A DNA stretch of 64,000 nucleotides from Rhodovulum kholense. Its GTDB lineage: Bacteria; Pseudomonadota; Alphaproteobacteria; Rhodobacterales; Rhodobacteraceae. Position numbers and translations under genes: made by a program. The DNA is taken from NCBI RefSeq assembly GCF_003053725.1, contig NZ_QAYC01000003.1, forward strand, positions 310,001 to 374,000. The letters run 5' to 3'. Each line of letters starts with the position of its first letter. The stretch's first letter is position 1. This document shows positions 1 to 64,000 of the stretch, one piece after another. Under the pieces are notes generated by a model. The model was not told the origin of the DNA. It did not search any database and saw only the letters and a list, made by a program, of their open reading frames with translations.

Positions 1-739
1 GCTCAGCTTCAATGCCGAGAATTTCTTCACCTTCACGCCGAAAATGCTGGCGCTCGACCCCGAGGGCTATTCGCTCAAGCACTACCAGGAGTTCTTCACC
101 AGCAATGCCTGGCAGCATGCGCTGTGGAACTCGGTCAAGATCGCGCCCGCCGCGACGCTTCTGGCGGTCGGGCTGGGTACGCTGGCGGCGGTCGGGCTCA
201 GTCAGGAGCATGTGCCGTTCCGGCGGGCGATCATGGCGATCATGATCTCTCCGATGATCGTGCCGCTGATCATCTCGGCGGCGGGGATGTATTTCTTCTA
301 TTCCCGGATCGGGCTGCAGGGCACCTATCTGGGCGTGGTGCTGGCCCATGCCGCGCTGGGCATTCCCTTCGTCATCATCACCGTGACCGCGACGCTGGTG
401 GGCTTCGACAAGTCGCTGACGCGCGCCTCGGCCAGCCTTGGCGCGAACCCGGTCACGACCTTCTTCAAGGTGCAGATGCCGCTGATCCTGCCGGGCGTCG
501 TCTCGGGCGGGCTTTTCGCCTTCATCACCTCCTTCGACGAGGTGGTGGTGGTGCTGTTTGTCGGCTCGGCCAATCAGCAGACGCTGCCCTGGCAGATGTT
601 CACCGGCCTGCGCGAGCAGATCAGCCCGACCATCCTCGCGGTCGCGACGATCCTCGTGGTGATCTCGATCGGGCTGCTGACCGCGGTCGAAATCCTGCGC
701 CGCAGGTCCGAGAAGATGCGCGGCATGAGCCCGGGCTGA
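1..739 (+). CDS. ABC transporter permease, PotC/PotI type (5' end outside window)
   Basis: Inner-membrane permease subunit of a spermidine/putrescine-type ABC importer. The frame is open from the first bases of the window with no start, so the N-terminus lies upstream; 245 residues are visible. Several hydrophobic membrane segments are seen. Near the C-terminal half is the cytoplasmic EAA-like loop (ASASLGANPVTTFFKVQMP) that contacts the ATPase, followed by the FDEVVVVLFVG stretch typical of PotC-like permeases. It ends in a basic tail (RRRSEKMRG). It is presumably the last gene of its operon, because a GC hairpin follows the stop. The substrate is inferred from family only; a polyamine-type binding protein occurs 32 kb away but is not linked. 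Confidence 0.88.
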   Translation, partial: LSFNAENFFTFTPKMLALDPEGYSLKHYQEFFTSNAWQHALWNSVKIAPAATLLAVGLGTLAAVGLSQEHVPFRRAIMAIMISPMIVPLIISAAGMYFFYSRIGLQGTYLGVVLAHAALGIPFVIITVTATLVGFDKSLTRASASLGANPVTTFFKVQMPLILPGVVSGGLFAFITSFDEVVVVLFVGSANQQTLPWQMFTGLREQISPTILAVATILVVISIGLLTAVEILRRRSEKMRGMSPG

Positions 740-744
740 GCGGG

Positions 745-760
745 CGGGGCAGAGCCCCGT
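745..760 (+). terminator. Possible terminator after the ABC permease
   Basis: Six-base GC stem (CGGGGC/GCCCCG) with an AGA loop followed by TTCT, five bases after the permease stop codon. It is short and lacks a long T run, so it is a weak candidate. Confidence 0.35.
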
Positions 761-830
761 TCTCCGCTTGACGGAACAACCGCCGCGCCTGTCTTGTTGT
801 AAGGATGTCTACGGCAAGGGAGGGGAGGCC

Positions 831-1265
831 ATGAAACCGTTCAAGACACTGGTTCTCGTCGCCAACGAGCGCGAGGCCCGACTGCTGGTCAATCTGGGTC
901 CCGGCAAGGGGCTGAGGGAGGTCAGCCATTTCCAGAAGACGCGCGAAATCGAATATGCCGACGGGCGCGGCCGCGACCAGGGCGGACCGGCGGCCGGGCG
1001 CCATGCGCTGGAGCCGACCACAAGCCCCCGGACCCAGAACCGCGAAAGTTTCGCGACGGACGTGCTGAGCGTCACGGCCGAGGTGTGGGCGCGGGGGGAT
1101 TACGACCGCTTCGTGATGACCGCGCCGCCGCAGATGCTGGGCGAATTGCGCAACCGGATCGAGGGCCCGCTTGAGCGCGCGCTTGCCGTCGATCTGAACA
1201 AGGACATCGTGGGGGTTGCAGCGGCGGACCTGCCTCGCCATTTCGAGGAAGTGATCGTGTTCTGA
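831..1265 (+). CDS. Host-attachment family protein (PF10116-like)
   Basis: 144-residue cytoplasmic protein of the family annotated as 'required for attachment to host cells'. The start is the ATG preceded by GGGAGGGGAGG; upstream in-frame codons are not conserved-looking. Visible features are an N-terminal TLVLVANEREARLL strand-turn, a variable basic middle containing NRESFA, and a conserved-looking C-terminal half with YDRFVMTAPPQMLGELR and DLNKDIVG. These resemble a degenerate eRF1/Rossmann-like fold. The family name comes from an Agrobacterium attachment phenotype; the actual function is not established and cannot be inferred here. It is followed at 52 bp by a DUF4389 gene. Confidence 0.72.
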   Translation: MKPFKTLVLVANEREARLLVNLGPGKGLREVSHFQKTREIEYADGRGRDQGGPAAGRHALEPTTSPRTQNRESFATDVLSVTAEVWARGDYDRFVMTAPPQMLGELRNRIEGPLERALAVDLNKDIVGVAAADLPRHFEEVIVF

Positions 1266-1317
1266 GACGGGATGCGTGGGGTATCCCGGGAATGCGGTCG
1301 CAGCGGAGGCTGGACCT

Positions 1318-1620
1318 ATGACCGATACCAACTCGACGCTCAACGACGGCGCGCGGGCATCGGGCGCCCAGGAAACGGGCTACCGTCCCGCGCTGATCCG
1401 GGGGGGCTGGATGCTGTTGATGCTGGCCCTCTTCTATGCCGCGCAGATGATCCTGATCATCGCGGCCGTGCTGCAATTCGGCTGGCTTCTCTTTGCCAAG
1501 GAAGAGAGCGAGAGGATCGCCGAATTCGGCGACAAGCTGGCCAACTGGATGGCGATTGCCGCGCGCTACCTGACGGTGACGAGCGAAGCCAAGCCCTTCC
1601 CCTGGACCGACTGGAAATAA
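1318..1620 (+). CDS. DUF4389 domain-containing membrane protein
   Basis: 100-residue protein with one or two membrane-embedded helices in the middle (WMLLMLALFYAAQMILIIAAVLQ) and an amphipathic C-terminal half (FGDKLANWMAIAARYLT), as in DUF4389 proteins. The chosen ATG sits 8 bases after GGAGG; an upstream in-frame ATG at 1276 would add an implausible 14 residues. Co-directional with the host-attachment gene and likely co-transcribed. Function unknown. Confidence 0.72.
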   Translation: MTDTNSTLNDGARASGAQETGYRPALIRGGWMLLMLALFYAAQMILIIAAVLQFGWLLFAKEESERIAEFGDKLANWMAIAARYLTVTSEAKPFPWTDWK

Positions 1621-1641
1621 GCCGGTCCCGGGCTTGATCGG

Positions 1642-1672
1642 GCCGGGTGGCGCAGAGATTGCGCCGCCCGGC
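1642..1672. terminator. Bidirectional hairpin between convergent genes
   Basis: Thirteen-base stem (GCCGGGTGGCGCA/TGCGCCGCCCGGC, one G-T pair) around GAGAT, located between the ends of the DUF4389 gene and pepF, which converge here. There is no T run, so it may act only as a 3'-end stabiliser. Confidence 0.5.
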
Positions 1673-1686
1673 AGTGCGGCGGGGGA

Positions 1687-3510
1687 TCAGTCCTCCATCG
1701 CCTCCAGCTCGTCGATGAAGCCCGAGATCATCGACAGGCCCTTGTCCCAGAAGGCCGGGTCCGAGGCATCGAGCCCGAAGGGCGCCAGCAGTTCCTTGTG
1801 GTGCTTGGACCCGCCCGCCTTCAGCATGTCGAAATACTTGTCCTGGAAGCCCGGACCGCTTTCCTCGTAGACCGCGTAAAGCGCGTTCACCAGCCCGTCG
1901 CCGAAGGCATAGGCATAGACGTAGAAGGGCGAATGGACGAAATGCGGGACATAGGCCCAGAAGGTCTCGTAGCCCGGCATGAACTCGAAGACCGGCCCAA
2001 GGCTTTCGCCCTGCACGCTCATCCAGATCTCGTTGATGTCCTCGGGCGTCAGTTCGCCGCCGCGCCGGGCCTCGTGCAGCTTGCATTCGAAATCGTAGAA
2101 GGCGATCTGGCGCACGACCGTGTTGATCATGTCCTCGACCTTGCCCGCCAGCAGCGTCTTTTTCTGCGCCGGAGTCGTGGCGCCCGCCAGCAGCTTGCGG
2201 AAGGTCAGCATCTCGCCGAAGACCGATGCCGTCTCGGCCAGCGTCAGCGGCGTCGAGGCCAGCAGCTCGCCCTGACCGGCGGCCAGCACCTGATGGACGC
2301 CGTGCCCCAGCTCATGCGCCAGCGTCATCACGTCGCGCGGCTTGCCCAGATAGTTCAGCATCACATAGGGGTGGACGTCGGTCACGGTCGGATGGGCGAA
2401 GGCGCCGGGGGCCTTGCCGGGTTTGACGCCCGCGTCGATCCAGCCCTTGTCGAAGAAGGGCTGCGCGATCTCGGCCATCTTCGGCGAGAATTCGGAATAG
2501 GCCTCCATCACCGTGGCCTTGGCGGCGTCCCAGCCGACGGTCTTCGGTTCCTCGATGGGCAAGGGCGCGTTGCGGTCCCAGACCTGCAGCTTGTCGAGCC
2601 CCAGCCACTTGGCCTTCAGCGCGTAATAGCGGTGCGAGAGCTTGGGATAGGCCGCGACCACGGCATTGCGCAGCGCCTCGACCACCTCGGGTTCGACATG
2701 GTTCGACAGGTGCCGCCCGGTCTGGGGCGTCGGCATCTTGCGCCAGCGGTCCTCGATCTCCTTCTCCTTGGCCAGCGTGTTATGCACCCGGGCAAAGAGC
2801 TTGATGTTGGCGCCGAAGACCTCGGCCAGCGCGCGCGCCGCCGCCTCGCGTTTCGTGCGGTCGGGATCGGTCAGCAGGTTCAGCGTGCCCTCGATCCCCA
2901 GCGCCTCGTCACCGACCTCGAAGCCCAGCCCGGCCACGGTTTCGTCGAACAGCTTGTTCCAGGCGCTCGCGCCCACCACCGACTGGTCGTGCAGGAATTT
3001 TTCCAGTTCGTCCGACAGCTGATAGGGCCGCATCGCCCGCATCCGGTCGAAGACGGGCTTGTAGCGCGTCAGGGCCGGGTCGGCCGTGATCACGGCCTCA
3101 TAGGCGCTGTCCGCGATCCGGTTGAATTCGAGCGAGAAGAAGACAAGCGGCGTGGTCGCGGCGGTGATCCGGTCCTGGCAATCCGACAGGAACTTGGCGC
3201 GGCTCGCATCCATGGTGTTCTGGTAATAGCGCAGCCCCGCATAGGACATGATCCGCCCGGCGACGCGGTCGATGGCCTCGTAGCGTTCGACGCAAGCCAG
3301 CATCCCAACGGCGTCGAGCCCGGCCAGCTTGCCCTCGAAATCGGCCGCGAAGGCTGTGCATTCCTGTTCGAGCCAGTCCATGTCGCGGGCGATTTCGGGG
3401 GCGTCGGGCGCGGCGTAGAGATCGGACAGATCCCATTCCGGCAGATCGCCCAGCGCGCCGCCGGCGCTGGCATTGGCGTCGAAGACGGGGGCGGGCGGGG
3501 CGATGCGCAT
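1687..3510 (-). CDS. pepF: Oligoendopeptidase F (M3 family metallopeptidase)
   Basis: 607-residue cytoplasmic zinc peptidase cleaving short oligopeptides, the usual length for PepF. The zinc site is complete: HELGH at residues 399-403 (H399, catalytic E400, H403) and the third ligand Glu in PLTLAETAS around residue 426. The N-terminal helical lid resembles oligoendopeptidase (EWDLSDLYAAPDAPE, ATTPLVFFSLE). The C-terminal part carries the Y-rich substrate-binding region (HSPFYVYAYAFGDGLVNALY). The start chosen is the first ATG of the frame, with GAGGATCGCC just upstream. It is transcribed away from the ligase/exonuclease pair's stop, with a 55-bp gap, so it may share their transcript. Confidence 0.95.
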   Translation of the reverse strand: MRIAPPAPVFDANASAGGALGDLPEWDLSDLYAAPDAPEIARDMDWLEQECTAFAADFEGKLAGLDAVGMLACVERYEAIDRVAGRIMSYAGLRYYQNTMDASRAKFLSDCQDRITAATTPLVFFSLEFNRIADSAYEAVITADPALTRYKPVFDRMRAMRPYQLSDELEKFLHDQSVVGASAWNKLFDETVAGLGFEVGDEALGIEGTLNLLTDPDRTKREAAARALAEVFGANIKLFARVHNTLAKEKEIEDRWRKMPTPQTGRHLSNHVEPEVVEALRNAVVAAYPKLSHRYYALKAKWLGLDKLQVWDRNAPLPIEEPKTVGWDAAKATVMEAYSEFSPKMAEIAQPFFDKGWIDAGVKPGKAPGAFAHPTVTDVHPYVMLNYLGKPRDVMTLAHELGHGVHQVLAAGQGELLASTPLTLAETASVFGEMLTFRKLLAGATTPAQKKTLLAGKVEDMINTVVRQIAFYDFECKLHEARRGGELTPEDINEIWMSVQGESLGPVFEFMPGYETFWAYVPHFVHSPFYVYAYAFGDGLVNALYAVYEESGPGFQDKYFDMLKAGGSKHHKELLAPFGLDASDPAFWDKGLSMISGFIDELEAMED

Positions 3511-3565
3511 GGGCGATCCTCATTTGTTGTCTCGATCCAGAGATAGAGTGCCGGGGGGCGGCGGT

Positions 3566-5191
3566 TCAAGCGCCGCGCTGTCCTTCAGAGCCTGCGTCCC
3601 GGTCCGGCGCCTCCAGCAGGGCCTTCAGATCGTCCAGCGTATTGGCCTCGGCCGCGGGCTTGTCGCGCCGCCAGCGCGCCATCCGGGGAAAGCGCAGGGC
3701 AAGGCCCGACTTGTGCCGGGGGCTGGCCCGGATGCCCTCGAAGGCGATCTCGAAGACCAGTTCGGGCGCGACCTGCCGCACCGGGCCAAAGCGTTGCAGC
3801 GTGTTCTTCCGCACCCAGGCGGTGATTTCGCGGAATTCGGCATCGGTCAGCCCGGAATAGGCCTTGGTCACCGGCACCAGCGCCTCGCCGTCCCTGACCG
3901 CGAAGGTGAAATCGGTGTAAAGCGTCGCGCGCCGCCCGTGCCCCGCCTGGGCATAGATCATCACCGCATCGACGGTCAGCGGGTCGAGCTTCCATTTCCA
4001 CCAGTCGCCCTTTTTGCGACCGGCCAGATAGGGCGCGTCCGCGCGTTTCAGCATCACGCCTTCGGCCTCGGCCGCACGAGCCGCGCCCCGGGTCCGGGCC
4101 AGATCCTGCCAGTCGTCGAAGGGCAGAACCGGGGACAGGCGCAGCGGCCCGCCGGGCGGCACCCCTGCGATGATCTCTTCCACCCGCGCGCGGCGTTCGG
4201 CCAGCGGGCGGGCGCGGATATCGGTGCCGCCATCTTCCAGCAGGTCATAGGCGACGAAGGCGGCCGGGGTCTCGGCCAGCAGCCGTTTCGACACGGTCTT
4301 CCGCCCGATCCGGGTCTGGAGCGCGGCGAAGGGCAGGGGGCGGCCGTCCTTCCAGGCCAGGATCTCGCCGTCGAGCACGGTGCCTGCGGGCAGGAAATCG
4401 CGGGCGACGGCCAGTTCGGGGAAGCGGTCCGTGATCAGGTCCTCGCCGCGCGACCACAGGAAATGCACCCCGCCGCGTGCGATCAGCTGGCCGCGGATGC
4501 CGTCCCACTTGTATTCGGCGATCCAGTCGGCGGGCACGCCCAACGCCTCGGGCGGGCCCTCGATCTGATAGGCCAGGTAGAAGGGATAGGGGCGCGACAG
4601 CGCCGCCGCCGGGTCGGGCGCCTCGATCAGCGTCTGCCAGCTGGTCGTCGCGGGGGTCCAGTCGCCCATCAGCCGGTGCGCCAGTTCGGCCTCGTCCTGC
4701 CCGGTGGCGCGGGCCAGCGCGCGGGTCATCAGGGTCTGGCTGACGCCGACGCGAAACCCGCCGGTCAGCAGTTTGGTGTAGAGGAACCGTTCGGTCCCGC
4801 CGAGGCTGTCCCAGGCGTCTAGGATCGCGGCCTTGCGGGCGGGCTCGTCCATCGCGGCCATGGCAAGGATGTCGGTCATCCGGGCCGACAGGCTGAGGTC
4901 GCTGTCCTGCGCGGGCGGGGGCAGGACCAGCGCGATGGTTTCGGCCAGATCGCCTACGACCGGATAGCAGTCCTCGAACAGCCAAAGCGGCAGCCCCGCC
5001 CGTTCGGCCGCCCATTCCCGCAGCCGCGTCGCGGTCACCGCCCGGCGCGGGCGGCGTCCCGAAAGAAGCGCCACGGTCCAGAGCCGGTCGGGCTCGGGCG
5101 CCTCGGCCAGATAGGCGGCGAGTGCCTCGACCTTGGCGGTGGTGCGGGTGGTCCGGTCAAGAGCGGTATAGAGGGCGGCGAAGCGCTTCAT
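3566..5191 (-). CDS. ATP-dependent DNA ligase
   Basis: 541-residue ATP-dependent DNA ligase of the bacterial type that sits beside a 'ligase-associated' exonuclease. The adenylation motif I is AEYKWDGIRG with nucleophile Lys228. Other nucleotidyltransferase motifs follow: TVLDGEILAW (motif III-like) and EGVMLKRADAPY...KGDWWKWK (motifs IV-V). An N-terminal helical DNA-binding domain precedes (residues ~1-200) and an OB-fold follows (~430 on). The start overlaps the exonuclease stop by ATGA, showing translational coupling. The family acts in DNA repair together with the exonuclease; the usual third and fourth partners, a DEXH helicase and a PdeM-like phosphoesterase, are not next to it here. 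Confidence 0.92.
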   Translation of the reverse strand: MKRFAALYTALDRTTRTTAKVEALAAYLAEAPEPDRLWTVALLSGRRPRRAVTATRLREWAAERAGLPLWLFEDCYPVVGDLAETIALVLPPPAQDSDLSLSARMTDILAMAAMDEPARKAAILDAWDSLGGTERFLYTKLLTGGFRVGVSQTLMTRALARATGQDEAELAHRLMGDWTPATTSWQTLIEAPDPAAALSRPYPFYLAYQIEGPPEALGVPADWIAEYKWDGIRGQLIARGGVHFLWSRGEDLITDRFPELAVARDFLPAGTVLDGEILAWKDGRPLPFAALQTRIGRKTVSKRLLAETPAAFVAYDLLEDGGTDIRARPLAERRARVEEIIAGVPPGGPLRLSPVLPFDDWQDLARTRGAARAAEAEGVMLKRADAPYLAGRKKGDWWKWKLDPLTVDAVMIYAQAGHGRRATLYTDFTFAVRDGEALVPVTKAYSGLTDAEFREITAWVRKNTLQRFGPVRQVAPELVFEIAFEGIRASPRHKSGLALRFPRMARWRRDKPAAEANTLDDLKALLEAPDRDAGSEGQRGA

Positions 5192-6189
5192 TCCGCGTCG
5201 CCTTCGGTCGTTTCGCCCTCCCAGGCGGTGGCGACGATGCCCGCGTCATAGCCCTGTTCTGCCAGCCAGCGCCGGAACGGGCCGGTGTAGCCATGGGTCA
5301 TCAGCACCCGCTCGGCCCCCGTCGCGCGGATCGCGGCGTTGAGCCCGTCCCAGTCGGCATGATCGGACAGCACGAAGCCCCGGTCGGCCGCGCGCCGCCG
5401 CCGTACGCCGCGCAGCGCCATCCAGCCCGAGGCAAGCCCGGTCGAGGCCTGACCGAAGCGCCGCGCCCAGGTGCTGCCAAGGGCCGAGGGCGGGGCCAGC
5501 ACCAGAGCGCCGGGATGGGTGCGCGGATCGGTCTCGGGCGTGACCGGCACCGTGTCGGGCAGGGCGATACCTTGCGCGCGCATCACCCGGCAGGTGGCCT
5601 CGATGGCGCCATGGGTCAGGATCGGTCCCCCGCTGTCGCCAAGCCCCACCAGCAGCCGCTGCGCCTTGCCAAGCGCATATGCGCCCAGAAGGCTGGCCTG
5701 GCCCTGAGCTGCGTTTTCCGCCCACCAGTCGCGGATCTCGGCCATCACCTGCGCTTGCGGGCGCCAGCGGAAGACCGGCAGCCCGAAGGTGCATTCGCTG
5801 ATGAAGGTATGGCAGGGCACCGGCTCGAACGGTTCGGACAGCCCGTCGGGCCCGGGCTTGTAATCGCCCGAGACGACCCAGACCTCGCCCGCCACCTCGA
5901 CCCGGATCTGGGCCGAGCCCGGCACATGGCCCGCCGGGTGGAACGAGACCATCGCCGCGCCGATCCGGCGGGTCTCGGCGTAGCGGATGGTTTCCAGCGC
6001 GATGGCGCCCAGCCGGTGGCGGATCACCGGGGCGCCGGTGTCGGTTGCCAGATAGCGGCGGTGGCCGGGGCGGGCATGGTCGGAATGGCCATGGGTGATC
6101 AGCGCCCGGTCGACCGGCGCCCAGGGGTCGATGTAAAAATCGCCTGCGGGGCAGTAAAGCCCGTGCTCGGTGACGCTCAGAACGCTCAT
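5188..6189 (-). CDS. Ligase-associated DNA exonuclease (metallo-beta-lactamase fold)
   Basis: 333-residue MBL-fold nuclease related to the SNM1/Artemis-CPSF group. The metal-binding motif THGHSDHA gives H33, H35, D37 and H38; a second metal motif is HPAGHVPGSAQ, and later SGDYKPGPD and LSDHADWDGL supply the remaining ligands. The ATG was chosen because it starts MSVLSVTEHGLYCPAG, the typical N-terminus; an open frame continues upstream only because of high GC. It is the first gene of a coupled pair with the ATP-dependent ligase (ATGA overlap). It is expected to process DNA ends before ligation; this is family knowledge, not shown here. Confidence 0.92.
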   Translation of the reverse strand: MSVLSVTEHGLYCPAGDFYIDPWAPVDRALITHGHSDHARPGHRRYLATDTGAPVIRHRLGAIALETIRYAETRRIGAAMVSFHPAGHVPGSAQIRVEVAGEVWVVSGDYKPGPDGLSEPFEPVPCHTFISECTFGLPVFRWRPQAQVMAEIRDWWAENAAQGQASLLGAYALGKAQRLLVGLGDSGGPILTHGAIEATCRVMRAQGIALPDTVPVTPETDPRTHPGALVLAPPSALGSTWARRFGQASTGLASGWMALRGVRRRRAADRGFVLSDHADWDGLNAAIRATGAERVLMTHGYTGPFRRWLAEQGYDAGIVATAWEGETTEGDAE

Positions 6190-6258
6190 GGCCCGACTAT
6201 AGCGCGGCCCGGGGCCGGGGCGATTGCATTCGGCGCGGCGGCGGCGCATAGGGCCTCG

Positions 6259-7155
6259 ATGGCCGATGTGCATGTGACCGAACCGATCCATCCCGACGCG
6301 CTGGCGCTGCTGGCCTCGGCGGGGCTGAGTGTATCCTGCGGCTGGCAGGACAGCGACCCCGCCGCCGGGCTGGCGGCCGCGCGCGCCTGGATCGTGCGCA
6401 CTTTTCGCCTGAGCCCCGCGATGATCGCCGGGGCGCCCGCGCTGAAGGCGATCTGCAAGCACGGGGTCGGCACCGACAACATCCCGGTGGCCGAGGCAGA
6501 AGGCCGGGGGATTCCGGTCTTCAACACCCCCGGGGCCAATGCCAATGCGGTGGCCGAGCATACGATGATGCTGCTTCTGGCGCTGGCGCGGCAGGCGGTG
6601 GCGATGGACCGGGTCGCGCGGGCGGGCTTTGCCGGCGTCGAGCAGCTGGCGCCGGTCGAGCTTTCGGGCCGGCGGATGCTGATCGCGGGCTTCGGGCCGA
6701 TCGGCCAGCGGGTCGCGCAGCTGGCGCAGGCCTTCGGGATCGAGGTCACGCTGTGGCACCGGCGGCTGAGCGCCGAAGACGCGGGCGTGCCGGTGGTGCG
6801 CGATCTGCGGGCGGCACTGCCCGCCGCGCAGATCCTCAGCCTGCATCTGCCGCTGAACGAGGGCACGCGCGGGCTGATCGGCGCGGCCGAGCTGGCGGCA
6901 CTCCCTGAGGGGGCGATCCTGATCAATACCGGGCGGGGCGGCATCGTCGACGAGGCGGCGCTGGTCGCGGCCGCGCCCCGGCTGGGCGGCATCGGGCTCG
7001 ATGTGTTCGAGACCGAACCGGCGCGGCCCTCGGACCCGCTTTTCACGCTGCCGAATGCGCTGGTCTCGCCCCATGCGGCGGCGCGCGGCGACCAGAGCTT
7101 CCGGCGGATGGGGATGATGGCGGCCGAGGCGGCGATCCGGGCGCTGGGCGCTTGA
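6259..7155 (+). CDS. D-2-hydroxyacid dehydrogenase (phosphoglycerate dehydrogenase-like)
   Basis: 298-residue NAD(P)-dependent D-isomer hydroxyacid dehydrogenase. The Rossmann motif GFGPIG begins at Gly144. Catalytic elements are NTGRGGIVDE (Arg region), DVFETEP (Glu) and SPHAAA (His). Substrate-side signature HGVGTDNIPVAEAEGRGIPV is close to SerA-type enzymes, but the protein lacks the extra regulatory ACT domain of long SerA. The substrate cannot be set from sequence. The ATG was chosen because the conserved VTEPIHPDAL starts just after it; no strong Shine-Dalgarno is visible. It diverges from the exonuclease gene, with 69 bp between the starts, and its stop overlaps the rpsD promoter -35 box. 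Confidence 0.87.
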   Translation: MADVHVTEPIHPDALALLASAGLSVSCGWQDSDPAAGLAAARAWIVRTFRLSPAMIAGAPALKAICKHGVGTDNIPVAEAEGRGIPVFNTPGANANAVAEHTMMLLLALARQAVAMDRVARAGFAGVEQLAPVELSGRRMLIAGFGPIGQRVAQLAQAFGIEVTLWHRRLSAEDAGVPVVRDLRAALPAAQILSLHLPLNEGTRGLIGAAELAALPEGAILINTGRGGIVDEAALVAAAPRLGGIGLDVFETEPARPSDPLFTLPNALVSPHAAARGDQSFRRMGMMAAEAAIRALGA

Positions 7156-7179
7156 CAGCGGCGGCCGCCCCTGTATAAG
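7152..7179 (+). promoter_or_regulatory. Sigma70-type promoter for rpsD
   Basis: TTGACA at 7152-7157 and TATAAG at 7174-7179, separated by 16 bases. The -35 box overlaps the stop codon of the preceding dehydrogenase. It lies about 160 bp before the rpsD start, leaving a long leader that could carry S4 autoregulatory structure, though none was identified with confidence. Confidence 0.72.
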
Positions 7180-7336
7180 CGCGCCATTCCGGCCCCTCGC
7201 GGCCGGGATTTTCATTGGTGTTGGTGGCCCCCGCAAGGGGATGCCTGTCAGGGTCCGGGCCGTGCCGGAACGGGTCCAGAGGACAACGCCCTTCATTGCC
7301 GCCCGTCGGGCGGCGCCCGTTTGAAGGAGATCAGCC

Positions 7337-7957
7337 GTGACCAAACGCACGTCTGCCAAGTACAAGATCGACCGCCGCATGGGCGAAAACATCTGGGGCC
7401 GCGCCAAGTCCCCGGTCAACCGCCGCGAATACGGCCCCGGCCAGCATGGCCAGCGCCGCAAGGGCAAGCTGTCCGACTTCGGGATCCAGCTGCGCGCCAA
7501 GCAGAAGCTGAAAGGCTACTACGGCGACATGACCGAGAAACAGTTCCGCCGCATCTTCGCCGAGGCCGAACGTCAGCGCGGCGATACCGGCGAGCTGCTG
7601 GTCGGTCTGCTGGAACGCCGTCTGGACACCGTCGTCTACCGCGCCAAGTTCGTGCCGACCATCTTCGCCGCCCGCCAGTTCGTGAACCACGGCCACGTGA
7701 CGGTGAACGGCCAGCGCGTCAACATCCCGTCCTACCGGGTCAAGGAAGGCGACGTCGTCGAGGTCCGCGAGAAGTCCAAGCAGATGGCCGCGCTGCTCGA
7801 AGCGACCCAGCTGTCCGAACGCGACGTGCCCGACTACATCGAGGCCGACCATTCCAAGATGACCGCCACCTTCGTGCGGATCCCGGGGCTGGGCGATGTG
7901 CCCTATCCGGTGGTGATGGAACCCCACCTCGTCATCGAATTCTACGCGCAGAACTAA
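7337..7957 (+). CDS. rpsD: 30S ribosomal protein S4
   Basis: 206-residue primary 16S rRNA-binding protein that nucleates small-subunit assembly; normal length. It starts with GTG preceded by GAAGGAGA. The N-terminal region reads [20 protein letters not shown] and has no zinc-binding cysteines (the C-minus form). The S4 RNA-binding domain lies at residues ~95-160 ([13 protein letters not shown]...[17 protein letters not shown]). It is monocistronic here, outside the usual alpha operon, with its own promoter and a following terminator, as is common in Alphaproteobacteria. Confidence 0.97.
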
Positions 7958-7983
7958 GGTTCCGCGCCGACACGCAAGATCTG

Positions 7984-8017
7984 GGGCCCGTCCTGCTGCG
8001 CGCAGGGCGGGCCCTTT
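7984..8017 (+). terminator. Rho-independent terminator of rpsD
   Basis: Thirteen-base hairpin GGGCCCGTCCTGC / GCAGGGCGGGCCC (one G-T wobble) closed by a short loop and followed by TTTCC, 26 bp after the rpsD stop. Confidence 0.75.
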
Positions 8018-8146
8018 CCATTGCCGGCGCTGCGGTCTCGGGCGCCCGTCCGACGGCACACCTGTCGCCGCGCCGGTTCGCCCGCTTGCCCGAATCCGGG
8101 CGGCGCGCTATGGGCCGCGCGCAGAGGGTCCCTGGGAGTTCCGATC

Positions 8147-8683
8147 ATGGCCGAAAAACCTTCCGTCGAGCAGGCTTTCGAACGCGGGCTTTTCGCGTCG
8201 CGCTGGCTGATGGCGCCGATGTATCTGGGCCTTGTGGTGTCGCTGGCGATGCTGGTCGTCGTCTTCATGCGCGAGATCGCCTATTACGCGCCACAGGTGC
8301 TGACCATGTCCAGCGAGACCGCGATCCTGGCGGTGCTGACGCTGATCGACCTGACGCTGGCGGCCAACCTGCTGCTGATCGTGCTGTTCTCGGGCTACGA
8401 GAATTTCGTCTCGAAGCTGGATATCGGCGCCCATAACGACCGGCCCGACTGGATGGGCACGGTCGATTTCTCGGGCCTCAAGATGAAGCTGATCGCCTCG
8501 ATCGTGGCGATTTCCGGGATTCACCTGCTGAAACGCTTCATGGAGATCGGGCAGGCCAAGGCCGATGCGGTCTATGGCAATACAGAACTGTTCTGGCTGG
8601 TGCTGATCCATATGGTTTTCGTGCTGTCGGGCGTGCTGCTGGCGGCGATGGACTGGCTCTCGGCGCGCGCCAAGAAGCACTGA
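8147..8683 (+). CDS. UPF0114 (YqhA-type) inner-membrane protein
   Basis: 178-residue integral membrane protein of the UPF0114/TIGR00645 family. Four hydrophobic segments are visible: around residues 20-40 ([19 protein letters not shown]), 62-82 ([19 protein letters not shown]), 112-125 and 144-165 ([20 protein letters not shown]). The conserved [12 protein letters not shown] and [18 protein letters not shown] stretches mark the family. The ATG follows GGGAGTTCCGATC. Function is unknown in the family. It lies alone between rpsD and hisC. Confidence 0.85.
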
Positions 8684-8801
8684 GCCCGGACGGCGCGGCC
8701 ACGCCGGTCACGCGGTCCGCCGAACGGCCCGGGCGGGGGCTTTTCGTGCTGGCCTTGGCCCCTGCCGTGGGCTACGGATGCGCGCCAAGGAGACAACGAA
8801 A

Positions 8802-9887
8802 ATGACCAGGATCCCCCCCCAACCCGGAATTCTCGAGATCGCCCTTTACCAGGGCGGGCAGTCGAAAATCGAGGGGATGAGCGACGTCGTCAAGCTGTCG
8901 TCGAACGAGAACCCGTTCGGCACCTCCGAGAAGACGAAAGCCGCCTTCTCGCGCTGCGTGCACAGCCTGCATCGCTATCCCTCGACCGACCATGCCGAGC
9001 TGCGCGCCGCCATCGGCGAACAGCACGATCTCGACCCCGAGCGGGTGATCTGCGGTGTCGGCTCGGACGAGATCATCGCCTTTCTGTGTCAGGCCTATGC
9101 CGGTCCCGGCGACGAGGTGATCCATACCCGGCACGGCTTTGCCATGTACCGGATCTCGGCGCTGGCGGCGGGGGCGACCCCGGTCGAGGTCGACGAGGTC
9201 GAGCGCACCGTCGATGTCGATGCGATCCTTGCCGGGGTGACCGACCGGACCCGGATCGTGTTTCTGGCCAATCCGGGCAATCCCACCGGCACCATGATCC
9301 CCGAGGCCGAGACCCGGCGGCTGGCCGAAAACCTGCCCGATCGCGTGGTGCTGGTGCTTGACGCGGCCTATGCCGAATATGTCGAGGGCTTCGATGGCGG
9401 CCGTGCGCTGGTCGACCGGCACCATAACGTGGTGATGACCCGGACCTTCTCGAAGATCTACGGCCTTGGCGGGCTGCGGGTCGGCTGGGCCTTTGCCGCG
9501 CCCGAGGTGATCGGCGTGCTGAACCGGGTCCGCAGCCCCTTCAACCTCGGCCAGGCGCAGCTTGAGACCGCCGAGGCGGCGGTGCGCGATCAGGCGTTCG
9601 TGACGCGCTGCCGGGCCGAGAACACGCGGCTTGCGGCCTGGCTGGCCGGGGCGCTGACCGAGGCGGGCGTACCGACCGATCCGACCTTCGCCAACTTCGT
9701 GCTGCCGCGCTTTGCCGACGCGGCCGAGGCCGAGGCCTGCGATGCCTATCTCAAGTCGCAGGGGCTGATCGTGCGCCGGGTCGGGGGCTACAAGCTGCCC
9801 CATGCGCTGCGCATCACCGTGGGCGACGAGGCGGCCTGCCGCCGGGTGGCCCATGCCGTGCGGGCCTTCAAGGAGGGGGCTCGGTGA
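8802..9887 (+). CDS. hisC: Histidinol-phosphate aminotransferase
   Basis: 361-residue PLP enzyme (fold type I) converting imidazole acetol phosphate to histidinol phosphate. The Schiff-base lysine is K218 in [15 protein letters not shown]; the N-terminus has [10 protein letters not shown] and later [13 protein letters not shown], both HisC hallmarks. The ATG follows AAGGAGAC; an earlier in-frame ATG at 8778 overlaps that ribosome-binding site and is rejected. It overlaps the next gene (prephenate/arogenate dehydrogenase) by GTGA. That pairing suggests it also transaminates aromatic precursors in tyrosine synthesis, as known for broad-specificity HisC enzymes. Confidence 0.94.
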
Positions 9888-10807
9888 GCCCCATCTACGA
9901 TCGGGTCGCGCTGATCGGGCTGGGCCTGATCGCGGGCTCGATGGCGCTGGCGATGCGCCGGGCGGGGCTGGCGGGCGAGATCGTCGGCACCGCCCGCTCG
10001 GCCGAAACCCGCGCCGTTGCCGCCGAGATCGGGCTGGTCGACCGCGTGGTCGAGACTGCGGCCGAGGCGGCGGAGGGCGCCGATCTGGTGGTTCTGGCGG
10101 TGCCGGTCGGCGCGATGGGCGCGGTTGCGGCCGAGATCGCGCCGCATCTGGCACCCGGTGCCACCTTGACCGACGTGGGGTCTGTCAAGCGTTCGGTGAT
10201 CGAGGCGGTCGCGCCGCATGTGCCCGAGGGGGTTCACTTCATTCCCGCGCACCCGCTGGCCGGGACCGAGCATTCGGGGCCGCGCTCGGGCTTTGCCGAA
10301 CTGTTCGACAATCGCTGGAGCCTGATCGTGCCGGTGCCCGGCACAGACCCCGCCGCGACCGAGCGGCTGAAGCGGCTCTGGGAAGGCATGGGCGCCAATG
10401 TCGAGGAGATGGACCCCGACCACCACGATCTGGTGCTGGCGGTGACCTCGCATGTGCCGCACCTCATCGCCTATACCATGGTGGGCGTCGCCGACGACCT
10501 GCGCCGGGTGACCGACAGCGAGGTCATCAAGTATTCGGCGGCGGGCTTTCGCGATTTCACCCGAATCGCGGCCTCGGACCCGACCATGTGGCGCGATGTG
10601 TTCCTGACCAACAAGGAAGCGACGCTGGAAATCCTCGGCCGCTTCACCGAAGAACTGTTCGCGCTGCAACGGGCGATCCGGACCGGGCAGGGCGACGAGC
10701 TGTTCGACTATTTCACCCGGACGCGCGCCATCCGCCGCGGCATCATCGAGGCCGGGCAGGATACCGACGCGCCCGATTTCGGCCGCGGCACCAAGGCTCG
10801 CAGCTGA
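9884..10807 (+). CDS. tyrC: Prephenate/arogenate dehydrogenase
   Basis: 307-residue NAD(P)-dependent dehydrogenase of tyrosine biosynthesis. Rossmann motif GLGLIAGS starts near residue 12; active-site signatures are [10 protein letters not shown] and [11 protein letters not shown] (His123 region), with a helical C-terminal domain containing [12 protein letters not shown]. There is no chorismate mutase or ACT domain, so it is the monofunctional type; whether prephenate or arogenate is preferred cannot be told. It starts with GTG overlapping the hisC stop and is preceded by AGGAGGGGG. Its stop overlaps the extensin-like gene start by one base, so the three form one operon. Confidence 0.92.
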
Positions 10808-11742
10808 TGCGGCGGGCGGGCCTCGGTCTTGCGCTGGTTCTGATCGCCGGAACGGGAAGCGCCGCCACGCTCGACAGTGCACCGCGCCCGAAGCCGCGCC
10901 CGGTTGCCAGCCAGACGGTCGTCCCGGCCGAGGCGCCGGTGGCCGCCCTTCTGGCGGCCCGGCCGCAGATGCGTCCCGAGGACGATGCCGCACCGCCGGG
11001 TGCCGGGGCCGCGCCTGTGGCCGGCCCGGGGCTTGCGCTGCGCCCGCATCCCCGGCCGACCGTCGCGGGGGCGCCCGTCCGCGTGCGCGAGGTCATGGCC
11101 GATCTGACCCTCGAGCGGTCCGCCCGGCCCGAGCCGCGCCCGAGAACGCCCTATCAGACCGCCTCGCTTGCGGCGGCGGGCATCCGCACCCAGCCCTCGG
11201 CCATCCTGACCCCGCGCGGCGGCGTGGTCTGCGGCGATCCGGCGATCACGGGCCAGATGATCGCGCCGATCCCGGGCCGGATCGCGGGCTGCGGGGTCGA
11301 CCGACCGGTGCGGGTGACGGCGGTCGACGGCGTGGCGCTCAGCCAGGCCGCCACCATCGATTGCGACACCGCCCGCGCGCTGCGGGTCTGGGTCAGCGAC
11401 GGCATCAAGCCCGCCGTGGGCCGTCTGGGCGGGGGCGTTGCCTCGCTGAAGGTCTTTGCCCATTACGCCTGCCGTCCGCGCAACAACCAGAAGGGCGCCA
11501 AGGTGTCCGAACACGGGCGCGGCCATGCCGTCGATATCGGCGCGGTGACCTTGCGCAACGGCGTGTCGATGACGGTGGCCCGGGGCTGGAACGACGCCTC
11601 GCAGGGCAAGATCCTGAAACGCATCCATCGCGCGGCCTGCGGTCCCTTCGGCACGGTGCTTGGTCCCGGCTCGGACGGGTTCCACAAGGATCACATCCAT
11701 GTCGATACCGCGCGCTATCGCAGCGGGTCCTATTGCCGCTGA
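10807..11742 (+). CDS. Extensin-like C-terminal domain protein (periplasmic)
   Basis: 311-residue exported protein. A signal peptide is visible ([20 protein letters not shown]), then a Pro/Arg-rich, low-complexity linker to about residue 130, then the extensin-like C domain. The domain contains HGRGHAVDIGAV and DGFHKDHIHVD, an HxxxxxxD plus HxH arrangement like M15/LAS zinc peptidases that cut peptidoglycan cross-links. Four or more cysteines (VVCGD, AGCGVD, YACRP, AACGP) could form disulfides. A peptidoglycan hydrolase role is inferred from motif similarity. It is the last gene of the hisC-tyrC unit, starting one base before tyrC ends. Confidence 0.86.
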   Translation: MRRAGLGLALVLIAGTGSAATLDSAPRPKPRPVASQTVVPAEAPVAALLAARPQMRPEDDAAPPGAGAAPVAGPGLALRPHPRPTVAGAPVRVREVMADLTLERSARPEPRPRTPYQTASLAAAGIRTQPSAILTPRGGVVCGDPAITGQMIAPIPGRIAGCGVDRPVRVTAVDGVALSQAATIDCDTARALRVWVSDGIKPAVGRLGGGVASLKVFAHYACRPRNNQKGAKVSEHGRGHAVDIGAVTLRNGVSMTVARGWNDASQGKILKRIHRAACGPFGTVLGPGSDGFHKDHIHVDTARYRSGSYCR

Positions 11743-11757
11743 AGCGGCCGGCGCCGT

Positions 11758-12759
11758 CTAGCGCAGCCGCAAATTCGGCGCAGGTCCCAGCGGCACCGGG
11801 CCGAGCCAGACCTGCCCCAGCGCAAGGCGCAGCGGCACGTCCAGCATGTCGGGCCGCCCCGACAGCCCCGCCAGCAGTCCCAACGCCGCGTCCAGCCGGT
11901 CCGCCAGCGGCGCGGAAAGCCGCCCCGAGCCGCGCGCAAGCGCGATCATCTCGCGCCAGTTGGTGGCCCGCAGCGTGATCGTTCCCGAGGGCTGGCCCTC
12001 GGCATCGACATCGAAGCGCCCGGCCGCCTTCAGCGCCAGATCGCCCCATTGCGCGTCGAGCCGTCCGATCTCGACCTGTTGCAGCTGCGGGCGCCGGTCC
12101 TCGACCGCGTGCCGGTCCCAGGGCGTGTCGAAGACCGCCACGGCCTCGAGCGCGATCCGGTCGAAGACTGGCGGCAGAAGCCCCGCGGGGTCGAGCGTCG
12201 CGACAAGCCCCTCGGGCGGGCGCATGCCGCTGGCCCTGAGCCGCAGCCGTTGGGCGCCGGGGCGGTCGTCGAGCGCGGCGGTCTCGATCTCGGCGCCATC
12301 CATCGAGGCGCGCCAGCCCGCATCCGACACCAGCCCGAAGGCGCCGACCGAAAGCCGCGCCGAGGCAAGCTCCAGCGCGAGGCCCGGGCGGAAGGCCAGC
12401 GCGCCGGTCATCGCTTCGGCGGTGACTTCGATCCGCTCGGCGGGTGTCGCGATCCGCTGGGTCTCGGGCCAGCGGACGGTGACGTGTTGCGGCCGGTGGC
12501 TGCGCGCGGAAAATCCGAAGCCGGGCATCGACCAGGCGAGCCCGGTGCGCGGATCGGCCAGGTCCAGAGGCGAGAGACGGGTGTCGAAACGGGTGGGGAA
12601 GCCGCTCACCGAGATGCGGCCCGCATCGGCCACCCAGCCCTCGGCGCGGCGGGCATCGAGCCAGGCTGCAAGACCCCGTTCGATCCCGCGCGCGGCCAGC
12701 GCCCAGTAGCCCGACCAGGCCAGCGCCGCCAGCAGCGCCAGAGACAGAAGAAACCGCAT
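11758..12759 (-). CDS. DUF2125 domain-containing protein
   Basis: 333-residue protein with an N-terminal signal anchor (MRFLLSLALLAALAWSGYWALAA), then an AsmA/DUF2125-like beta-rich region exposed to the periplasm. Characteristic phrases are WVADAGRISVSGFPTRFDTRLSPLDLADP and FSARSHRPQHVTVRWPETQ. The ATG with GAAAGGGGG 8-14 bases upstream is chosen over an ATG eight codons earlier. It converges with the extensin gene. The function is unknown; AsmA-like proteins are linked to envelope lipid handling, which is only a guess here. Confidence 0.82.
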   Translation of the reverse strand: MRFLLSLALLAALAWSGYWALAARGIERGLAAWLDARRAEGWVADAGRISVSGFPTRFDTRLSPLDLADPRTGLAWSMPGFGFSARSHRPQHVTVRWPETQRIATPAERIEVTAEAMTGALAFRPGLALELASARLSVGAFGLVSDAGWRASMDGAEIETAALDDRPGAQRLRLRASGMRPPEGLVATLDPAGLLPPVFDRIALEAVAVFDTPWDRHAVEDRRPQLQQVEIGRLDAQWGDLALKAAGRFDVDAEGQPSGTITLRATNWREMIALARGSGRLSAPLADRLDAALGLLAGLSGRPDMLDVPLRLALGQVWLGPVPLGPAPNLRLR

Positions 12760-12826
12760 CGCCGGGGCCCCCTTTCGTCCCATGCCCCGATGAGGGTAAC
12801 AGGGGGCGACGGGAAAGGACCAGACG

Positions 12827-13384
12827 ATGCAGGACGGCTTGTGGGTTTTCGGCTATGGATCGCTTCTGTGGAAGCCGGGCTTCGAGGTGGCCGAGCGGCG
12901 GCTCGCGCGGCTTGACGGCTGGCATCGCAGCTTCTGCATGCGCTCGATCCACCATCGCGGCACCGAGGCCGAGCCGGGGCTGGTGCTGGCGCTGGATGCC
13001 GCGCCGGGGGCCTCTTGCCATGGCGTGGCGCTGCGGGCCGCGCCGGGGACCGAGGCGGCGACCCTGGCCGCGCTGCGCGAGCGCGAACTGATCTCGTCGG
13101 CCTATTTCGAGGTCGAGCTTGAGGTGACGCCCGAGGCGAGCCCGGACGGGACGGTGCCCGCGCCCTTGCGAGTGGTGGCCTATGTGATCGACCCCGATCA
13201 CGTGCAGTATTGCGGCGGGCTGCCGCTGGAGGAACAGGCGCGCATCATCGCCCGCGCGCGGGGCGGGATGGGACCGAACGACGAGTACCTGTTCAACACG
13301 GTGGCGCATCTGGCCGAACTGGGCCTGTCGGACCCCGATCTCGACTGGCTCGCCCAGCGGGTCAGGGCGTTGCAAACGGATTGA
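12827..13384 (+). CDS. Gamma-glutamylcyclotransferase (ChaC family)
   Basis: 185-residue ChaC-type enzyme that cleaves gamma-glutamyl peptides such as glutathione to 5-oxoproline. The family signature VFGYGSLLWKPGF lies at residues 7-19, with RSFCMRSIHHRGTEAEPGLVLALD following and the catalytic-glutamate region LRERELISSAYFEVEL at about 85-100. C-terminal NDEYLFNTVAHLAELG is also typical. It diverges from the DUF2125 gene over a 67-bp region that must hold both promoters. Confidence 0.92.
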   Translation: MQDGLWVFGYGSLLWKPGFEVAERRLARLDGWHRSFCMRSIHHRGTEAEPGLVLALDAAPGASCHGVALRAAPGTEAATLAALRERELISSAYFEVELEVTPEASPDGTVPAPLRVVAYVIDPDHVQYCGGLPLEEQARIIARARGGMGPNDEYLFNTVAHLAELGLSDPDLDWLAQRVRALQTD

Positions 13385-13427
13385 TTGTTGTGGGGCCGCC
13401 CGGCTTCGCCTAGTCTCTGCCCCAGGA

Positions 13428-14654
13428 ATGACCGGGCCAGAACCCAATCCCATGGACAAGACTCCCCGCGAGGCCGAGCCGCAGTTTTCCAGACCGCTGC
13501 GGCAGGTTGTGTTGATGACCAGTTCCTGCGTGCTGTTCGCGACGGGAGCCTATCTGGCCTACCCCCAGGTGGCGCCGGTCTTCATGGCCAGCCCCTATCT
13601 GAACGGGGCCATCTTCTTTGTCTTTCTGATCGGGGTCGCGACCTGCTTTCTGCAGGTGATCCAGCTGGGCGCCTCGGTGCGCTGGATCGAGGATTTCGCC
13701 TCGGGCATTCCGGGGCACAACCTGACCCGCGCGCCGCGGCTGCTGGCGCCGCTGGCGGCATTGCTGCGCAAGCGCCGCGACAAGCGGATGCAGATCAACA
13801 CGGGCTCGGCCCGCACCATCCTCGATTCCGTCGCAACCCGGATCGAGGAACAGCGCGACATCACGCGCTATCTGACCAACCTCTTGATTTTCCTTGGGCT
13901 TCTGGGCACATTCTACGGGCTGGCCACGGTGGTGCCGGCGGTGGTGGACACCATCCGCTCGCTCGCGCCCCGCGAAGGCGAGGGCGGCGTCGAGGTGTTC
14001 GGGCGGCTGATGACCGGGCTCGAAAGCCAGCTGGGCGGCATGGGCACGGCCTTCGCCTCGTCGCTTCTGGGGCTCGCGGGCTCGCTGGTGGTGGGGCTGC
14101 TCGAGCTGTTCGCCGGGCATGGCCAGAACCGGTTCTATCAGGAACTCGAGGAATGGCTGTCGTCGATCACCCGGCTCGGGTTCTCGTCCGGCGACGGCGA
14201 GGGCGAAGTCAGCGCCGAGGTCGGTCTTCTGGCTGCCACGCTCGACCAGCTGGCCGAGCAGATGGAGGGGCTGCACACGCTTTTCGCCGAATCCGAGGGC
14301 GAGCGGGTGGCGCTGGAAAGCCGGGTCGGCACGCTGGCCGAGGCGGTCAATACGCTGGGCGCGGCGATGGAGCGGCAGCTTGACGACACCCGCGCGGTGA
14401 CGGACGCGCTGTCGCGGGTGGCCGATGCGCAGGGCCGCGCCACCGCTGCCATCGAGGCGCGGATGGGCGAGGAGGGCGCGCTGGCCGATGCCGAGGCGCG
14501 GATGCGGCTGCGGTCGATCGACGTGCAGCTTCTGCGCATCCTCGAAGAGATTTCCGCCGGGCGTCAGGAGACGGTCACCGATCTGCGCGGCGACCTGGCG
14601 GCGCTGGGTCGGGTGCTGTCGCGACTGGCGCCCGGGGACGAGCGGTGGGGCTGA
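13428..14654 (+). CDS. MotA/TolQ/ExbB-type proton-channel protein with coiled-coil tail
   Basis: 408-residue inner-membrane protein. Two N-terminal membrane helices lie at about 22-42 and 57-80. The ExbB/TolQ core helices follow (YLTNLLIFLGLLGTFYGLATVVP near 145-170, and GMGTAFASSLLGLAGSLVVGLLELF near 205-230). The C-terminal third (~260-400) is a predicted coiled coil rich in E, A, L and R. It is the stator-like partner of the following OmpA-domain gene, one base downstream of its stop. The architecture resembles ion-driven 5:2 motors (ExbBD, MotAB, ZorAB). Start is the first ATG; a second at 13452 (MDKTPRE) is possible. Confidence 0.82.
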   Translation: MTGPEPNPMDKTPREAEPQFSRPLRQVVLMTSSCVLFATGAYLAYPQVAPVFMASPYLNGAIFFVFLIGVATCFLQVIQLGASVRWIEDFASGIPGHNLTRAPRLLAPLAALLRKRRDKRMQINTGSARTILDSVATRIEEQRDITRYLTNLLIFLGLLGTFYGLATVVPAVVDTIRSLAPREGEGGVEVFGRLMTGLESQLGGMGTAFASSLLGLAGSLVVGLLELFAGHGQNRFYQELEEWLSSITRLGFSSGDGEGEVSAEVGLLAATLDQLAEQMEGLHTLFAESEGERVALESRVGTLAEAVNTLGAAMERQLDDTRAVTDALSRVADAQGRATAAIEARMGEEGALADAEARMRLRSIDVQLLRILEEISAGRQETVTDLRGDLAALGRVLSRLAPGDERWG

Positions 14655-14655
14655 G

Positions 14656-16320
14656 ATGGCCCTGACCCGGCGCAGCGGCGGACGGTTCCAGGCCACGATC
14701 TGGCCGGGCTTCGTCGATGCGATGACGGCGCTGTTGCTGGTCCTGATGTTCGTGCTGTCGATATTCATGCTGGTGCAGGAGATGCTGCGCGAGACCATCA
14801 CCGGGCAGAAAAGCGAACTGACCGAGCTGAATGCCGAGCTGTCGGCACTGGCCGATGCGCTGGGAATGGAACGGCAGCGCGCCTCGGGGCTGCAAGATCA
14901 GGTGGGCGAGCTGGGCGCTGCGCTGAGCACGGCGCGCAGCGATGCCGAGGCGCAGGCCGCGCTGATCGCGACGCTGCGCGACCGGGTCTCGGTGGGCGAG
15001 GCCGATCTGGCCGCCGCGCGGAGCCGGATCGACGATGTCGAGGCGCGCCTGGCCCAGATTTTGACCGAGCGCGATGCGGCGCAGGCGCGGGGCGATGCGC
15101 TGGCGGGCGAGGTGGCCGATCTCAAGGGCACCCGCGACCGGCTGGAGGCGGCGCTGGCTTCCACCCGGCAGGAGGTCGATGCCCAGACCGAGGCTGCGCG
15201 GCTGGCCGCGGCGCGACGCGAGGCGCTGGAGGCCCTGATTGCCGACCTGCACGCCCGGAACGCTGAAACCGAGGCGGCGCGCGCGGAACTGGCGGACAAG
15301 GTCGAAAGCACCGAGGCCGCGCTGTCGCAGGCCGAGAAGGACCGTCTGGCCGAGGCGGCGGCGGCTGCGGCGCTGCGCGACAAGCTGGCCGGGTCCGAGG
15401 ATGAATTGACCGCCATGAGCCTGGCGCTGGAAGAGGCCCGCAAGCGCGCCGAGGACACGCTGACCCTGCTGGCGGCGGCCGAGAAGGCGCGCGATCAGGC
15501 CGCGACGAAGGCCGAGGGCGCGCTGGACGAGGCCGACCGGCGCGCGGCGTTGCTGGCGGTGGCGAACGAGACGCTCGACAAGGAAGAGGCCAAATCGGCC
15601 GAAAGCCAGCGGCAGGTCGAGTTGCTGAACCGGCAGATGGCGGCGCTGCGCGGCCAGCTGGGCCATTTGCAGGGGCTGCTGGACGCGGCCGAGGATCGCG
15701 ACGCCGCCGCGCGCGTCCAGATCGAGACGCTGGGCAGCAAGCTGAACGCGGCGCTGGCGCAGGCGGCGTCCGAACAGCGCGCGCGCGCCGAGCTGGAAGA
15801 GGCCGCGCGCCGGAAGGCCGAGGAAGAGGCCGCGCGGCTGGCGGCCGAGAAGAAGACGCTGGAAGGCTACCGGTCGGAATTCTTCGGGCGCATGCGCACC
15901 CTTCTGGCCGGGCGCGAGGGCGTCAGGATCGTGGGCGACCGCTTCGTGTTTTCGTCAGAGGTGCTGTTCGAGACCGGCAAGGCGGATCTGTCGGACGATG
16001 GCGAGGCGCAGATCGCCAATGTGGTGTCGATCCTGCGCGAGGTCGCGGGCGAAATCCCGCCCGATATCGACTGGATCCTGCGGGTCGACGGCCATACCGA
16101 CGATGTGCCGCTGGCGAAGGGGGCCGATTTCGCCGACAACTGGGAACTGAGCCAGGCCCGCGCCCTGTCGGTGGTGCGCTACATGACCGAGGATCTGGGC
16201 TTTCCGCCCGACCGGCTGGCGGCGGCGGGCTTCGGCCAGTACCAGCCGGTGGCGGCGGGCGACAGCCCGGAGGCGCGCGCCCAGAACCGCCGGATCGAGC
16301 TGAAACTGACCGAGCGCTGA
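14656..16320 (+). CDS. OmpA/MotB-like protein with single TM helix and long coiled coil
   Basis: 554-residue envelope-spanning protein. Residues ~15-40 form one membrane helix carrying an acidic residue at its start (GFVDAMTALLLVLMFVLSIF), placed as the proton-carrying Asp of MotB/ExbD. Residues ~45-410 are an almost uninterrupted Ala/Glu/Arg coiled coil. The C-terminal ~140 residues are an OmpA-type peptidoglycan-binding domain (VDGHTDDVPL, NWELSQARALSVVRYM, AQNRRIELKL). It would anchor the ExbB-like channel upstream to peptidoglycan across a long distance. The two genes are adjacent with a one-base gap. Related pairs are annotated simply as biopolymer transporter plus peptidoglycan-binding protein; the job is unknown. 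Confidence 0.84.
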   Translation: MALTRRSGGRFQATIWPGFVDAMTALLLVLMFVLSIFMLVQEMLRETITGQKSELTELNAELSALADALGMERQRASGLQDQVGELGAALSTARSDAEAQAALIATLRDRVSVGEADLAAARSRIDDVEARLAQILTERDAAQARGDALAGEVADLKGTRDRLEAALASTRQEVDAQTEAARLAAARREALEALIADLHARNAETEAARAELADKVESTEAALSQAEKDRLAEAAAAAALRDKLAGSEDELTAMSLALEEARKRAEDTLTLLAAAEKARDQAATKAEGALDEADRRAALLAVANETLDKEEAKSAESQRQVELLNRQMAALRGQLGHLQGLLDAAEDRDAAARVQIETLGSKLNAALAQAASEQRARAELEEAARRKAEEEAARLAAEKKTLEGYRSEFFGRMRTLLAGREGVRIVGDRFVFSSEVLFETGKADLSDDGEAQIANVVSILREVAGEIPPDIDWILRVDGHTDDVPLAKGADFADNWELSQARALSVVRYMTEDLGFPPDRLAAAGFGQYQPVAAGDSPEARAQNRRIELKLTER

Positions 16321-16323
16321 GCG

Positions 16324-17736
16324 TCAGCGCCGCCGCCGTCCCTTGGGAACCGGCAGCGGGCGCACCCGCTTTTCGATCTCGTCGTACAGCATGCCCGCGA
16401 TGTTCTTGGCCGAGGCCTTCTCGATTCCCTCGAGCCCGGGCGAGGAATTGACCTCCAGCACCTTGGGCCCGTCATGGGCGCGCAGAACGTCGACCCCGGC
16501 GAGGTTGAGCTTGAAGGCGCGGGCCGCGCGCACCGCGGTTTCGCGTTCCTGCGGGGTGATCTTGACCGGCACCGCATAGCCGCCCTGATGCAGGTTCGAC
16601 CGGAATTCGCCCTCGGCGCCAGTTCGTTTCATTGCCGCCACGACCTTCGATCCGACGACAAGACAGCGGATGTCCTCGCCCGCGGCTTCCTTGATGAAGC
16701 GCTGGACGAGGAACGAGGCCTTCAGCCCGCGAAAGGCCGAGATCACCGATTCGGCCGCGTTGGTGGTTTCGGCCAGCACGACGCCCTTGCCCTGCGTCGA
16801 TTCCAGCAGCTTGACGATCAGCGGCGCGCCGCCCACCAGCGAGATCAGGTTGCCGGTATCCTTGGGCGAGGCGGCAAAGGCGGTCGTCGGCATGCCGATC
16901 CGGTGCCGGGCGAGGATCTGATGGGCATGCAGCTTGTCGCGGCTCGCGGTGATGCCTTCGGAGCCGTTGACGCAATAGGTGCCGATGGTCTCGAACTGCC
17001 GGATGACGGCGGTGCCGTAGGCGGTGACCGAGGCGCCGATCCGCGGGATGATCGCGTCATAGCGGGGCAGGCGGGCGCCGTCGTAATGGACCTCGGGCGC
17101 CAGCGCGTCGAGCGCCATGTAACAGCGCGCGGTGTCGATCACCTCGACCACATGGCCGCGCGTCTCGCCCTCGGACACCAGCCGCGCGGTCGAATAGTTG
17201 TGCGGCTCGCGGCTGAGCACGGCGACGCGCAGCACCCGCGCGGGCGCCACCTCGCGCACGCGCTGGCTGTGATAGACGTCATAGGACAGGATCGGCTGGC
17301 AGAAACTGTCGACCGGGCTGACGAGGACGTCCTCGCCCAGCGCCTGCCGGCCCAGCAGCATCCGGTAGGCCATGCCGCCCCGGTGGGTCAGGGTCAGCTC
17401 GATCGGCCAGCGCCGCTCGCCCACCACGATGTCGGCGGCGATGACATAGCGCCATTCGGAATCGCCGTTCGACGAGGTCACCTCGCGGCGGTCGACGACG
17501 GTGGCCGAGCAGGGGATCGACAGATCCTCGCGCCCGGGGATCGGATGCACCGCAAAGCGGACCTTGGGCCGCGAGGCGGGCCCGAAGGGCTCGATGTCGA
17601 AGGCATGCAGCGCCGAGGTCTTGGCCCCGGTATCGACCTTGGCCTTCATCGCGGGCAACCCCAGCTCGGGCAGCGAGATCCATTCTTCCCAGCCAAGGCG
17701 AAAGCCCGGGAGCGCCAGTTCGGTGTGCTCGGTCAT
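16324..17736 (-). CDS. RimB-RimK fusion: retropepsin-like domain plus ATP-grasp glutamate ligase
   Basis: 470-residue two-domain protein. Residues ~10-150 are a PF05618 (RimB, 'ATP-dependent zinc protease') domain with the retropepsin-like [13 protein letters not shown] motif (Asp35-Thr36-Gly37). Residues ~170-465 are a RimK ATP-grasp ligase with [32 protein letters not shown] and [13 protein letters not shown] (magnesium/ATP site). RimK adds glutamates to a protein C-terminus, ribosomal S6 in E. coli, or makes poly-alpha-glutamate. The fusion keeps synthesis and processing in one chain. The ATG is chosen where [12 protein letters not shown] begins. It converges with the OmpA-domain gene with three bases between stops. 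Substrate unknown. Confidence 0.88.
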
Positions 17737-17949
17737 GCGGATCGTCCTGTGCGGTGGCCGGGCGCGCGGCCCGTTTCCTTCCCAAGTGCTGTCCGGTGTC
17801 CTGTCCCGAGGCCGGACCTGTCGCGCCCTGTTAGCGAAGCCCGCTCCGGGGGCACAAGCGGCGCATCGTCCCGGGGCCGGAGATTTTCGTCTGAAGCGGC
17901 GCGCCGGAGCCTCTGTCCCCGGCCGCGCCGGGCTGATATGCGAACGTCC

Positions 17950-19077
17950 ATGACGACATTCGGTTTCACCCTTCACGCTACCGACGGTGCCGCGCGCACC
18001 GGCGCCATTGCAACCCCGCGCGGCACGATCCGCACCCCCGCCTTCATGCCTGTCGGCACCGCCGGCACGGTCAAGGCGATGCTGCCCGAAAGCGTGGCGG
18101 CGACCGGCGCCGACATCCTGCTGGGCAATACCTATCACCTGATGCTGCGGCCCGGGGCCGAGCGGGTGGCACGCCTTGGAGGGTTGCACGCCTTCATGCA
18201 TTGGGACAAGCCCATCCTCACCGATTCCGGCGGCTTCCAGGTCATGAGCCTGTCGGGGCTGAGGAAAATGTCGGAGGACGGGGTCGCCTTCCGGTCGCAT
18301 ATCGATGGCTCGACCCACATGCTGAGCCCCGAGCGCAGCATGGAGATCCAGCGCCTCTTGGGGTCCGACATCGTGATGTGTTTCGACGAATGCCCGGCGC
18401 TCCCGGCCTCGGAGGCCGAGGTCGCGCGCGCGATGCGGCTGTCGATGCGCTGGGCCGAGCGGTCGAAGGCGGCGTTCGGCGACCGTCCGGGCCATGCGCT
18501 GTTCGGGATCATGCAGGGCGGCGTCACCCGCGAGCTGCGCGAGGAATCGGCCCGGGCGCTGACGGCCATCGGCTTCGACGGCTATGCGGTGGGCGGGCTC
18601 GCGGTTGGCGAGGGGCAGGAGGCGATGTTCGGCGTCCTCGACTATGCCACCGGATTTTTGCCCGAGGACCGGCCGCGCTATCTGATGGGCGTCGGCAAGC
18701 CCGACGACATTGTCGGCGCGGTCGCGCGCGGCATCGACATGATGGATTGCGTTCTGCCCTCGCGCTCGGGGCGCACGGGGCAGGCCTTTACCCGGCGCGG
18801 CGTCGTCAACATCAAGAACGCGCGCCATGCCGACGATCCTCGGCCGCTGGACGAGCACTGTTCCTGCCCGGCCTGCCGCAACTATTCGCGCGCCTATCTG
18901 CACCATGTGTTCCGCGCGCAGGAGATCCTCTCGTCGATGCTGCTGACCTGGCACAACCTGCATTATTTCCAGGAGCTGATGGCGGGCATGCGCGCGGCCA
19001 TCGCCGAGGGCCGTTTCGCGGCCTGGCAGGCGGCGTTCCATGCCAAGCGGGCCGAGGGCGACATCGACCCGCTCTAG
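17950..19077 (+). CDS. tgt: Queuine tRNA-ribosyltransferase
   Basis: 375-residue TIM-barrel enzyme exchanging guanine-34 for preQ1 in GUN-anticodon tRNAs. Signatures are [29 protein letters not shown], and the zinc site [16 protein letters not shown] (Cys-x-Cys-x2-Cys plus His). Catalytic Asp residues lie in the TDSGGF and [12 protein letters not shown] stretches. Start [13 protein letters not shown] is preferred by family length; an in-frame ATG at 17938 would add four residues, and neither has a strong Shine-Dalgarno. It diverges from the RimB-RimK gene. No other queuosine genes lie in the window. Confidence 0.95.
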
Positions 19078-19198
19078 GCGGCGGGCGCCGTTGATGGCGG
19101 GTTTACCCTGGCGGGGCTTTGCCCGGACGGGGGCCGTCTCGGCGCTTGCGCCGGGTGCGCCGGGCGGGCATTCTGGACCCCGGAACATGGCGGGCATG

Positions 19199-19225
19199 TT
19201 GAATTGGCGACCAATTGCCCCAGAT
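19199..19225 (+). promoter_or_regulatory. Heat-shock (RpoH/sigma32)-type promoter for lon
   Basis: TTGAA at 19199-19203 and CCCCAGAT at 19218-19225, 14 bases apart, match the sigma32 pattern (CTTGAA, 13-17 bases, CCCCATnT) with one -10 mismatch. The element lies 79 bp before lon, a classic heat-shock gene. The spacer contains a perfect inverted repeat AATTGG-CGA-CCAATT at 19202-19216, which might be an operator or coincidental. Confidence 0.6.
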
Positions 19226-19303
19226 AATGACAGCAGACCGGGGACGGCCATGCGCTGCCGATGATCGGGGCCGGTAGCCGTCCAGCGAACCTAAGGATAC
19301 CTC

Positions 19304-21715
19304 ATGCCCGAGCATATCAGCTCTTCCTATCCAGTCCTTCCGCTGCGCGATATCGTGGTCTTCCCCCACATGATCGTGCCGCTCTTCGTCGGCCGCGAGA
19401 AATCCGTCCGTGCGCTCGAAGAGGTGATGCAGGACGACAAGCAGATCCTTCTGTCGGCACAGATCGACCCGGCGGTGGACGAACCCTCGACCGAGGGCAT
19501 CTACCGGACCGGCGTGCTGGCCAACGTGCTGCAACTGCTCAAGCTGCCCGACGGCACCGTCAAGGTGCTGGTCGAGGGCAAGACGCGGGTGCGCACCACC
19601 GGCTATCTCGACAATCCCTCCTTCTTCGAGGCGAGTTGCGAGCCGCTGTCCGAGGACCTAGGCGACGAGGAGGTGGTCGAGGCGTTGCTGCGCTCGGTCG
19701 GCGCCGAGTTCGAGCGCTATGCCAAGGTCAAGAAGAACATCCCCGAAGAGGCGCTGTCGGCGGTCGCCGATACCCGCGAACCGGCCAAGCTGGCCGATCT
19801 GGTCGCGGGCCATCTGGGCGTCGAGGTCGCGCAGAAGCAGGAGCTTCTGGAAACGCTGACCGTCGCCGAGCGGCTGGAGAAGGTCTATGGCCTGATGCAG
19901 GGCGAGATGTCGGTCCTGCAGGTCGAGAAGAAGATCAAGACCCGCGTCAAGTCGCAGATGGAGCGCACCCAGCGCGAATACTATCTGAACGAGCAGATGA
20001 AGGCGATCCAGCGCGAGCTGGGCGATGGCGACGATGGCCAGAACGAGATCGCCGAGCTGGAAGAACGCATCGCTGGCACCAAGCTGTCGAAGGAAGCCTC
20101 CGAGAAGGTCGCGGCCGAGGTCAAGAAGCTGAAGTCGATGTCCCCGATGTCGGCCGAGGCGACGGTCGTGCGCAACTATCTCGACTGGATCCTGTCGCTG
20201 CCCTGGGGCGTGAAATCGCGGGTCAAGAAGGACCTGACCGCGGCCGAGAAGGTTCTGGACAACGACCATTACGGGCTTGAGAAGGTCAAGGAACGGATCG
20301 TCGAATATCTGGCGGTGCAGCAGCGCAGCCAGAAGCTGAAAGGCCCGATCCTCTGCCTCGTCGGCCCGCCTGGCGTCGGCAAGACCTCGCTTGGCAAGTC
20401 GGTCGCGCGGGCGACGGGACGCGAATTCATCCGCATCAGCCTGGGCGGCGTGCGCGACGAATCCGAGATCCGCGGCCACCGCCGGACCTATATCGGCTCG
20501 ATGCCCGGCAAGATCATCCAGGCGATGAAGAAGGCCAAGACCACCAACCCGCTGATCCTGCTCGATGAAATCGACAAGATGGGGCAGGATTTCCGTGGCG
20601 ACCCGGCCTCGGCCATGCTGGAAGTGCTGGACCCGGAACAGAACGCGACCTTCGTCGATCACTATCTCGAGGTCGAATACGACCTCTCGAACGTGATGTT
20701 CCTGACCACGGCCAACAGCTACAACATGCCGGGCCCGCTTCTGGACCGGATGGAGATCATCAGCCTCGCGGGCTACACCGAGGACGAAAAGCGCGAGATC
20801 GCCGAACGTCACCTGGTGCCCAAGCAGATGAAGAACCACGGGCTGAAGGCCAAGGAATTCGAGCTGACGCCCGAGGCGCTGACCGAGATCATCCGCCGCT
20901 ATACCCGCGAGGCGGGGGTGCGGAACCTCGAGCGCGAGATCGCCAAGCTGGGCCGGAAGGCCGTGACCAAGCTGATCAAGAAAGAGACCGACAAGGTCAC
21001 CATCGGGCCGGATGTCCTCGAGGACTATCTGGGGGTCAAGAAGTACCGCTACGGGCTGGCCGAGAAGGAAGACCAGATCGGCGTCGTGACCGGGCTGGCC
21101 TGGACCTCGGTCGGGGGCGATCTTCTGTCGATCGAGGCGCTCAAGTTGCCGGGCAAGGGCCGGATGAAGACCACCGGCAAGCTGGGCGATGTGATGAAGG
21201 AATCGATCGACGCCGCCTCGAGCTATGTCCGCTCGATCGCGCCCGAGATCGGCTTCAAGCCGCCGCGCTTCGACAAGATCGACATCCACGTCCACGTGCC
21301 CGAGGGCGCGACGCCCAAGGACGGCCCCTCGGCCGGGGTGGCGATGGTGACCTCGATCGTTTCGGTGCTGACCCAGATCCCGGTCCGCAAGGATATCGCG
21401 ATGACCGGCGAGGTGACGCTGCGCGGCAATGTGCTGGCCATCGGCGGGCTCAAGGAGAAACTGCTGGCGGCGCTGCGCGGCGGGATCAAGACGGTGCTGA
21501 TCCCGGAAGAGAACGAGAAGGACCTGCGCGAGATCCCCGACAACGTGAAGGAGGGGCTGACGATCATCCCCGTCTCTCATGTCCGCGAGGTTCTGAAACA
21601 GGCCTTGGTGCGCGAACCCGAGCCCATCGAATGGGACGAAGCCGCCGAGGAAGCCGCAGCGGCCGCCGCCGCCAAGGCCTCGGGCGGCGAGGCGGCGGGG
21701 CAGGTCGCGCACTGA
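19304..21715 (+). CDS. lon: ATP-dependent endopeptidase Lon
   Basis: 803-residue AAA+ serine protease degrading misfolded and regulatory proteins; standard length. The N-terminal substrate-binding domain begins with [19 protein letters not shown]. Walker A GPPGVGKT is at 354-361 and Walker B is LLDEIDKM. The protease domain has the Ser-Lys dyad: Ser676 in [11 protein letters not shown], with the lysine in [14 protein letters not shown] some 43 residues later. An Ala/Glu-rich tail ends the protein. The promoter upstream looks heat-shock type, and a strong terminator follows. Confidence 0.98.
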
Positions 21716-21743
21716 CGCGATCCCTTTCCGGGACAGAACCAAT

Positions 21744-21769
21744 GACGCGCCCGAAAGGGCGCGTCTTTT
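21744..21769 (+). terminator. Rho-independent terminator of lon
   Basis: Perfect nine-base stem GACGCGCCC/GGGCGCGTC around a GAAA tetraloop, followed by TTTT, 28 bp after the lon stop. Confidence 0.9.
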
Positions 21770-21877
21770 CGCATCCGGCCATCGCAACGGCGACAAGGCG
21801 GTGCCTGAAAAAAGCCCAAGCCAATTTTCCCCGACCCTCTTGCAAAGCTCGGCACGGACGGATAACAAGCGCGCCAC

Positions 21878-21952
21878 GGGTGATTAGCTCAGTGGTAGAG
21901 CGCTTCGTTCACATCGAAGATGTCAGGAGTTCGAATCTCTTATCACCCACCA
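21878..21952 (+). tRNA. tRNA-Val (anticodon CAC)
   Basis: Full cloverleaf: acceptor GGGTGAT pairs with ATCACCC, D arm GCTC-AGTGGTA-GAGC, anticodon stem CTTCG/CGAAG around loop TTCACAT (anticodon CAC, reading GUG), and T loop TTCGAAT. Discriminator A is at 21949 and CCA is encoded at 21950-21952. Confidence 0.95.
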
Positions 21953-23008
21953 TCTTCTCAATGGCTTATGGCGTTTTTGCGAAGTGTTCCCGGGTTCACT
22001 GACCCTGTCGGAGCTTTGTGACGTCCAGCACGTCGGCTGCGCGGGCCCGGGGGGCAGAAGACCTGGTGCAGATGCCCGGTCACAATGCCGTTGGAATGCC
22101 CTGGCAACCTGCTGATACGATCCGTTCTCGACGCGCTTTGCCGAAATGACACATGGTCGGCAGAATCGCGGCTGTCTTGCTCTCTCGATCTCGGGGACCA
22201 TTGCAGATGCGCAGAGCGGCGGGCGATCACGGCAGTCAGAGCCCGCGCGCAGTCCTCCGCGCTCTGGTCGTCCGGGGCCGCGGGGACGGGCGCATGACCG
22301 GCAGCAAGAACGTCGATCCCGGCACGGTCCCGACGCAAGTCCGGGCCGGGTTCCGGACCGTCGGGTGGTTGCGCGGTCTTTCCGCATCTGACCGTTGGTT
22401 CTCTGCGCCAGTCCGTTCGGCATCGGCTTGCCCGGCGCGCTGTCATGCCGCTGGATCCGGGTCCCGGTCGCCTGAGTCGCACCGGATGTGTCGGCGGCAC
22501 CTTGGGGTGTTTCGAGCGGCTGGACGCTCCGTCCATTCGCGAACCGGTCATGACCAATCGACGGGAAACGCACCTTGGGAGGTATTTCCAGGTCCGTCTC
22601 GATCCGGCGAGCGGCGCACATGGGTCGCGCCTCAAGCAGGATCCGCGCCGCGCGGCGCCGGTCCGGGCTGGTGAAGCCGCGGGCCCGGGCGGCCAAAGGG
22701 AACTTTTGGGGAAGGGAGGCGTTCTCTGGCTGAAGGGCGGCCGTCGGGGTGCCCTTCACGGGGGCGGGCGTTTCGCTTGCGTCAGATGCGCAGGACTTTG
22801 CTCAGCGAGGGGCAAGGACCGGCCAGTATCTGCCGGATCGGTGCAACCGGCGGCGCTACGGCTCACATCCCCGTGCTTAGCTCTTTTCAGGGGCGGGCAT
22901 GAGGATTTTGTTATGAGGTGCGGGATGGCTCCCGGTTCCGCACCAGAATCGTACACACCGCCCCTCCTCCCTGGAGGCGGAGAACAAACGAGAGGCAAGG
23001 AGAAGACA
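21953..23008. other. Gene-free kilobase between tRNA-Val and the outer-membrane barrel gene
   Basis: About 1.05 kb with no supportable gene on either strand. Open frames here are all low-complexity Arg/Pro/Ser products of high GC, without recognisable motifs or ribosome-binding sites. The last ~80 bp form the leader of the barrel gene. It may be decayed coding sequence or mobile-element debris, but no terminal repeats were seen. Confidence 0.5.
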
Positions 23009-23599
23009 ATGACATCCTATTTTGCACCCGCCGCGATCGCATTGGGTCTGTCCGCGGCGATGGCCGCCCCGGCGATGGCGGGCAGCTATGCCCCGGCTCC
23101 GGCCGAACCCGTGATCGTGCCCGCCGTGCCGGCTGCCGCGCCCGATGGCGACTGGGGCGGCGCCTATGTTGGTCTGAGCTACGGCTATATCGACGTGTCG
23201 ACCGATAGCGGGGCCCCGGACGATGACAGCGATGCCCTTGGCATCATGGCGGGCTATCGCTGGGACTTCGGCAAGACCGTCGCCGGTGTCGAGGTCGAAT
23301 ATGGTGAACCCGATCTGAACTTCGGCTCGGAAGAGGTCGACTCGGTGTGGCGGATCAAGGGCCAGTACGGCTACGATTTCGGCCGTACCCTGGCCTACGC
23401 GACCGCGGGTATCGCGCCCACCGACACCTCGATCGGCAGCGAAACCGGCTATCTGGTCGGTCTCGGCGTCGATTATCAGATGACCCCGAACTGGGTGCTG
23501 GGCGCCGAAGTGCTGTATCACGACTTCGACGAATTCGGCAGCTCGGGCGTGGGCGCCGACGCGACCACCGCGGCGGTCCGCGTGTCCTACCGGTTCTGA
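23009..23599 (+). CDS. Outer-membrane beta-barrel protein (Omp25/OmpW-like small porin)
   Basis: 196-residue exported protein. The signal peptide (IALGLSAAMAAPAMAGS) is followed by a Pro/Ala linker and about eight alternating strands (GGAYVGLSYGYIDVS, ALGIMAGYRWDFG, VAGVEVEYG, RIKGQYGYDFG, GYLVGLGVDYQ, NWVLGAEVLYHDF). It ends in VRVSYRF, whose C-terminal Phe is the BAM recognition signal. The ATG follows GGCAAGGAGAAGACA, a strong ribosome-binding site. Acidic patches (DDDSD) are at extracellular loops. It is probably an abundant OMP25-family surface protein; its role beyond membrane structure is unknown. It converges with the decarboxylase gene. Confidence 0.88.
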   Translation: MTSYFAPAAIALGLSAAMAAPAMAGSYAPAPAEPVIVPAVPAAAPDGDWGGAYVGLSYGYIDVSTDSGAPDDDSDALGIMAGYRWDFGKTVAGVEVEYGEPDLNFGSEEVDSVWRIKGQYGYDFGRTLAYATAGIAPTDTSIGSETGYLVGLGVDYQMTPNWVLGAEVLYHDFDEFGSSGVGADATTAAVRVSYRF

Positions 23600-23603
23600 C
23601 CGG

Positions 23604-24986
23604 TCACCGGGTCAGATCGGCCAGCACCCGCGGGATCGTCAGAACGTCCTCGCGGGTGCAGTCGAACGGCCCGACCTGAACCCGGATCACCAGCCGTCCC
23701 TCGTGGCGGGTCTGGGTCAGATAGGTACGGCCGTCATCGTTGACCCGCGTGAGCAGGTCGGCGGTGGCGGCTTCGTCGTTCAGGGCGAAGGTGAACAGCG
23801 ACAGGCGCGGTTCGGTCACGATCTCGATCCCCGGCAGCGCCGCGATGGCGTCGCGCGCCTCGGCCGCCCAGGAGACATGGTTCCTGATCCGAGTGCGCAG
23901 TCCCTCGAGCCCGTAGGCGCGCAGCGTGAACCATAGCTTCAGCGCCCGGAAGCGGCGCCCCAGAGGCACCGTCCATTCGTTGAAATCCGTCACCTCCGCC
24001 TGGCCGAGCGTCTGCAGGTAGTCGGGGCGCAGGCCAAGGGTACGGACCTGCGGCGCCGGGTCGGCCAGGAACTGTACCGAACAGTCGAACTGGACGCCCA
24101 GCCACTTGTGCGGGTTGAAGACAAGCGAGTCGACCGTCTCGATCCCCTCCCACAGGTCCCGGAATTCGGGGCAGATCATCGCCGAGCCAGCCCAGGCGGC
24201 ATCGACATGGATATAAAGCCCGTGCGCCCGGGCCACGGCCGCGCAGGCGGCGATGGGGTCGGTCGCGCCGATGCCGGTGGCGCCGACACACAGAATGACC
24301 CCCGCCGGGACCCGCCCGGCCATGAGATCGGCCCGGATCGCGGCATCGAGCGCGGTCGGGTCCATGGCGAAATCGGCGTCGGTCGCGACCTTGACGAGAT
24401 TCTCCTGCCCGATCCCGGCGATCCGAACCGCCTTGTCGACCGAGCTGTGGGTCTGGGCGCTGGCATAGATCCGCAGCCTCGGCTGCCCGGCCAGACCCTC
24501 GCTGTTGCCCGCCCAGCCCAGCGCGCGTTCGCGCATCGTCAGCACCGCCGAAAGCGTCGCGGTGGTGGCGCTGTCATGGATCGTGCCGGTGAAGCGGTCC
24601 GAAAGCCCAAGCGCCTGACGCAGCCAGCTGACCATCACCTGTTCGATCTCGGTCGCGGCGGGCGAGGTCTGCCACAGCATGCATTGCGCGGCCATGGCAT
24701 TGGCCAGCTGCTCGGCCAGCATCGAGGCGGGCGAGGCGTTCGACGGGAAATAGGCGAAGAAGCGGGGATGCTGCCAGTGGGTCATCGCGCCCGGCACCAG
24801 CGCCTCGAAATCGGCGAAGATCGTCTCGACCGGTTCCGGGGCCTCGGGCGGCGCGGCGGGCAGGTTCGCGGCCGTTTCGCCGGGGGCGGTCTGGCCCCGG
24901 ACCGGCCGGTCGCGGAGCCCCGCGTGATAGGCCTGCGCCCAGTCGGCGGCGCGTTTCGACCAATAGGCGAGATCGTCGTGATTCAT
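23604..24986 (-). CDS. Pyridoxal-dependent decarboxylase (aromatic-L-amino-acid decarboxylase group II)
   Basis: 460-residue PLP enzyme of the group II decarboxylases (AADC/tyrosine/DOPA). The PLP lysine is K294 in FNPHKWLGVQFD; the family's substrate-side motif HWQHPRFFAYFPSNASPASMLAEQ is near residue 65, and the AWAGSAMICPE stretch around 258 carries the PLP-stacking region. ATG MNHDDLAYWSK follows GAGGGGACAG. Typical substrates are aromatic amino acids, but specificity cannot be fixed. It lies 87 bp downstream of a MmcQ-like gene on the same strand. Confidence 0.9.
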   Translation of the reverse strand: MNHDDLAYWSKRAADWAQAYHAGLRDRPVRGQTAPGETAANLPAAPPEAPEPVETIFADFEALVPGAMTHWQHPRFFAYFPSNASPASMLAEQLANAMAAQCMLWQTSPAATEIEQVMVSWLRQALGLSDRFTGTIHDSATTATLSAVLTMRERALGWAGNSEGLAGQPRLRIYASAQTHSSVDKAVRIAGIGQENLVKVATDADFAMDPTALDAAIRADLMAGRVPAGVILCVGATGIGATDPIAACAAVARAHGLYIHVDAAWAGSAMICPEFRDLWEGIETVDSLVFNPHKWLGVQFDCSVQFLADPAPQVRTLGLRPDYLQTLGQAEVTDFNEWTVPLGRRFRALKLWFTLRAYGLEGLRTRIRNHVSWAAEARDAIAALPGIEIVTEPRLSLFTFALNDEAATADLLTRVNDDGRTYLTQTRHEGRLVIRVQVGPFDCTREDVLTIPRVLADLTR

Positions 24987-25073
24987 GGCCTGTCCCCTCT
25001 GTTCGGGACCGGGATAGGCCCGGGACGGCGTGGCGGGCAAGGAGGCGGGGTGCCTCAGCGGGGGAGGGCGGGG

Positions 25074-25451
25074 TCAGTCGAGCGTCGCCTGCACCCGGCG
25101 CGGCAGGCTCGCGCGCACGGTGTCGTAACTTTCGCGCAGGCGGTGGGCCATTTCTTCGGGGTCTTGGCTGGCGGTTTCGAGCGCGATCCAGCCGCCGCGC
25201 GGCAGATAGGGCGCTTTCCCCGCCCGGCCGACCGAGATCAGCATTTCGGCAAAGCCCGGATCGGCACATTTCAGCGAGACCCGGCCCGAGCCCGGCGCCA
25301 TCAGCGCAAAGATCTTGTCGCCGACCTTCCAGACGTCGGTTCCGGGGCCGAAGGGCTGGCTGCGCGCGGCCCCGGGCAGGCCGTCGCAAAAGGCCAGGAT
25401 CTGGTCTTCGGTCATCGGGGCAGGCGTCTGGTCGGGTGTCAGGTCGGACAT
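25074..25451 (-). CDS. MmcQ/YjbR family protein
   Basis: 125-residue small protein of the MmcQ/YjbR fold (CyaY-like 'double wing' proposed to bind DNA). Typical features are the N-terminal LAFCDGLPGAARSQPFGPG, the central VWKVGDKIFALM strand, LKCADP, and the end RESYDTVRASLPRR. The start MSDLTPDQTPAP follows a purine-rich stretch; a longer frame upstream is composed of basic residues and is rejected. Function in the family is not established. Confidence 0.83.
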   Translation of the reverse strand: MSDLTPDQTPAPMTEDQILAFCDGLPGAARSQPFGPGTDVWKVGDKIFALMAPGSGRVSLKCADPGFAEMLISVGRAGKAPYLPRGGWIALETASQDPEEMAHRLRESYDTVRASLPRRVQATLD

Positions 25452-25657
25452 GGGGCGGGGTTCCGGGCGTCGGGACAGGGATCGCAGGCTTGGCAGGACC
25501 GTGCCGCGCTGATATGACAGCGCCATGACGACCGTCCGCAACCCCATTTGCTGCATTACCCGCTGACATCCCTCGGGCGGGCCGGGCGTCGTATTTCCCT
25601 CAGACAGGATATGTGCCAGAACCCGCCGCGGGACGCGCGCGAAGGATCTCTGACGCC

Positions 25658-27124
25658 ATGACCGAAATCCGTCTTTACAACACCAGGACCCGGCAGAAGG
25701 AACGGTTCGAGCCGATCGACCCTGCGAATGTGCGCATGTATGTCTGCGGGCCCACCGTTTATGACCGCGCCCATCTGGGCAATGCCCGGCCGGTGGTGAC
25801 CTTCGATGTGCTCTACCGGCTCTTGAAGTGCCTCGCGAAGGAGAAGAACTGGCAAAAAGTCACCTATGTCCGCAATTTCACCGATGTCGACGACAAGATC
25901 AACGCCGCGGCGCTGAAGCGCAAGCAGGCGGGCGATCCGCGTTCGCTGGAAGAGCTGATCCGCGAGCGCACCGAAGAGACCATCGGCTGGTACCATGCCG
26001 ACATGGACGCGCTTGGGGCGCTGAGGCCCGGTCGCGAGCCCCGTGCGACCGAATTCATCGGCGCGATGATCGCGATGATCGAGGACCTGATCGCGAAGGG
26101 CCACGCCTATGCGGCCGAGGGCCATGTGCTGTTCCGGGTGCGGTCCTACAAGGACTATGGCGCGCTGTCGGGCCGGTCGGTCGATGACATGATCGCGGGC
26201 GCCCGGGTCGAGGTCGCGCCCTTCAAGGAAGACCCGATGGATTTCGTGCTGTGGAAGCCCTCGGACGGTGACCTGCCGGGCTGGGACAGCCCCTGGGGCC
26301 GCGGGCGGCCGGGCTGGCATATCGAATGCTCGGCCATGTCCTATGAGCTTTTGGGGCCGAGTTTCGACATTCATGGCGGCGGGATCGATCTGCAGTTTCC
26401 CCACCACGAGAACGAGATCGCGCAAAGCTGCTGCGCCCATCCCGAAGGCAATTTCGCGACGATCTGGATGCATAACGAGATGCTGCTGGTCGAGGGCAAG
26501 AAGATGTCGAAGAGCCTCGGCAACTTCTTCACGGTGCGGGATCTGCTGGAGCAGGGCGTGCCGGGCGAGGTGATCCGCCTCGTGTTCCTGTCGACACATT
26601 ATCGTAGTCCGATGGACTGGACCGACGAAAAGGCGCGTGAAGCGAAAGAGACCCTTCGCACATGGTTTAGGTTGTCCCAACCTGAACAGCCTAATCCCTA
26701 CGGCCTCCATTCCGTTGTTCCTAGCCTTGTCAACGATCTCAATACGCCTGAAGCAATCCGAGGGCTTCATATGCTGGCGACACATGGCGAAGGGGCACAA
26801 TTACGAGCAGCGCTCGATTTGCTTGGTCTAACGCCGAGTTCTGATTGGTGGTGCAAAGGCAAGGAAGATAGGTCTGAAGATGGTCTGATGGTTGGTCTCG
26901 GATGGAGTGGAAATCGCTCGTCGGACGAAATCGATCTGGCTTGGAAGCTTGCCTTTCGATGGGCAGGGCTTCGGCGCGACCGAAACTATCCAGCCGCTGA
27001 TGCTCTGCGAAAGGCTGCTTTACTCGGTGGGCTGGAACTACGGGCGACAAAGAACGCGGATGCGGACGCGGAAATTCTCGACAGCTTTGATCTGGCCACG
27101 CTCAATGGGGTAGAACTGGAATGA
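25658..27124 (+). CDS. cysS: Cysteine--tRNA ligase, with an atypical C-terminal third
   Basis: 488-residue class I synthetase charging tRNA-Cys. Motifs are complete: [10 protein letters not shown] (zinc Cys), AHLGNAR (HIGH equivalent), [17 protein letters not shown] and KKMSKSLGN. From about 26596 onward (after residue ~313) base and codon use change abruptly: TTT, ATT, CCT, AAT and TCT codons and runs of A/T replace the G/C-ending codons of the first two thirds and of the neighbours. The protein stays in frame, with family-like [18 protein letters not shown] and [12 protein letters not shown]. It is longer than many CysRS (~460), with a Trp/Lys-rich insert ([16 protein letters not shown]). 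This looks like replacement of the 3' end by foreign DNA. Confidence 0.95.
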
Positions 27125-27153
27125 ATATACGGTGGCTGTGTTCGAGCGCCAGG

Positions 27154-27226
27154 CCCGAGGGGAGGGCGGTGAAAGCACCCGCCCCTCGGGGACGGGTCGG
27201 GCGCTGCCCGGGCCAGAGGCCCGGGC
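27154..27226 (+). promoter_or_regulatory. Tandem hairpins between cysS and cimA (possible terminator/attenuator)
   Basis: Two strong GC hairpins in 73 bp: CCCGAGGGG...CCCCTCGGG (27154-27190) and a perfect nine-base stem GCCCGGGCC-AGA-GGCCCGGGC (27206-27226). The second ends about 14 bases before the first possible cimA start and lacks a T run. They could terminate cysS or regulate cimA entry; no leader peptide rich in Ile/Leu/Val codons was seen. Confidence 0.4.
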
Positions 27227-27254
27227 GGGGTGATCTTCAATGCGGAACGTCCCA

Positions 27255-28895
27255 ATGAAAGACCGCCTCTATCTTTACGACACCACCCTTCGCGACGGGC
27301 AGCAGACGCAGGGCGTCCAGTTCTCGACCGACGAGAAGATCCGCATCGCCCATGTGCTGGACGAGTTGGGGGTCGACTATATCGAGGGCGGCTGGCCCGG
27401 CGCGAACCCGACCGACAGCGCCTTCTTCGAGGCGCGGCCCGAGACCCGTGCCACCTTCACCGCCTTCGGCATGACCAAGCGGGCCGGGCGGTCGGCCGAA
27501 AACGACGAGGTGCTGGCGGGCGTTCTGAACGCGGGCACCGGGGCGGTCTGTCTGGTTGGCAAGACCCATGATTTCCACGTCACCACGGCGCTGGGGATCG
27601 GGCTGGACGAGAATATCGAGAATATCGCAAAATCCGTCGCCCATCTGGTCGCGCAGGGCCGCGAGGCGCTGTTCGATGCCGAACATTTCTTCGACGGCTT
27701 CAAGGCCAATCCCGGGTATGCGCTGGACTGCTGCCGCGCCGCGCTGGAGGCGGGGGCGCGCTGGATCGTTCTGTGCGACACCAATGGCGGCACCCTGCCG
27801 CCCGAGATCGGCCGGATAACCGCCGAGGTCATCGCGGCGGGCATTCCCGGCGACCGGCTGGGCATTCACACCCATGACGACACCGGCAATGCGGTCGCGG
27901 GCAGTCTTGCGGCCATCGACGCGGGCGCGCGGCAGGTGCAGGGCACGCTGAACGGGCTGGGCGAGCGTTGCGGCAACGCGAACCTGACGACGCTGATCCC
28001 GACGCTCTTGCTGAAAGAGCCCTATGCCAGCCGGTTCGAGACCGGGATCACGCCCGAGGCGCTGGCGGGGATCACCCGGGCCTCGCGACTGCTGGACGAA
28101 ATCCTGAACCGGGTGCCGCAGAAAAGCGCGCCCTATGTCGGGTCCTCGGCTTTCGCGCACAAGGCGGGGCTCCATGCCAGCGCGATCCTGAAGGACCCCA
28201 CGACCTACGAACATGTCGCGCCGCAAGCGACCGGCAATAGCCGCGTCATTCCGATGTCGAACCAGGCCGGGCAGTCGAACCTGCGCCGCCGTCTGGCCGA
28301 GGCCGGGCTTGAGGTGGCGAAGGACGACCCCCGGCTGGCCGGGATCCTCGACGAGGTGAAGGCGCGCGAGGGGCAGGGCTATTCCTACGACACCGCGCAG
28401 GCGAGCTTCGAGCTGATCGCGCGCCGGGTGCTGGACCGGCTGCCCGCCTTCTTCCGGATCAAGCGTTACCGGGTGACGGTCGAACGGCGTCGGCTCGACC
28501 CCGCCCGGGTGGTGACCCTGTCCGAGGCGGTCGTGGTTCTGGATGTCGATGGCGAACGCAAGCTGTCGGTGTCGGAAAGCCTCGATGCCGAGGGCAACGA
28601 TCGCGGGCCGGTCAACGCGCTGTGGCGGGCGCTGGCCAAGGATCTGGGGCCCTATCAGGCGTTCATCGACGACATGCGGCTCGTCGATTTCAAGGTGCGC
28701 ATCACCAATGGCGGCACCGAGGCCGTGACCCGGGTCATCATCGACAGCGAGGACGGGGCGGGGCGGCGCTGGTCCACCGTGGGGGTGTCGCCCAATATCG
28801 TCGATGCCTCGTTCGAGGCGCTGCTGGACGCGGTGATCTGGAAACTGGTGCGCGACGGCGCGCCCGATTACGACGCGGGCGGCCATGACGCTTGA
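27255..28895 (+). CDS. cimA: (R)-citramalate synthase
   Basis: 546-residue enzyme of the IPMS/HOA family condensing pyruvate and acetyl-CoA to citramalate, the entry to isoleucine synthesis independent of threonine. The N-terminal TIM barrel starts YLYDTTLRDGQQTQGVQF; metal site HTHDDTGNAVAG and GERCGNANL follow. The C-terminal ~150 residues form the LeuA-type allosteric domain (VLDVDGERKLSV, DMRLVDFKVRI), the site of isoleucine feedback in the family. MKDRLYLYD is chosen by family length; an ATG at 27240 is an alternative. It overlaps the next gene by 11 bp. Confidence 0.93.
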   Translation: MKDRLYLYDTTLRDGQQTQGVQFSTDEKIRIAHVLDELGVDYIEGGWPGANPTDSAFFEARPETRATFTAFGMTKRAGRSAENDEVLAGVLNAGTGAVCLVGKTHDFHVTTALGIGLDENIENIAKSVAHLVAQGREALFDAEHFFDGFKANPGYALDCCRAALEAGARWIVLCDTNGGTLPPEIGRITAEVIAAGIPGDRLGIHTHDDTGNAVAGSLAAIDAGARQVQGTLNGLGERCGNANLTTLIPTLLLKEPYASRFETGITPEALAGITRASRLLDEILNRVPQKSAPYVGSSAFAHKAGLHASAILKDPTTYEHVAPQATGNSRVIPMSNQAGQSNLRRRLAEAGLEVAKDDPRLAGILDEVKAREGQGYSYDTAQASFELIARRVLDRLPAFFRIKRYRVTVERRRLDPARVVTLSEAVVVLDVDGERKLSVSESLDAEGNDRGPVNALWRALAKDLGPYQAFIDDMRLVDFKVRITNGGTEAVTRVIIDSEDGAGRRWSTVGVSPNIVDASFEALLDAVIWKLVRDGAPDYDAGGHDA

Positions 28896-29646
28896 GGCCT
28901 GCGCCGAGATCGTCCGCAAGGGCGATCCCGACCGCTTTCTGGCGGTGATGGCGGCCCCGGTCGCGGCGCGGGCGCGGCTTCTGCCGCTTTATGCCTTCAA
29001 TGTCGAGGTGGCGCGCGCGCCCTGGGTGACAGAAGAGCCGCTGATCGCCGAGATGCGGCTGCAATGGTGGCTGGACGCGCTGGAGGAAATCGCGGGCGGC
29101 GGCCCCGTGCGCCGCCACGAGGTGGCGACGCCGCTGGCCGAGGTGCTGTCGCCCGAGGCCGCCCGCGATCTGGTGCCGCTGGTCGAGGCGCGGCGTTGGG
29201 ACGCCTATCGCGAGCCCTTCGCCGATGGCGCCGCCCTCGAGGCGCATCTGGCGGCCACCTCCGGCCGGCTGATGGGGGCGGCCGCCCGGGCACTGGGCGC
29301 CGAAGACGGGCAGGCGGTGCTGGCCGATCTGGGCCTGGCCATGGGGCTTGCGGGCTGGTTTCTGGCGGTGCCCGCGCTTCTGGCGCGGGGACGGTGGCCC
29401 TTGCCGGATGATCGGCCGGAGGCCATTGCCGATCTGGCCCGGTCGGGGCTTGCGCGGCTGGCCGCTGCGCGTGCGACCGGGCTTCCGGCGCGTGCGGTTC
29501 CGGCGGCGCGGACGGCCTGGCGCACCGAAGGGGTCCTGAGGCGAGCCGCGGCCCGACCCGACCGCGTCTTGGGCGGCGGGCTGGACGAGGCGGAAGTCGT
29601 GCGCCGGGCGGGGCTTTTGCGGCGGGCGCTGACCGGCGGCTGGTAG
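28885..29646 (+). CDS. Squalene/phytoene synthase family protein (NDUFAF6-like)
   Basis: 253-residue helical protein of the SQS/PSY fold, short for a true phytoene synthase. LLPLYAFNVEVARAPWVT and LQWWLDALEE replace the aspartate-rich motifs that bind prenyl diphosphates, so it is probably not a carotenoid enzyme. This short form resembles NDUFAF6, a mitochondrial complex I assembly factor; that role is inference only. The start overlaps cimA by 11 bp, implying co-translation. The C-terminal third is Arg/Ala-rich. Confidence 0.78.
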   Translation: MTLEACAEIVRKGDPDRFLAVMAAPVAARARLLPLYAFNVEVARAPWVTEEPLIAEMRLQWWLDALEEIAGGGPVRRHEVATPLAEVLSPEAARDLVPLVEARRWDAYREPFADGAALEAHLAATSGRLMGAAARALGAEDGQAVLADLGLAMGLAGWFLAVPALLARGRWPLPDDRPEAIADLARSGLARLAAARATGLPARAVPAARTAWRTEGVLRRAAARPDRVLGGGLDEAEVVRRAGLLRRALTGGW

Positions 29647-29681
29647 TGCGGCGGGCTTGCCCGAGATGCATCATTCGACAC

Positions 29682-30007
29682 TGGGGGGAAGTGCAGGTTT
29701 CTGTTGCCAGGTACCTGCGAACCCCGCCTTACGTTGCTAGACGCAAGGGCTTAAGATTTGGTTTTGCGGACTGCTTACGCAGCCAGCGCCACCGGAGCAC
29801 GGTTGTCATTGGCAACTATCATGCTTGCACCGATAACGGTGGTAGCTCACCGGGCAAAAGCTAACCCCTTTAGACGTCCGTCGATCCTGTTTCGGCCCCA
29901 GGATCCCGCCAATGTGGGATATTTGGTGGAGCCGCCGGGTACCGCCCCCGGGTCCGATCCGCTTATTACGGGCGCGTTTATTGCCATAGTCCCTTGCGGG
30001 ACGGTCC
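29682..30007 (-). ncRNA. ssrA: Two-piece (circularly permuted) tmRNA
   Basis: Trans-translation RNA that rescues stalled ribosomes. Read on the minus strand, an acceptor piece ends in a T-arm-like stem CCGGG...CCCGG followed by CGGCTCC-A-CCA (CCA at 29926-29924). A 24-base intervening sequence follows, then the coding piece starts GGGGCCGAAACAGGATCGACG at 29899. GGGGCCG pairs with CGGCTCC, restoring the acceptor stem. The tag is read from 29813 to 29775: ANDNRAPVALAA then TAA, with the resume codon GCC preceded by ATAGTT. This permuted layout is the known alphaproteobacterial form. The outer ends are approximate; the 3' end is set by the hairpin GCAGGT...ACCTGC near 29690. Confidence 0.93.
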
Positions 30008-30042
30008 AAAGATAGGCCGGGGAGGCGCGCGCTTCAAGGGGG

Positions 30043-30213
30043 TCAGCGCGCGGGAAGGGCCGCACAATGGGCGCCGCCCGCCGCCTGACCCGAGCCGAGC
30101 GCGAAAAGCGCCGGGGCAAGATAGGGATCAAGCGGGGCGGACCGCACGAGGTCGATGGCGAGAAACCCCGCCACTGCGACCAGAAGGGTCAGAACGACCG
30201 GACGCCGGGTCAT
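30043..30213 (-). CDS. Small single-helix membrane protein coupled to the YeeE gene
   Basis: 56-residue protein starting MTRRPVVLTLLVAVAGFLAIDLV, a single membrane helix after a basic N-terminus, then a Pro/Ala-rich tail. Its ATG overlaps the YeeE-type transporter stop as ATGA (30210-30213), which is strong evidence that it is translated. There is no recognisable family and no Cys in the helix. It may be an accessory subunit or simply a short conserved rider; homologues next to other YeeE genes would settle this. Confidence 0.55.
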   Translation of the reverse strand: MTRRPVVLTLLVAVAGFLAIDLVRSAPLDPYLAPALFALGSGQAAGGAHCAALPAR

Positions 30214-31334
30214 CTGCGCGCCTCGAGCCCCAGAAGGGGGCGAAGCTGGATGCCGTACCAGGACCCGGTGAAGGCGGCCGCGAACCAGGCCCAGCCATGC
30301 AGGCTGCCGGTCGAGATCCCCGAGAAGAAGGCGCCGATATTGCAGCCGAAGGCAAGCCGCGAGGAATAGCCCAAGAGGAACCCTGCGATCACCACCGCGA
30401 CCCAGGCCCGCGCCGGGTGATCGGCGATCCGCCCGGTCAGCCCGTCGCGCCAGAACGCGGCCAGAGCAGCCCCCGCGATCAGCCCCAGATCGGTCAGCGA
30501 GGTGACGTCGGTCAGCACGCTTTCGCGCAGCCGCTCGACATTGCCGGGGGCCGACCAGAAGGCCGAGCCCGACAGATCGGCGCCGAGCGCCGTCGCGCCC
30601 TTCGCGACCCACAGCCCCAGACCGTAGACCACGCCCCAGGGCTGGCCCGCGACCGCCAGATGCAGGATCGCCAGCCCGGCCAGCAGCACCGCCGCCAGCC
30701 AGTAGCGGGCCGGGATCGCGCGCTTGCCCTGATCGGCCAGCGCCATCGCAAGCCCCGCGACCGAGGCCAGCAGCACCAGCGTCAGCGCCAGCCCCTCGGT
30801 GCCGGTCAGCGCGGCGACCGGCAGCGCGCCAAGCTCGGTCCACCAGACCAGGTGATAGGCGCCGAAGAAGCTGCCGAGGCAGAAGAAGGGCAGGGCGACC
30901 GCGCTGACAAGATTGCCCGATCCGGCATTCACCAGTGTGCCCGATCCGCAGCCCAGCACGATCTGCATGCAGGCGCCGAAGACGAAGGCGCCGCCGACCA
31001 TCGCAAAGCCGACAGGGGCATGGGCTCCCACAAGCTCGCCCGGATGGCTGGCCAGCATCGGGAAGGCCGCGGTCGCGACCAGCGCCAGGCAGACCATCTG
31101 CGCCACCAGCCCCGAGGCGTCGCGCTGCAGGATCATCCGCCGCCAGGGGCCGGTAAAGCCGAAGCGCAGCCCCTCGAGTACCAGCCCGAAGCCGAGCCCG
31201 ATCATCAGCAGCGCGCCCGAGCGCGGCCCGGCCATCGCGGCCACGGTCAGAACCGCCAGTGCGCACAGGCCGAGACCGGCGGTTCGGGGAAGGATACGGG
31301 AAGACGCGGTCATCGTCTGGCTGCTGTCGGTCAT
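30210..31334 (-). CDS. YeeE/YedE (TsuA-like) thiosulfate-type transporter
   Basis: 374-residue polytopic membrane protein of the YeeE/YedE family, which in characterised members imports thiosulfate or other small sulfur species. About nine to ten hydrophobic segments are visible. Family cysteines occur in FGACMQIVLGCGSGTL and RLAFGCNIGAFFSG, the two pseudo-repeat signatures that pass sulfur along the pore. It lies 4 bp downstream of a periplasmic rhodanese on the same strand, making a sulfur-handling unit. Substrate is inferred from family and neighbour. Confidence 0.88.
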   Translation of the reverse strand: MTDSSQTMTASSRILPRTAGLGLCALAVLTVAAMAGPRSGALLMIGLGFGLVLEGLRFGFTGPWRRMILQRDASGLVAQMVCLALVATAAFPMLASHPGELVGAHAPVGFAMVGGAFVFGACMQIVLGCGSGTLVNAGSGNLVSAVALPFFCLGSFFGAYHLVWWTELGALPVAALTGTEGLALTLVLLASVAGLAMALADQGKRAIPARYWLAAVLLAGLAILHLAVAGQPWGVVYGLGLWVAKGATALGADLSGSAFWSAPGNVERLRESVLTDVTSLTDLGLIAGAALAAFWRDGLTGRIADHPARAWVAVVIAGFLLGYSSRLAFGCNIGAFFSGISTGSLHGWAWFAAAFTGSWYGIQLRPLLGLEARR

Positions 31335-31338
31335 GGGG

Positions 31339-32298
31339 TCAATAGCGTCCGGTCACGCGGTTCCACAGATTGCGAAGCGGGCCGGGCAGGTTCGCGGTCT
31401 CATGCCCCGACCGGGTCCAGCCGACCATCGACTCGGGGTAAAGCCTGACCCCCTCGATCCCGGCCAGTTCGCTGAGCGCGAACCAGTTCGTCGCGGCCCA
31501 GTGCCCGGTATTGCAGAACGAGACCAGCCGGTCGCCCGGGGCAAAGCCGTTGGCGGTGGCGAGCTCCGGGACCAGATCGGGCTTGATCAGCGCGGGCGCG
31601 TCGCTGCCGAACCAGCCCGAATGGGTGAAATAGCGCGATTGCGGCAGGGTGCCGGGCCGGGCCGCCGCCGGATGCTTGGCATTGCCCGCCCAGAAGGATT
31701 GGGGCCGCGCATCGATCAGGTCGCCGGGCGCGTCGCCCGCGACGATGGCCTCAACATCCTCGGTGGTGGCCAGCCACTCATGGCTGAAGCTGACCTCGAT
31801 ATCGCTGGGCGCGGGGGCAAGCGCCGGGCCGGTCTCGACCGCCAGGTCGGCAGCGCTCCAGGCGGTCATGCCGCCATTCAGGATCGCAAGCGGGCTGACC
31901 CCGCTCGATTTCAGCGTCCAGTAGACCCGCGCGGCCGCGCCGAAATCGGACGGGTCGCTGCCCTGATGCACGACCACGGTGGGCCGGTCCCGGGTCACGC
32001 CGAGGCTGCGCAGCACCTCGGTCAGCCGGTCTTCGGGGATCAGTGCGCCGGGATTGTCGGCCGGGCCGCGGAACAGCCCGTAGGGCGCCGAGACCGCGCC
32101 GGGGATATGGCCGGCCTCGAAGACCGGGGCGGCGCCATCGGGGCCGCTGCGGATATCGAGTACAAGCGGCGCGACCGTGGCCTGCGCCTCGACCAGACCT
32201 GGAGGGTCGATCAGCGGCCCGAAACCCGGCGCGGCAAGGGCTGCGGGACCGGCAAGAAGGGCAAGGACGAAGGCGGCGCTCGGGGCAAATCTGGTCAT
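31339..32298 (-). CDS. Periplasmic sulfurtransferase (tandem rhodanese domains)
   Basis: 319-residue exported protein: signal peptide (AAFVLALLAGPAALA), an N-terminal inactive rhodanese domain (VLDIRSGPDGAAPVFEAGHIPGAV) and a C-terminal active one. The active loop is VSFCNTGHWAATNW with the catalytic Cys. It would transfer sulfane sulfur from thiosulfate or 3-mercaptopyruvate. It is the first gene of a unit with the YeeE-type transporter four bases downstream, suggesting that sulfur released or bound in the periplasm is handed to the transporter. Promoter region precedes at 32299-32560. Confidence 0.9.
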   Translation of the reverse strand: MTRFAPSAAFVLALLAGPAALAAPGFGPLIDPPGLVEAQATVAPLVLDIRSGPDGAAPVFEAGHIPGAVSAPYGLFRGPADNPGALIPEDRLTEVLRSLGVTRDRPTVVVHQGSDPSDFGAAARVYWTLKSSGVSPLAILNGGMTAWSAADLAVETGPALAPAPSDIEVSFSHEWLATTEDVEAIVAGDAPGDLIDARPQSFWAGNAKHPAAARPGTLPQSRYFTHSGWFGSDAPALIKPDLVPELATANGFAPGDRLVSFCNTGHWAATNWFALSELAGIEGVRLYPESMVGWTRSGHETANLPGPLRNLWNRVTGRY

Positions 32299-32560
32299 CT
32301 CGTCACCTCATGAATTGCGCCCCAAAGCTGTGGCGGCCCGACGCGCGACGCAAGGCCGCAAGGTCTTGTTAACACTAATCCGATTCGTTTTGAAGGTCGC
32401 CTGTTCGTTGTGCGTCTGCCGCGGAAACACGCGTGTTTCGCGACACGCGGCGATCCGGAACGTCAAGCCGCCCTGATCCGCAAAAAAAGAACTGGGTCGG
32501 CGGACCTCAGGACAACGCTGCTCACCGGCCATGCCCGGGGTGCAGGGCCTGCGCGTCAAC
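32299..32560. other. Upstream region of the sulfur unit, with a 16-bp palindrome
   Basis: No gene is seen. The stretch is less GC-rich near 32365-32415 (promoter-like) and contains the perfect palindrome GAAACACGCGTGTTTC at 32424-32439, about 125 bp before the sulfurtransferase start. It could be an operator for a dimeric regulator. No -35/-10 pair could be assigned with confidence. Confidence 0.45.
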
Positions 32561-32593
32561 GGAAAGGGCGGCGCCCCGGCAGGAGCGCCGCCC
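32561..32593 (-). terminator. Terminator of the polyamine-binding protein gene
   Basis: Nine-base stem GGGCGGCGC/GCGCCGCCC with a ten-base loop, followed on the minus strand by TTTCC, 34 bp after the stop of the gene ending at 32627. On the plus strand a CGGTTTT also follows, so it may work in both directions. Confidence 0.7.
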
Positions 32594-32626
32594 CGGTTTT
32601 CGCTTCCGCCTCGGCGGCGTCGGGCC

Positions 32627-33670
32627 CTAGAAGCCCGCCTTGATCTTCTCGAAGGCCGCCGACTGCTTTTCGCGCAGCTCGCCCGGCATCGGCAGTTGCG
32701 CCAGCACCGGCACGTCGATCGGGCCGAGCCCGACGGCGGTCAGCGCCTCATCGCCGATCTCGGCCATTGCCTTGTCGTTCGACTGGCCATAGCCCGCATC
32801 CAGAAGCGCCTGGGTCGCGGCGGGGTCGAGCATGGCGTTCAGGAAGTCATAGGCTTTCTCTTCCGAACCGGGGCCGTCCTTCAGATCGACATAGCCGCAC
32901 AGCCAGAGCGACGAGCCCTCCTTGGCCTCGCGTTGGAAGCCGATGGGGAAGTCCTGTTCGGCCATCGTGGGCAGGGTCTCGTTCCAGGCCCAGGACACCA
33001 GCACCTCGCCCGAGGCCAGAAGCTGCGCCAGCTCGGCCGGGTCGGTCCAGTAGGTGCGCAGGTTCGGATGCACCTCGCGCAGCCATTCGACGGCCGCGTC
33101 GAACTGGGAATCCGTCGCATGGGTCCAGTTGGTGGTGCCGGTCGCCAGATAGGCCAGCGCGAAGGTGTCGTCGACATTGTCGGGCAGGGTCACGCGGCCT
33201 TCGTATTTCGGGTCCTTGAAGACCTGGAGCGAGGCCACGTCCTCGGCTGGCACCTCTTCGGTGTTATAGGCGATCCCGGTCGAGCCGAAATCGGTCGGCA
33301 CGAAATAAACATCGGCACCGGTATCGGCCACGTCGGTGCCCTTGAGGTTGGCGTTCAGATCGCCCCAGGCCGGGATTTTCGAGGTGTCCCAGGGTTCGAG
33401 AATGCCGGATTCGACCCATTTCGTGACCGAGCCCGCGCAGACATGGCTGACATCGGTCCGGAAGCCAGAGCGCAGCTTCTGGAACGCTTCTTCCTCGTCG
33501 CCGAAGAAGGTGAAGGTCGGGTTGTCCCCGTACTTGTCCTTGTACTTGGTGTGGAAGGCCGCGTTCTCGAAGCCGGGATAGTCGAACACGAGCAGATCGG
33601 CGTCGGTGGCCCAGGCGGCCGACCCGGCAATCAGGGCCGCGGTGCTGGCGAGAATCAGGCGAACGGTCAT
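32627..33670 (-). CDS. Polyamine-type ABC transporter substrate-binding protein (PotD-like)
   Basis: 347-residue periplasmic binding protein (type 2 fold) with signal peptide MTVRLILASTAALIAGSAAWA. Domain phrases match PotD/ spermidine-putrescine binders: LLVFDYPGFENAAF, DVSHVCAGSVTKWVESGILEPWD, FGSTGIAYNTEEVP, and SWAWNETL, with acidic/aromatic residues for polyamine contact (W, Y, D). It is monocistronic with its own terminator; no ATPase or permease is next to it. The start is preceded by GCGAGGGACCTCC. It might serve the permease unit at the window's left edge or another one outside. Confidence 0.88.
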   Translation of the reverse strand: MTVRLILASTAALIAGSAAWATDADLLVFDYPGFENAAFHTKYKDKYGDNPTFTFFGDEEEAFQKLRSGFRTDVSHVCAGSVTKWVESGILEPWDTSKIPAWGDLNANLKGTDVADTGADVYFVPTDFGSTGIAYNTEEVPAEDVASLQVFKDPKYEGRVTLPDNVDDTFALAYLATGTTNWTHATDSQFDAAVEWLREVHPNLRTYWTDPAELAQLLASGEVLVSWAWNETLPTMAEQDFPIGFQREAKEGSSLWLCGYVDLKDGPGSEEKAYDFLNAMLDPAATQALLDAGYGQSNDKAMAEIGDEALTAVGLGPIDVPVLAQLPMPGELREKQSAAFEKIKAGF

Positions 33671-33803
33671 GGAGGTCCCTCGCGTTGGGAGTGGGTGCAA
33701 GGTCACGCTAGCGGTGCGCCGGGCTCCGCTCAAGACCATTGGCGGGACTCGCCTCCGCGTCGCGGGTCTGCCAAAAGGGGGCCAGGCAAGAGGACGGGGA
33801 CCG

Positions 33804-34325
33804 ATGGGACAGGCAATGGTCACGGCGGGCTGGTGCCGGCTGATGGCGCGATACAATCGCTGGCAGAACCGCGCGATGATGGAAGAGGTGGCCGGGATGG
33901 ACGAGGCCGCCCGCAAGGCCGGGCGCGGTGCCTTCTGGGGGTCGATCCAGGGCACGATGGCGCATCTTCTCTGGGCCGATCACATCTGGATGTCGCGGCT
34001 CGACGGCTGGGAGGCGCCCCATGTGGGGCTGTCCGACAGCGCCCATTTTGTTGCCGACTGGTCGGAATATCGCTCCAAGCGGCAGATCACCGATGCCCGC
34101 ATCAGCCGCTGGGCGCAGGGCCTGACCGAGGCCGGTCTTGCGGGCGATCTGGCCTGGTATTCGGGGGCCGCGGGGCGCGAGATGGTGGTGCCGCGCGCGG
34201 TCTGCGTCGTTCACATGTTCAACCACCAGACCCATCACCGCGGCCAGATCCACGCGATGCTGACCGCCGCCGGGGTGTTGACCGCGCCGACCGATCTGTT
34301 TCTGATGCCGGACCTGATCGGGTAG
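33804..34325 (+). CDS. DinB-family metal-dependent protein
   Basis: 173-residue four-helix-bundle protein of the DinB/YfiT superfamily. The three family histidines appear as MAHLLWADHIW near residue 53 and HMFNHQTHHRGQIH near 139-150, forming a likely divalent-metal site. DinB-fold proteins include thiol-dependent S-transferases (mycothiol, bacillithiol) and damage-inducible proteins. ATG with GAGGACGGGGA upstream; ATG at 33816 is an alternative. It diverges from the polyamine-binding gene and is 33 bp before acuI, perhaps co-transcribed. Activity unknown. Confidence 0.85.
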   Translation: MGQAMVTAGWCRLMARYNRWQNRAMMEEVAGMDEAARKAGRGAFWGSIQGTMAHLLWADHIWMSRLDGWEAPHVGLSDSAHFVADWSEYRSKRQITDARISRWAQGLTEAGLAGDLAWYSGAAGREMVVPRAVCVVHMFNHQTHHRGQIHAMLTAAGVLTAPTDLFLMPDLIG

Positions 34326-34358
34326 GGACGCCCGGGGACGGAAAGAGGGAAAGCAGTC

Positions 34359-35351
34359 ATGTTCAGAGCGCTGGTCGTCGAGAAGGATGCGGAGGGCAAG
34401 ACCCGTGCCGCGGTGCAGGATCTGTCGGAGGACCGGCTGCCCGAGGGCGATGTCACGGTCGCGGTCGAATTTTCGACGCTGAACTACAAGGACGGGCTCT
34501 GTCTGGGATCGGGCGGTGGGCTGGTGCGCAGCTGGCCGCATGTGCCGGGCATCGATTTCGCGGGCGTGGTCCAGCAAAGCGCCGATCCGCGCTACAAGCC
34601 CGGCGACCGGGTGGTGCTGACCGGCTGGCGCGTGGGCGAGGTGCATTGGGGCGGCTATGCCCAGCGGGCGCGGGTGAAGGCCGACTGGCTGGTGCCGCTG
34701 CCCGACGGGCTGTCGACCCGGACGGCGATGGCGGTCGGCACGGCGGGCATGGCCGCGATGCTGGCGGTGATCGCGCTGGAGGACCAGGGGCTGAAGCCCG
34801 GCGATGGCCCGGTTCTGGTCACCGGCGCCTCGGGGGGCGTGGGCTCGGTGGCGACGGCGGTGCTGGCGCATCTGGGCCATGAGGTGGCGGCGGTCACCGG
34901 CCGCCCCGGGTCCGAGGACTATCTGCGCGATCTCGGGGCCAGCCGGATCGTGCCGCGCGAGGACCTGTCCGAGGTGACGCGGAAGCCCTTGGAAAGCGAG
35001 ATCTGGGCGGGCTGCGTCGATCCGGTGGCGGGCGCGATGCTGGGCCGGGTGCTGAAGCAGATGAGATACGGCGCCTCGGTGGCGGCTGTGGGCCTTGCGG
35101 GCGGCGCGGCCATCGAGGGCGCGCTGATTACGCCCTTCATCCTGCGCGGCGTCAACCTCCTGGGCATCGACAGCGTGATGCAGCCCTACGAGGCCAGGCT
35201 GCGTGCCTGGCAGCGGATCGCGTCGGACCTGCCGATGGACCGGCTGAAGGGCATGATCCGCAGCGCGACGCTGGAGGATCTGCCCGGGCTCGGGGCCGAC
35301 ATCCTGAAGGGGCAGGTGCAGGGGCGCGTCGTGGTCGACGTCAACGCCTGA
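34359..35351 (+). CDS. acuI: Acrylyl-CoA reductase (NADPH), YhdH/AcuI family
   Basis: 330-residue zinc-independent medium-chain dehydrogenase reducing acryloyl-CoA to propionyl-CoA, important for detoxifying acrylate from DMSP or 3-hydroxypropionate. Features are STLNYKDGLCLGSGGGLVRSWPHVPGIDFAG and the NADPH site VLVTGASGGVGSVATAVL at about residue 150; LREGA-like catalytic Tyr region is in the YKDG motif. The start follows GGAAAGAGGGAAAG. No DMSP lyase gene (dddL) or acuK/acuR is adjacent, so the link to DMSP use is not shown by context. Confidence 0.92.
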   Translation: MFRALVVEKDAEGKTRAAVQDLSEDRLPEGDVTVAVEFSTLNYKDGLCLGSGGGLVRSWPHVPGIDFAGVVQQSADPRYKPGDRVVLTGWRVGEVHWGGYAQRARVKADWLVPLPDGLSTRTAMAVGTAGMAAMLAVIALEDQGLKPGDGPVLVTGASGGVGSVATAVLAHLGHEVAAVTGRPGSEDYLRDLGASRIVPREDLSEVTRKPLESEIWAGCVDPVAGAMLGRVLKQMRYGASVAAVGLAGGAAIEGALITPFILRGVNLLGIDSVMQPYEARLRAWQRIASDLPMDRLKGMIRSATLEDLPGLGADILKGQVQGRVVVDVNA

Positions 35352-35767
35352 GCCGGAGCGGAGGTGAACTGGCCTGAGCCGGAATGGCGCCGGGCAGGCT
35401 CTGGCCGCAAGCAGCGGAGATGGGCGCGCGGGGGCAAACACCGCGCCCTTTGCTTTGAGAGGTGAAGCGCCGACGGCGCTGTCACCTGTCCGGGATGACG
35501 ACGCAAAAATCCTTTCAAGGCATTGAAATTAAATGAATAAAGCGGGTCCGGATTTGAGGGTGGCAGAAGCTGCCCGCGGGCGCCTTCATCCCCGCGCTTG
35601 GTCTTTCGAAGAAAACGTCCTAAGGTTCGATGCGAGAAAGCGCCGCCTTTCCAAGGGCGTTCCCGGCGCGGCCGGTCCTGGCACGACAGATGTCCCAGCC
35701 CATCCGGGGCAGGTCCTGCGTCCGGGCCGCTCCGTAGGGAGATATGACGAACTGCAAGGAGGGCACG
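35352..35767. other. Intergenic stretch between acuI and the usp-BCCT unit
   Basis: About 415 bp without a supportable gene. It holds the acuI terminator-like hairpin near 35422, then an A/T-rich patch at about 35505-35545 (AAATCCTTTC...GAAATTAAATGAATAAAG) that stands out from the surrounding GC and is a likely promoter region for the usp-BCCT unit. Confidence 0.45.
35422..35453 (+). terminator. Terminator-like hairpin after acuI
   Basis: GGGCGCG pairs with CGCGCCC across a 13-base loop, followed by TTTGCTTT, about 70 bp after the acuI stop. Confidence 0.55.
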
Positions 35768-36184
35768 ATGTTCAAGCAGATCCTGGTGCCGGTCGATCTT
35801 GCCCATGCCGGCCGGCTGACGCGCGCCTGTGAGGTGGCCGGAGATCTGGCGCGGCATTACGGCATCGGCGTGACCTATGTCGCCGTGGCCGCGCCGCAGC
35901 CGGGCGAGGTCGCGCAATCGCCCGAGGCGTATCGCGAAAAGCTCGATGCCTTTGCCGCGGCCGAGGCCGAGCGGCACGGTCACCGGGTCTCCTCGCGGCT
36001 GATGGTCAGCCCGGACCCGGCGGCCGAACTCGACGAGGCGCTGGTTCGGGCGCTCGAGGAGTCGGGCGCCGATCTGGTGGTGATGGCGAGCCATGTGCCC
36101 GGATGGGTCGAGCATGTCTTCCCGTCGCACGGGGGCAGGCTGGCAAGCCATGCCAAGGCCTCGGTCCTGCTGGTGCGCCCCTAG
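35768..36184 (+). CDS. Universal stress protein (UspA family)
   Basis: 138-residue USP-fold protein. N-terminal MFKQILVPVDLAHAG is typical, and the C-terminal end has GADLVVMASHVPGWVEHVFPSHGGRLASHAKASVLLVRP; the ATP-binding G-x2-G-x9-G(S/T) motif is degenerate, so nucleotide binding is uncertain. The ATG follows GCAAGGAGGGCACG. It is 102 bp upstream of a BCCT transporter; USP proteins encoded beside osmolyte transporters (TeaD beside TeaABC in Halomonas) modulate uptake, so a regulatory partnership is a reasonable inference. Confidence 0.9.
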   Translation: MFKQILVPVDLAHAGRLTRACEVAGDLARHYGIGVTYVAVAAPQPGEVAQSPEAYREKLDAFAAAEAERHGHRVSSRLMVSPDPAAELDEALVRALEESGADLVVMASHVPGWVEHVFPSHGGRLASHAKASVLLVRP

Positions 36185-36286
36185 CGCCCAATAGGGCCGG
36201 GCCCCGGTCTGGCGGCCCCGAACGAGAAACCGAAGAAGACACCGGTCGCGACCGACGGCGACCGCCACAGACATGAAGGGGAAAAC

Positions 36287-37939
36287 ATGACCGATCAGAC
36301 GTCCCAGGACCTGACCGATCAGGGAATTCCGGCGCCCGAGGGCGAGGTCGACCTGATCGAGACCGATTACGAAATCGGTCAGGACAATATCGAAGGCAGC
36401 CTGGGTCCGTTCGGCTTTGACATTCACAACCCGGTCTTTCTGGTGTCCGGCCTCTCGATCGTGGCCTTCGTGTTCTACGCGTTGGCCTTGCCGGGCCAGG
36501 CCGAGGCGGTCTTCGGCTGGCTGAGGCCGTTCCTGACCTCGACCTTCGACTGGCTCTTCCTCAGCGCGGGCAACATCTTCGTGCTGTTCTGTCTGGCGCT
36601 GATCGTGCTGCCGGTCGGCCGGGTCCGGCTGGGCGGTGCCGAGGCGACGCCCGATTACAGCTATTCGGGCTGGTTCGCGATGCTGTTCGCCGCGGGCATG
36701 GGCATCGGGCTGATGTTCTTCGGGGTGCTCGAACCAGTCTATCACATGGCGATTTCCCAGCCGCTGGGCACTCCCTCGCCCTTTGCCGAGGATGGCAGCC
36801 TGATCCCCGGCAATGTCGATGCCGCGCGCGAGATGGGCCTGGCGGCGACGATCTATCACTGGGGGCTGCACCCCTGGGCGATCTACGCGGTGGTCGCGCT
36901 GGCGCTGGCGCTGTTCACCTATAACAAAGGGCTGCCGCTGACGATCCGGTCGGCCTTCTACCCGATCTTCGGCGAACGGATCTGGGGCTGGACCGGCCAT
37001 GTCATCGACATCATCGCGGTCTTTGCCACGCTTTTCGGGCTGGCGACCTCGCTGGGCTTCGGCGCGCAGCAGGCCAATGCCGGGCTCAGCCATGTCTTCG
37101 GCGTGCCCGAGGATCTGACGGTGCAGATCCTCCTGATCACCGGGATCACGGCGATCGCGCTGATCTCGGTGCTGCGCGGGCTCGATGGCGGGGTGAAGGT
37201 GCTGTCGGAAATCAACATGGTGGTGGCCGCTCTGTTGCTGATCTTCGTGCTGGTGGCCGGGCCGACCGGCACCATCCTTGCCGATTTCGGCGAGGGCATG
37301 CTGGCCTATGTCAAGGATCTGCCGGCGCTCTCGAACCCGTTCGGGCGCGAGGATACCGATTACATGCAGGGCTGGACGGCGTTCTACTGGGCCTGGTGGA
37401 TTTCCTGGTCGCCCTTCGTCGGCATGTTCATCGCCCGGGTCAGCCGCGGCCGCACCGTGCGCGAATTCGTGGTCTGCGTGCTGCTGATCCCCAGCCTCGT
37501 CTGCGTGCTGTGGATGGCAGTCTTCGGCGGCGCGGCCATCGACCAGGTGCTGTCCGACCCGGTGAACAGCGCGGTCAAGGCGCAGGTGATCGACAGCTAC
37601 AACCCGCCGATGTCGCTGTTCGCGATGCTCGAGGCGCTGCCCTGGGCCTCGGTCACCTCGGTGATCGGCATCGTGCTGGTGATCGTCTTCTTCGTCACCT
37701 CGTCGGATTCGGGTTCGCTGGTCATCGACACCATCACCGCAGGCGGCAAGATCGACGCGCCGCTGCCCCAGCGGGTGTTCTGGTGCACCTTCGAGGGCGC
37801 GGTGGCCATCGTGCTGCTGGTCGGCGGCGGGCTGTCGGCGCTGCAGGCGATGGTGATCTCGACCGGGCTTCCGTTCACGCTGGTGCTGCTGATGATGTGC
37901 TTTGCCATCTTCCGAGGTCTGCAGGCCGAGGCCCATTAG
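36287..37939 (+). CDS. BCCT family betaine/choline/carnitine transporter
   Basis: 550-residue secondary transporter with about twelve membrane helices. The acidic N-terminal tail (PEGEVDLIETDYEIGQ) is cytoplasmic. The unwound-helix motif GMGIGLMFFGVLEP and the Trp-rich aromatic-box helix WTAFYWAWWISWSPFVGMFIARVSRGRTVREF are the family's substrate and coupling elements. The short C-terminus lacks the long osmosensing tail of BetP. It probably takes up a quaternary amine for osmoprotection or nutrition. The ATG is preceded by GAAGGGGAAAAC. It follows a usp gene on the same strand. Confidence 0.93.
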   Translation: MTDQTSQDLTDQGIPAPEGEVDLIETDYEIGQDNIEGSLGPFGFDIHNPVFLVSGLSIVAFVFYALALPGQAEAVFGWLRPFLTSTFDWLFLSAGNIFVLFCLALIVLPVGRVRLGGAEATPDYSYSGWFAMLFAAGMGIGLMFFGVLEPVYHMAISQPLGTPSPFAEDGSLIPGNVDAAREMGLAATIYHWGLHPWAIYAVVALALALFTYNKGLPLTIRSAFYPIFGERIWGWTGHVIDIIAVFATLFGLATSLGFGAQQANAGLSHVFGVPEDLTVQILLITGITAIALISVLRGLDGGVKVLSEINMVVAALLLIFVLVAGPTGTILADFGEGMLAYVKDLPALSNPFGREDTDYMQGWTAFYWAWWISWSPFVGMFIARVSRGRTVREFVVCVLLIPSLVCVLWMAVFGGAAIDQVLSDPVNSAVKAQVIDSYNPPMSLFAMLEALPWASVTSVIGIVLVIVFFVTSSDSGSLVIDTITAGGKIDAPLPQRVFWCTFEGAVAIVLLVGGGLSALQAMVISTGLPFTLVLLMMCFAIFRGLQAEAH

Positions 37940-38047
37940 GGTGATTCGGGCGGGGGCTAGGGTGTAGTCTCCGGATTTCAAGGCGTTGCGTGGCCGCACT
38001 TGGCCGATTAGACAGGTTGGAATGGCCACGCAGCGTCCGGGTGGGGA

Positions 38048-39277
38048 ATGGTTGCGCTTGATACCGAATTTGTTCGCAACCAGTTTCCGGCCTTCCGGTA
38101 CAAGGAGTTGCGCGACAAGGTGTTCTGCGAGAATGCCGGCGGATCCTATGCCTGTCGCTATGTGATCTGGCGCCTGCACCGCTTTTACCAGGAGCGCAAG
38201 GTTCAGCCCTACGGCGCCTTCCCTGCATCGCGCCGGGCGGGCGAGGAGATGGACGAGGCCCGCACCCGGCTGGCCGCACATCTGGGCGTCGGCCGGGACG
38301 AGTTGCATTTCGGTCCTTCGACCAGCGCCAATACCTATGTACTGGCCCAGGCCTTCGGCGCCTGGATCGAGCCGGGCCAGGCCATCGTCGTCACCGATCA
38401 GGATCACGAGGCCAATTCGGGCGTCTGGCGGCGGCTTGCGGCGCGCGGCATCGAGCTGCGGGAGTGGAAGGTCGATCCCGAGACCGGGCATCTCGACCCC
38501 GACGCGCTTGAGCCTTTGCTGGACGAGACGGTGCGGCTGGTCTGCTTCCCGCATGCCTCCAACATTCTGGGCGAGGTCAACGACGTGGCCCGCATCACCG
38601 CGATGGTGCGGCGGGCGGGCGCCTTCACCTGCGTCGACGGGGTCAGCTTCGCCCCGCACGGGCTGCCCGACATCCCGGCGCTGGGCGCCGACATCTACCT
38701 TTTCTCGACCTACAAGACCTACGGGCCGCATCAGGGCGTGATGCTGATCCGCCGCGAGCTGGCCTATCAGCTGCCCAATCAGGGCCATTGGTTCAATGCC
38801 GAGGACGTGTTGCGCCGGTTCGATCCGGCCGGTCCCGATCATGCCCAGGTGGCGGCGGTGGCCGGGATCTCGGATTATATCGACGCGCTTTACGACCACC
38901 ATGTCCGGGGCGGGCGCGATGCGCATGCCCGGGCGGGGATTGTCGCGGGCATGATCCGGATGCAGGAAACCGCCGTGCTCGAGCCCTTGCTGGACTATCT
39001 CTCGACCCGCCCCGAGTGGCGCGTGCTGGGGCCCGTGCAGGCGGGGCCTGCGCGGTTGCCGACCGTGTCGATCGCGCTCGACCGGCCGGGGGCCGAGGCG
39101 GCCGAGCGGTTGGCCGGGCGGGGCATTCTGGCGGGCGGCGGCGATTTCTACGCGCGCCGGGTGCTGGAGGCGATGGGGATCGACCCGGCGCGGGGGGTGC
39201 TGCGGTTGAGCCTGCTGCACTACACCCTGCCCGAGGAGGTTGACCGCCTGATCGAAGCGCTAGATTCGGAACTCTAG
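38048..39277 (+). CDS. Class V aminotransferase-fold PLP enzyme (cysteine desulfurase-like)
   Basis: 409-residue PLP-dependent enzyme of the NifS/kynureninase/IscS superfamily. The PLP lysine is K223 in FSTYKTYGPHQGVM; other family marks are CENAGGSYACR (start), TDQDHEANSGVWRRL, FPHASNILGEVNDV and CVDGVSFAPHG. A true cysteine desulfurase would show the mobile catalytic Cys loop near residue 340; the corresponding stretch (RGILAGGGDFYARRVLEAMG) has no Cys, so it is more likely an isopenicillin-epimerase or EgtE-like member. Substrate unknown. It stands alone between the BCCT and photolyase genes. Confidence 0.85.
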   Translation: MVALDTEFVRNQFPAFRYKELRDKVFCENAGGSYACRYVIWRLHRFYQERKVQPYGAFPASRRAGEEMDEARTRLAAHLGVGRDELHFGPSTSANTYVLAQAFGAWIEPGQAIVVTDQDHEANSGVWRRLAARGIELREWKVDPETGHLDPDALEPLLDETVRLVCFPHASNILGEVNDVARITAMVRRAGAFTCVDGVSFAPHGLPDIPALGADIYLFSTYKTYGPHQGVMLIRRELAYQLPNQGHWFNAEDVLRRFDPAGPDHAQVAAVAGISDYIDALYDHHVRGGRDAHARAGIVAGMIRMQETAVLEPLLDYLSTRPEWRVLGPVQAGPARLPTVSIALDRPGAEAAERLAGRGILAGGGDFYARRVLEAMGIDPARGVLRLSLLHYTLPEEVDRLIEALDSEL

Positions 39278-39362
39278 GGCCCGTGCGAGGGCAGGGGCCT
39301 CTTCATGGGGCTATCGGCCCGCGCTGCTGCGCGGGGTCCGATCAGGAATGTGACGAAACCGG

Positions 39363-40784
39363 ATGTCAGACCAAGTGCCCGTGATCTGGTGGGTCCGCCG
39401 CGACCTCCGTCTCGGCGACAACGCAGCGCTTGCCGGTGCCATTGCGTCCGGCCGCCCGGTCGTGCCGCTTTTCATCCATGACGAAACGGTCGAGGCGCTG
39501 GGCGCGGCGGCGAAATGGCGGCTGGGCGAGGGCGTCGCATGCCTGGGGCAGGCGCTGTCGGCGCGCGGCTCGCGACTGATCCTGCGGCGCGGTCCCGCGC
39601 TTGACGTGCTGCGCGGGGTGATTGCCGGGACCGGTGCCGCCGCCGTGGTCTGGAGCCGCGCCTACGACCCGGCCTCAGTCGCCCGCGACAAGGCGGTCAA
39701 GGCGGCTCTGACCGAAGACGGTGTCGAGGCGCGGTCCTGCGCCGGGCATCTGCTGTTCGAGCCCTGGGCGGTCGAGACCGGGCAGGGCGGGTTCTACAAG
39801 GTCTACACGCCTTACTGGAAGGCGGTGCGCGACCGCGCGGTTCCGGAGCCCGCCCCCGCGCCGGGCATGATCCCCCGGCCCGACACCTGGCCCGCCTCCG
39901 ACGAGATCGGGACCTGGCGGATGGGCGCGGCGCTCCGCCGGGGCGCGGCGGTGCTGGCGCGGTTCGCCCCGGTTGGAGAGGCCGCGGCGCAGGAGCGGCT
40001 GGACGAGTTCGCGGCCCGCAAGATCGCCGATTACGCCGAGCGGCGCGACTGGCCCGCAGCCGACGCCACCTCGGGGCTGTCGGCGCATCTGACCTGCGGC
40101 GAGATTTCGGCGCGTGCCTGCTGGCATGCCGGGCTCAATGCGATGGACGCGGGCAAGGCCGGGGCCGAGACCTTCCTCAAGGAGCTGGTCTGGCGCGAAT
40201 TCGCCTGGCATCTGATGTGGCACAGCCCGCATATCGCCGAGCGGAACTGGCGCGAGGGCTGGGACGGTTTCGCCTGGTCGACGGAGGGCGACAGTCCCGA
40301 GGCCATAGCCTGGAAGCGGGGCCGGACCGGCATTCCCTTCGTCGATGCCGCGATGCGCGAGATGTATGTGACCGGCACCATGCACAATCGCGCGCGGATG
40401 ATCGCGGCCTCCTGGCTGACCAAGAACCTGATGATCCATTGGCGGGTGGGCCTGGACTGGTTTGCCGAGCATCTGATCGACTGGGACCCGGCCTCGAATG
40501 CCATGGGCTGGCAATGGGTGGCGGGCTCGGGGCCCGATGCCGCGCCCTATTTCCGGATCTTCAACCCCATCACACAGGCAGAGAAATTCGACCCCGACGG
40601 CGCCTATCGCGATGCCTGGATCGCCGAGGGGCGCCAGAGCCCCGACCCCCGCGCGCTGGCCTATTTCGAGGCGGTGCCGCGCGCCTGGGGGCTTTTGCCG
40701 GGCGATGCCTATCCCGCCCCGGCCGTCACGCCCGAGGCCGGGCGCCGCCGCGCGCTGGCGGCCTATGAGGCGCGGGGGGCCTAG
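39363..40784 (+). CDS. phrB: Deoxyribodipyrimidine photolyase (cryptochrome/photolyase, class I)
   Basis: 473-residue light-driven CPD repair enzyme. The N-terminal alpha/beta antenna domain (WWVRRDLRLGDNAAL) is followed by the helical FAD domain: TSGLSAHLTCGEISARACW, LVWREFAWHLMWHSP, and FVDAAMREMYVTGTMHNRARMIAASWLTKNLMIHWR. NMGWQW-type DPASNAMGWQWVAGSGPDAAPYFRIFNP binds FAD and lesion. Whether the antenna is MTHF or 8-HDF is not evident. It heads a co-oriented stretch with cfa 78 bp downstream. Confidence 0.95.
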   Translation: MSDQVPVIWWVRRDLRLGDNAALAGAIASGRPVVPLFIHDETVEALGAAAKWRLGEGVACLGQALSARGSRLILRRGPALDVLRGVIAGTGAAAVVWSRAYDPASVARDKAVKAALTEDGVEARSCAGHLLFEPWAVETGQGGFYKVYTPYWKAVRDRAVPEPAPAPGMIPRPDTWPASDEIGTWRMGAALRRGAAVLARFAPVGEAAAQERLDEFAARKIADYAERRDWPAADATSGLSAHLTCGEISARACWHAGLNAMDAGKAGAETFLKELVWREFAWHLMWHSPHIAERNWREGWDGFAWSTEGDSPEAIAWKRGRTGIPFVDAAMREMYVTGTMHNRARMIAASWLTKNLMIHWRVGLDWFAEHLIDWDPASNAMGWQWVAGSGPDAAPYFRIFNPITQAEKFDPDGAYRDAWIAEGRQSPDPRALAYFEAVPRAWGLLPGDAYPAPAVTPEAGRRRALAAYEARGA

Positions 40785-40862
40785 GCCGTTGCGGTGGGGC
40801 GCGCGATCTGCACAATCGCAGGACAGAACCAGAAAAATCCATAAGGGAACGAGGGAGCCAGG

Positions 40863-42074
40863 ATGACCGTCCTGACGAGTACCAGGGGGCAGGCCGACCT
40901 GCCGCGCTATTTTGCACAGGTTTTCGACATCGCAGGCCGCATGGGCCACGGGCGGCTCGACTTCGTGCTGCCCGACGGGCGGCGCTTTCGCGCCGAGGCG
41001 CGCGCTCCGGGCCCGGTGGCCGAGCTGGACATCCACGACCCGGATGTCTTCGCCCGGCTGATCCGCGAGGGCGATCTGGGCTTTTGCGAAGCCTATGTAG
41101 AGGGCGGCTGGTCCACGCCCGATCTGATGGCCTTCATGGATCTCGTTCATGCGGATAACGACGAACTCTTCGACGGGTTCCCCGGCCTCGGGCTGATCCG
41201 CGCCTATGAGCGGTTGCGCTTCTGGCTGCAAAGAAACTCGAAGACCCAGGCGCGCAAGAACATCTCGCACCATTACGACCTCGGCAACGACTTCTACGGG
41301 CTCTGGCTCGACGAGACGATGACCTATTCCTCGGCGCTGTTCCGCACCGGGCAGGAAAGCCTCGAGGCCGCGCAGGAGCTGAAATACGCTGCCATGGTCG
41401 ACCAGATGGGCGTGGCGCCGGGCGATCATGTGCTGGAGATCGGCTGCGGCTGGGGCGGTTTTGCCGAATATGCCGCCGGACAGCGGGGGCTGAAGGTCAC
41501 CGGGCTGACCATCAGCCGCGAACAGCACGACTATGCGGTGGCGCGGATCGCCAAGGCCGGGCTTTCCGACCGCGTCGAGATCAAGCTGCAGGATTACCGC
41601 GACGAGACCGGGCGCTATGACGGCATCGCCTCGATCGAGATGTTCGAGGCGGTGGGCGAGAAATACTGGCCGACCTATTTCCGCCAGGTGACCGACTGCC
41701 TCAAGCCCGGCGGGCAGGCGACGCTGCAGGTCATCACCGTGCAGGAGCGCCGCTACGAGATTTACCGCAAGGGCGTCGATTTCATTCAGAAATACATCTT
41801 CCCGGGCGGCATGCTGCCCAGCCCCGGCGTGCTGCGCGCCCAGGCCAGCGCGGCCGGGCTGGAAATCCGGCGCTCGATGGAATTCGGCGACAGCTATGCG
41901 CTGACGCTCCGGCGCTGGCACGAGACCTTCAACGAGCGCTGGGACGATGTCGCGCGGCTTGGGTTCGACGCGCGGTTCCGGCGCATGTGGAACCTCTACC
42001 TCGCCTCTTGCGCGGCCACCTTCCAGAGCGGAAACTGCGACGTGACCCAACTGACCGTTGCACGGCCCACCTGA
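40863..42074 (+). CDS. cfa: Cyclopropane-fatty-acyl-phospholipid synthase family methyltransferase
   Basis: 403-residue SAM-dependent enzyme methylating unsaturated acyl chains of phospholipids. SAM motif VLEIGCGWGGFAEYAA lies near residue 190; HYDLGNDFYGLWLDETMTYSSALF and the EAVGEKYWPTYF and GVDFIQKYIFPGGMLPS stretches are diagnostic. N-terminal ~100 residues carry the lipid-binding domain. The ATG follows AAGGGAACGAGGGAGCCAGG. It is 19 bp upstream of trgA, so membrane-lipid modification and the trgAB-cysK genes may be expressed together, likely under stress. Confidence 0.93.
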   Translation: MTVLTSTRGQADLPRYFAQVFDIAGRMGHGRLDFVLPDGRRFRAEARAPGPVAELDIHDPDVFARLIREGDLGFCEAYVEGGWSTPDLMAFMDLVHADNDELFDGFPGLGLIRAYERLRFWLQRNSKTQARKNISHHYDLGNDFYGLWLDETMTYSSALFRTGQESLEAAQELKYAAMVDQMGVAPGDHVLEIGCGWGGFAEYAAGQRGLKVTGLTISREQHDYAVARIAKAGLSDRVEIKLQDYRDETGRYDGIASIEMFEAVGEKYWPTYFRQVTDCLKPGGQATLQVITVQERRYEIYRKGVDFIQKYIFPGGMLPSPGVLRAQASAAGLEIRRSMEFGDSYALTLRRWHETFNERWDDVARLGFDARFRRMWNLYLASCAATFQSGNCDVTQLTVARPT

Positions 42075-42092
42075 CGAATGCCCGCCTGACCC

Positions 42093-42536
42093 ATGCCCAC
42101 CGCCGCCAAGCTTGTCGCATTCCTTCTGTACGGAGGGCTGGCCTGGTCCGCCTCCGTCGCGCTGGTGCCGAGCTTTCCCGAGGGCATGGATCTGGGCCAT
42201 TTCTTTACCGTCAACGCCGCGGTGGGGGCGCTGGCTGGCTGGTTCGTCATGGGCCGGCTCGCGGGGCAGGGCTATGGGCTGGCGGTCACGGCGGGACTGC
42301 GCACGACCGTGGTGCTGGTCTTCTACGCGCTCTTGATCCATGCCGGGGCCCGGGCCTATGCCCGCACCGTCGAGATGCGCTTTGGCGATCCGGTCGCGGC
42401 GGTGCTGGGCTGGATCGGGCTGGCGGCCGACTACGGGCTGCAGCTTTTCACCTCGCCCGCGGCGATGGGCGTGCTGCTGGTCGGCGGCGTTCTGGCCGGG
42501 CTGGCGGTCGAAGCCGTCTCACATTTCTGGACCTGA
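42093..42536 (+). CDS. trgA: TrgA family membrane protein (tellurite-resistance associated)
   Basis: 147-residue protein with four hydrophobic segments: 5-25, 38-58 (FFTVNAAVGALAGWFVMG), 68-88 and 118-140. It matches the Rhodobacter sphaeroides TrgA family, part of the trgAB-cysK locus that gives tellurite resistance (O'Gara and colleagues). The same gene order is present here: trgA, trgB, cysK, with gaps of 11 and 56 bp. The biochemical role of TrgA is unknown; resistance in this strain is inference from synteny. Confidence 0.85.
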   Translation: MPTAAKLVAFLLYGGLAWSASVALVPSFPEGMDLGHFFTVNAAVGALAGWFVMGRLAGQGYGLAVTAGLRTTVVLVFYALLIHAGARAYARTVEMRFGDPVAAVLGWIGLAADYGLQLFTSPAAMGVLLVGGVLAGLAVEAVSHFWT

Positions 42537-42547
42537 AGGACGCGAAC

Positions 42548-43675
42548 ATGGAACGCATGTTCTTTTACGGCACGCTGTGCCATCTGCCGCTTTTGGCGCG
42601 GGTGCTGGACCGCCCCGCAGACAGGCTGACGACGCATCCCGCGCGGCTCGCGGATTATGCCGTGCGGCTGGCCGAGGGCGAAAGCTTTCCGCTGATCCTG
42701 CCCGAGCCCGGCAGGCAGGCCGAGGGGCTGCTGGTCGACGGGCTGACGGCGGAAGACCGCGCGCGGCTCGATTATTACGAGGGCGGTTATGGCTTCGATT
42801 GCGAGGAGGTCACGGTCGAGACCGCCGACGGGCCGATCAAGGCCGGGGTCTATGCCCATGACCGCGCGGGGCTCGTGCCCGGCGCGGCCTGGGATATCGA
42901 GGCCTGGCGCGCGCGCTGGGGCGATCTGGTGACCGAGGCCGCGCGCGAGGTGATGCTGGGCTATCCAGACCGCCCGCCCGAGGTTAATGCGCGGCGCTAC
43001 CGGATGATCCTGGCCCGCGCCGCCTCGACGCTGCGCGCCCGCCAGCCGGGACCTGCCACCCTGCGCAAGCCGACCGGCCCGGGCGATATCGTCGAGACCG
43101 CCCGCGTCCAGCCCTATGCGAATTTCTTCGCGGTCGAGGAATACACCTTCCGGCACACCCGCTTCGACGGGCGGATGAGCGACGAGATGGTGCGCGCGGC
43201 CTTCCTGACGGGGGACGCCGCGACCGTGCTGCCCTATGACCCGGCCCGCGATGCGGTCTTGCTGATCGAACAGGTGCGCGCCGGGCCTTACGCGCGGGGC
43301 GACAGCCAGGTCTGGTCGGTCGAGGCCATCGCCGGTCTGATGGACCCGGGCGAAACCCCCGAAGAGACGGTGCGCCGCGAGGCGCTCGAAGAGGCGGGGT
43401 TGACGATCGGGGCGCTGCATCGCTGTTTTGGCTATTACACCTCGCCAGGCGCGAAGGCCGAATACATCTACTCGTTCGTGGGCGAGGCCGATCTTGGGGC
43501 CGAGGCGGGCGGTCTGGGCGGGGTGCCGGCCGAGGGCGAGGACATCCGCGCCCATGTGGTGCCTTTCGCGCGGGCGATGGATCTGGTCGATACCGGCGAG
43601 ATCGGCAATGCCCCGCTCATCCTGTCGCTTCTCTGGCTTGCACGTCACCGTGAGGCCTTCCGGCCCCCGGCTTGA
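42548..43675 (+). CDS. trgB: TrgB: gamma-glutamylcyclotransferase-like domain fused to NUDIX hydrolase
   Basis: 375-residue two-domain cytoplasmic protein. Residues 1-~160 are a GGCT-like domain starting MERMFFYGTLCHLPLLARVL, with LDYYEGGYGFDCEEVTVE. Residues ~190-370 are a NUDIX domain of the ADP-ribose pyrophosphatase type with a perfect Nudix box: GLMDPGETPEETVRREALEEAGLTIG (G-x5-E-x7-REU-x-EE-x-G-U). TrgB belongs to the trgAB-cysK tellurite locus of R. sphaeroides. The fusion links glutathione-related chemistry and ADP-sugar hydrolysis, both fitting oxidative/metalloid stress. ATG chosen 11 bp after trgA. Confidence 0.9.
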   Translation: MERMFFYGTLCHLPLLARVLDRPADRLTTHPARLADYAVRLAEGESFPLILPEPGRQAEGLLVDGLTAEDRARLDYYEGGYGFDCEEVTVETADGPIKAGVYAHDRAGLVPGAAWDIEAWRARWGDLVTEAAREVMLGYPDRPPEVNARRYRMILARAASTLRARQPGPATLRKPTGPGDIVETARVQPYANFFAVEEYTFRHTRFDGRMSDEMVRAAFLTGDAATVLPYDPARDAVLLIEQVRAGPYARGDSQVWSVEAIAGLMDPGETPEETVRREALEEAGLTIGALHRCFGYYTSPGAKAEYIYSFVGEADLGAEAGGLGGVPAEGEDIRAHVVPFARAMDLVDTGEIGNAPLILSLLWLARHREAFRPPA

Positions 43676-43731
43676 GTTCCCTCCGGGGCGCCGGTAGCAA
43701 TGGCGAAACCGGCAGGCAGAGGGAGACGCAC

Positions 43732-44766
43732 ATGGCGGCGATACGGAGCGATCTGGCCGATCTGGTCGGCAATACGCCTCTGGTGCGCCTGAAAGGGCCA
43801 TCGGAGGCAACCGGCTGCGAGATCCTCGGCAAGGCCGAGTTCCTCAATCCGGGTCAGTCGGTCAAGGACCGCGCCGCCTTGTGGATCATCCGCGATGCGG
43901 TGGCGCGCGGCGCTCTGGCGCCGGGCGGCACCATCGTCGAGGGCACGGCGGGCAATACCGGTATCGGGCTGGCGCTGGTCGGCGCCTCGATGGGGTTCCG
44001 CACGGTGATCGTGATCCCCGAGACGCAAAGCCGCGAGAAGAAGGACATGCTGCGCCTTGCGGGCGCCGAGCTGGTCGAGGTGCCCGCGAAACCCTATCGC
44101 GACCCCGATAACTACGTGCGCTATTCGGGCCGTCTGGCCGAGGCGCTGGCGAAGACCGAACCCAATGGCGCGATCTGGGCCAATCAGTTCGACAATACCG
44201 CCAACCGCCAGGCCCATGCCGAGGGCACCGGCCCCGAGATCTGGGACCAGACCGGCGGCCGGGTCGACGGCTTCATCTGCGCGGTCGGTTCGGGCGGCAC
44301 GCTGGCGGGCACAGCGATGGCGCTGCAGCCCAGGGGCGTGAAGATCGGCCTGGCCGACCCCCATGGGGCGGCGCTTTACAGCTTTTACACCACGGGCGAG
44401 ATGACCTCCGAGGGCTCTTCGATCACCGAGGGCATCGGGCAGGGCCGGATCACCGCCAATCTGGAAGGCTTCACGCCCGATTTCTGCTGCCGCATCGGCG
44501 ACGACGAGGCGCTGGGCGTGGTATTCGACCTGCTGGCGCAGGAGGGGCTGTGCCTTGGCGGCTCGTCGGGGGTCAACGTCGCGGGCGCCATGCGGATGGC
44601 CCGCGAGATGGGCCCCGGCCACAGGATTGTCACCATGCTGTGCGATTCCGGCACGCGCTATCAGTCGCGGCTCTTCGATCCCGCCTTCCTGCGCGGGAAG
44701 GGCCTGCCCGTGCCGTCCTGGATGGACAGCCCCAAACGGTCGATGCCGGAGGTGTTCGCCGGATGA
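43732..44766 (+). CDS. cysK: Cysteine synthase (O-acetylserine sulfhydrylase)
   Basis: 344-residue fold-type II PLP enzyme. The PLP lysine is K45 in NPGQSVKDRAA; substrate-binding loop EGTAGNTGIGLAL and phosphate loop GSGGTLAGTA follow. It ends PSWMDSPKRSMPEVFAG. It is the third gene of the trgA-trgB-cysK cluster; cysteine supply helps thiol-based tellurite and oxidant tolerance. ATG follows CAGAGGGAGACGCAC. Its stop overlaps the next gene start as ATGA, so the channel gene is translationally coupled to it. Confidence 0.93.
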   Translation: MAAIRSDLADLVGNTPLVRLKGPSEATGCEILGKAEFLNPGQSVKDRAALWIIRDAVARGALAPGGTIVEGTAGNTGIGLALVGASMGFRTVIVIPETQSREKKDMLRLAGAELVEVPAKPYRDPDNYVRYSGRLAEALAKTEPNGAIWANQFDNTANRQAHAEGTGPEIWDQTGGRVDGFICAVGSGGTLAGTAMALQPRGVKIGLADPHGAALYSFYTTGEMTSEGSSITEGIGQGRITANLEGFTPDFCCRIGDDEALGVVFDLLAQEGLCLGGSSGVNVAGAMRMAREMGPGHRIVTMLCDSGTRYQSRLFDPAFLRGKGLPVPSWMDSPKRSMPEVFAG

Positions 44767-47219
44767 AGTTTCGTTTCCTTGTTGCGCTGCTGGCCGTGCT
44801 GGCCACAGCCGTTTTGCCGACCGCACTCCCCACACCGGCGCTGGCCCAGGCCCAGGCCCAGCAGGAGGGCCCCGATTACGCCGAGTGGAACAAGGTCGCC
44901 TCGCGCGCCGAGAAGGTCCTGGCCGAGGGCAAGGCCTCGACGGCCGCTTTCGACACGCTGCGCGGCGAACTGGTCGACTGGCGCACGCGGTTTCTCGATG
45001 CGCAGAACATCAACTCGGCCCGGGTCAAGACCCTGCGCGACCAGATCTCGGCGCTGGGCGATCCGCCCGCCGAGGGCGAGACCGAGCCGCAGGAAATCGC
45101 CAAGCGCCGCGCCGAGCTGACCAAGCAGCTGAACGAGGCGCAGGCCCCGAGCCTGAAGGCGGTCGAGGCCTACAGCCGGGCCGACGGCCTGATCCGCGAG
45201 ATCGACCAGATCATCCGCGAACGGCAGGCCGATCAGCTGCTGCAACTGGGCCCGTCGCCGGTGAACCCGGTCAACTGGGCCGCCGGTCTGACCGCGATCC
45301 GCGGCACCCTTGTCGAGGTCGGCAACGAGCTGTCGTCGAACTGGGAAAATCCCAATGCGCGCGCGACCATGCAAAGCGCGCTGCCGGTGACGCTGCTGTT
45401 TCTGGCCCTGGCCGGCCTCCTGACGGTGCGGGGCCGCCGCTGGATGGAGATGCTGTCGGTGTTTCTGGCCCAGCGCGGCCGGGGCCGGGGGCGGACGCTC
45501 TTTTCCGGCATCGCGTCGCTCGGGCAGATCGTGGTGCCGACGCTGGGGGTCGTGCTGCTGGCGGGGGCGCTGAAATCCTCGGCGATGCTGGGGCTTCGCA
45601 CCGAGCGGGTGGCGCAGATCCTGCCGATCCTCGGCTTCACGATCTTCACCGCGGGCTGGCTGGGCGGCCGCGTCTTCGCCCAGCTGGGCGTCAGCCGCGC
45701 CATCCTGACCCTGCCGCCCGAGCGGCGCGCCGAGGGCCGGTTCAATTCCTGGATCATCGGGCTGATCCTGGCGCTGGCGATGCTGGCCCAGGAAGTGACC
45801 AAGGTCGAGAACTATCCCGCCGAGGCGGTCGCGGTCCTGAGCTTTCCGATCCTGCTGCTGGCCGGGCTGATGCTGTCGCGGATGGGCCAGCTTCTGCTGG
45901 CGCATTCCCGGGCCGACGGCGCCGAAAGCCCCGAAGAGCGGCCCTATCGCAACCGCGTCGCCGCCTTCTTCGGCCGCGCGGCCATCGGGGCCGGGCTGAT
46001 CGGACCGCTCCTGGGGGCGGTGGGCTATGCCGAGGCGGGCGATTTCTTCGTCTATCCCTCGATCCTGACGCTGGCGCTGGTGGGCTTCCTGCTGCTGCTG
46101 CAGCGCTTCGTGACCGATATCTATGCCATCCTGATGGGCCGCGATGTCGAGGACCCCGAGAATGGCGGCGATCTGATCCCGGTGCTGATCGGGATGATGC
46201 TCGTGCTGCTGTCCATGCCGGTGCTGGCCCTGATCTGGGGCGCGCGCATCGCCGACCTGACCGAGCTCTGGGCGCGCTTCACTGCCGGCTACAGCATCGG
46301 CGGCACTCGGATCTCGCCGACGAGCTTCCTGACCTTCGTCGTGGTCTTCGCCCTGGGCTACGCGCTGACCCGGCTGGTGCAGGGCATGCTGCGCTCGACC
46401 GTGCTGCCGAAGACAAAGATCGACCCGGGCGGGCAGACCGCGCTGATCTCGGGCGTGGGCTATGTCGGGATCTTCCTGGCCGGGGTGGTGTCGGTGACGA
46501 CCGCGGGCATCGACCTCAGCTCGCTTGCGATCGTCGCCGGTGCGCTGTCTGTCGGTATCGGCTTCGGGCTTCAGACCATCGTTCAGAACTTCGTCTCGGG
46601 TATCATCCTGCTGATCGAGCGGCCTGTCAGCCAGGGCGACTGGATCGAGGTTGGCGGCGTGATGGGGATCGTCAAGGACATCTCGGTCCGCTCGACCCGG
46701 ATCCAGACCTTCGACCGCACCGACGTGATCGTGCCCAATGCCGATCTGATCGCCGGGCAGGTGACGAACTGGACCCGGCAGAACCTGACCGGGCGGGTGA
46801 TCCTCAAGGTCGGCGTCGCCTATGGCAGCGACACCCGCAAGGTCGAGAAGATCCTCATGGAAATCGGCGAAAGCCATCCGCTGGTGATGGTGAACCCGGC
46901 GCCGCTGGTGGTGTTCCAGGGCTTCGGCGCCGATGCGCTGGAATTCGAGCTTCGGGTCATACTGCGCGACATCAACTACGGGCTTTCTGTGCGAACCGAA
47001 CTGAACCATGAGATTGCCCGCCGCTTTGCGGAGGAAGGCATCGAGATCCCCTTCGCCCAGCGCGACATCTGGCTGAGAAACCCCGAAACCCTGCGCGAAC
47101 GGCCCGCGCCGCAGTCGCCGGGCCCGTTCCTGCCGCGCCAGAGCGCCGAACCCCAGCCCGAGCCGCTCGCCGATCTCGGCGGCGACGCCGACGCCGATGG
47201 AGGAGATGGACCCCGATGA
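44763..47219 (+). CDS. DUF3772 mechanosensitive ion-channel protein (MscS/MscK type)
   Basis: 818-residue large MscS-family protein. A signal peptide (LVALLAVLATAVLPTALPTPALA) precedes a periplasmic coiled region (DUF3772, residues ~120-190). About ten to eleven membrane helices follow, ending in the MscS pore helix and beta domain (GALSVGIGFGLQTIVQNFVSG, RPVSQGDWIEVGGVMGIVKDISVRSTRIQTFDRTDVIVPN). The C-terminal tail is Pro/acidic. It releases solutes under hypo-osmotic stress or membrane tension. ATGA overlaps both with cysK upstream and with the AlaX-like gene downstream. Confidence 0.92.
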   Translation: MKFRFLVALLAVLATAVLPTALPTPALAQAQAQQEGPDYAEWNKVASRAEKVLAEGKASTAAFDTLRGELVDWRTRFLDAQNINSARVKTLRDQISALGDPPAEGETEPQEIAKRRAELTKQLNEAQAPSLKAVEAYSRADGLIREIDQIIRERQADQLLQLGPSPVNPVNWAAGLTAIRGTLVEVGNELSSNWENPNARATMQSALPVTLLFLALAGLLTVRGRRWMEMLSVFLAQRGRGRGRTLFSGIASLGQIVVPTLGVVLLAGALKSSAMLGLRTERVAQILPILGFTIFTAGWLGGRVFAQLGVSRAILTLPPERRAEGRFNSWIIGLILALAMLAQEVTKVENYPAEAVAVLSFPILLLAGLMLSRMGQLLLAHSRADGAESPEERPYRNRVAAFFGRAAIGAGLIGPLLGAVGYAEAGDFFVYPSILTLALVGFLLLLQRFVTDIYAILMGRDVEDPENGGDLIPVLIGMMLVLLSMPVLALIWGARIADLTELWARFTAGYSIGGTRISPTSFLTFVVVFALGYALTRLVQGMLRSTVLPKTKIDPGGQTALISGVGYVGIFLAGVVSVTTAGIDLSSLAIVAGALSVGIGFGLQTIVQNFVSGIILLIERPVSQGDWIEVGGVMGIVKDISVRSTRIQTFDRTDVIVPNADLIAGQVTNWTRQNLTGRVILKVGVAYGSDTRKVEKILMEIGESHPLVMVNPAPLVVFQGFGADALEFELRVILRDINYGLSVRTELNHEIARRFAEEGIEIPFAQRDIWLRNPETLRERPAPQSPGPFLPRQSAEPQPEPLADLGGDADADGGDGPR

Positions 47220-47932
47220 CCGACCCGCTTTACCGCAAGGACCCCTATCTCAGAGAGGCGCCCGCGACGGTCGTGGCCCATGCCGAGGGCGGCGTGGAGC
47301 TGTCGGCGCCGCTGTTCTATCCGCGCGGCGGCGGCCAGCCCGGCGATACCGGGCGGCTGGTCTGGGCGGGCGGCGAGACGATCGTGGCCGACACCGTCAA
47401 GGGCGAGGCAGGAGCGGCGCTGTTGCTGGCCCCCGAGGGCGCGACCCTGCCGCCGGTCGGCACCGAGGTCGTCCAGCACCTCGACTGGGACCGCCGCCAC
47501 GGGCATATGCGCGTCCACACCGCGCTGCATCTGCTGTCGGTGGTCATTCCGCTGCCGGTCTCGGGCGGCGCCATCGGCGCCGACAAGGGGCGGCTCGATT
47601 TCGACATGCCCGAGGCGCCCGAGGACAGGGAGGCGCTCGAGGCGGCGTTGAACGCGCTGATCGCCCGCGACCTGCCGGTCGGCGAGGAGTGGATCACGGA
47701 GGCCGAGCTCGACGCTGATCCGGGGCTCGTGAAGACGATGTCGGTAGCCCCGCCGCGCGGCACGGGTCGTGTCCGCCTTGTCCGCATCGGCACGGCCGAG
47801 GACCGGGTCGACCTGCAGCCCTGCGGCGGCACCCATGTCGCCCGCACCGGCGAGATCGGCCCGGTCCGCCTTGGCAAGATCGAGAAGAAGGGCCGTCAGA
47901 ACCGGCGGGTGACGGTACTTCTGGACGCCTAG
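47216..47932 (+). CDS. Alanyl-tRNA editing protein (AlaX-like)
   Basis: 238-residue stand-alone editing domain that hydrolyses mischarged Ser- or Gly-tRNA(Ala). The zinc site is RHGHMRVHTALHLL (HxxxH) and CGGTHVARTGEIG (Cys-x3-His). The N-terminal barrel LFYPRGGGQPGDTGRL is the AlaX-specific glycine motif. It overlaps the channel gene by ATGA. It is the last gene of the cfa-to-AlaX string and sits 118 bp before tRNA-Ser, a neighbour that may be accidental. Confidence 0.92.
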   Translation: MTDPLYRKDPYLREAPATVVAHAEGGVELSAPLFYPRGGGQPGDTGRLVWAGGETIVADTVKGEAGAALLLAPEGATLPPVGTEVVQHLDWDRRHGHMRVHTALHLLSVVIPLPVSGGAIGADKGRLDFDMPEAPEDREALEAALNALIARDLPVGEEWITEAELDADPGLVKTMSVAPPRGTGRVRLVRIGTAEDRVDLQPCGGTHVARTGEIGPVRLGKIEKKGRQNRRVTVLLDA

Positions 47933-48050
47933 CGTCCTGCCCGGCAGGATCCCGCCCGGTCCCGTGCCGGAGGGTCGCGGGGCAGGGGGGGCGAGAGCAG
48001 CCAAACTCCTCTTGCATCGCGCCCCCGGCCGAGGGTAGACAGCCTGTCAC

Positions 48051-48140
48051 GGAGAGGTGGCCGAGTGGTCGAAGGCGCACGCCTGGAAAGTGTGTAGGCG
48101 GGAAACCGTCTCCAGGGTTCGAATCCCTGTCTCTCCGCCA
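48051..48140 (+). tRNA. tRNA-Ser (anticodon GGA)
   Basis: Class II tRNA with long variable arm. Acceptor GGAGAGG pairs with TCTCTCC (one G-T), the anticodon loop CTGGAAA gives GGA, the variable arm contains AGGCGGGAAACCGTCTC, and the T loop is TTCGAAT. Discriminator G at 48137 and encoded CCA at 48138-48140. It borders the accessory scar to its right. Confidence 0.95.
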
Positions 48141-48311
48141 TATGCTCTTGAAATCACTGAATATTTTCCCGCTCAGGGAAATCTATTGCCGATCTAGTGA
48201 CAGTTTTCGCGCGGTAGATTTGGGGTGCCCACAAGGGTTTCGTGCTTGGATGTTCACTGGTACGTGAAGCCTGCGTCTTTTCACCCCCACAAGGAAGGTT
48301 CTTACCTGTTA
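48141..48311. other. Short spacer between tRNA-Ser and the IS5-family element
   Basis: About 170 bp, less GC-rich than the neighbourhood, with no gene, no recognised repeat and no copy of the tRNA 3' end. It is likely the left remnant of the accessory region into which the IS landed. Confidence 0.4.
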
Positions 48312-49151
48312 GGCTCCAGACCCATTGATTTCAGGCTTTTGGCGTGATTCAGGCTCCGCAAGGAGACCTGATCGATGAGCAATCTTTACTGGCTGACTGA
48401 TGCGCAGATGGAGCGTCTCAAACCGTTTTTTCCCAAGAGGCATGGCAAGCCCCGCGTCGACGATCGTCGCGTTCTCAGCGGCATAATCTTCATCAATCGC
48501 AATGGGTTACGGTGGTGCGACGCACCAAAGGAATACGGCCGGGCAAAGACCCTTTACAACCGTTGGAAGCGCTGGAGCGACAATGGGGTCTTCGCCAGGA
48601 TCATGGTGGGCCTAGCCGCCGAGAGTGCAGAGCAAAAGACGATCATGATCGACGCGACATATCTCAAGGCGCACCGCACGGCATCAAGCCTTGGGGTAAA
48701 AAGGGGGGCGCGGACGCCAGAGCGGGCGCACCAAAGGTGGCATGAACACCAAGTTGCACGCCGTTGCCGATGCGAAAGGGCTGCCGATCAGGTTCTTCAT
48801 GTCGGCCGGTCAGGTGAGCGATTACACCGGCGCGGCGGCGCTGCTGGGCGACCTTCCGAAAGCAGGCTGGCTGCTCGCCGATCGAGGTTATGACGCCGAT
48901 TGGTTCAGAGAAGCGTTGAACGACAAGGGGATAAAGGTTTGCATCCCCGGCCGGAAGTCCCGCAAGAAGGCCGTGAAATACGACAAGCGGCGCTACAAGC
49001 GCCGCAACCGCATCGAGATCATGTTCGGCCGCCTGAAGGATTGGCGGCGCGTCGCAACTCGATATGACCGGTGCCCGGAGACCTTCTTCTCTGCGATCAT
49101 GCTCGCCGCGACCGTCTTGTTCTGGCTGTGAAACTCAATGAGTCTGGACCC
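48312..49151 (+). mobile_element. IS5-family (IS427-type) insertion sequence, complete, 840 bp
   Basis: The left end starts GGCTCCAGACCCATTGATTT at 48312 and the right end (reverse complement of 49129-49151) reads GGGTCCAGACTCATTGAGTT, so imperfect terminal inverted repeats of about 23 bp are clear. Both flanks carry TA (48310-48311 and 49152-49153), the expected target duplication. It encodes a two-frame transposase (48375-49131). It separates the drmA relic from the tRNA-Ser side. Confidence 0.88.
48375..49131 (+). CDS. IS427-type transposase, two frames joined by a probable frameshift
   Basis: DDE transposase of the IS5 family. The first frame (from 48375) starts MSNLYWLTDAQMERLKPFFP and carries MIDATYLKAHRTASSLGVK. 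The second (open from 48700, first ATG 48742) continues GGRGRQSGRTKGGMNTKLHAVADAKG, with ADRGYDADWFREAL and a final KRRNRIEIMFGRLKDWRRVATRYDR. Together they make the ~250-residue protein normal for IS427 members. The frames meet at A5G6 (48698-48708), a slippery run where a +1 (or -2) shift gives the full enzyme. Such splitting is usual in this group, so the element may still be active. Confidence 0.85.
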
Positions 49152-49731
49152 TAGAACGGCCCGGTCGGCGTCATCAAGGCCAGCAGCGGCGCAAGCGTCG
49201 CGTATACCCGCTGGATTTGGCATTCGAGAAACCGCAGTTGCCGAGCTTATCGCCGCAGTGAATCAATGTCCGGCCCGCAATCCTGTCGACCTCTATGTCG
49301 CGCCCGCCTGCACTCTCCGAACCTCACCAAGGACAGATCGTAAGCTGCGCTGGTGATGCAATGCCTGACTTGTTGCGGTCGTTGTTTCGAATGGCCTCGA
49401 CAGCCTTGTGTGACGCCTCGGTAGCGCCCGGCGTGACACGATTGCCGACCCAGAGGCCGAGTATGAATGGTTCCGTGCCCCAGATCTTGTCGTCTGCACG
49501 ACGGCTGACCTCCATCGCGCAGAGCAGCGTCGTGGCCCGCGGGAATTGTTGTAGCGTCAGAAGGCGCAGTGTGTAGCGCATGATGACAGCGAGACCGCGT
49601 GAAGCGTCGAGGCCGCCTAGATCATTTTTCAAGCGGCGCATGGCCATGGCGAAGGCCGCCACACCGAGATAGGCTTCGGTCTTCCTGCTACCCGTCGGGA
49701 ACCAGAGGAGGTCCGCGAACGCCTCGACCGG
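49152..49731 (-). pseudogene. drmA: drmA relic: DISARM-type DEAD/DEAH helicase fragment
   Basis: The minus strand encodes a clear piece of the DISARM helicase DrmA: a Walker A-like FPTGSRKTEAYLG (family GGGKT altered to GSRKT), then GLAVIMRYTLRLLTLQQF and the cysteine-rich start CPW. A TGA at 49326-49324 stands where the second Cys of the CPWCG zinc motif belongs (TGC to TGA), yet homology-like sequence continues (GRDIEVDRIAGRTLIHCGDKLGNCGF) to near 49180. The right edge is cut by the IS at 49152. The N-terminal part is absent and abuts the brxL fragment. It is dead. Family recognition is from memory of motifs, not a database search. Confidence 0.72.
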
Positions 49732-49750
49732 CTTCGTCCGGTCCGGATGA

Positions 49751-49962
49751 GCCGTAGCCTTTGGTGAACATTTCACCGCGGATGACGTCGATCTCGCAGC
49801 CCGGCAGGCAGGCGTGCAGGCGGTCGTTGAAGGCGGAATCGTGGAACTGGCTGGGCAGCGCTTCGAAGAGGTCGCTGTTCTTGCGCATGAACGGAACAGT
49901 GTGGTCGGTGTTGCCGACGAAAGAAACGCTGGCCTCCGCGCCCATTGGGTTGACCCTGCTGG
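49751..49962 (-). pseudogene. brxL: brxL relic: Lon-related BREX protein fragment
   Basis: About 65-70 residues resembling the BrxL AAA+ core: EASVSFVGNTDHTVPFMRKN, LFEALPSQFHDSAFNDRLHACLPGCEIDV and IRGEMFTKGYG. In intact BrxL this stretch is followed by a conserved VDYLAE-type segment and a Lon-like protease domain; here it runs within 20 bp into the drmA relic in a different frame. A deletion has fused two defence genes. The 5' side is cut by the IS3-family tail at about 49963. The intact-family W of PGWE is C here. No function is left. Confidence 0.68.
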
Positions 49963-50135
49963 AACCTGCGCCATGCCCGCGGCCTGATCACGGCGTGGAG
50001 AGACGACTACAACCGTCACCGCCCCCAACACGATCCTCGACGGGCTCACCCCGTGGAGTGATACCAAAGGTCGAAGGAGGACCAAACCCTGAACAGAGTT
50101 CACCCATAAACGCGGACTCCGAGGGGAGCAGGTCA
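49963..50135 (+). mobile_element. IS3-family (IS407-type) insertion-sequence tail, degraded
   Basis: Plus strand encodes the C-terminus of an IS3 OrfB transposase in three frames: LRHARGLITAWRDDYNRHRP, then NTILDGLTP, then YQRSKEDQTLNRVHP ending at TAA 50107-50109. At least two frameshifts break it. The end GGGGAGCAGGTCA (50123-50135) matches the terminal repeat style of IS407-group elements (TGACCTGC at the other end). The 5' part is missing and its edge meets the brxL relic. Confidence 0.72.
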
Positions 50136-50652
50136 CTGGCAATCTCAAGGACGACTGGATTCGGGAGAGCCCGGCGATCGGGGCGTGGACGAAGGAACGG
50201 CGATGCGTTTGGGTGTTCGCGTGCGCGGAGAAATCGTCGTATGGATCGCAGCTTGACTGGGGGACTGTCCTGAAAAGGGGGGCAGTGTCCCGCCTGCGCG
50301 GGGCGAAGGTCGCAGCCCGGCGCCTCAACAGGAACTGACGGCCGTTTGGCCGTCAGCGCACAGGTCGGATGAATAGGTGCGGCTCAATAGCCGCGGTGGC
50401 CACGGTCGGCGAAGCCGCCAACCTGTCTCACGCAATCAAGGCCGTTGTCGTCTTGTGACGGTCCCCCAATTCCCCCCTGAAAATGTCTTGTGAAATATCT
50501 GTCAAAAATCGTCCTCAATATGGACTTATCATAGCCCAAACTTGATCCAGCGCAAAGCGGAACCGGGTTGCCGGAACAAAAACTTTTGTTTCAGAAAATG
50601 ACATCGCCCCGGGTTTTGGCCCGGGGCGATTTGTTTTCAACGGCTTGGCGGA
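50136..50652. other. Right part of the accessory scar, no gene recognised
   Basis: About 515 bp without a supportable gene. It contains G-run strings (GGGGGACTGTCC near 50262, GGTCCCCC near 50460), a hairpin CTGACGGCC-GTTT-GGCCGTCAG at 50335-50356 without a T run, and an A/T-rich 80 bp at 50480-50600 before the acnA terminator. It is probably further mobile-element debris. Confidence 0.45.
50603..50630 (-). terminator. Rho-independent terminator of acnA
   Basis: Perfect eleven-base stem ATCGCCCCGGG/CCCGGGGCGAT with a six-base loop, 22 bp after the acnA stop; on the minus strand GTCATTTT follows. On the plus strand TTGTTTT follows, so it may insulate in both directions. Confidence 0.82.
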
Positions 50653-53403
<2,751 letters not shown>

Positions 53404-53645
53404 GAAAGATCGTTCTCCATCAGGGTGTCGCGCGGTTCACGAAATTACCTGCACGCTCTTGCCCGATCCCCCGGGGGCGATCAAGAGGGTGCGGCAAGAT
53501 TTGTATACCGTTGTGCACAGAAATGTCCAGCCAAACTCCGGTCCTGCGCGGCCGATCCGCACGGCCCCCTCCCGAATCCTTGATTGGCAGGTGTCCGGGC
53601 GCTTGGGTACGAAGATCGGGCGAAGGGGAAATCAAGGCGAGTCTG

Positions 53646-54344
53646 ATGCGCGCAGTCCTTACGGTCCTGTTGGCGGGGTGTGTTTCCTTTGCCGGTCCCG
53701 CCCGGTCGGATCCGAGCCCGGTGGTGGTCGAGCTCTTTACCTCGCAAGGCTGTTCATCCTGCCCGCCCGCCGATGCGCTGATGGCCGAACTGGCCAAGCG
53801 CGACGACGTGATCGCTCTGGCGCTGCATGTGGACTACTGGGACTATATCGGCTGGAAGGATGTCTTCGCCGATCCGGCCTTCACCCGGCGCCAGAAGGCC
53901 TATGCCCATGCCGCGGGCAAGCGGTCGATCTACACGCCGCAGATGGTGGTCGAGGGCGAGGATCACGTGGTCGGCTACCGGCCGATGGACCTGGCCCATC
54001 TGATCGAGGCGCATGCCGTGACCGAAAGCCCGGTCTCGCTCAGCCTGGCCCGGCAGGGCGACACGGTGACGGTGTCGGCGGTCTCGACCGAAGCTTTCGG
54101 CGAAGATGCGGTGCTGCAGATCGTGCGCTACCGGCCCGAGCAGATGGTCGATATCGAGCGCGGCGAGAATGCGGGCAAGTCGCTGCGCTATACCAATATC
54201 GTCGACGCCTGGACGCCGGTGGCGCGCTGGAACGGCGCCGACCCGCTGTCGATGAGCATCGAGGCCGCCGGAGACGAACCGGTCGTGGCCATCCTGCAGC
54301 GCCCCGGACCGGGCGAGATCCTGGCGGCAGCGCGCCTGCGCTGA
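53646..54344 (+). CDS. DUF1223 domain protein, thioredoxin-like, exported
   Basis: 232-residue secreted protein with an N-terminal signal (MRAVLTVLLAGCVSFAGPA; Cys12 could mark a lipoprotein but lacks a good lipobox). The DUF1223 domain starts VVVELFTSQGCSSCPPADAL, a CxxC (C36, C39) in a thioredoxin-like fold, with LHVDYWDYIGWKDVFADP and YTPQMVVEGEDHVVGY (cis-Pro loop) following. It may be a periplasmic thiol oxidoreductase, but the substrate is unknown. Upstream in-frame codons back to 53511 are rejected because they remove the signal peptide. Confidence 0.87.
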   Translation: MRAVLTVLLAGCVSFAGPARSDPSPVVVELFTSQGCSSCPPADALMAELAKRDDVIALALHVDYWDYIGWKDVFADPAFTRRQKAYAHAAGKRSIYTPQMVVEGEDHVVGYRPMDLAHLIEAHAVTESPVSLSLARQGDTVTVSAVSTEAFGEDAVLQIVRYRPEQMVDIERGENAGKSLRYTNIVDAWTPVARWNGADPLSMSIEAAGDEPVVAILQRPGPGEILAAARLR

Positions 54345-54380
54345 GGCTCTCCGGCAGACGCTCCCCCGGGGCGGGCGCGG

Positions 54381-55262
54381 TCAGCGGACCTTCCAGCGGC
54401 GATGAATCCAGAACCATTGCTCGGGGTGGCGGCGGACGCGCGCCTCGAGGCTGTCGTTCAGCGCCTGCATCATCTCGCGCGGGGTCGAGGGCGGCACCGG
54501 GGCCTCGATCTCGATATCGAAGCTCAGCCCGTCGGGGCGGCGCGTGGCGTAGAAGGGGATCAGATCGGCGCCGTAGCGCAGCGCAAGTTCGGCGGCGGAC
54601 AGGGCCGTCAGTGCAGGCTGGCCCATGAAGTGCAGCTCGGCTCCCCGGCGGGCATGCTGGTCGGTCAGCAGCACAAGCATTCCGCCGCTGCGCAGATGCC
54701 GCACGAACCCCGCAGTGCCGCGCCGTCCCTGCGGAAAGACCGGGCCGCCGAAGGCCTCCATCGTGCGGACGTAATGGGCGTTGAAGAACGGGTTCGCCAT
54801 CGGCCGGTAGAGCCCGCCGATCTCGTAGCCGCGCGCGACCAGCGCCGCCCGGGCCGCTTCGTAATTGCCGAAATGGCCGGTGACCAGAATCGCGGGGCGT
54901 CCGGCCGCGCGGGCTGCCTCGAGCGCCGCGAGTCCCGGCCCCTGCGGCTCGGCCTCCGCCATGCGCGCGAGGAAGGCGCGGGTCGAGTAGTTCTCGATCA
55001 GGGTGCGTCCGGCATTGTCGGCCACGGCATCGGCGATGCGACGCCGCTCGTCGGCAGGCATCTGGGGATAGACCAGCGTCAGATTGGCCTCGGCCCGGGC
55101 GCGATAGCCCGCAACGGGCGCGATCAGCCGCCGCGTGACCCACCCGCCGAAGGGCACGCGGCGCTCATAGGGCAGGGCCAGCGCCGTGCCGATCAGCAGC
55201 CGCGCGACGCGGTCCGTCAGCCAGTCGCCAAGCCGCCGTGCGCGCCTGTCCCGCTTGCCCAT
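54381..55262 (-). CDS. Lysophospholipid/lipid A acyltransferase (LpxL/HtrB family)
   Basis: 293-residue inner-membrane acyltransferase. The catalytic HxxxxE is H130-FGNY-E135 in VTGHFGNYEAAR; the family's Arg and acyl-site motifs GLYRPMANPFFN, GGMLVLLTDQHARRG and the terminal EQWFWIHRRWKVR follow. An N-terminal amphipathic/hydrophobic segment (ARLLIGTALALPY) anchors it. It adds a secondary acyl chain in lipid A assembly, or acts on another glycolipid; the exact acceptor is uncertain. ATG after AAAGGAAACCGGTCC; an upstream open frame is Arg/Pro noise. It converges with the DUF1223 gene. Confidence 0.88.
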   Translation of the reverse strand: MGKRDRRARRLGDWLTDRVARLLIGTALALPYERRVPFGGWVTRRLIAPVAGYRARAEANLTLVYPQMPADERRRIADAVADNAGRTLIENYSTRAFLARMAEAEPQGPGLAALEAARAAGRPAILVTGHFGNYEAARAALVARGYEIGGLYRPMANPFFNAHYVRTMEAFGGPVFPQGRRGTAGFVRHLRSGGMLVLLTDQHARRGAELHFMGQPALTALSAAELALRYGADLIPFYATRRPDGLSFDIEIEAPVPPSTPREMMQALNDSLEARVRRHPEQWFWIHRRWKVR

Positions 55263-56148
55263 CGGACCGGTTTCCTTTCGTGCCTTTGCCCGCTTACCGG
55301 GGCCGCGATGCCTGATGCGGCCCCGATGCCGCCGCCCGTCAGGGTCAGCCCGCCGCGCTGGCAGACATAGTCGCCCCGCGCCCCTGCCACAAGCACCGGC
55401 CCTTCCGGCAAGCACCGGCTCTTTCGGCCAGGTTGTGCGCGAGGCGGGACGGTTCGGGGTCTTCGGCGGCCGCCGGTCCTGGAACGTTGCTGCGTCGCCC
55501 GAAGGGGCCGCCCGTGCGGATCGTCGAGCCGGATGTGGGACCGGCGAGGCAGGCTGCGCCGCCCGCGGTCCGCGGCTTGGCCGCACTGGACGGCGCTGTT
55601 GGTCGGAGTGGCAGGGCGGACCCGAGAGACGATCTCGTTCATTGCCGGGTCTCCCGGGGTCAAGCCATCCGGGGAGGTTCGGTTGGATCGGTCGCGGGGG
55701 CGCGGCGTCTAGGCCGTGCCCAGAGGGCAGACCCGTCGGGTCAATTTCATCGGCCATCCCCGCGTGGGCATTCCGTTCGGGCCAGATCCTGCAGATCGGT
55801 TGCCGGGGTGCAACGTCCTGGGCCGCGCTCATTGACCCGACGAGCTGACGGGCCGATCTTGGCGGCCAGCCCCCGCCGGAAGGAGATCTGGCCGAGGTCC
55901 TGTGAAACCGTCCCCGTGGCGCGGCCTCGAAAGGCGGGCTCAGCGATCGGACCTATCGGACCATTCACATCCCAGCCTCCCGGGCGTCCCATAGGGCCGG
56001 TTGCGGCCGTTCAGCCCTTCTGGCGCGCTCTCGCAGGCCAGGCCGAAAGATCGGAGCGTGTTTGGGTGTTTGGACCAATCATCCGCGCATATGACCGTGC
56101 CGGTCCCTGAAAACCGCCCTCGGTCGCGATGCCGTCTGGCCGGGCCTG
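55263..56148. other. Gene-free stretch upstream of the acyltransferase
   Basis: Nearly 0.9 kb with no supportable gene on either strand; open frames are basic, Pro/Arg/Gly-rich and lack ribosome-binding sites or motifs. The first ~100 bp must hold the acyltransferase promoter. The texture resembles the 1-kb gap at 22 kb, though no shared long repeat was seen. Confidence 0.45.
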
Positions 56149-56299
56149 GCAGGCTGCTGAAAAACTCCGACCATCGCCTTTTCGATGCTAAGGGGCGTCA
56201 TTTTTCGAGCTCTCTCGTTGAGCTGATGAAAATCCAGCGCGTTAGAGCCTGACGAGCGAGCCGACAGGGGCGCGGCTGAGACCTTTTTCAGCGGCCTGC
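56149..56299. repeat. 151-bp inverted-repeat element (MITE-like)
   Basis: The left end GCAGGCTGCTGAAAAA and the right end (reverse complement) GCAGGCCGCTGAAAAA match at 15 of 16 positions. The interior is only ~115 bp, lower in GC than its surroundings and has no coding potential. The end motif resembles termini of IS1182/IS5-like sequences. No clear target duplication was seen. It is likely a non-autonomous transposable element. Confidence 0.65.
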
Positions 56300-56372
56300 T
56301 AGGGGGGCAGGGGCCGCCGGGCGCCAGCGCCGGTCTGGCCCCTCCCATCGGTTCGGCCTTGTCCGCCGGGTA

Positions 56373-57401
56373 TCAGGCGGCCTTGCTGGACTTCCTGAGC
56401 TTGATTTCGCCCGCGGCCTCCATGCCGCGGATCGCGGCGATGACGTCGGCCATGGCGGCCTCGGTCTCGTCTGCGGCGGGGGTGCCGCGATCGTTGATTT
56501 CGTCGCGAATCTGGCCGGCCATCCGTTGGGACATGTTGTTGAGGATGAACTCGACCGCCGGTCCGGTCTTGCCGTCGGCACCCGCCATCGCGGTGATGAG
56601 CTTGGCCTGTTCGATCGCCCGGGTCAGCGCCGGCACGTCGCGTTCGTCCAGACGGTCGGGAATGTCGGCGAAGGTGAAGACCGCCTGACGGACCCTTTCG
56701 GCCAGTTCCGCATCGGTTTCGCGCAGGCCTTCCAGCACGTCGTCGCGCGTGGCGGCGGGCGCCACGTCGAGGATTGCGCCCATCCGGGTTTCCGGCGCGA
56801 GATCGAAGGCCGGTTCGGGGGCGGAATTGATCCGGTCGGCGAGGGCGCGGCCGATTCGCACCACCGCGGCAGGGGGCACCTCGGCGGTGCGCGAAATCGC
56901 GAAGGCGATGCGCCGGGCCTCGGGCCCGGGCATCTTGCCAAGGATCGCCGCGGCGATCTGGCTGGGCAGCTTCGACAGGGCCACCGCCGCGACCTCGGGG
57001 CTTTCGGCCAGCAGGATCTCGGTCAGCCGGGTCGGGTCGAGCCCGGCCAGCGTCGCCCAGGGGTCGCCGCCCCGTTCGGTGCCGAAGCGGGCGCGGATCG
57101 CGGCCGCGGCCTCGGGGCTGAGATGATCGCCGAGCAGACGCATCGCCTCGTCGATTCCGCCGGGGAAGGCGAGGCCGAACTGTTCCAGCTCGATCAGGAA
57201 TTCCTCGATCACGACCTGGAGCGTGTTGCCGTCGATATAGCGCATTTTCGCGATCTCGTCGGCGAGATCGGTCTGCACCGTCGCGGGCAGCGAATGCAGG
57301 GGAAGGTCGATCCCTTCGTTCAGCACGAGGCGAACGATGATCGCGGCCTTCTGGCGCGATGTCAGGCCGGGAGAGGCGATAGGGGCTCCGAAACTCTGCA
57401 C
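56373..57401 (-). CDS. fliG: Flagellar motor switch protein FliG (divergent)
   Basis: 342-residue FliG. N-terminal LTSRQKAAIIVRLVLNEGIDLPL, middle domain with LLAESPEVAAVALSKLPSQIAAAILGKMP, and C-terminal torque region (RQAVFTFADIPDRLDERDVPALTRAIEQAKL) are recognised. The usual EHPQ motif that binds FliM is ESPE here, and the normal charged torque helix is altered, so the protein is divergent. It is orphan: no flagellar operon lies within the window. A role as an accessory or decaying copy is possible. ATG follows CCAAGAAGACGGAGACC. Confidence 0.88.
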   Translation of the reverse strand: MQSFGAPIASPGLTSRQKAAIIVRLVLNEGIDLPLHSLPATVQTDLADEIAKMRYIDGNTLQVVIEEFLIELEQFGLAFPGGIDEAMRLLGDHLSPEAAAAIRARFGTERGGDPWATLAGLDPTRLTEILLAESPEVAAVALSKLPSQIAAAILGKMPGPEARRIAFAISRTAEVPPAAVVRIGRALADRINSAPEPAFDLAPETRMGAILDVAPAATRDDVLEGLRETDAELAERVRQAVFTFADIPDRLDERDVPALTRAIEQAKLITAMAGADGKTGPAVEFILNNMSQRMAGQIRDEINDRGTPAADETEAAMADVIAAIRGMEAAGEIKLRKSSKAA

Positions 57402-57556
57402 GTGGGTCTCCGTCTTCTTGGGGAAGAGGGTTAATCCCCGGGTGTTAAGCCGGGGTTATCGGAGACCGTCATCGTGAGGGAAATTTGTCGGAACTGCGGT
57501 GGTTTCGCAGAAAAGGGCGGCGCACCGGGTCGGCCGGGCGCCGCACAAGGGCCGGA

Positions 57557-57718
57557 TCAGCTGGTGCTTTGGTCCACGCAGGTGCCCGTGGCCGTGTCGA
57601 AGGTCTGGCCTTCGCCGCAGGTATTGGCGTTGATGCGCTTTTCCCAGCCGCATTCGGCCGAGGCGAGCGCGGGCACGAGCGCAAGCGCCGCCGCTGCAAG
57701 GATCGTCCTGGTGGTCAT
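57557..57718 (-). CDS. Small exported Cys-containing protein upstream of the fliG-purB interval
   Basis: 53-residue protein. A textbook signal peptide MTTRTILAAAALALVPALASA is followed by a 32-residue mature part ECGWEKRINANTCGEGQTF...GTCVDQSTS with three cysteines. ATG is preceded by GGAGGGAGATGCACC. Similar tiny secreted proteins occur near purB in related genomes and are sometimes misannotated as adenylosuccinate lyase. Function unknown; an odd cysteine count suggests dimerisation or heme/metal contact. Confidence 0.72.
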   Translation of the reverse strand: MTTRTILAAAALALVPALASAECGWEKRINANTCGEGQTFDTATGTCVDQSTS

Positions 57719-57831
57719 GGTGCATCTCCCTCCTGAAGGTGGAGGGAGGATAGCACCGAATCGCTTGGCCAGGCGTTCACGGAAATATCAGCAGGCGCGT
57801 TCCCGCCCCGAAACGCGCCGCGCGGCCGGGC

Positions 57832-59139
57832 TCAGCTTTCGCCGAAGACCCGCTTGAACAGGGTGTCGACATGCTTGGTGTGATAGCCGAGGTCGAATTT
57901 CTCCTCGATCTCGGCGGGGCTCAGCGCCGCCGTGACCTCGGCATCGGCCAGCAGCTCTTCCTTGAAGTCCTTGCCCTGTTCCCAGACCTTCATGGCGTTG
58001 CGCTGCACCAGGCGATAGGCATCCTCGCGGCTGACACCGGCCTGGGTCAGCGCCAGCAGCACCCGCTGGGACATCACCAGTCCTTTGAACTTGTTCATGT
58101 TCGCAAGCATGTTCTCGGGGTAGATCACCAGCTTGTCGATGACGCCCGCGAGCCGGTTCAGCGCGAAATCGAGCGTCACGGTCGCATCGGGCGCGATCCC
58201 GCGCTCGACCGAGCTGTGCGAGATGTCGCGTTCATGCCAGAGCGCCACGTTCTCCATCGCGGGGACCACGGTCATGCGCACCAGCCGCGCGAGCCCGGTG
58301 AGGTTCTCGGTCAGGACCGGGTTGCGCTTGTGCGGCATCGCCGAGCTGCCCTTCTGGCCCTTCGAGAAGAACTCTTCGGCCTCCAGCACCTCGGTCCGCT
58401 GCATGTGGCGGATCTCGATGGCGACATTCTCGATCGACGAGGCGATCACACCCAGCGTGGCGAAGAACATCGCGTGGCGGTCGCGCGGAATGACCTGGGT
58501 GGAAATCGTCTCGGGTTTCAGGCCCATCTGCTTGCAGACATGTTCTTCGACCGAGGGGTCGATATTGGCGAAGGTGCCGACAGCGCCCGAGATGGCGCCG
58601 GTTGCGATCTCCTCGCGGGCGGCAACGAGGCGGCGCCTGCCGCGTTCCATCTCTGCATAGAAACGGGCGAAGGTCAGGCCCATGGTGGTGGGCTCGGCGT
58701 GGATGCCGTGCGACCGCCCGATCCGCACCGTATCCTTGTGCTCGAAGGCGCGGCGCTTGAGCGCGGCCAGCAGCTTGTCCATGTCGGCGATCAGAAGATC
58801 GGCCGCGCGCATCAGCTGGACGTTCAGGCAGGTGTCGAGCACGTCCGACGAGGTCATGCCCTGATGGACGAAACGCGCCTGGTCCGAGCCCACATGTTCG
58901 GCCAGATGGGTCAGGAAGGCGATGACGTCATGCTTGGTGACGGCCTCGATCTCGTCGATCCGGTCGACATCGAAGACCACGTCCTTGGCCTTCCAGACGG
59001 CTTCGGCGTTTTCCTTCGGGATCACCCCCAGCGCGGCCTGGGCGTCGCAGGCATGGGCCTCGATCTCGTACCAGATGCGGAACTTGGTGGAGGGGTCCCA
59101 GATGGCGGTCATCTCGGGGCGGGCATAGCGGGGGATCAT
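57832..59139 (-). CDS. purB: Adenylosuccinate lyase
   Basis: 435-residue fumarase-superfamily enzyme acting twice in purine synthesis (SAICAR to AICAR, adenylosuccinate to AMP). The superfamily signature is KGSSAMPHKRNPVLTENL; MIPRYARPEMTAIWDP and QGMTSSDVLDTCLN are PurB-specific. ATG chosen where MIPRYARP begins, by family length. The stop is about 113 bp before the small secreted-protein gene on the same strand. Diverges from the DUF6314 gene. Confidence 0.97.
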   Translation of the reverse strand: MIPRYARPEMTAIWDPSTKFRIWYEIEAHACDAQAALGVIPKENAEAVWKAKDVVFDVDRIDEIEAVTKHDVIAFLTHLAEHVGSDQARFVHQGMTSSDVLDTCLNVQLMRAADLLIADMDKLLAALKRRAFEHKDTVRIGRSHGIHAEPTTMGLTFARFYAEMERGRRRLVAAREEIATGAISGAVGTFANIDPSVEEHVCKQMGLKPETISTQVIPRDRHAMFFATLGVIASSIENVAIEIRHMQRTEVLEAEEFFSKGQKGSSAMPHKRNPVLTENLTGLARLVRMTVVPAMENVALWHERDISHSSVERGIAPDATVTLDFALNRLAGVIDKLVIYPENMLANMNKFKGLVMSQRVLLALTQAGVSREDAYRLVQRNAMKVWEQGKDFKEELLADAEVTAALSPAEIEEKFDLGYHTKHVDTLFKRVFGES

Positions 59140-59216
59140 GGGCGCAGCCTTCGCTTGGACGTGGGTTCGCGGTCTGATACCGCCTGCGCTCAGGCGCGGC
59201 AAGAAGCGGGGGCAGG

Positions 59217-59630
59217 GTGCCGGAACTTGGCGATTTCGAGGGATGCTGGCGGCTGACGCGGCGGATCGACGACCGGCTGAGCGGGCAGGTGCTGCGGCTG
59301 ACGGGCAGGGCGGTCTTCGCGCGCGATGATGCGGGGCTTGTCTATGACGAGACCGGGCGGCTCGAACTTCCCGGTCAGGCCCCGGCGGTCGCGACCCGGC
59401 GCTATCTCTGGCGCGCGGGCGCCGCGGGGATCGAGGTCTTCTTCGAGGATGGCCGCTTCTTTCATGCGCTGGGTCCGGGCGACCGACCCGAGGCGCGACA
59501 CGACTGCGCGCCCGATCTTTACCGCGTCCGCTACGATTTCGCCGCCTGGCCCTGCTGGTCGAGCCGCTGGGAGGTGCATGGCCCGCGCAAGAATTATGCG
59601 ATGGAGAGCGAATACCGGCCCGAATCTTAG
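59217..59630 (+). CDS. DUF6314 family protein
   Basis: 137-residue cytoplasmic protein starting with GTG (PELGDFEGCWRLTRRIDDRLSGQ). A beta-rich lipocalin/nitrobindin-like pattern is visible, with RRYLWRAGAAGIEVFFEDGRFFHAL, HDCAPDLYRVRYDF and a C-terminal WEVHGPRKNYAMESEYRP. Conserved Trp/His/Cys positions suggest ligand binding, but function is unknown. It lies 91 bp upstream of bioY. Confidence 0.82.
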   Translation: MPELGDFEGCWRLTRRIDDRLSGQVLRLTGRAVFARDDAGLVYDETGRLELPGQAPAVATRRYLWRAGAAGIEVFFEDGRFFHALGPGDRPEARHDCAPDLYRVRYDFAAWPCWSSRWEVHGPRKNYAMESEYRPES

Positions 59631-59721
59631 CCGGGGGTCACCGTCGCGTCCCGCCGGGCCTTGCGCCGGAAGCGCCGCTCGGGCAATACGGGTTGCAACG
59701 GATGCAACGGGAGTGACCGTA

Positions 59722-60315
59722 ATGGCGTATGCCCTGACCGAAAAGGTCCTTGTCGACAACATCATGCCCCGGAACGGCGCGCTGCGCGTGGCGCGGGACG
59801 CGGCTCTGGTCGTGGCCGGGATCGCGATCCTGGCGCTGGCGGCCCATATCAAGGTGCCGATGTTCCCGGTGCCGATGACCATGACCACCTTCGCGGTGCT
59901 GACGCTGGGCGCCGCCTACGGGCCGCGGCTGGGTCTGATCACTATCCTCGGCTACATGGGTGTCGGCGCGCTGGGCTTCGACGTCTTCGCCGGGTCCTCG
60001 GCCGAACTGTCGGGGCTGACCTACATGATGGGCTCGACCGGCGGCTATCTGGTCGGCTACGTGCTGGCCACCCTGGCGCTTGGCACCTTCGCCCGCGCCG
60101 GATGGGACCGCTCGATGGGCCGGATGGCCGTGGCGATGCTGGTCGGCAACGTGGTGCTCTACGTGCCGGGCCTGATCTGGCTCGGCCAGCTTTATGGCTG
60201 GGACCAGCCGATCCTGGCCTGGGGCCTGACGCCCTTCCTGCTGGGCGACGCGCTGAAACTGGCGCTGGCCGCGCTGGCGGTTCCGGCGGTCTGGCGGCTG
60301 ATCGGCCGCGACTGA
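59722..60315 (+). CDS. bioY: Biotin transporter BioY (ECF S component)
   Basis: 197-residue membrane protein with six hydrophobic segments. Signature pieces are HIKVPMFPVPMTMTTFAVLTLGAAYGPRLG and STGGYLVGYVLATL, with GNVVLYVPGLIWLGQ, the biotin-binding region. Rhodobacter BioY works with BioMN or alone; bioM and bioN are not adjacent here. ATG follows ACGGGAGTGACCGTA. A GC terminator follows. The short repeat TTGCAACGGATGCAACGG sits about 20 bp upstream, but no BioR-type TTATCTATAA box is seen. Confidence 0.93.
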   Translation: MAYALTEKVLVDNIMPRNGALRVARDAALVVAGIAILALAAHIKVPMFPVPMTMTTFAVLTLGAAYGPRLGLITILGYMGVGALGFDVFAGSSAELSGLTYMMGSTGGYLVGYVLATLALGTFARAGWDRSMGRMAVAMLVGNVVLYVPGLIWLGQLYGWDQPILAWGLTPFLLGDALKLALAALAVPAVWRLIGRD

Positions 60316-60340
60316 TCGCCCCAAGATACGGCATTTCGGA

Positions 60341-60375
60341 AAGGGCGTGGCCTTCGGGCCGCGCCCTTTTCGTTT
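60341..60375 (+). terminator. Rho-independent terminator of bioY
   Basis: Twelve-base stem AAGGGCGTGGCC/GGCCGCGCCCTT (one T-G) with a TTCG tetraloop, followed by TTCGTTTT. Confidence 0.85.
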
Positions 60376-60405
60376 TGGCCCCCCCCGGGCCTAGGCCTCG
60401 GTCCC

Positions 60406-61263
60406 TTGACGGGACTTGCCGAGACGCCCGCCGCGGGCTCTGATCGGCCCATTACCCAAGCTGCGCCGATCCTTCAGACAACGCTGCCCTACACCCCCTG
60501 GGCCGAGCCCGCGATGCGGCGCCTGCCGGGCATCCAGCCGCTTGCCCCGGATCTCTGGCTGATCCGCGACGAGGCCTATGGCGCCCAGATGGCCGAGCGC
60601 GGCCGGCTGATCGCGACCCATCGCGAGGCGGTGCATGCGATGCGCCCCGAGGCCGAAGACGCCGCCTGGGAGCTTTACGATCTCGTGCTGGCCGATCTGG
60701 CTCCGCGTCCCGGAACCGTCATCGGCGCCGCGGAGGTCCTGCGCCCCGACGGGGTGCGGGTGCCGCTTGAGGGGCCGCCGCTTGTCCGGCTGGGGCGGTT
60801 GGTGCAGGAGGATTTCTGTCTGCTGCAGCCGGGCCCCGAGGGACCGGTTCTGACCGGCGCCATTCTCTGCTTTCCGGCAAGCTGGCTGCTGGCCGAAAAG
60901 ATCGGCCGTCCGTTGGGCGCCGTGCACGGCCCGGTGCCGCAATATGACGGGATGCTGGCCGCCCGGGTCGACCGGCTGTGTGCGGGGCTTGCGCCCGGAC
61001 GGCCGCTCTGGCGGGCCAATGCGCATTTCTACACCGACCCCGCGCTTTTCCAGCCCCGCCCCGAGGCCGCGCCGCGTGCCAAGGTGGCCGGTCCTGCGCC
61101 CTATCTTCGAAGCGAACGCCAGGTGCTGGTGCGGCTGCCGCGGACCCGGGCGGTGGTGTTCTCGATCCACACCTATGTCGTAGCGACCGAAAGCCTGAGC
61201 GCTGCCCAACGCGCGGCGCTTGAGGCGCATCCGATCGGCTATGATCCGGCGCGCCCGGCCTGA
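60406..61263 (+). CDS. Heme-dependent oxidative N-demethylase family protein (DUF3445)
   Basis: 285-residue protein of the DUF3445/HdmA family, whose characterised members demethylate secondary amines using heme and oxygen. Visible marks are LPYTPWAEPAMRRLPGIQPL, VQEDFCLLQPGPEGPVLTGAILCFPASWLLAEKIGRPLGAVHGPVPQY and RSERQVLVRLPRTRAVVFSIHTYV. Start TTG at 60406 gives 20+ extra residues; a closer family start may lie at ATC/ATT codons near 60450, so the N-terminus is uncertain. It converges with glnA over a shared terminator. Confidence 0.82.
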   Translation: MTGLAETPAAGSDRPITQAAPILQTTLPYTPWAEPAMRRLPGIQPLAPDLWLIRDEAYGAQMAERGRLIATHREAVHAMRPEAEDAAWELYDLVLADLAPRPGTVIGAAEVLRPDGVRVPLEGPPLVRLGRLVQEDFCLLQPGPEGPVLTGAILCFPASWLLAEKIGRPLGAVHGPVPQYDGMLAARVDRLCAGLAPGRPLWRANAHFYTDPALFQPRPEAAPRAKVAGPAPYLRSERQVLVRLPRTRAVVFSIHTYVVATESLSAAQRAALEAHPIGYDPARPA

Positions 61264-61280
61264 TCCCTGAGGGGACGCAA

Positions 61281-61304
61281 AAAGGGCGCCCGAAGGCGCC
61301 CTTT
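61281..61304. terminator. Bidirectional terminator between N-demethylase and glnA
   Basis: Perfect ten-base stem AAAGGGCGCC/GGCGCCCTTT around CGAA, giving T-rich 3' ends on both strands between the convergent genes. Confidence 0.85.
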
Positions 61305-61329
61305 CCGAAATTCGGTCCGAAGGACCCGA

Positions 61330-62736
61330 TCAGCAGCTGTAGTACAGCTTGTATTCCATCGGGTGGGGCGTGTGTTCGAAGGCGTAAACCTCTTCCCACT
61401 TGAGCTCCATGTAGCCTTCGATCTGGCTCTTGGTGAAGACGTCGCCCGCCAGCAGGAAGTCGTGGTCCTTGGCAAGGCTTTCCAGCGCTTCACGCAGCGA
61501 GGCGCAAACGGTGGGAATGCCTTCCAGTTCCTCGGGCGGCAGGTCGTAAAGGTTCTTGTCCATCGCCTCGCCCGGATCGATCTTGTTCTTGATCCCGTCG
61601 AGACCGGCCATCAGCAGGGCCGAGAAGGCAAGATAGGGGTTCGCCGCCGGATCGGGGAAGCGGGCCTCGACGCGCTTGGCCTTCGGGCTCTCGGTCCACG
61701 GGATACGGATGCAGCCCGAGCGGTTGCGGGCCGAATAGGCGCGCAGCACCGGGGCTTCGAAGCCCGGGATCAGCCGCTTGTAGGAGTTGGTCGAGGGGTT
61801 GGTGAAGGCGTTCAGCGTCTTGGCGTGCTTCAGCAGGCCGCCGATGTACCACAGCGCTTCCTGGCTCAGATCGGCATATTTGTCGCCGGCAAACAGCGGC
61901 TTGCCGTCTTTCCAGATCGACATGTTGCAGTGCATGCCCGAGCCGTTGTCGCCCGCCATCGGCTTCGGCATGAAGGTCGCCGTCTTGCCGTAGGCCAGCG
62001 CCACGTTGTGGATGACGTACTTGTATTTCTGCAGGTTGTCGGCCTGTTTCTTCAGGCTGTCGAAGATCATGCCCAGCTCGTGCTGGCAGGTCGCCACCTC
62101 GTGGTGGTGCTTGTCGACCTTCATGCCGATCCGCTTCATCGTGGACAGCATTTCCGACCGGATGTCCTGGCCTTCGTCCGACGGGTTCACCGGGAAGTAG
62201 CCGCCCTTGTAGGTCGGACGGTGGCCGAGGTTGCCCGACTCGTATTCGGTGTCGGTGTTCCAGGCGGCATGCTCGACGTCGATGGCATAGGCGACCTTGT
62301 TCGGGGTCACGGCATAGCGCACGTCGTCGAAGATGAAGAATTCGGCTTCGGGGCCGAAATAGGCCACATCGCCGATGCCCGAGGATTTCAGATAGGCTTC
62401 GGCCTTCTCGGCGGTGCCGCGCGGATCGCGGTCATAGGCTTCGCCGGTATCGGGCTCGACCACCGAGCAATGCACGCAAAGCGTCTTCTCGGCATAGAAC
62501 GGGTCGATATAGGCGCTGTCCGGGTCGGGCATCAGCTTCATGTCGGAGGCTTCGATCGACTTCCAGCCGGCGATCGACGAGCCGTCGAACATGAAGCCTT
62601 CGTCCAGGAAATCCTCGTCCACCAGGTCGGCCATCACCGTCACGTGCTGCAGCTTGCCGCGCGGATCGGTAAAGCGGATGTCGACGTATTCGACGTCCTC
62701 GTCCTTGATGGTCTTGAGAACCGTGTCTTTGCTCAT
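61330..62736 (-). CDS. glnA: Glutamine synthetase type I
   Basis: 468-residue dodecameric enzyme joining ammonia to glutamate. Marks: [37 protein letters not shown] and the ATP-site [18 protein letters not shown]. The adenylylation tyrosine is in [12 protein letters not shown] (the Tyr397 position), so GlnE control is expected. It ends [11 protein letters not shown] follows GGGGAAGAAGGTCAC. It is 76 bp downstream of glnB on the same strand, the conserved glnBA order in Rhodobacter relatives. Confidence 0.98.
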
Positions 62737-62812
62737 GTGACCTTCTTCCCCTCTGTACTTAGGTTTGGTCGCGTCCTGGCCGGGCGGACCCGGCGCATGC
62801 GTTACGGGTGTC

Positions 62813-63244
<432 letters not shown>

Positions 63245-63327
63245 TCATGGATTCTTGGGGCGCTGCCCGGGAAGTGGGCGACATGCCTGCGGAATGAGCG
63301 CTTTGGAAACGAATTTTGAGGGTTTCG

Positions 63328-64000
63328 ATGGCCGAGCTTCTGACCTCTGCCCAAATGCGCGCCATCGAGGCCGACGCGATGGCGCGTGGCGATGCAGATG
63401 GCGCGACACTGATGGAGCGCGCGGGCGAGGGCGTGGTCGCGGCGGCCCTGGCCGAATGGCCCGATCTCGAGGCAGGGCCCAAGGCCGCGCTGGTGCTGTG
63501 CGGACCCGGCAACAACGGCGGCGACGGCTTCGTGGTGGCCCGCCTGCTGGCCGAGCGTGGCTGGCGGATCGAGCTGTTCCTGTTCGGAGCCCCCGACCGG
63601 CTGCCGCCAGACGCGCGCCGCAACCATGACAGCTGGGCCTCGATGGGCCGGGTGCGGCCCTGGGACGACGAGACCGTGGCCGGGCTGGTGTCTTCCGGCG
63701 ATGCCGATCTGGCGGTTGATGCGCTTTTCGGCAGCGGCTGCAGCCGGGGGATCGGGGCCATTGCGGGGCAAACCGCCGCTGCGCTGGACGTCTTCCGCGC
63801 GGCGGGCGGCCGGACGCTGGCGGTCGACATGCCAAGCGGGCTTTGCACCGATAGCGGGCGCGATCTTGGCGGCGTGCTGCCGGCGGCGCTGACCGTGACG
63901 TTCCACCGCGCCCGGATCGGCCAGTTCACCGCTGAAGGAAGCGCCTTTTGCGGCCGGATCGCCATCGCCGATATCGGGCTCGACCAGGACGTTGCCTGTC
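63328..64000 (+). CDS. nnrE: NAD(P)H-hydrate epimerase (bifunctional with dehydratase likely), 3' end outside window
   Basis: The open frame runs from ATG 63328 past the end of the window (224 residues seen). MAELLTSAQMRAIEADAMARG and LVLCGPGNNGGDGFVVARLLAERG are the YjeF_N epimerase signatures, and LAVDALFGSGCSRGI and TLAVDMPSGLCTDSGR complete its active site. It repairs damaged (hydrated) NAD(P)H. The dehydratase half (NnrD), usual in bacteria as a fused C-terminal domain, would lie beyond 64000. It diverges from glnB across 176 bp. Confidence 0.92.
   Translation, partial: MAELLTSAQMRAIEADAMARGDADGATLMERAGEGVVAAALAEWPDLEAGPKAALVLCGPGNNGGDGFVVARLLAERGWRIELFLFGAPDRLPPDARRNHDSWASMGRVRPWDDETVAGLVSSGDADLAVDALFGSGCSRGIGAIAGQTAAALDVFRAAGGRTLAVDMPSGLCTDSGRDLGGVLPAALTVTFHRARIGQFTAEGSAFCGRIAIADIGLDQDVAC

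Follow-up and report, generated by a model that had tools for sequence, protein, structure and literature searches.

Joined pseudogene pieces of brxL and drmA near a tRNA-Ser gene: a probable dead mosaic from ordinary BREX and DISARM operons

Near a tRNA-Ser gene in the window (the whole stretch of 64,000 nt analysed here) of Rhodovulum kholense, pieces of two defence genes, brxL and drmA, lie side by side, which raises the question of whether they record a mixed BREX–DISARM locus, as the earlier note had proposed for the case that the two genes had once been neighbours, or scraps of two ordinary operons that came to be joined. The earlier note had read BrxL-like and DrmA-like cores on the minus strand, and the profile search that it suggested recovered both at the expected place. 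Positions 49691–49945 of that strand matched BrxL (PADLOC PDLC02508, E = 8e−29; NCBIfam TIGR02688, E = 2.5e−17; Pfam BrxL_ATPase, PF13337, E = 4.3e−17), and positions 49327–49779 matched DrmA (PADLOC PDLC02567, E = 4.2e−60; NCBIfam DISARM_DrmAS, NF038325, E = 1.1e−60; no match in the Pfam profile search). The minus strand thus consists, from 49207 to 49963, of two abutting gene pieces (Table 1).

Table 1. Positions of the relic and of its neighbours in the window, with the basis of each assignment.
Feature	Position	Strand	Basis
tRNA-Ser(GGA), left border	48051..48140	+	
IS5-family element	48312..49151	+	transposase profiles; inverted ends read by eye
drmA pseudogene piece	49207..49752	-	profile matches; DNA alignment to relatives
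brxL pseudogene piece	49746..49963	-	profile matches; DNA alignment to relatives
3' scrap of IS3-family transposase gene, joined to the brxL piece	49963..50137	+	
Aconitase gene acnA (presumed), right border	50653..53403	-	

The limits of the pieces were taken from DNA alignments to the genes of relatives, in whose coordinates the drmA piece spans approximately residues 596–777 (182 residues) of a 1329-residue DrmA, and the brxL piece approximately residues 301–373 (~73 residues) of a 702-residue BrxL. Each is less than one-seventh of its parent gene, which bears out the earlier view that both had lost most of their length. The profile matches in this genome are correspondingly partial, TIGR02688 being covered only from 300 to 364 of 449 positions and NF038325 from 453 to 637 of 1165 if the in-frame stop is ignored. 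Of BrxL, only this part of the AAA+ (MCM-like) ATPase core is present, with no full-length protein carrying the N-terminal DNA-binding part and the C-terminal Lon-like or HKD part; the piece falls inside the AAA+ ATPase domain as domains are placed in the text available of a 2026 survey (PMC12839542). The join itself lies at ~49750, as seen from the overlap of the alignments and from the sequence there, and about 3 bases could come from either parent. A 20-bp gap had earlier been seen between the cores, but codons 66–85, the last 20 of the ORF in the BrxL frame, already belong to the drmA piece, out of its frame, and the pieces abut. Family searches with BrxL and DrmA matched this genome at the relic only. 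DNA searches of the genome, at a level that more distant copies would escape, found neither the class 1 DISARM partners of drmA (drmD, drmMI, drmB and drmC; query drmD–drmC of L006) nor the BREX-1 partners of brxL (brxA, brxB, brxC, pglX and pglZ; query the type 1 BREX operon of L041).

Both pieces have decayed. In that of drmA, a single stop interrupts the reading frame, and the ATP-binding motif, which we take to be Walker A, is damaged, its glycines being replaced; neither an intact motif nor an open full-length frame is found. Among its 181 codons, 15 are changed at places where Paracoccus caeni (L006), Limimaricola pyoseonensis (L007) and Pseudotabrizicola algicola (L008) agree, and 12 of these changes are replacements or a stop and 3 are silent, against 2–3 replacements and 13–21 silent changes when the three relatives are compared among themselves. 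Because of the stop, the damaged motif and this excess of replacements, the drmA piece appears to be dead. At 6 of 65 residues the brxL piece departs from a state shared by four relatives (L041, L042, L078 and L162). The protein-change loads (12/181 codons and 6/65 residues) are roughly similar, albeit counted against different sets of relatives, and would fit loss of both genes at about the same time without proving a single event. Judged by these patterns, the relic appears to be a dead mosaic of two pseudogene pieces that has decayed as neutral DNA, and not a working gene.

The source of the drmA piece was sought among 35 loci carrying its relatives (65–94% protein identity, all used), in which tblastn searches with proteins of both systems gave the gene order. 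The order drmD–drmMI–drmA–drmB–drmC was found in 31 of the 35. In three others (L023, L030 and L037) it begins late owing to the start of the contig, and in Roseovarius azorensis (L038) we saw only drmA, matching in two frames at 2130–2671, and drmB, with no drmC downstream in the DNA examined; this last operon is probably damaged. No BREX gene was detected at any of the 35 loci, each covered over 8.8–20.4 kb. Five L006 proteins compared with PADLOC profiles fit a class 1 DISARM assignment, and the drmA piece shares 95% DNA identity with L006 and L007. By this comparison its parent would be an ordinary DISARM operon of class 1 (drmD–drmMI–drmA–drmB–drmC). The relic differs from such an operon in the shortness of its drmA (~182 of 1329 residues), in the stop and the Walker A damage, and in that the DNA search of the genome found no further part of the operon.

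Some features of these loci are recorded here in their own right. Two extra genes lie between drmMI and drmA in ten of them (L012, L015, L020, L027–L029, L031, L032, L034 and L044), annotated in Microvirga (L044) as an ATP-binding protein and an O-methyltransferase, and the same two genes precede drmA in L030, which is cut upstream. In P. algicola, genes on the opposite strand after the DISARM operon (14848–20426) resemble phage tail genes by eye. The protein in the drmD position of L006 (823–3939) scores best (1561 bits) with the PADLOC model PDLC02572, labelled DrmA, and lower with the DrmD models; the label of PDLC02572 is probably wrong.

The brxL piece can similarly be placed. Its closest relative found, 91% identical over 65 residues, is in a genome of the same family (G1068) that has two complete BREX-1 operons (brxA, brxB, brxC, pglX, pglZ and brxL), each closed by one of the two brxL copies (L165 and L166); another genome of the family (G207, L167) has pglX–pglZ–brxL in the stretch examined. 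The 65-residue core is also 80–89% identical to BrxL on four Rhodobacterales plasmids. Two plasmid copies, L041 (Paracoccus sediminicola, 82% DNA identity to the piece) and L043, belong to complete BREX-1 operons, and in a further one (L042) a transposon interrupts pglX. The closest brxL on a named record, from Pseudorhodobacter turbinis (L078), is itself part of a broken BREX-1 remnant, with the whole of brxL and the last third of pglZ at 18247–21191 and no further BREX-1 gene detected over 40 kb; since it keeps the end of pglZ with brxL, brxL-side remnants of BREX-1 occur elsewhere too. The close relatives of brxL lie, then, in type 1 BREX operons, some of them broken, and none of the seven stretches around them (L041, L042, L043, L078, L165, L166 and L167) contained a DISARM gene. 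These surroundings suggest that the piece came from an ordinary type 1 BREX operon (brxA–brxB–brxC–pglX–pglZ–brxL), to whose BrxL AAA+ ATPase the relic core is 80–91% identical; it differs in retaining ~73 of 702 residues, with conserved positions changed and no other BREX piece found.

Could the two genes nonetheless have formed a true mixed BREX–DISARM system, with brxL functioning within a DISARM operon? Apart from the two pieces lying side by side here, nothing speaks for it, and we consider it highly unlikely. Against it stand the lack of BREX genes around close relatives of drmA and the position of the close brxL copies, all in whole or broken BREX-1 operons free of DISARM genes. A BrxL match was moreover absent from 32 of the 35 genomes with a close drmA. 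As for the remaining three, one (G047) has its drmA on a contig of only 12,097 bases with no BREX gene on it, another (G037) has BrxL ~0.4 Mb from drmA, provided that contig C1 is the record of L027, and the third (G035) has no BREX gene in the 20 kb examined at its drmA locus.

Family searches at wider ranks give the same picture. The BrxL and DrmA searches of the order each drew 390 genomes, treated as one set because their handles agree where shown, and matched 24 and 17 genomes, respectively, own genome included (two of the DrmA matches, G282 and G313, are weak and partial). Both genes occurred in 3 of the 390 (G000, which is the genome studied here, G140 and G426), against approximately 1 expected by independence; in G140 and G426 they are on different contigs, both genomes being drafts in which linkage is still possible. 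From the genus (n = 16), only G000, G003 and G015 are among the order matches listed. In the class, 11 of 385 genomes matched BrxL, own genome included, and DrmA was found in none of the nine other class genomes with BrxL over the family cut-off. In the family, 28 of 394 genomes matched some part of the relic, and the join was absent from all 393 genomes other than its own. The plasmid matches listed for the two pieces (30 of 81 and 30 of 287 records) have no record in common, and a phage collection gave no match. On the strength of gene order at the 35 loci, the BrxL search in the genomes that carry them, the order and class searches and the brxL surroundings, we rejected the mixed system as a candidate: the relatives of each gene belong to ordinary operons of their own, the searches turned up no linked pair, and nothing outside the relic itself supports a mixed locus.

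ARMADA and other YprA-helicase systems share parts with BREX according to the available text of PMC12458937, and systems pairing a YprA-type helicase with BREX-like proteins do exist. The partners described there, however, are BrxHII- and PglX-like, the word "BrxL" being absent from the main text of that paper; the DrmA piece strongly matches DISARM DrmA profiles. A paper that treats BrxL, DrmA and DISARM together describes no linked pair in the text available, and no BREX–DISARM hybrid is named in the titles and abstract openings of the papers listed on these systems. The main text of the 2026 BREX survey (PMC12839542) contains no word starting with "Drm", and the available text of PMC10952713 adds nothing further on the relic.

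We then considered the site. The earlier note had put the relic at a tRNA-Ser border, and this stands in part. The tRNA-Ser(GGA) gene is real, collinearity with the closest sister (G015) ends exactly at its 3' end, and it serves as an integration site in sister species; the relic, on the other hand, is ~1.1 kb away, with the IS5 element in between, and the acnA side is likely non-native. The IS5 transposase is split into two overlapping frames (48375–48893 and 48742–49131; NF033580, E = 5.5e−31 and 3.3e−42). The IS3 scrap has 92% DNA identity over 49963–50131 to another place in the same genome, matches plasmid records, some of them annotated as IS3 family transposase, and weakly matches residues 337–367 of 369 of NF033516 (E = 0.013). 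Within 50120–50340 only 57 bases match, in one plasmid record annotated as IS3 family transposase, and 48141–48330 has no plasmid match. No integrase was noted by eye among the ORFs listed around the relic, and a second copy of the tRNA-Ser 3' end (att repeat) was not found in the window.

Sister genomes carry other islands at this tRNA, and the intact BREX/DISARM island for which the earlier note had suggested looking there did not appear. Directly after the same tRNA-Ser, G015 (L069) has a type III restriction-modification pair (3087–7270) and, further on, a serine recombinase (11133–12614); after this tRNA, G005 (L073) has a tyrosine recombinase, a relaxase and a Vsr endonuclease within 1434–9683, an insert that appears from its gene content to be an integrated mobile element. 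No BREX or DISARM proteins were found at 50 flank loci, except for the relic itself (L119) and matches in L073, namely Vsr and a weak cytosine-methylase-like match.

The right border is unexpected. The gene there, which we take from its sequence to be acnA, is found in all 16 genomes of the genus, own included, and its native flank is kept from ~50327 in G015, where genes for a serine recombinase and RepB/ParB lie in the acnA flank. Here acnA and tRNA-Ser are neighbours, whereas in four relatives with few contigs they lie 0.15–1.1 Mb apart (G007, G010 and G013, with the GGA anticodon confirmed at the matching tRNA-Ser, and G008, identified by matching place only). More fragmented drafts, in which the two are on different contigs, are of little weight, and the locus opened in G014 was a tRNA-Ser of another anticodon. 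In G007 and G013, acnA follows what is presumably a ccm-type cluster; in the present genome that cluster is on another contig (L157), and the 19 kb at this other side of the rearrangement held no BREX or DISARM piece. In the relatives with a readable distance acnA thus lies elsewhere, and the relic sits at a chromosomal rearrangement breakpoint between two island-prone borders, or at a misassembly; the adjacency across 48141–50326 would be lineage-specific or artefactual, and the far side of the scar probably differs from the native far side of a tRNA-Ser island.

An assembly artefact could in principle account for the join between brxL and drmA as well. The genome is a draft of 51 contigs, other places in it hold relatives of the IS5 and IS3 pieces beside the relic, and acnA is beside this tRNA in no relative with a readable distance. 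Each of the two pieces, however, is found once in the genome, so that there is no repeat to mislead the assembler at the join itself, and both have decayed to a similar degree. We therefore regard an artefactual join as very improbable, the outer flanks beside the IS pieces being less secure than the join. It is more improbable still, to the point of being nearly negligible, that the fused piece makes a small functional protein or RNA. The DrmA frame does contain an ORF of 334 codons (49324–50328), but in its first half the IS3 and BrxL pieces are translated on the wrong strand or in the wrong frame, a PADLOC match is confined to its DrmA part, and the damaged ATP-binding motif and neutral-looking changes argue against a product.

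Very probably, then, the relic is a dead mosaic in which pieces of an ordinary BREX-1 brxL and a class 1 DISARM drmA were joined by illegitimate recombination and then decayed neutrally. The course of events we infer as follows. Illegitimate recombination at a few shared bases would have removed everything between brxL and drmA. In the simplest version, a single defence island would have held both operons in the same orientation, BREX-1 upstream of DISARM-1, and one deletion of ~10 kb or more, a size estimated from operon lengths, would have welded them. Further joins would have removed the outer parts, with neutral decay afterwards; alternatively, the relic may have formed in several steps, rearrangement included. 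The earlier claim that a deletion joined the genes holds insofar as the relics are joined after loss of most of both, a single deletion being one possible history. Against a single deletion, no intact BREX-then-DISARM island was found as a source, and the brxL piece also ends against the interior of an IS3 transposase gene, which requires at least one more join. The breakpoint at this site, and the lack in the window of a second tRNA-Ser 3' end such as would delimit an island on its far side, count against it too.

Separate acquisitions brought together by several joins, including the acnA rearrangement, would compete with the single-island step only, and we hold them to be a possible though less favoured course. 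They would accord with the 0.15–1.1 Mb between tRNA-Ser and acnA in the few-contig relatives, with the mobile islands that each border has of its own in G015, with the third, unrelated scrap (IS3) joined to brxL, and with the failure to find a linked brxL–drmA pair. Speaking for a common origin instead, both pieces are on the same strand, their change loads are similar, as if they had died together, and defence systems are known to cluster in islands. There is a slim chance that BREX-1 stood directly upstream of class 1 DISARM in an ancestral tRNA-Ser island as a co-transferred or cooperating unit, extinct here and unsampled elsewhere.

Under the favoured reading of a dead mosaic, the relic is a genetic scar, an ordinary pair of decayed pseudogenes at a spot with much island traffic, and no new immune system. 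It records how defence genes come and go where elements integrate at a tRNA, until decayed scraps welded together are left, and cautions that defence-gene pieces lying side by side in a relic say little in favour of a hybrid system. An intact BREX-1/DISARM-1 tandem island at this site, were one to be found, would bear on how both systems travel and cooperate.
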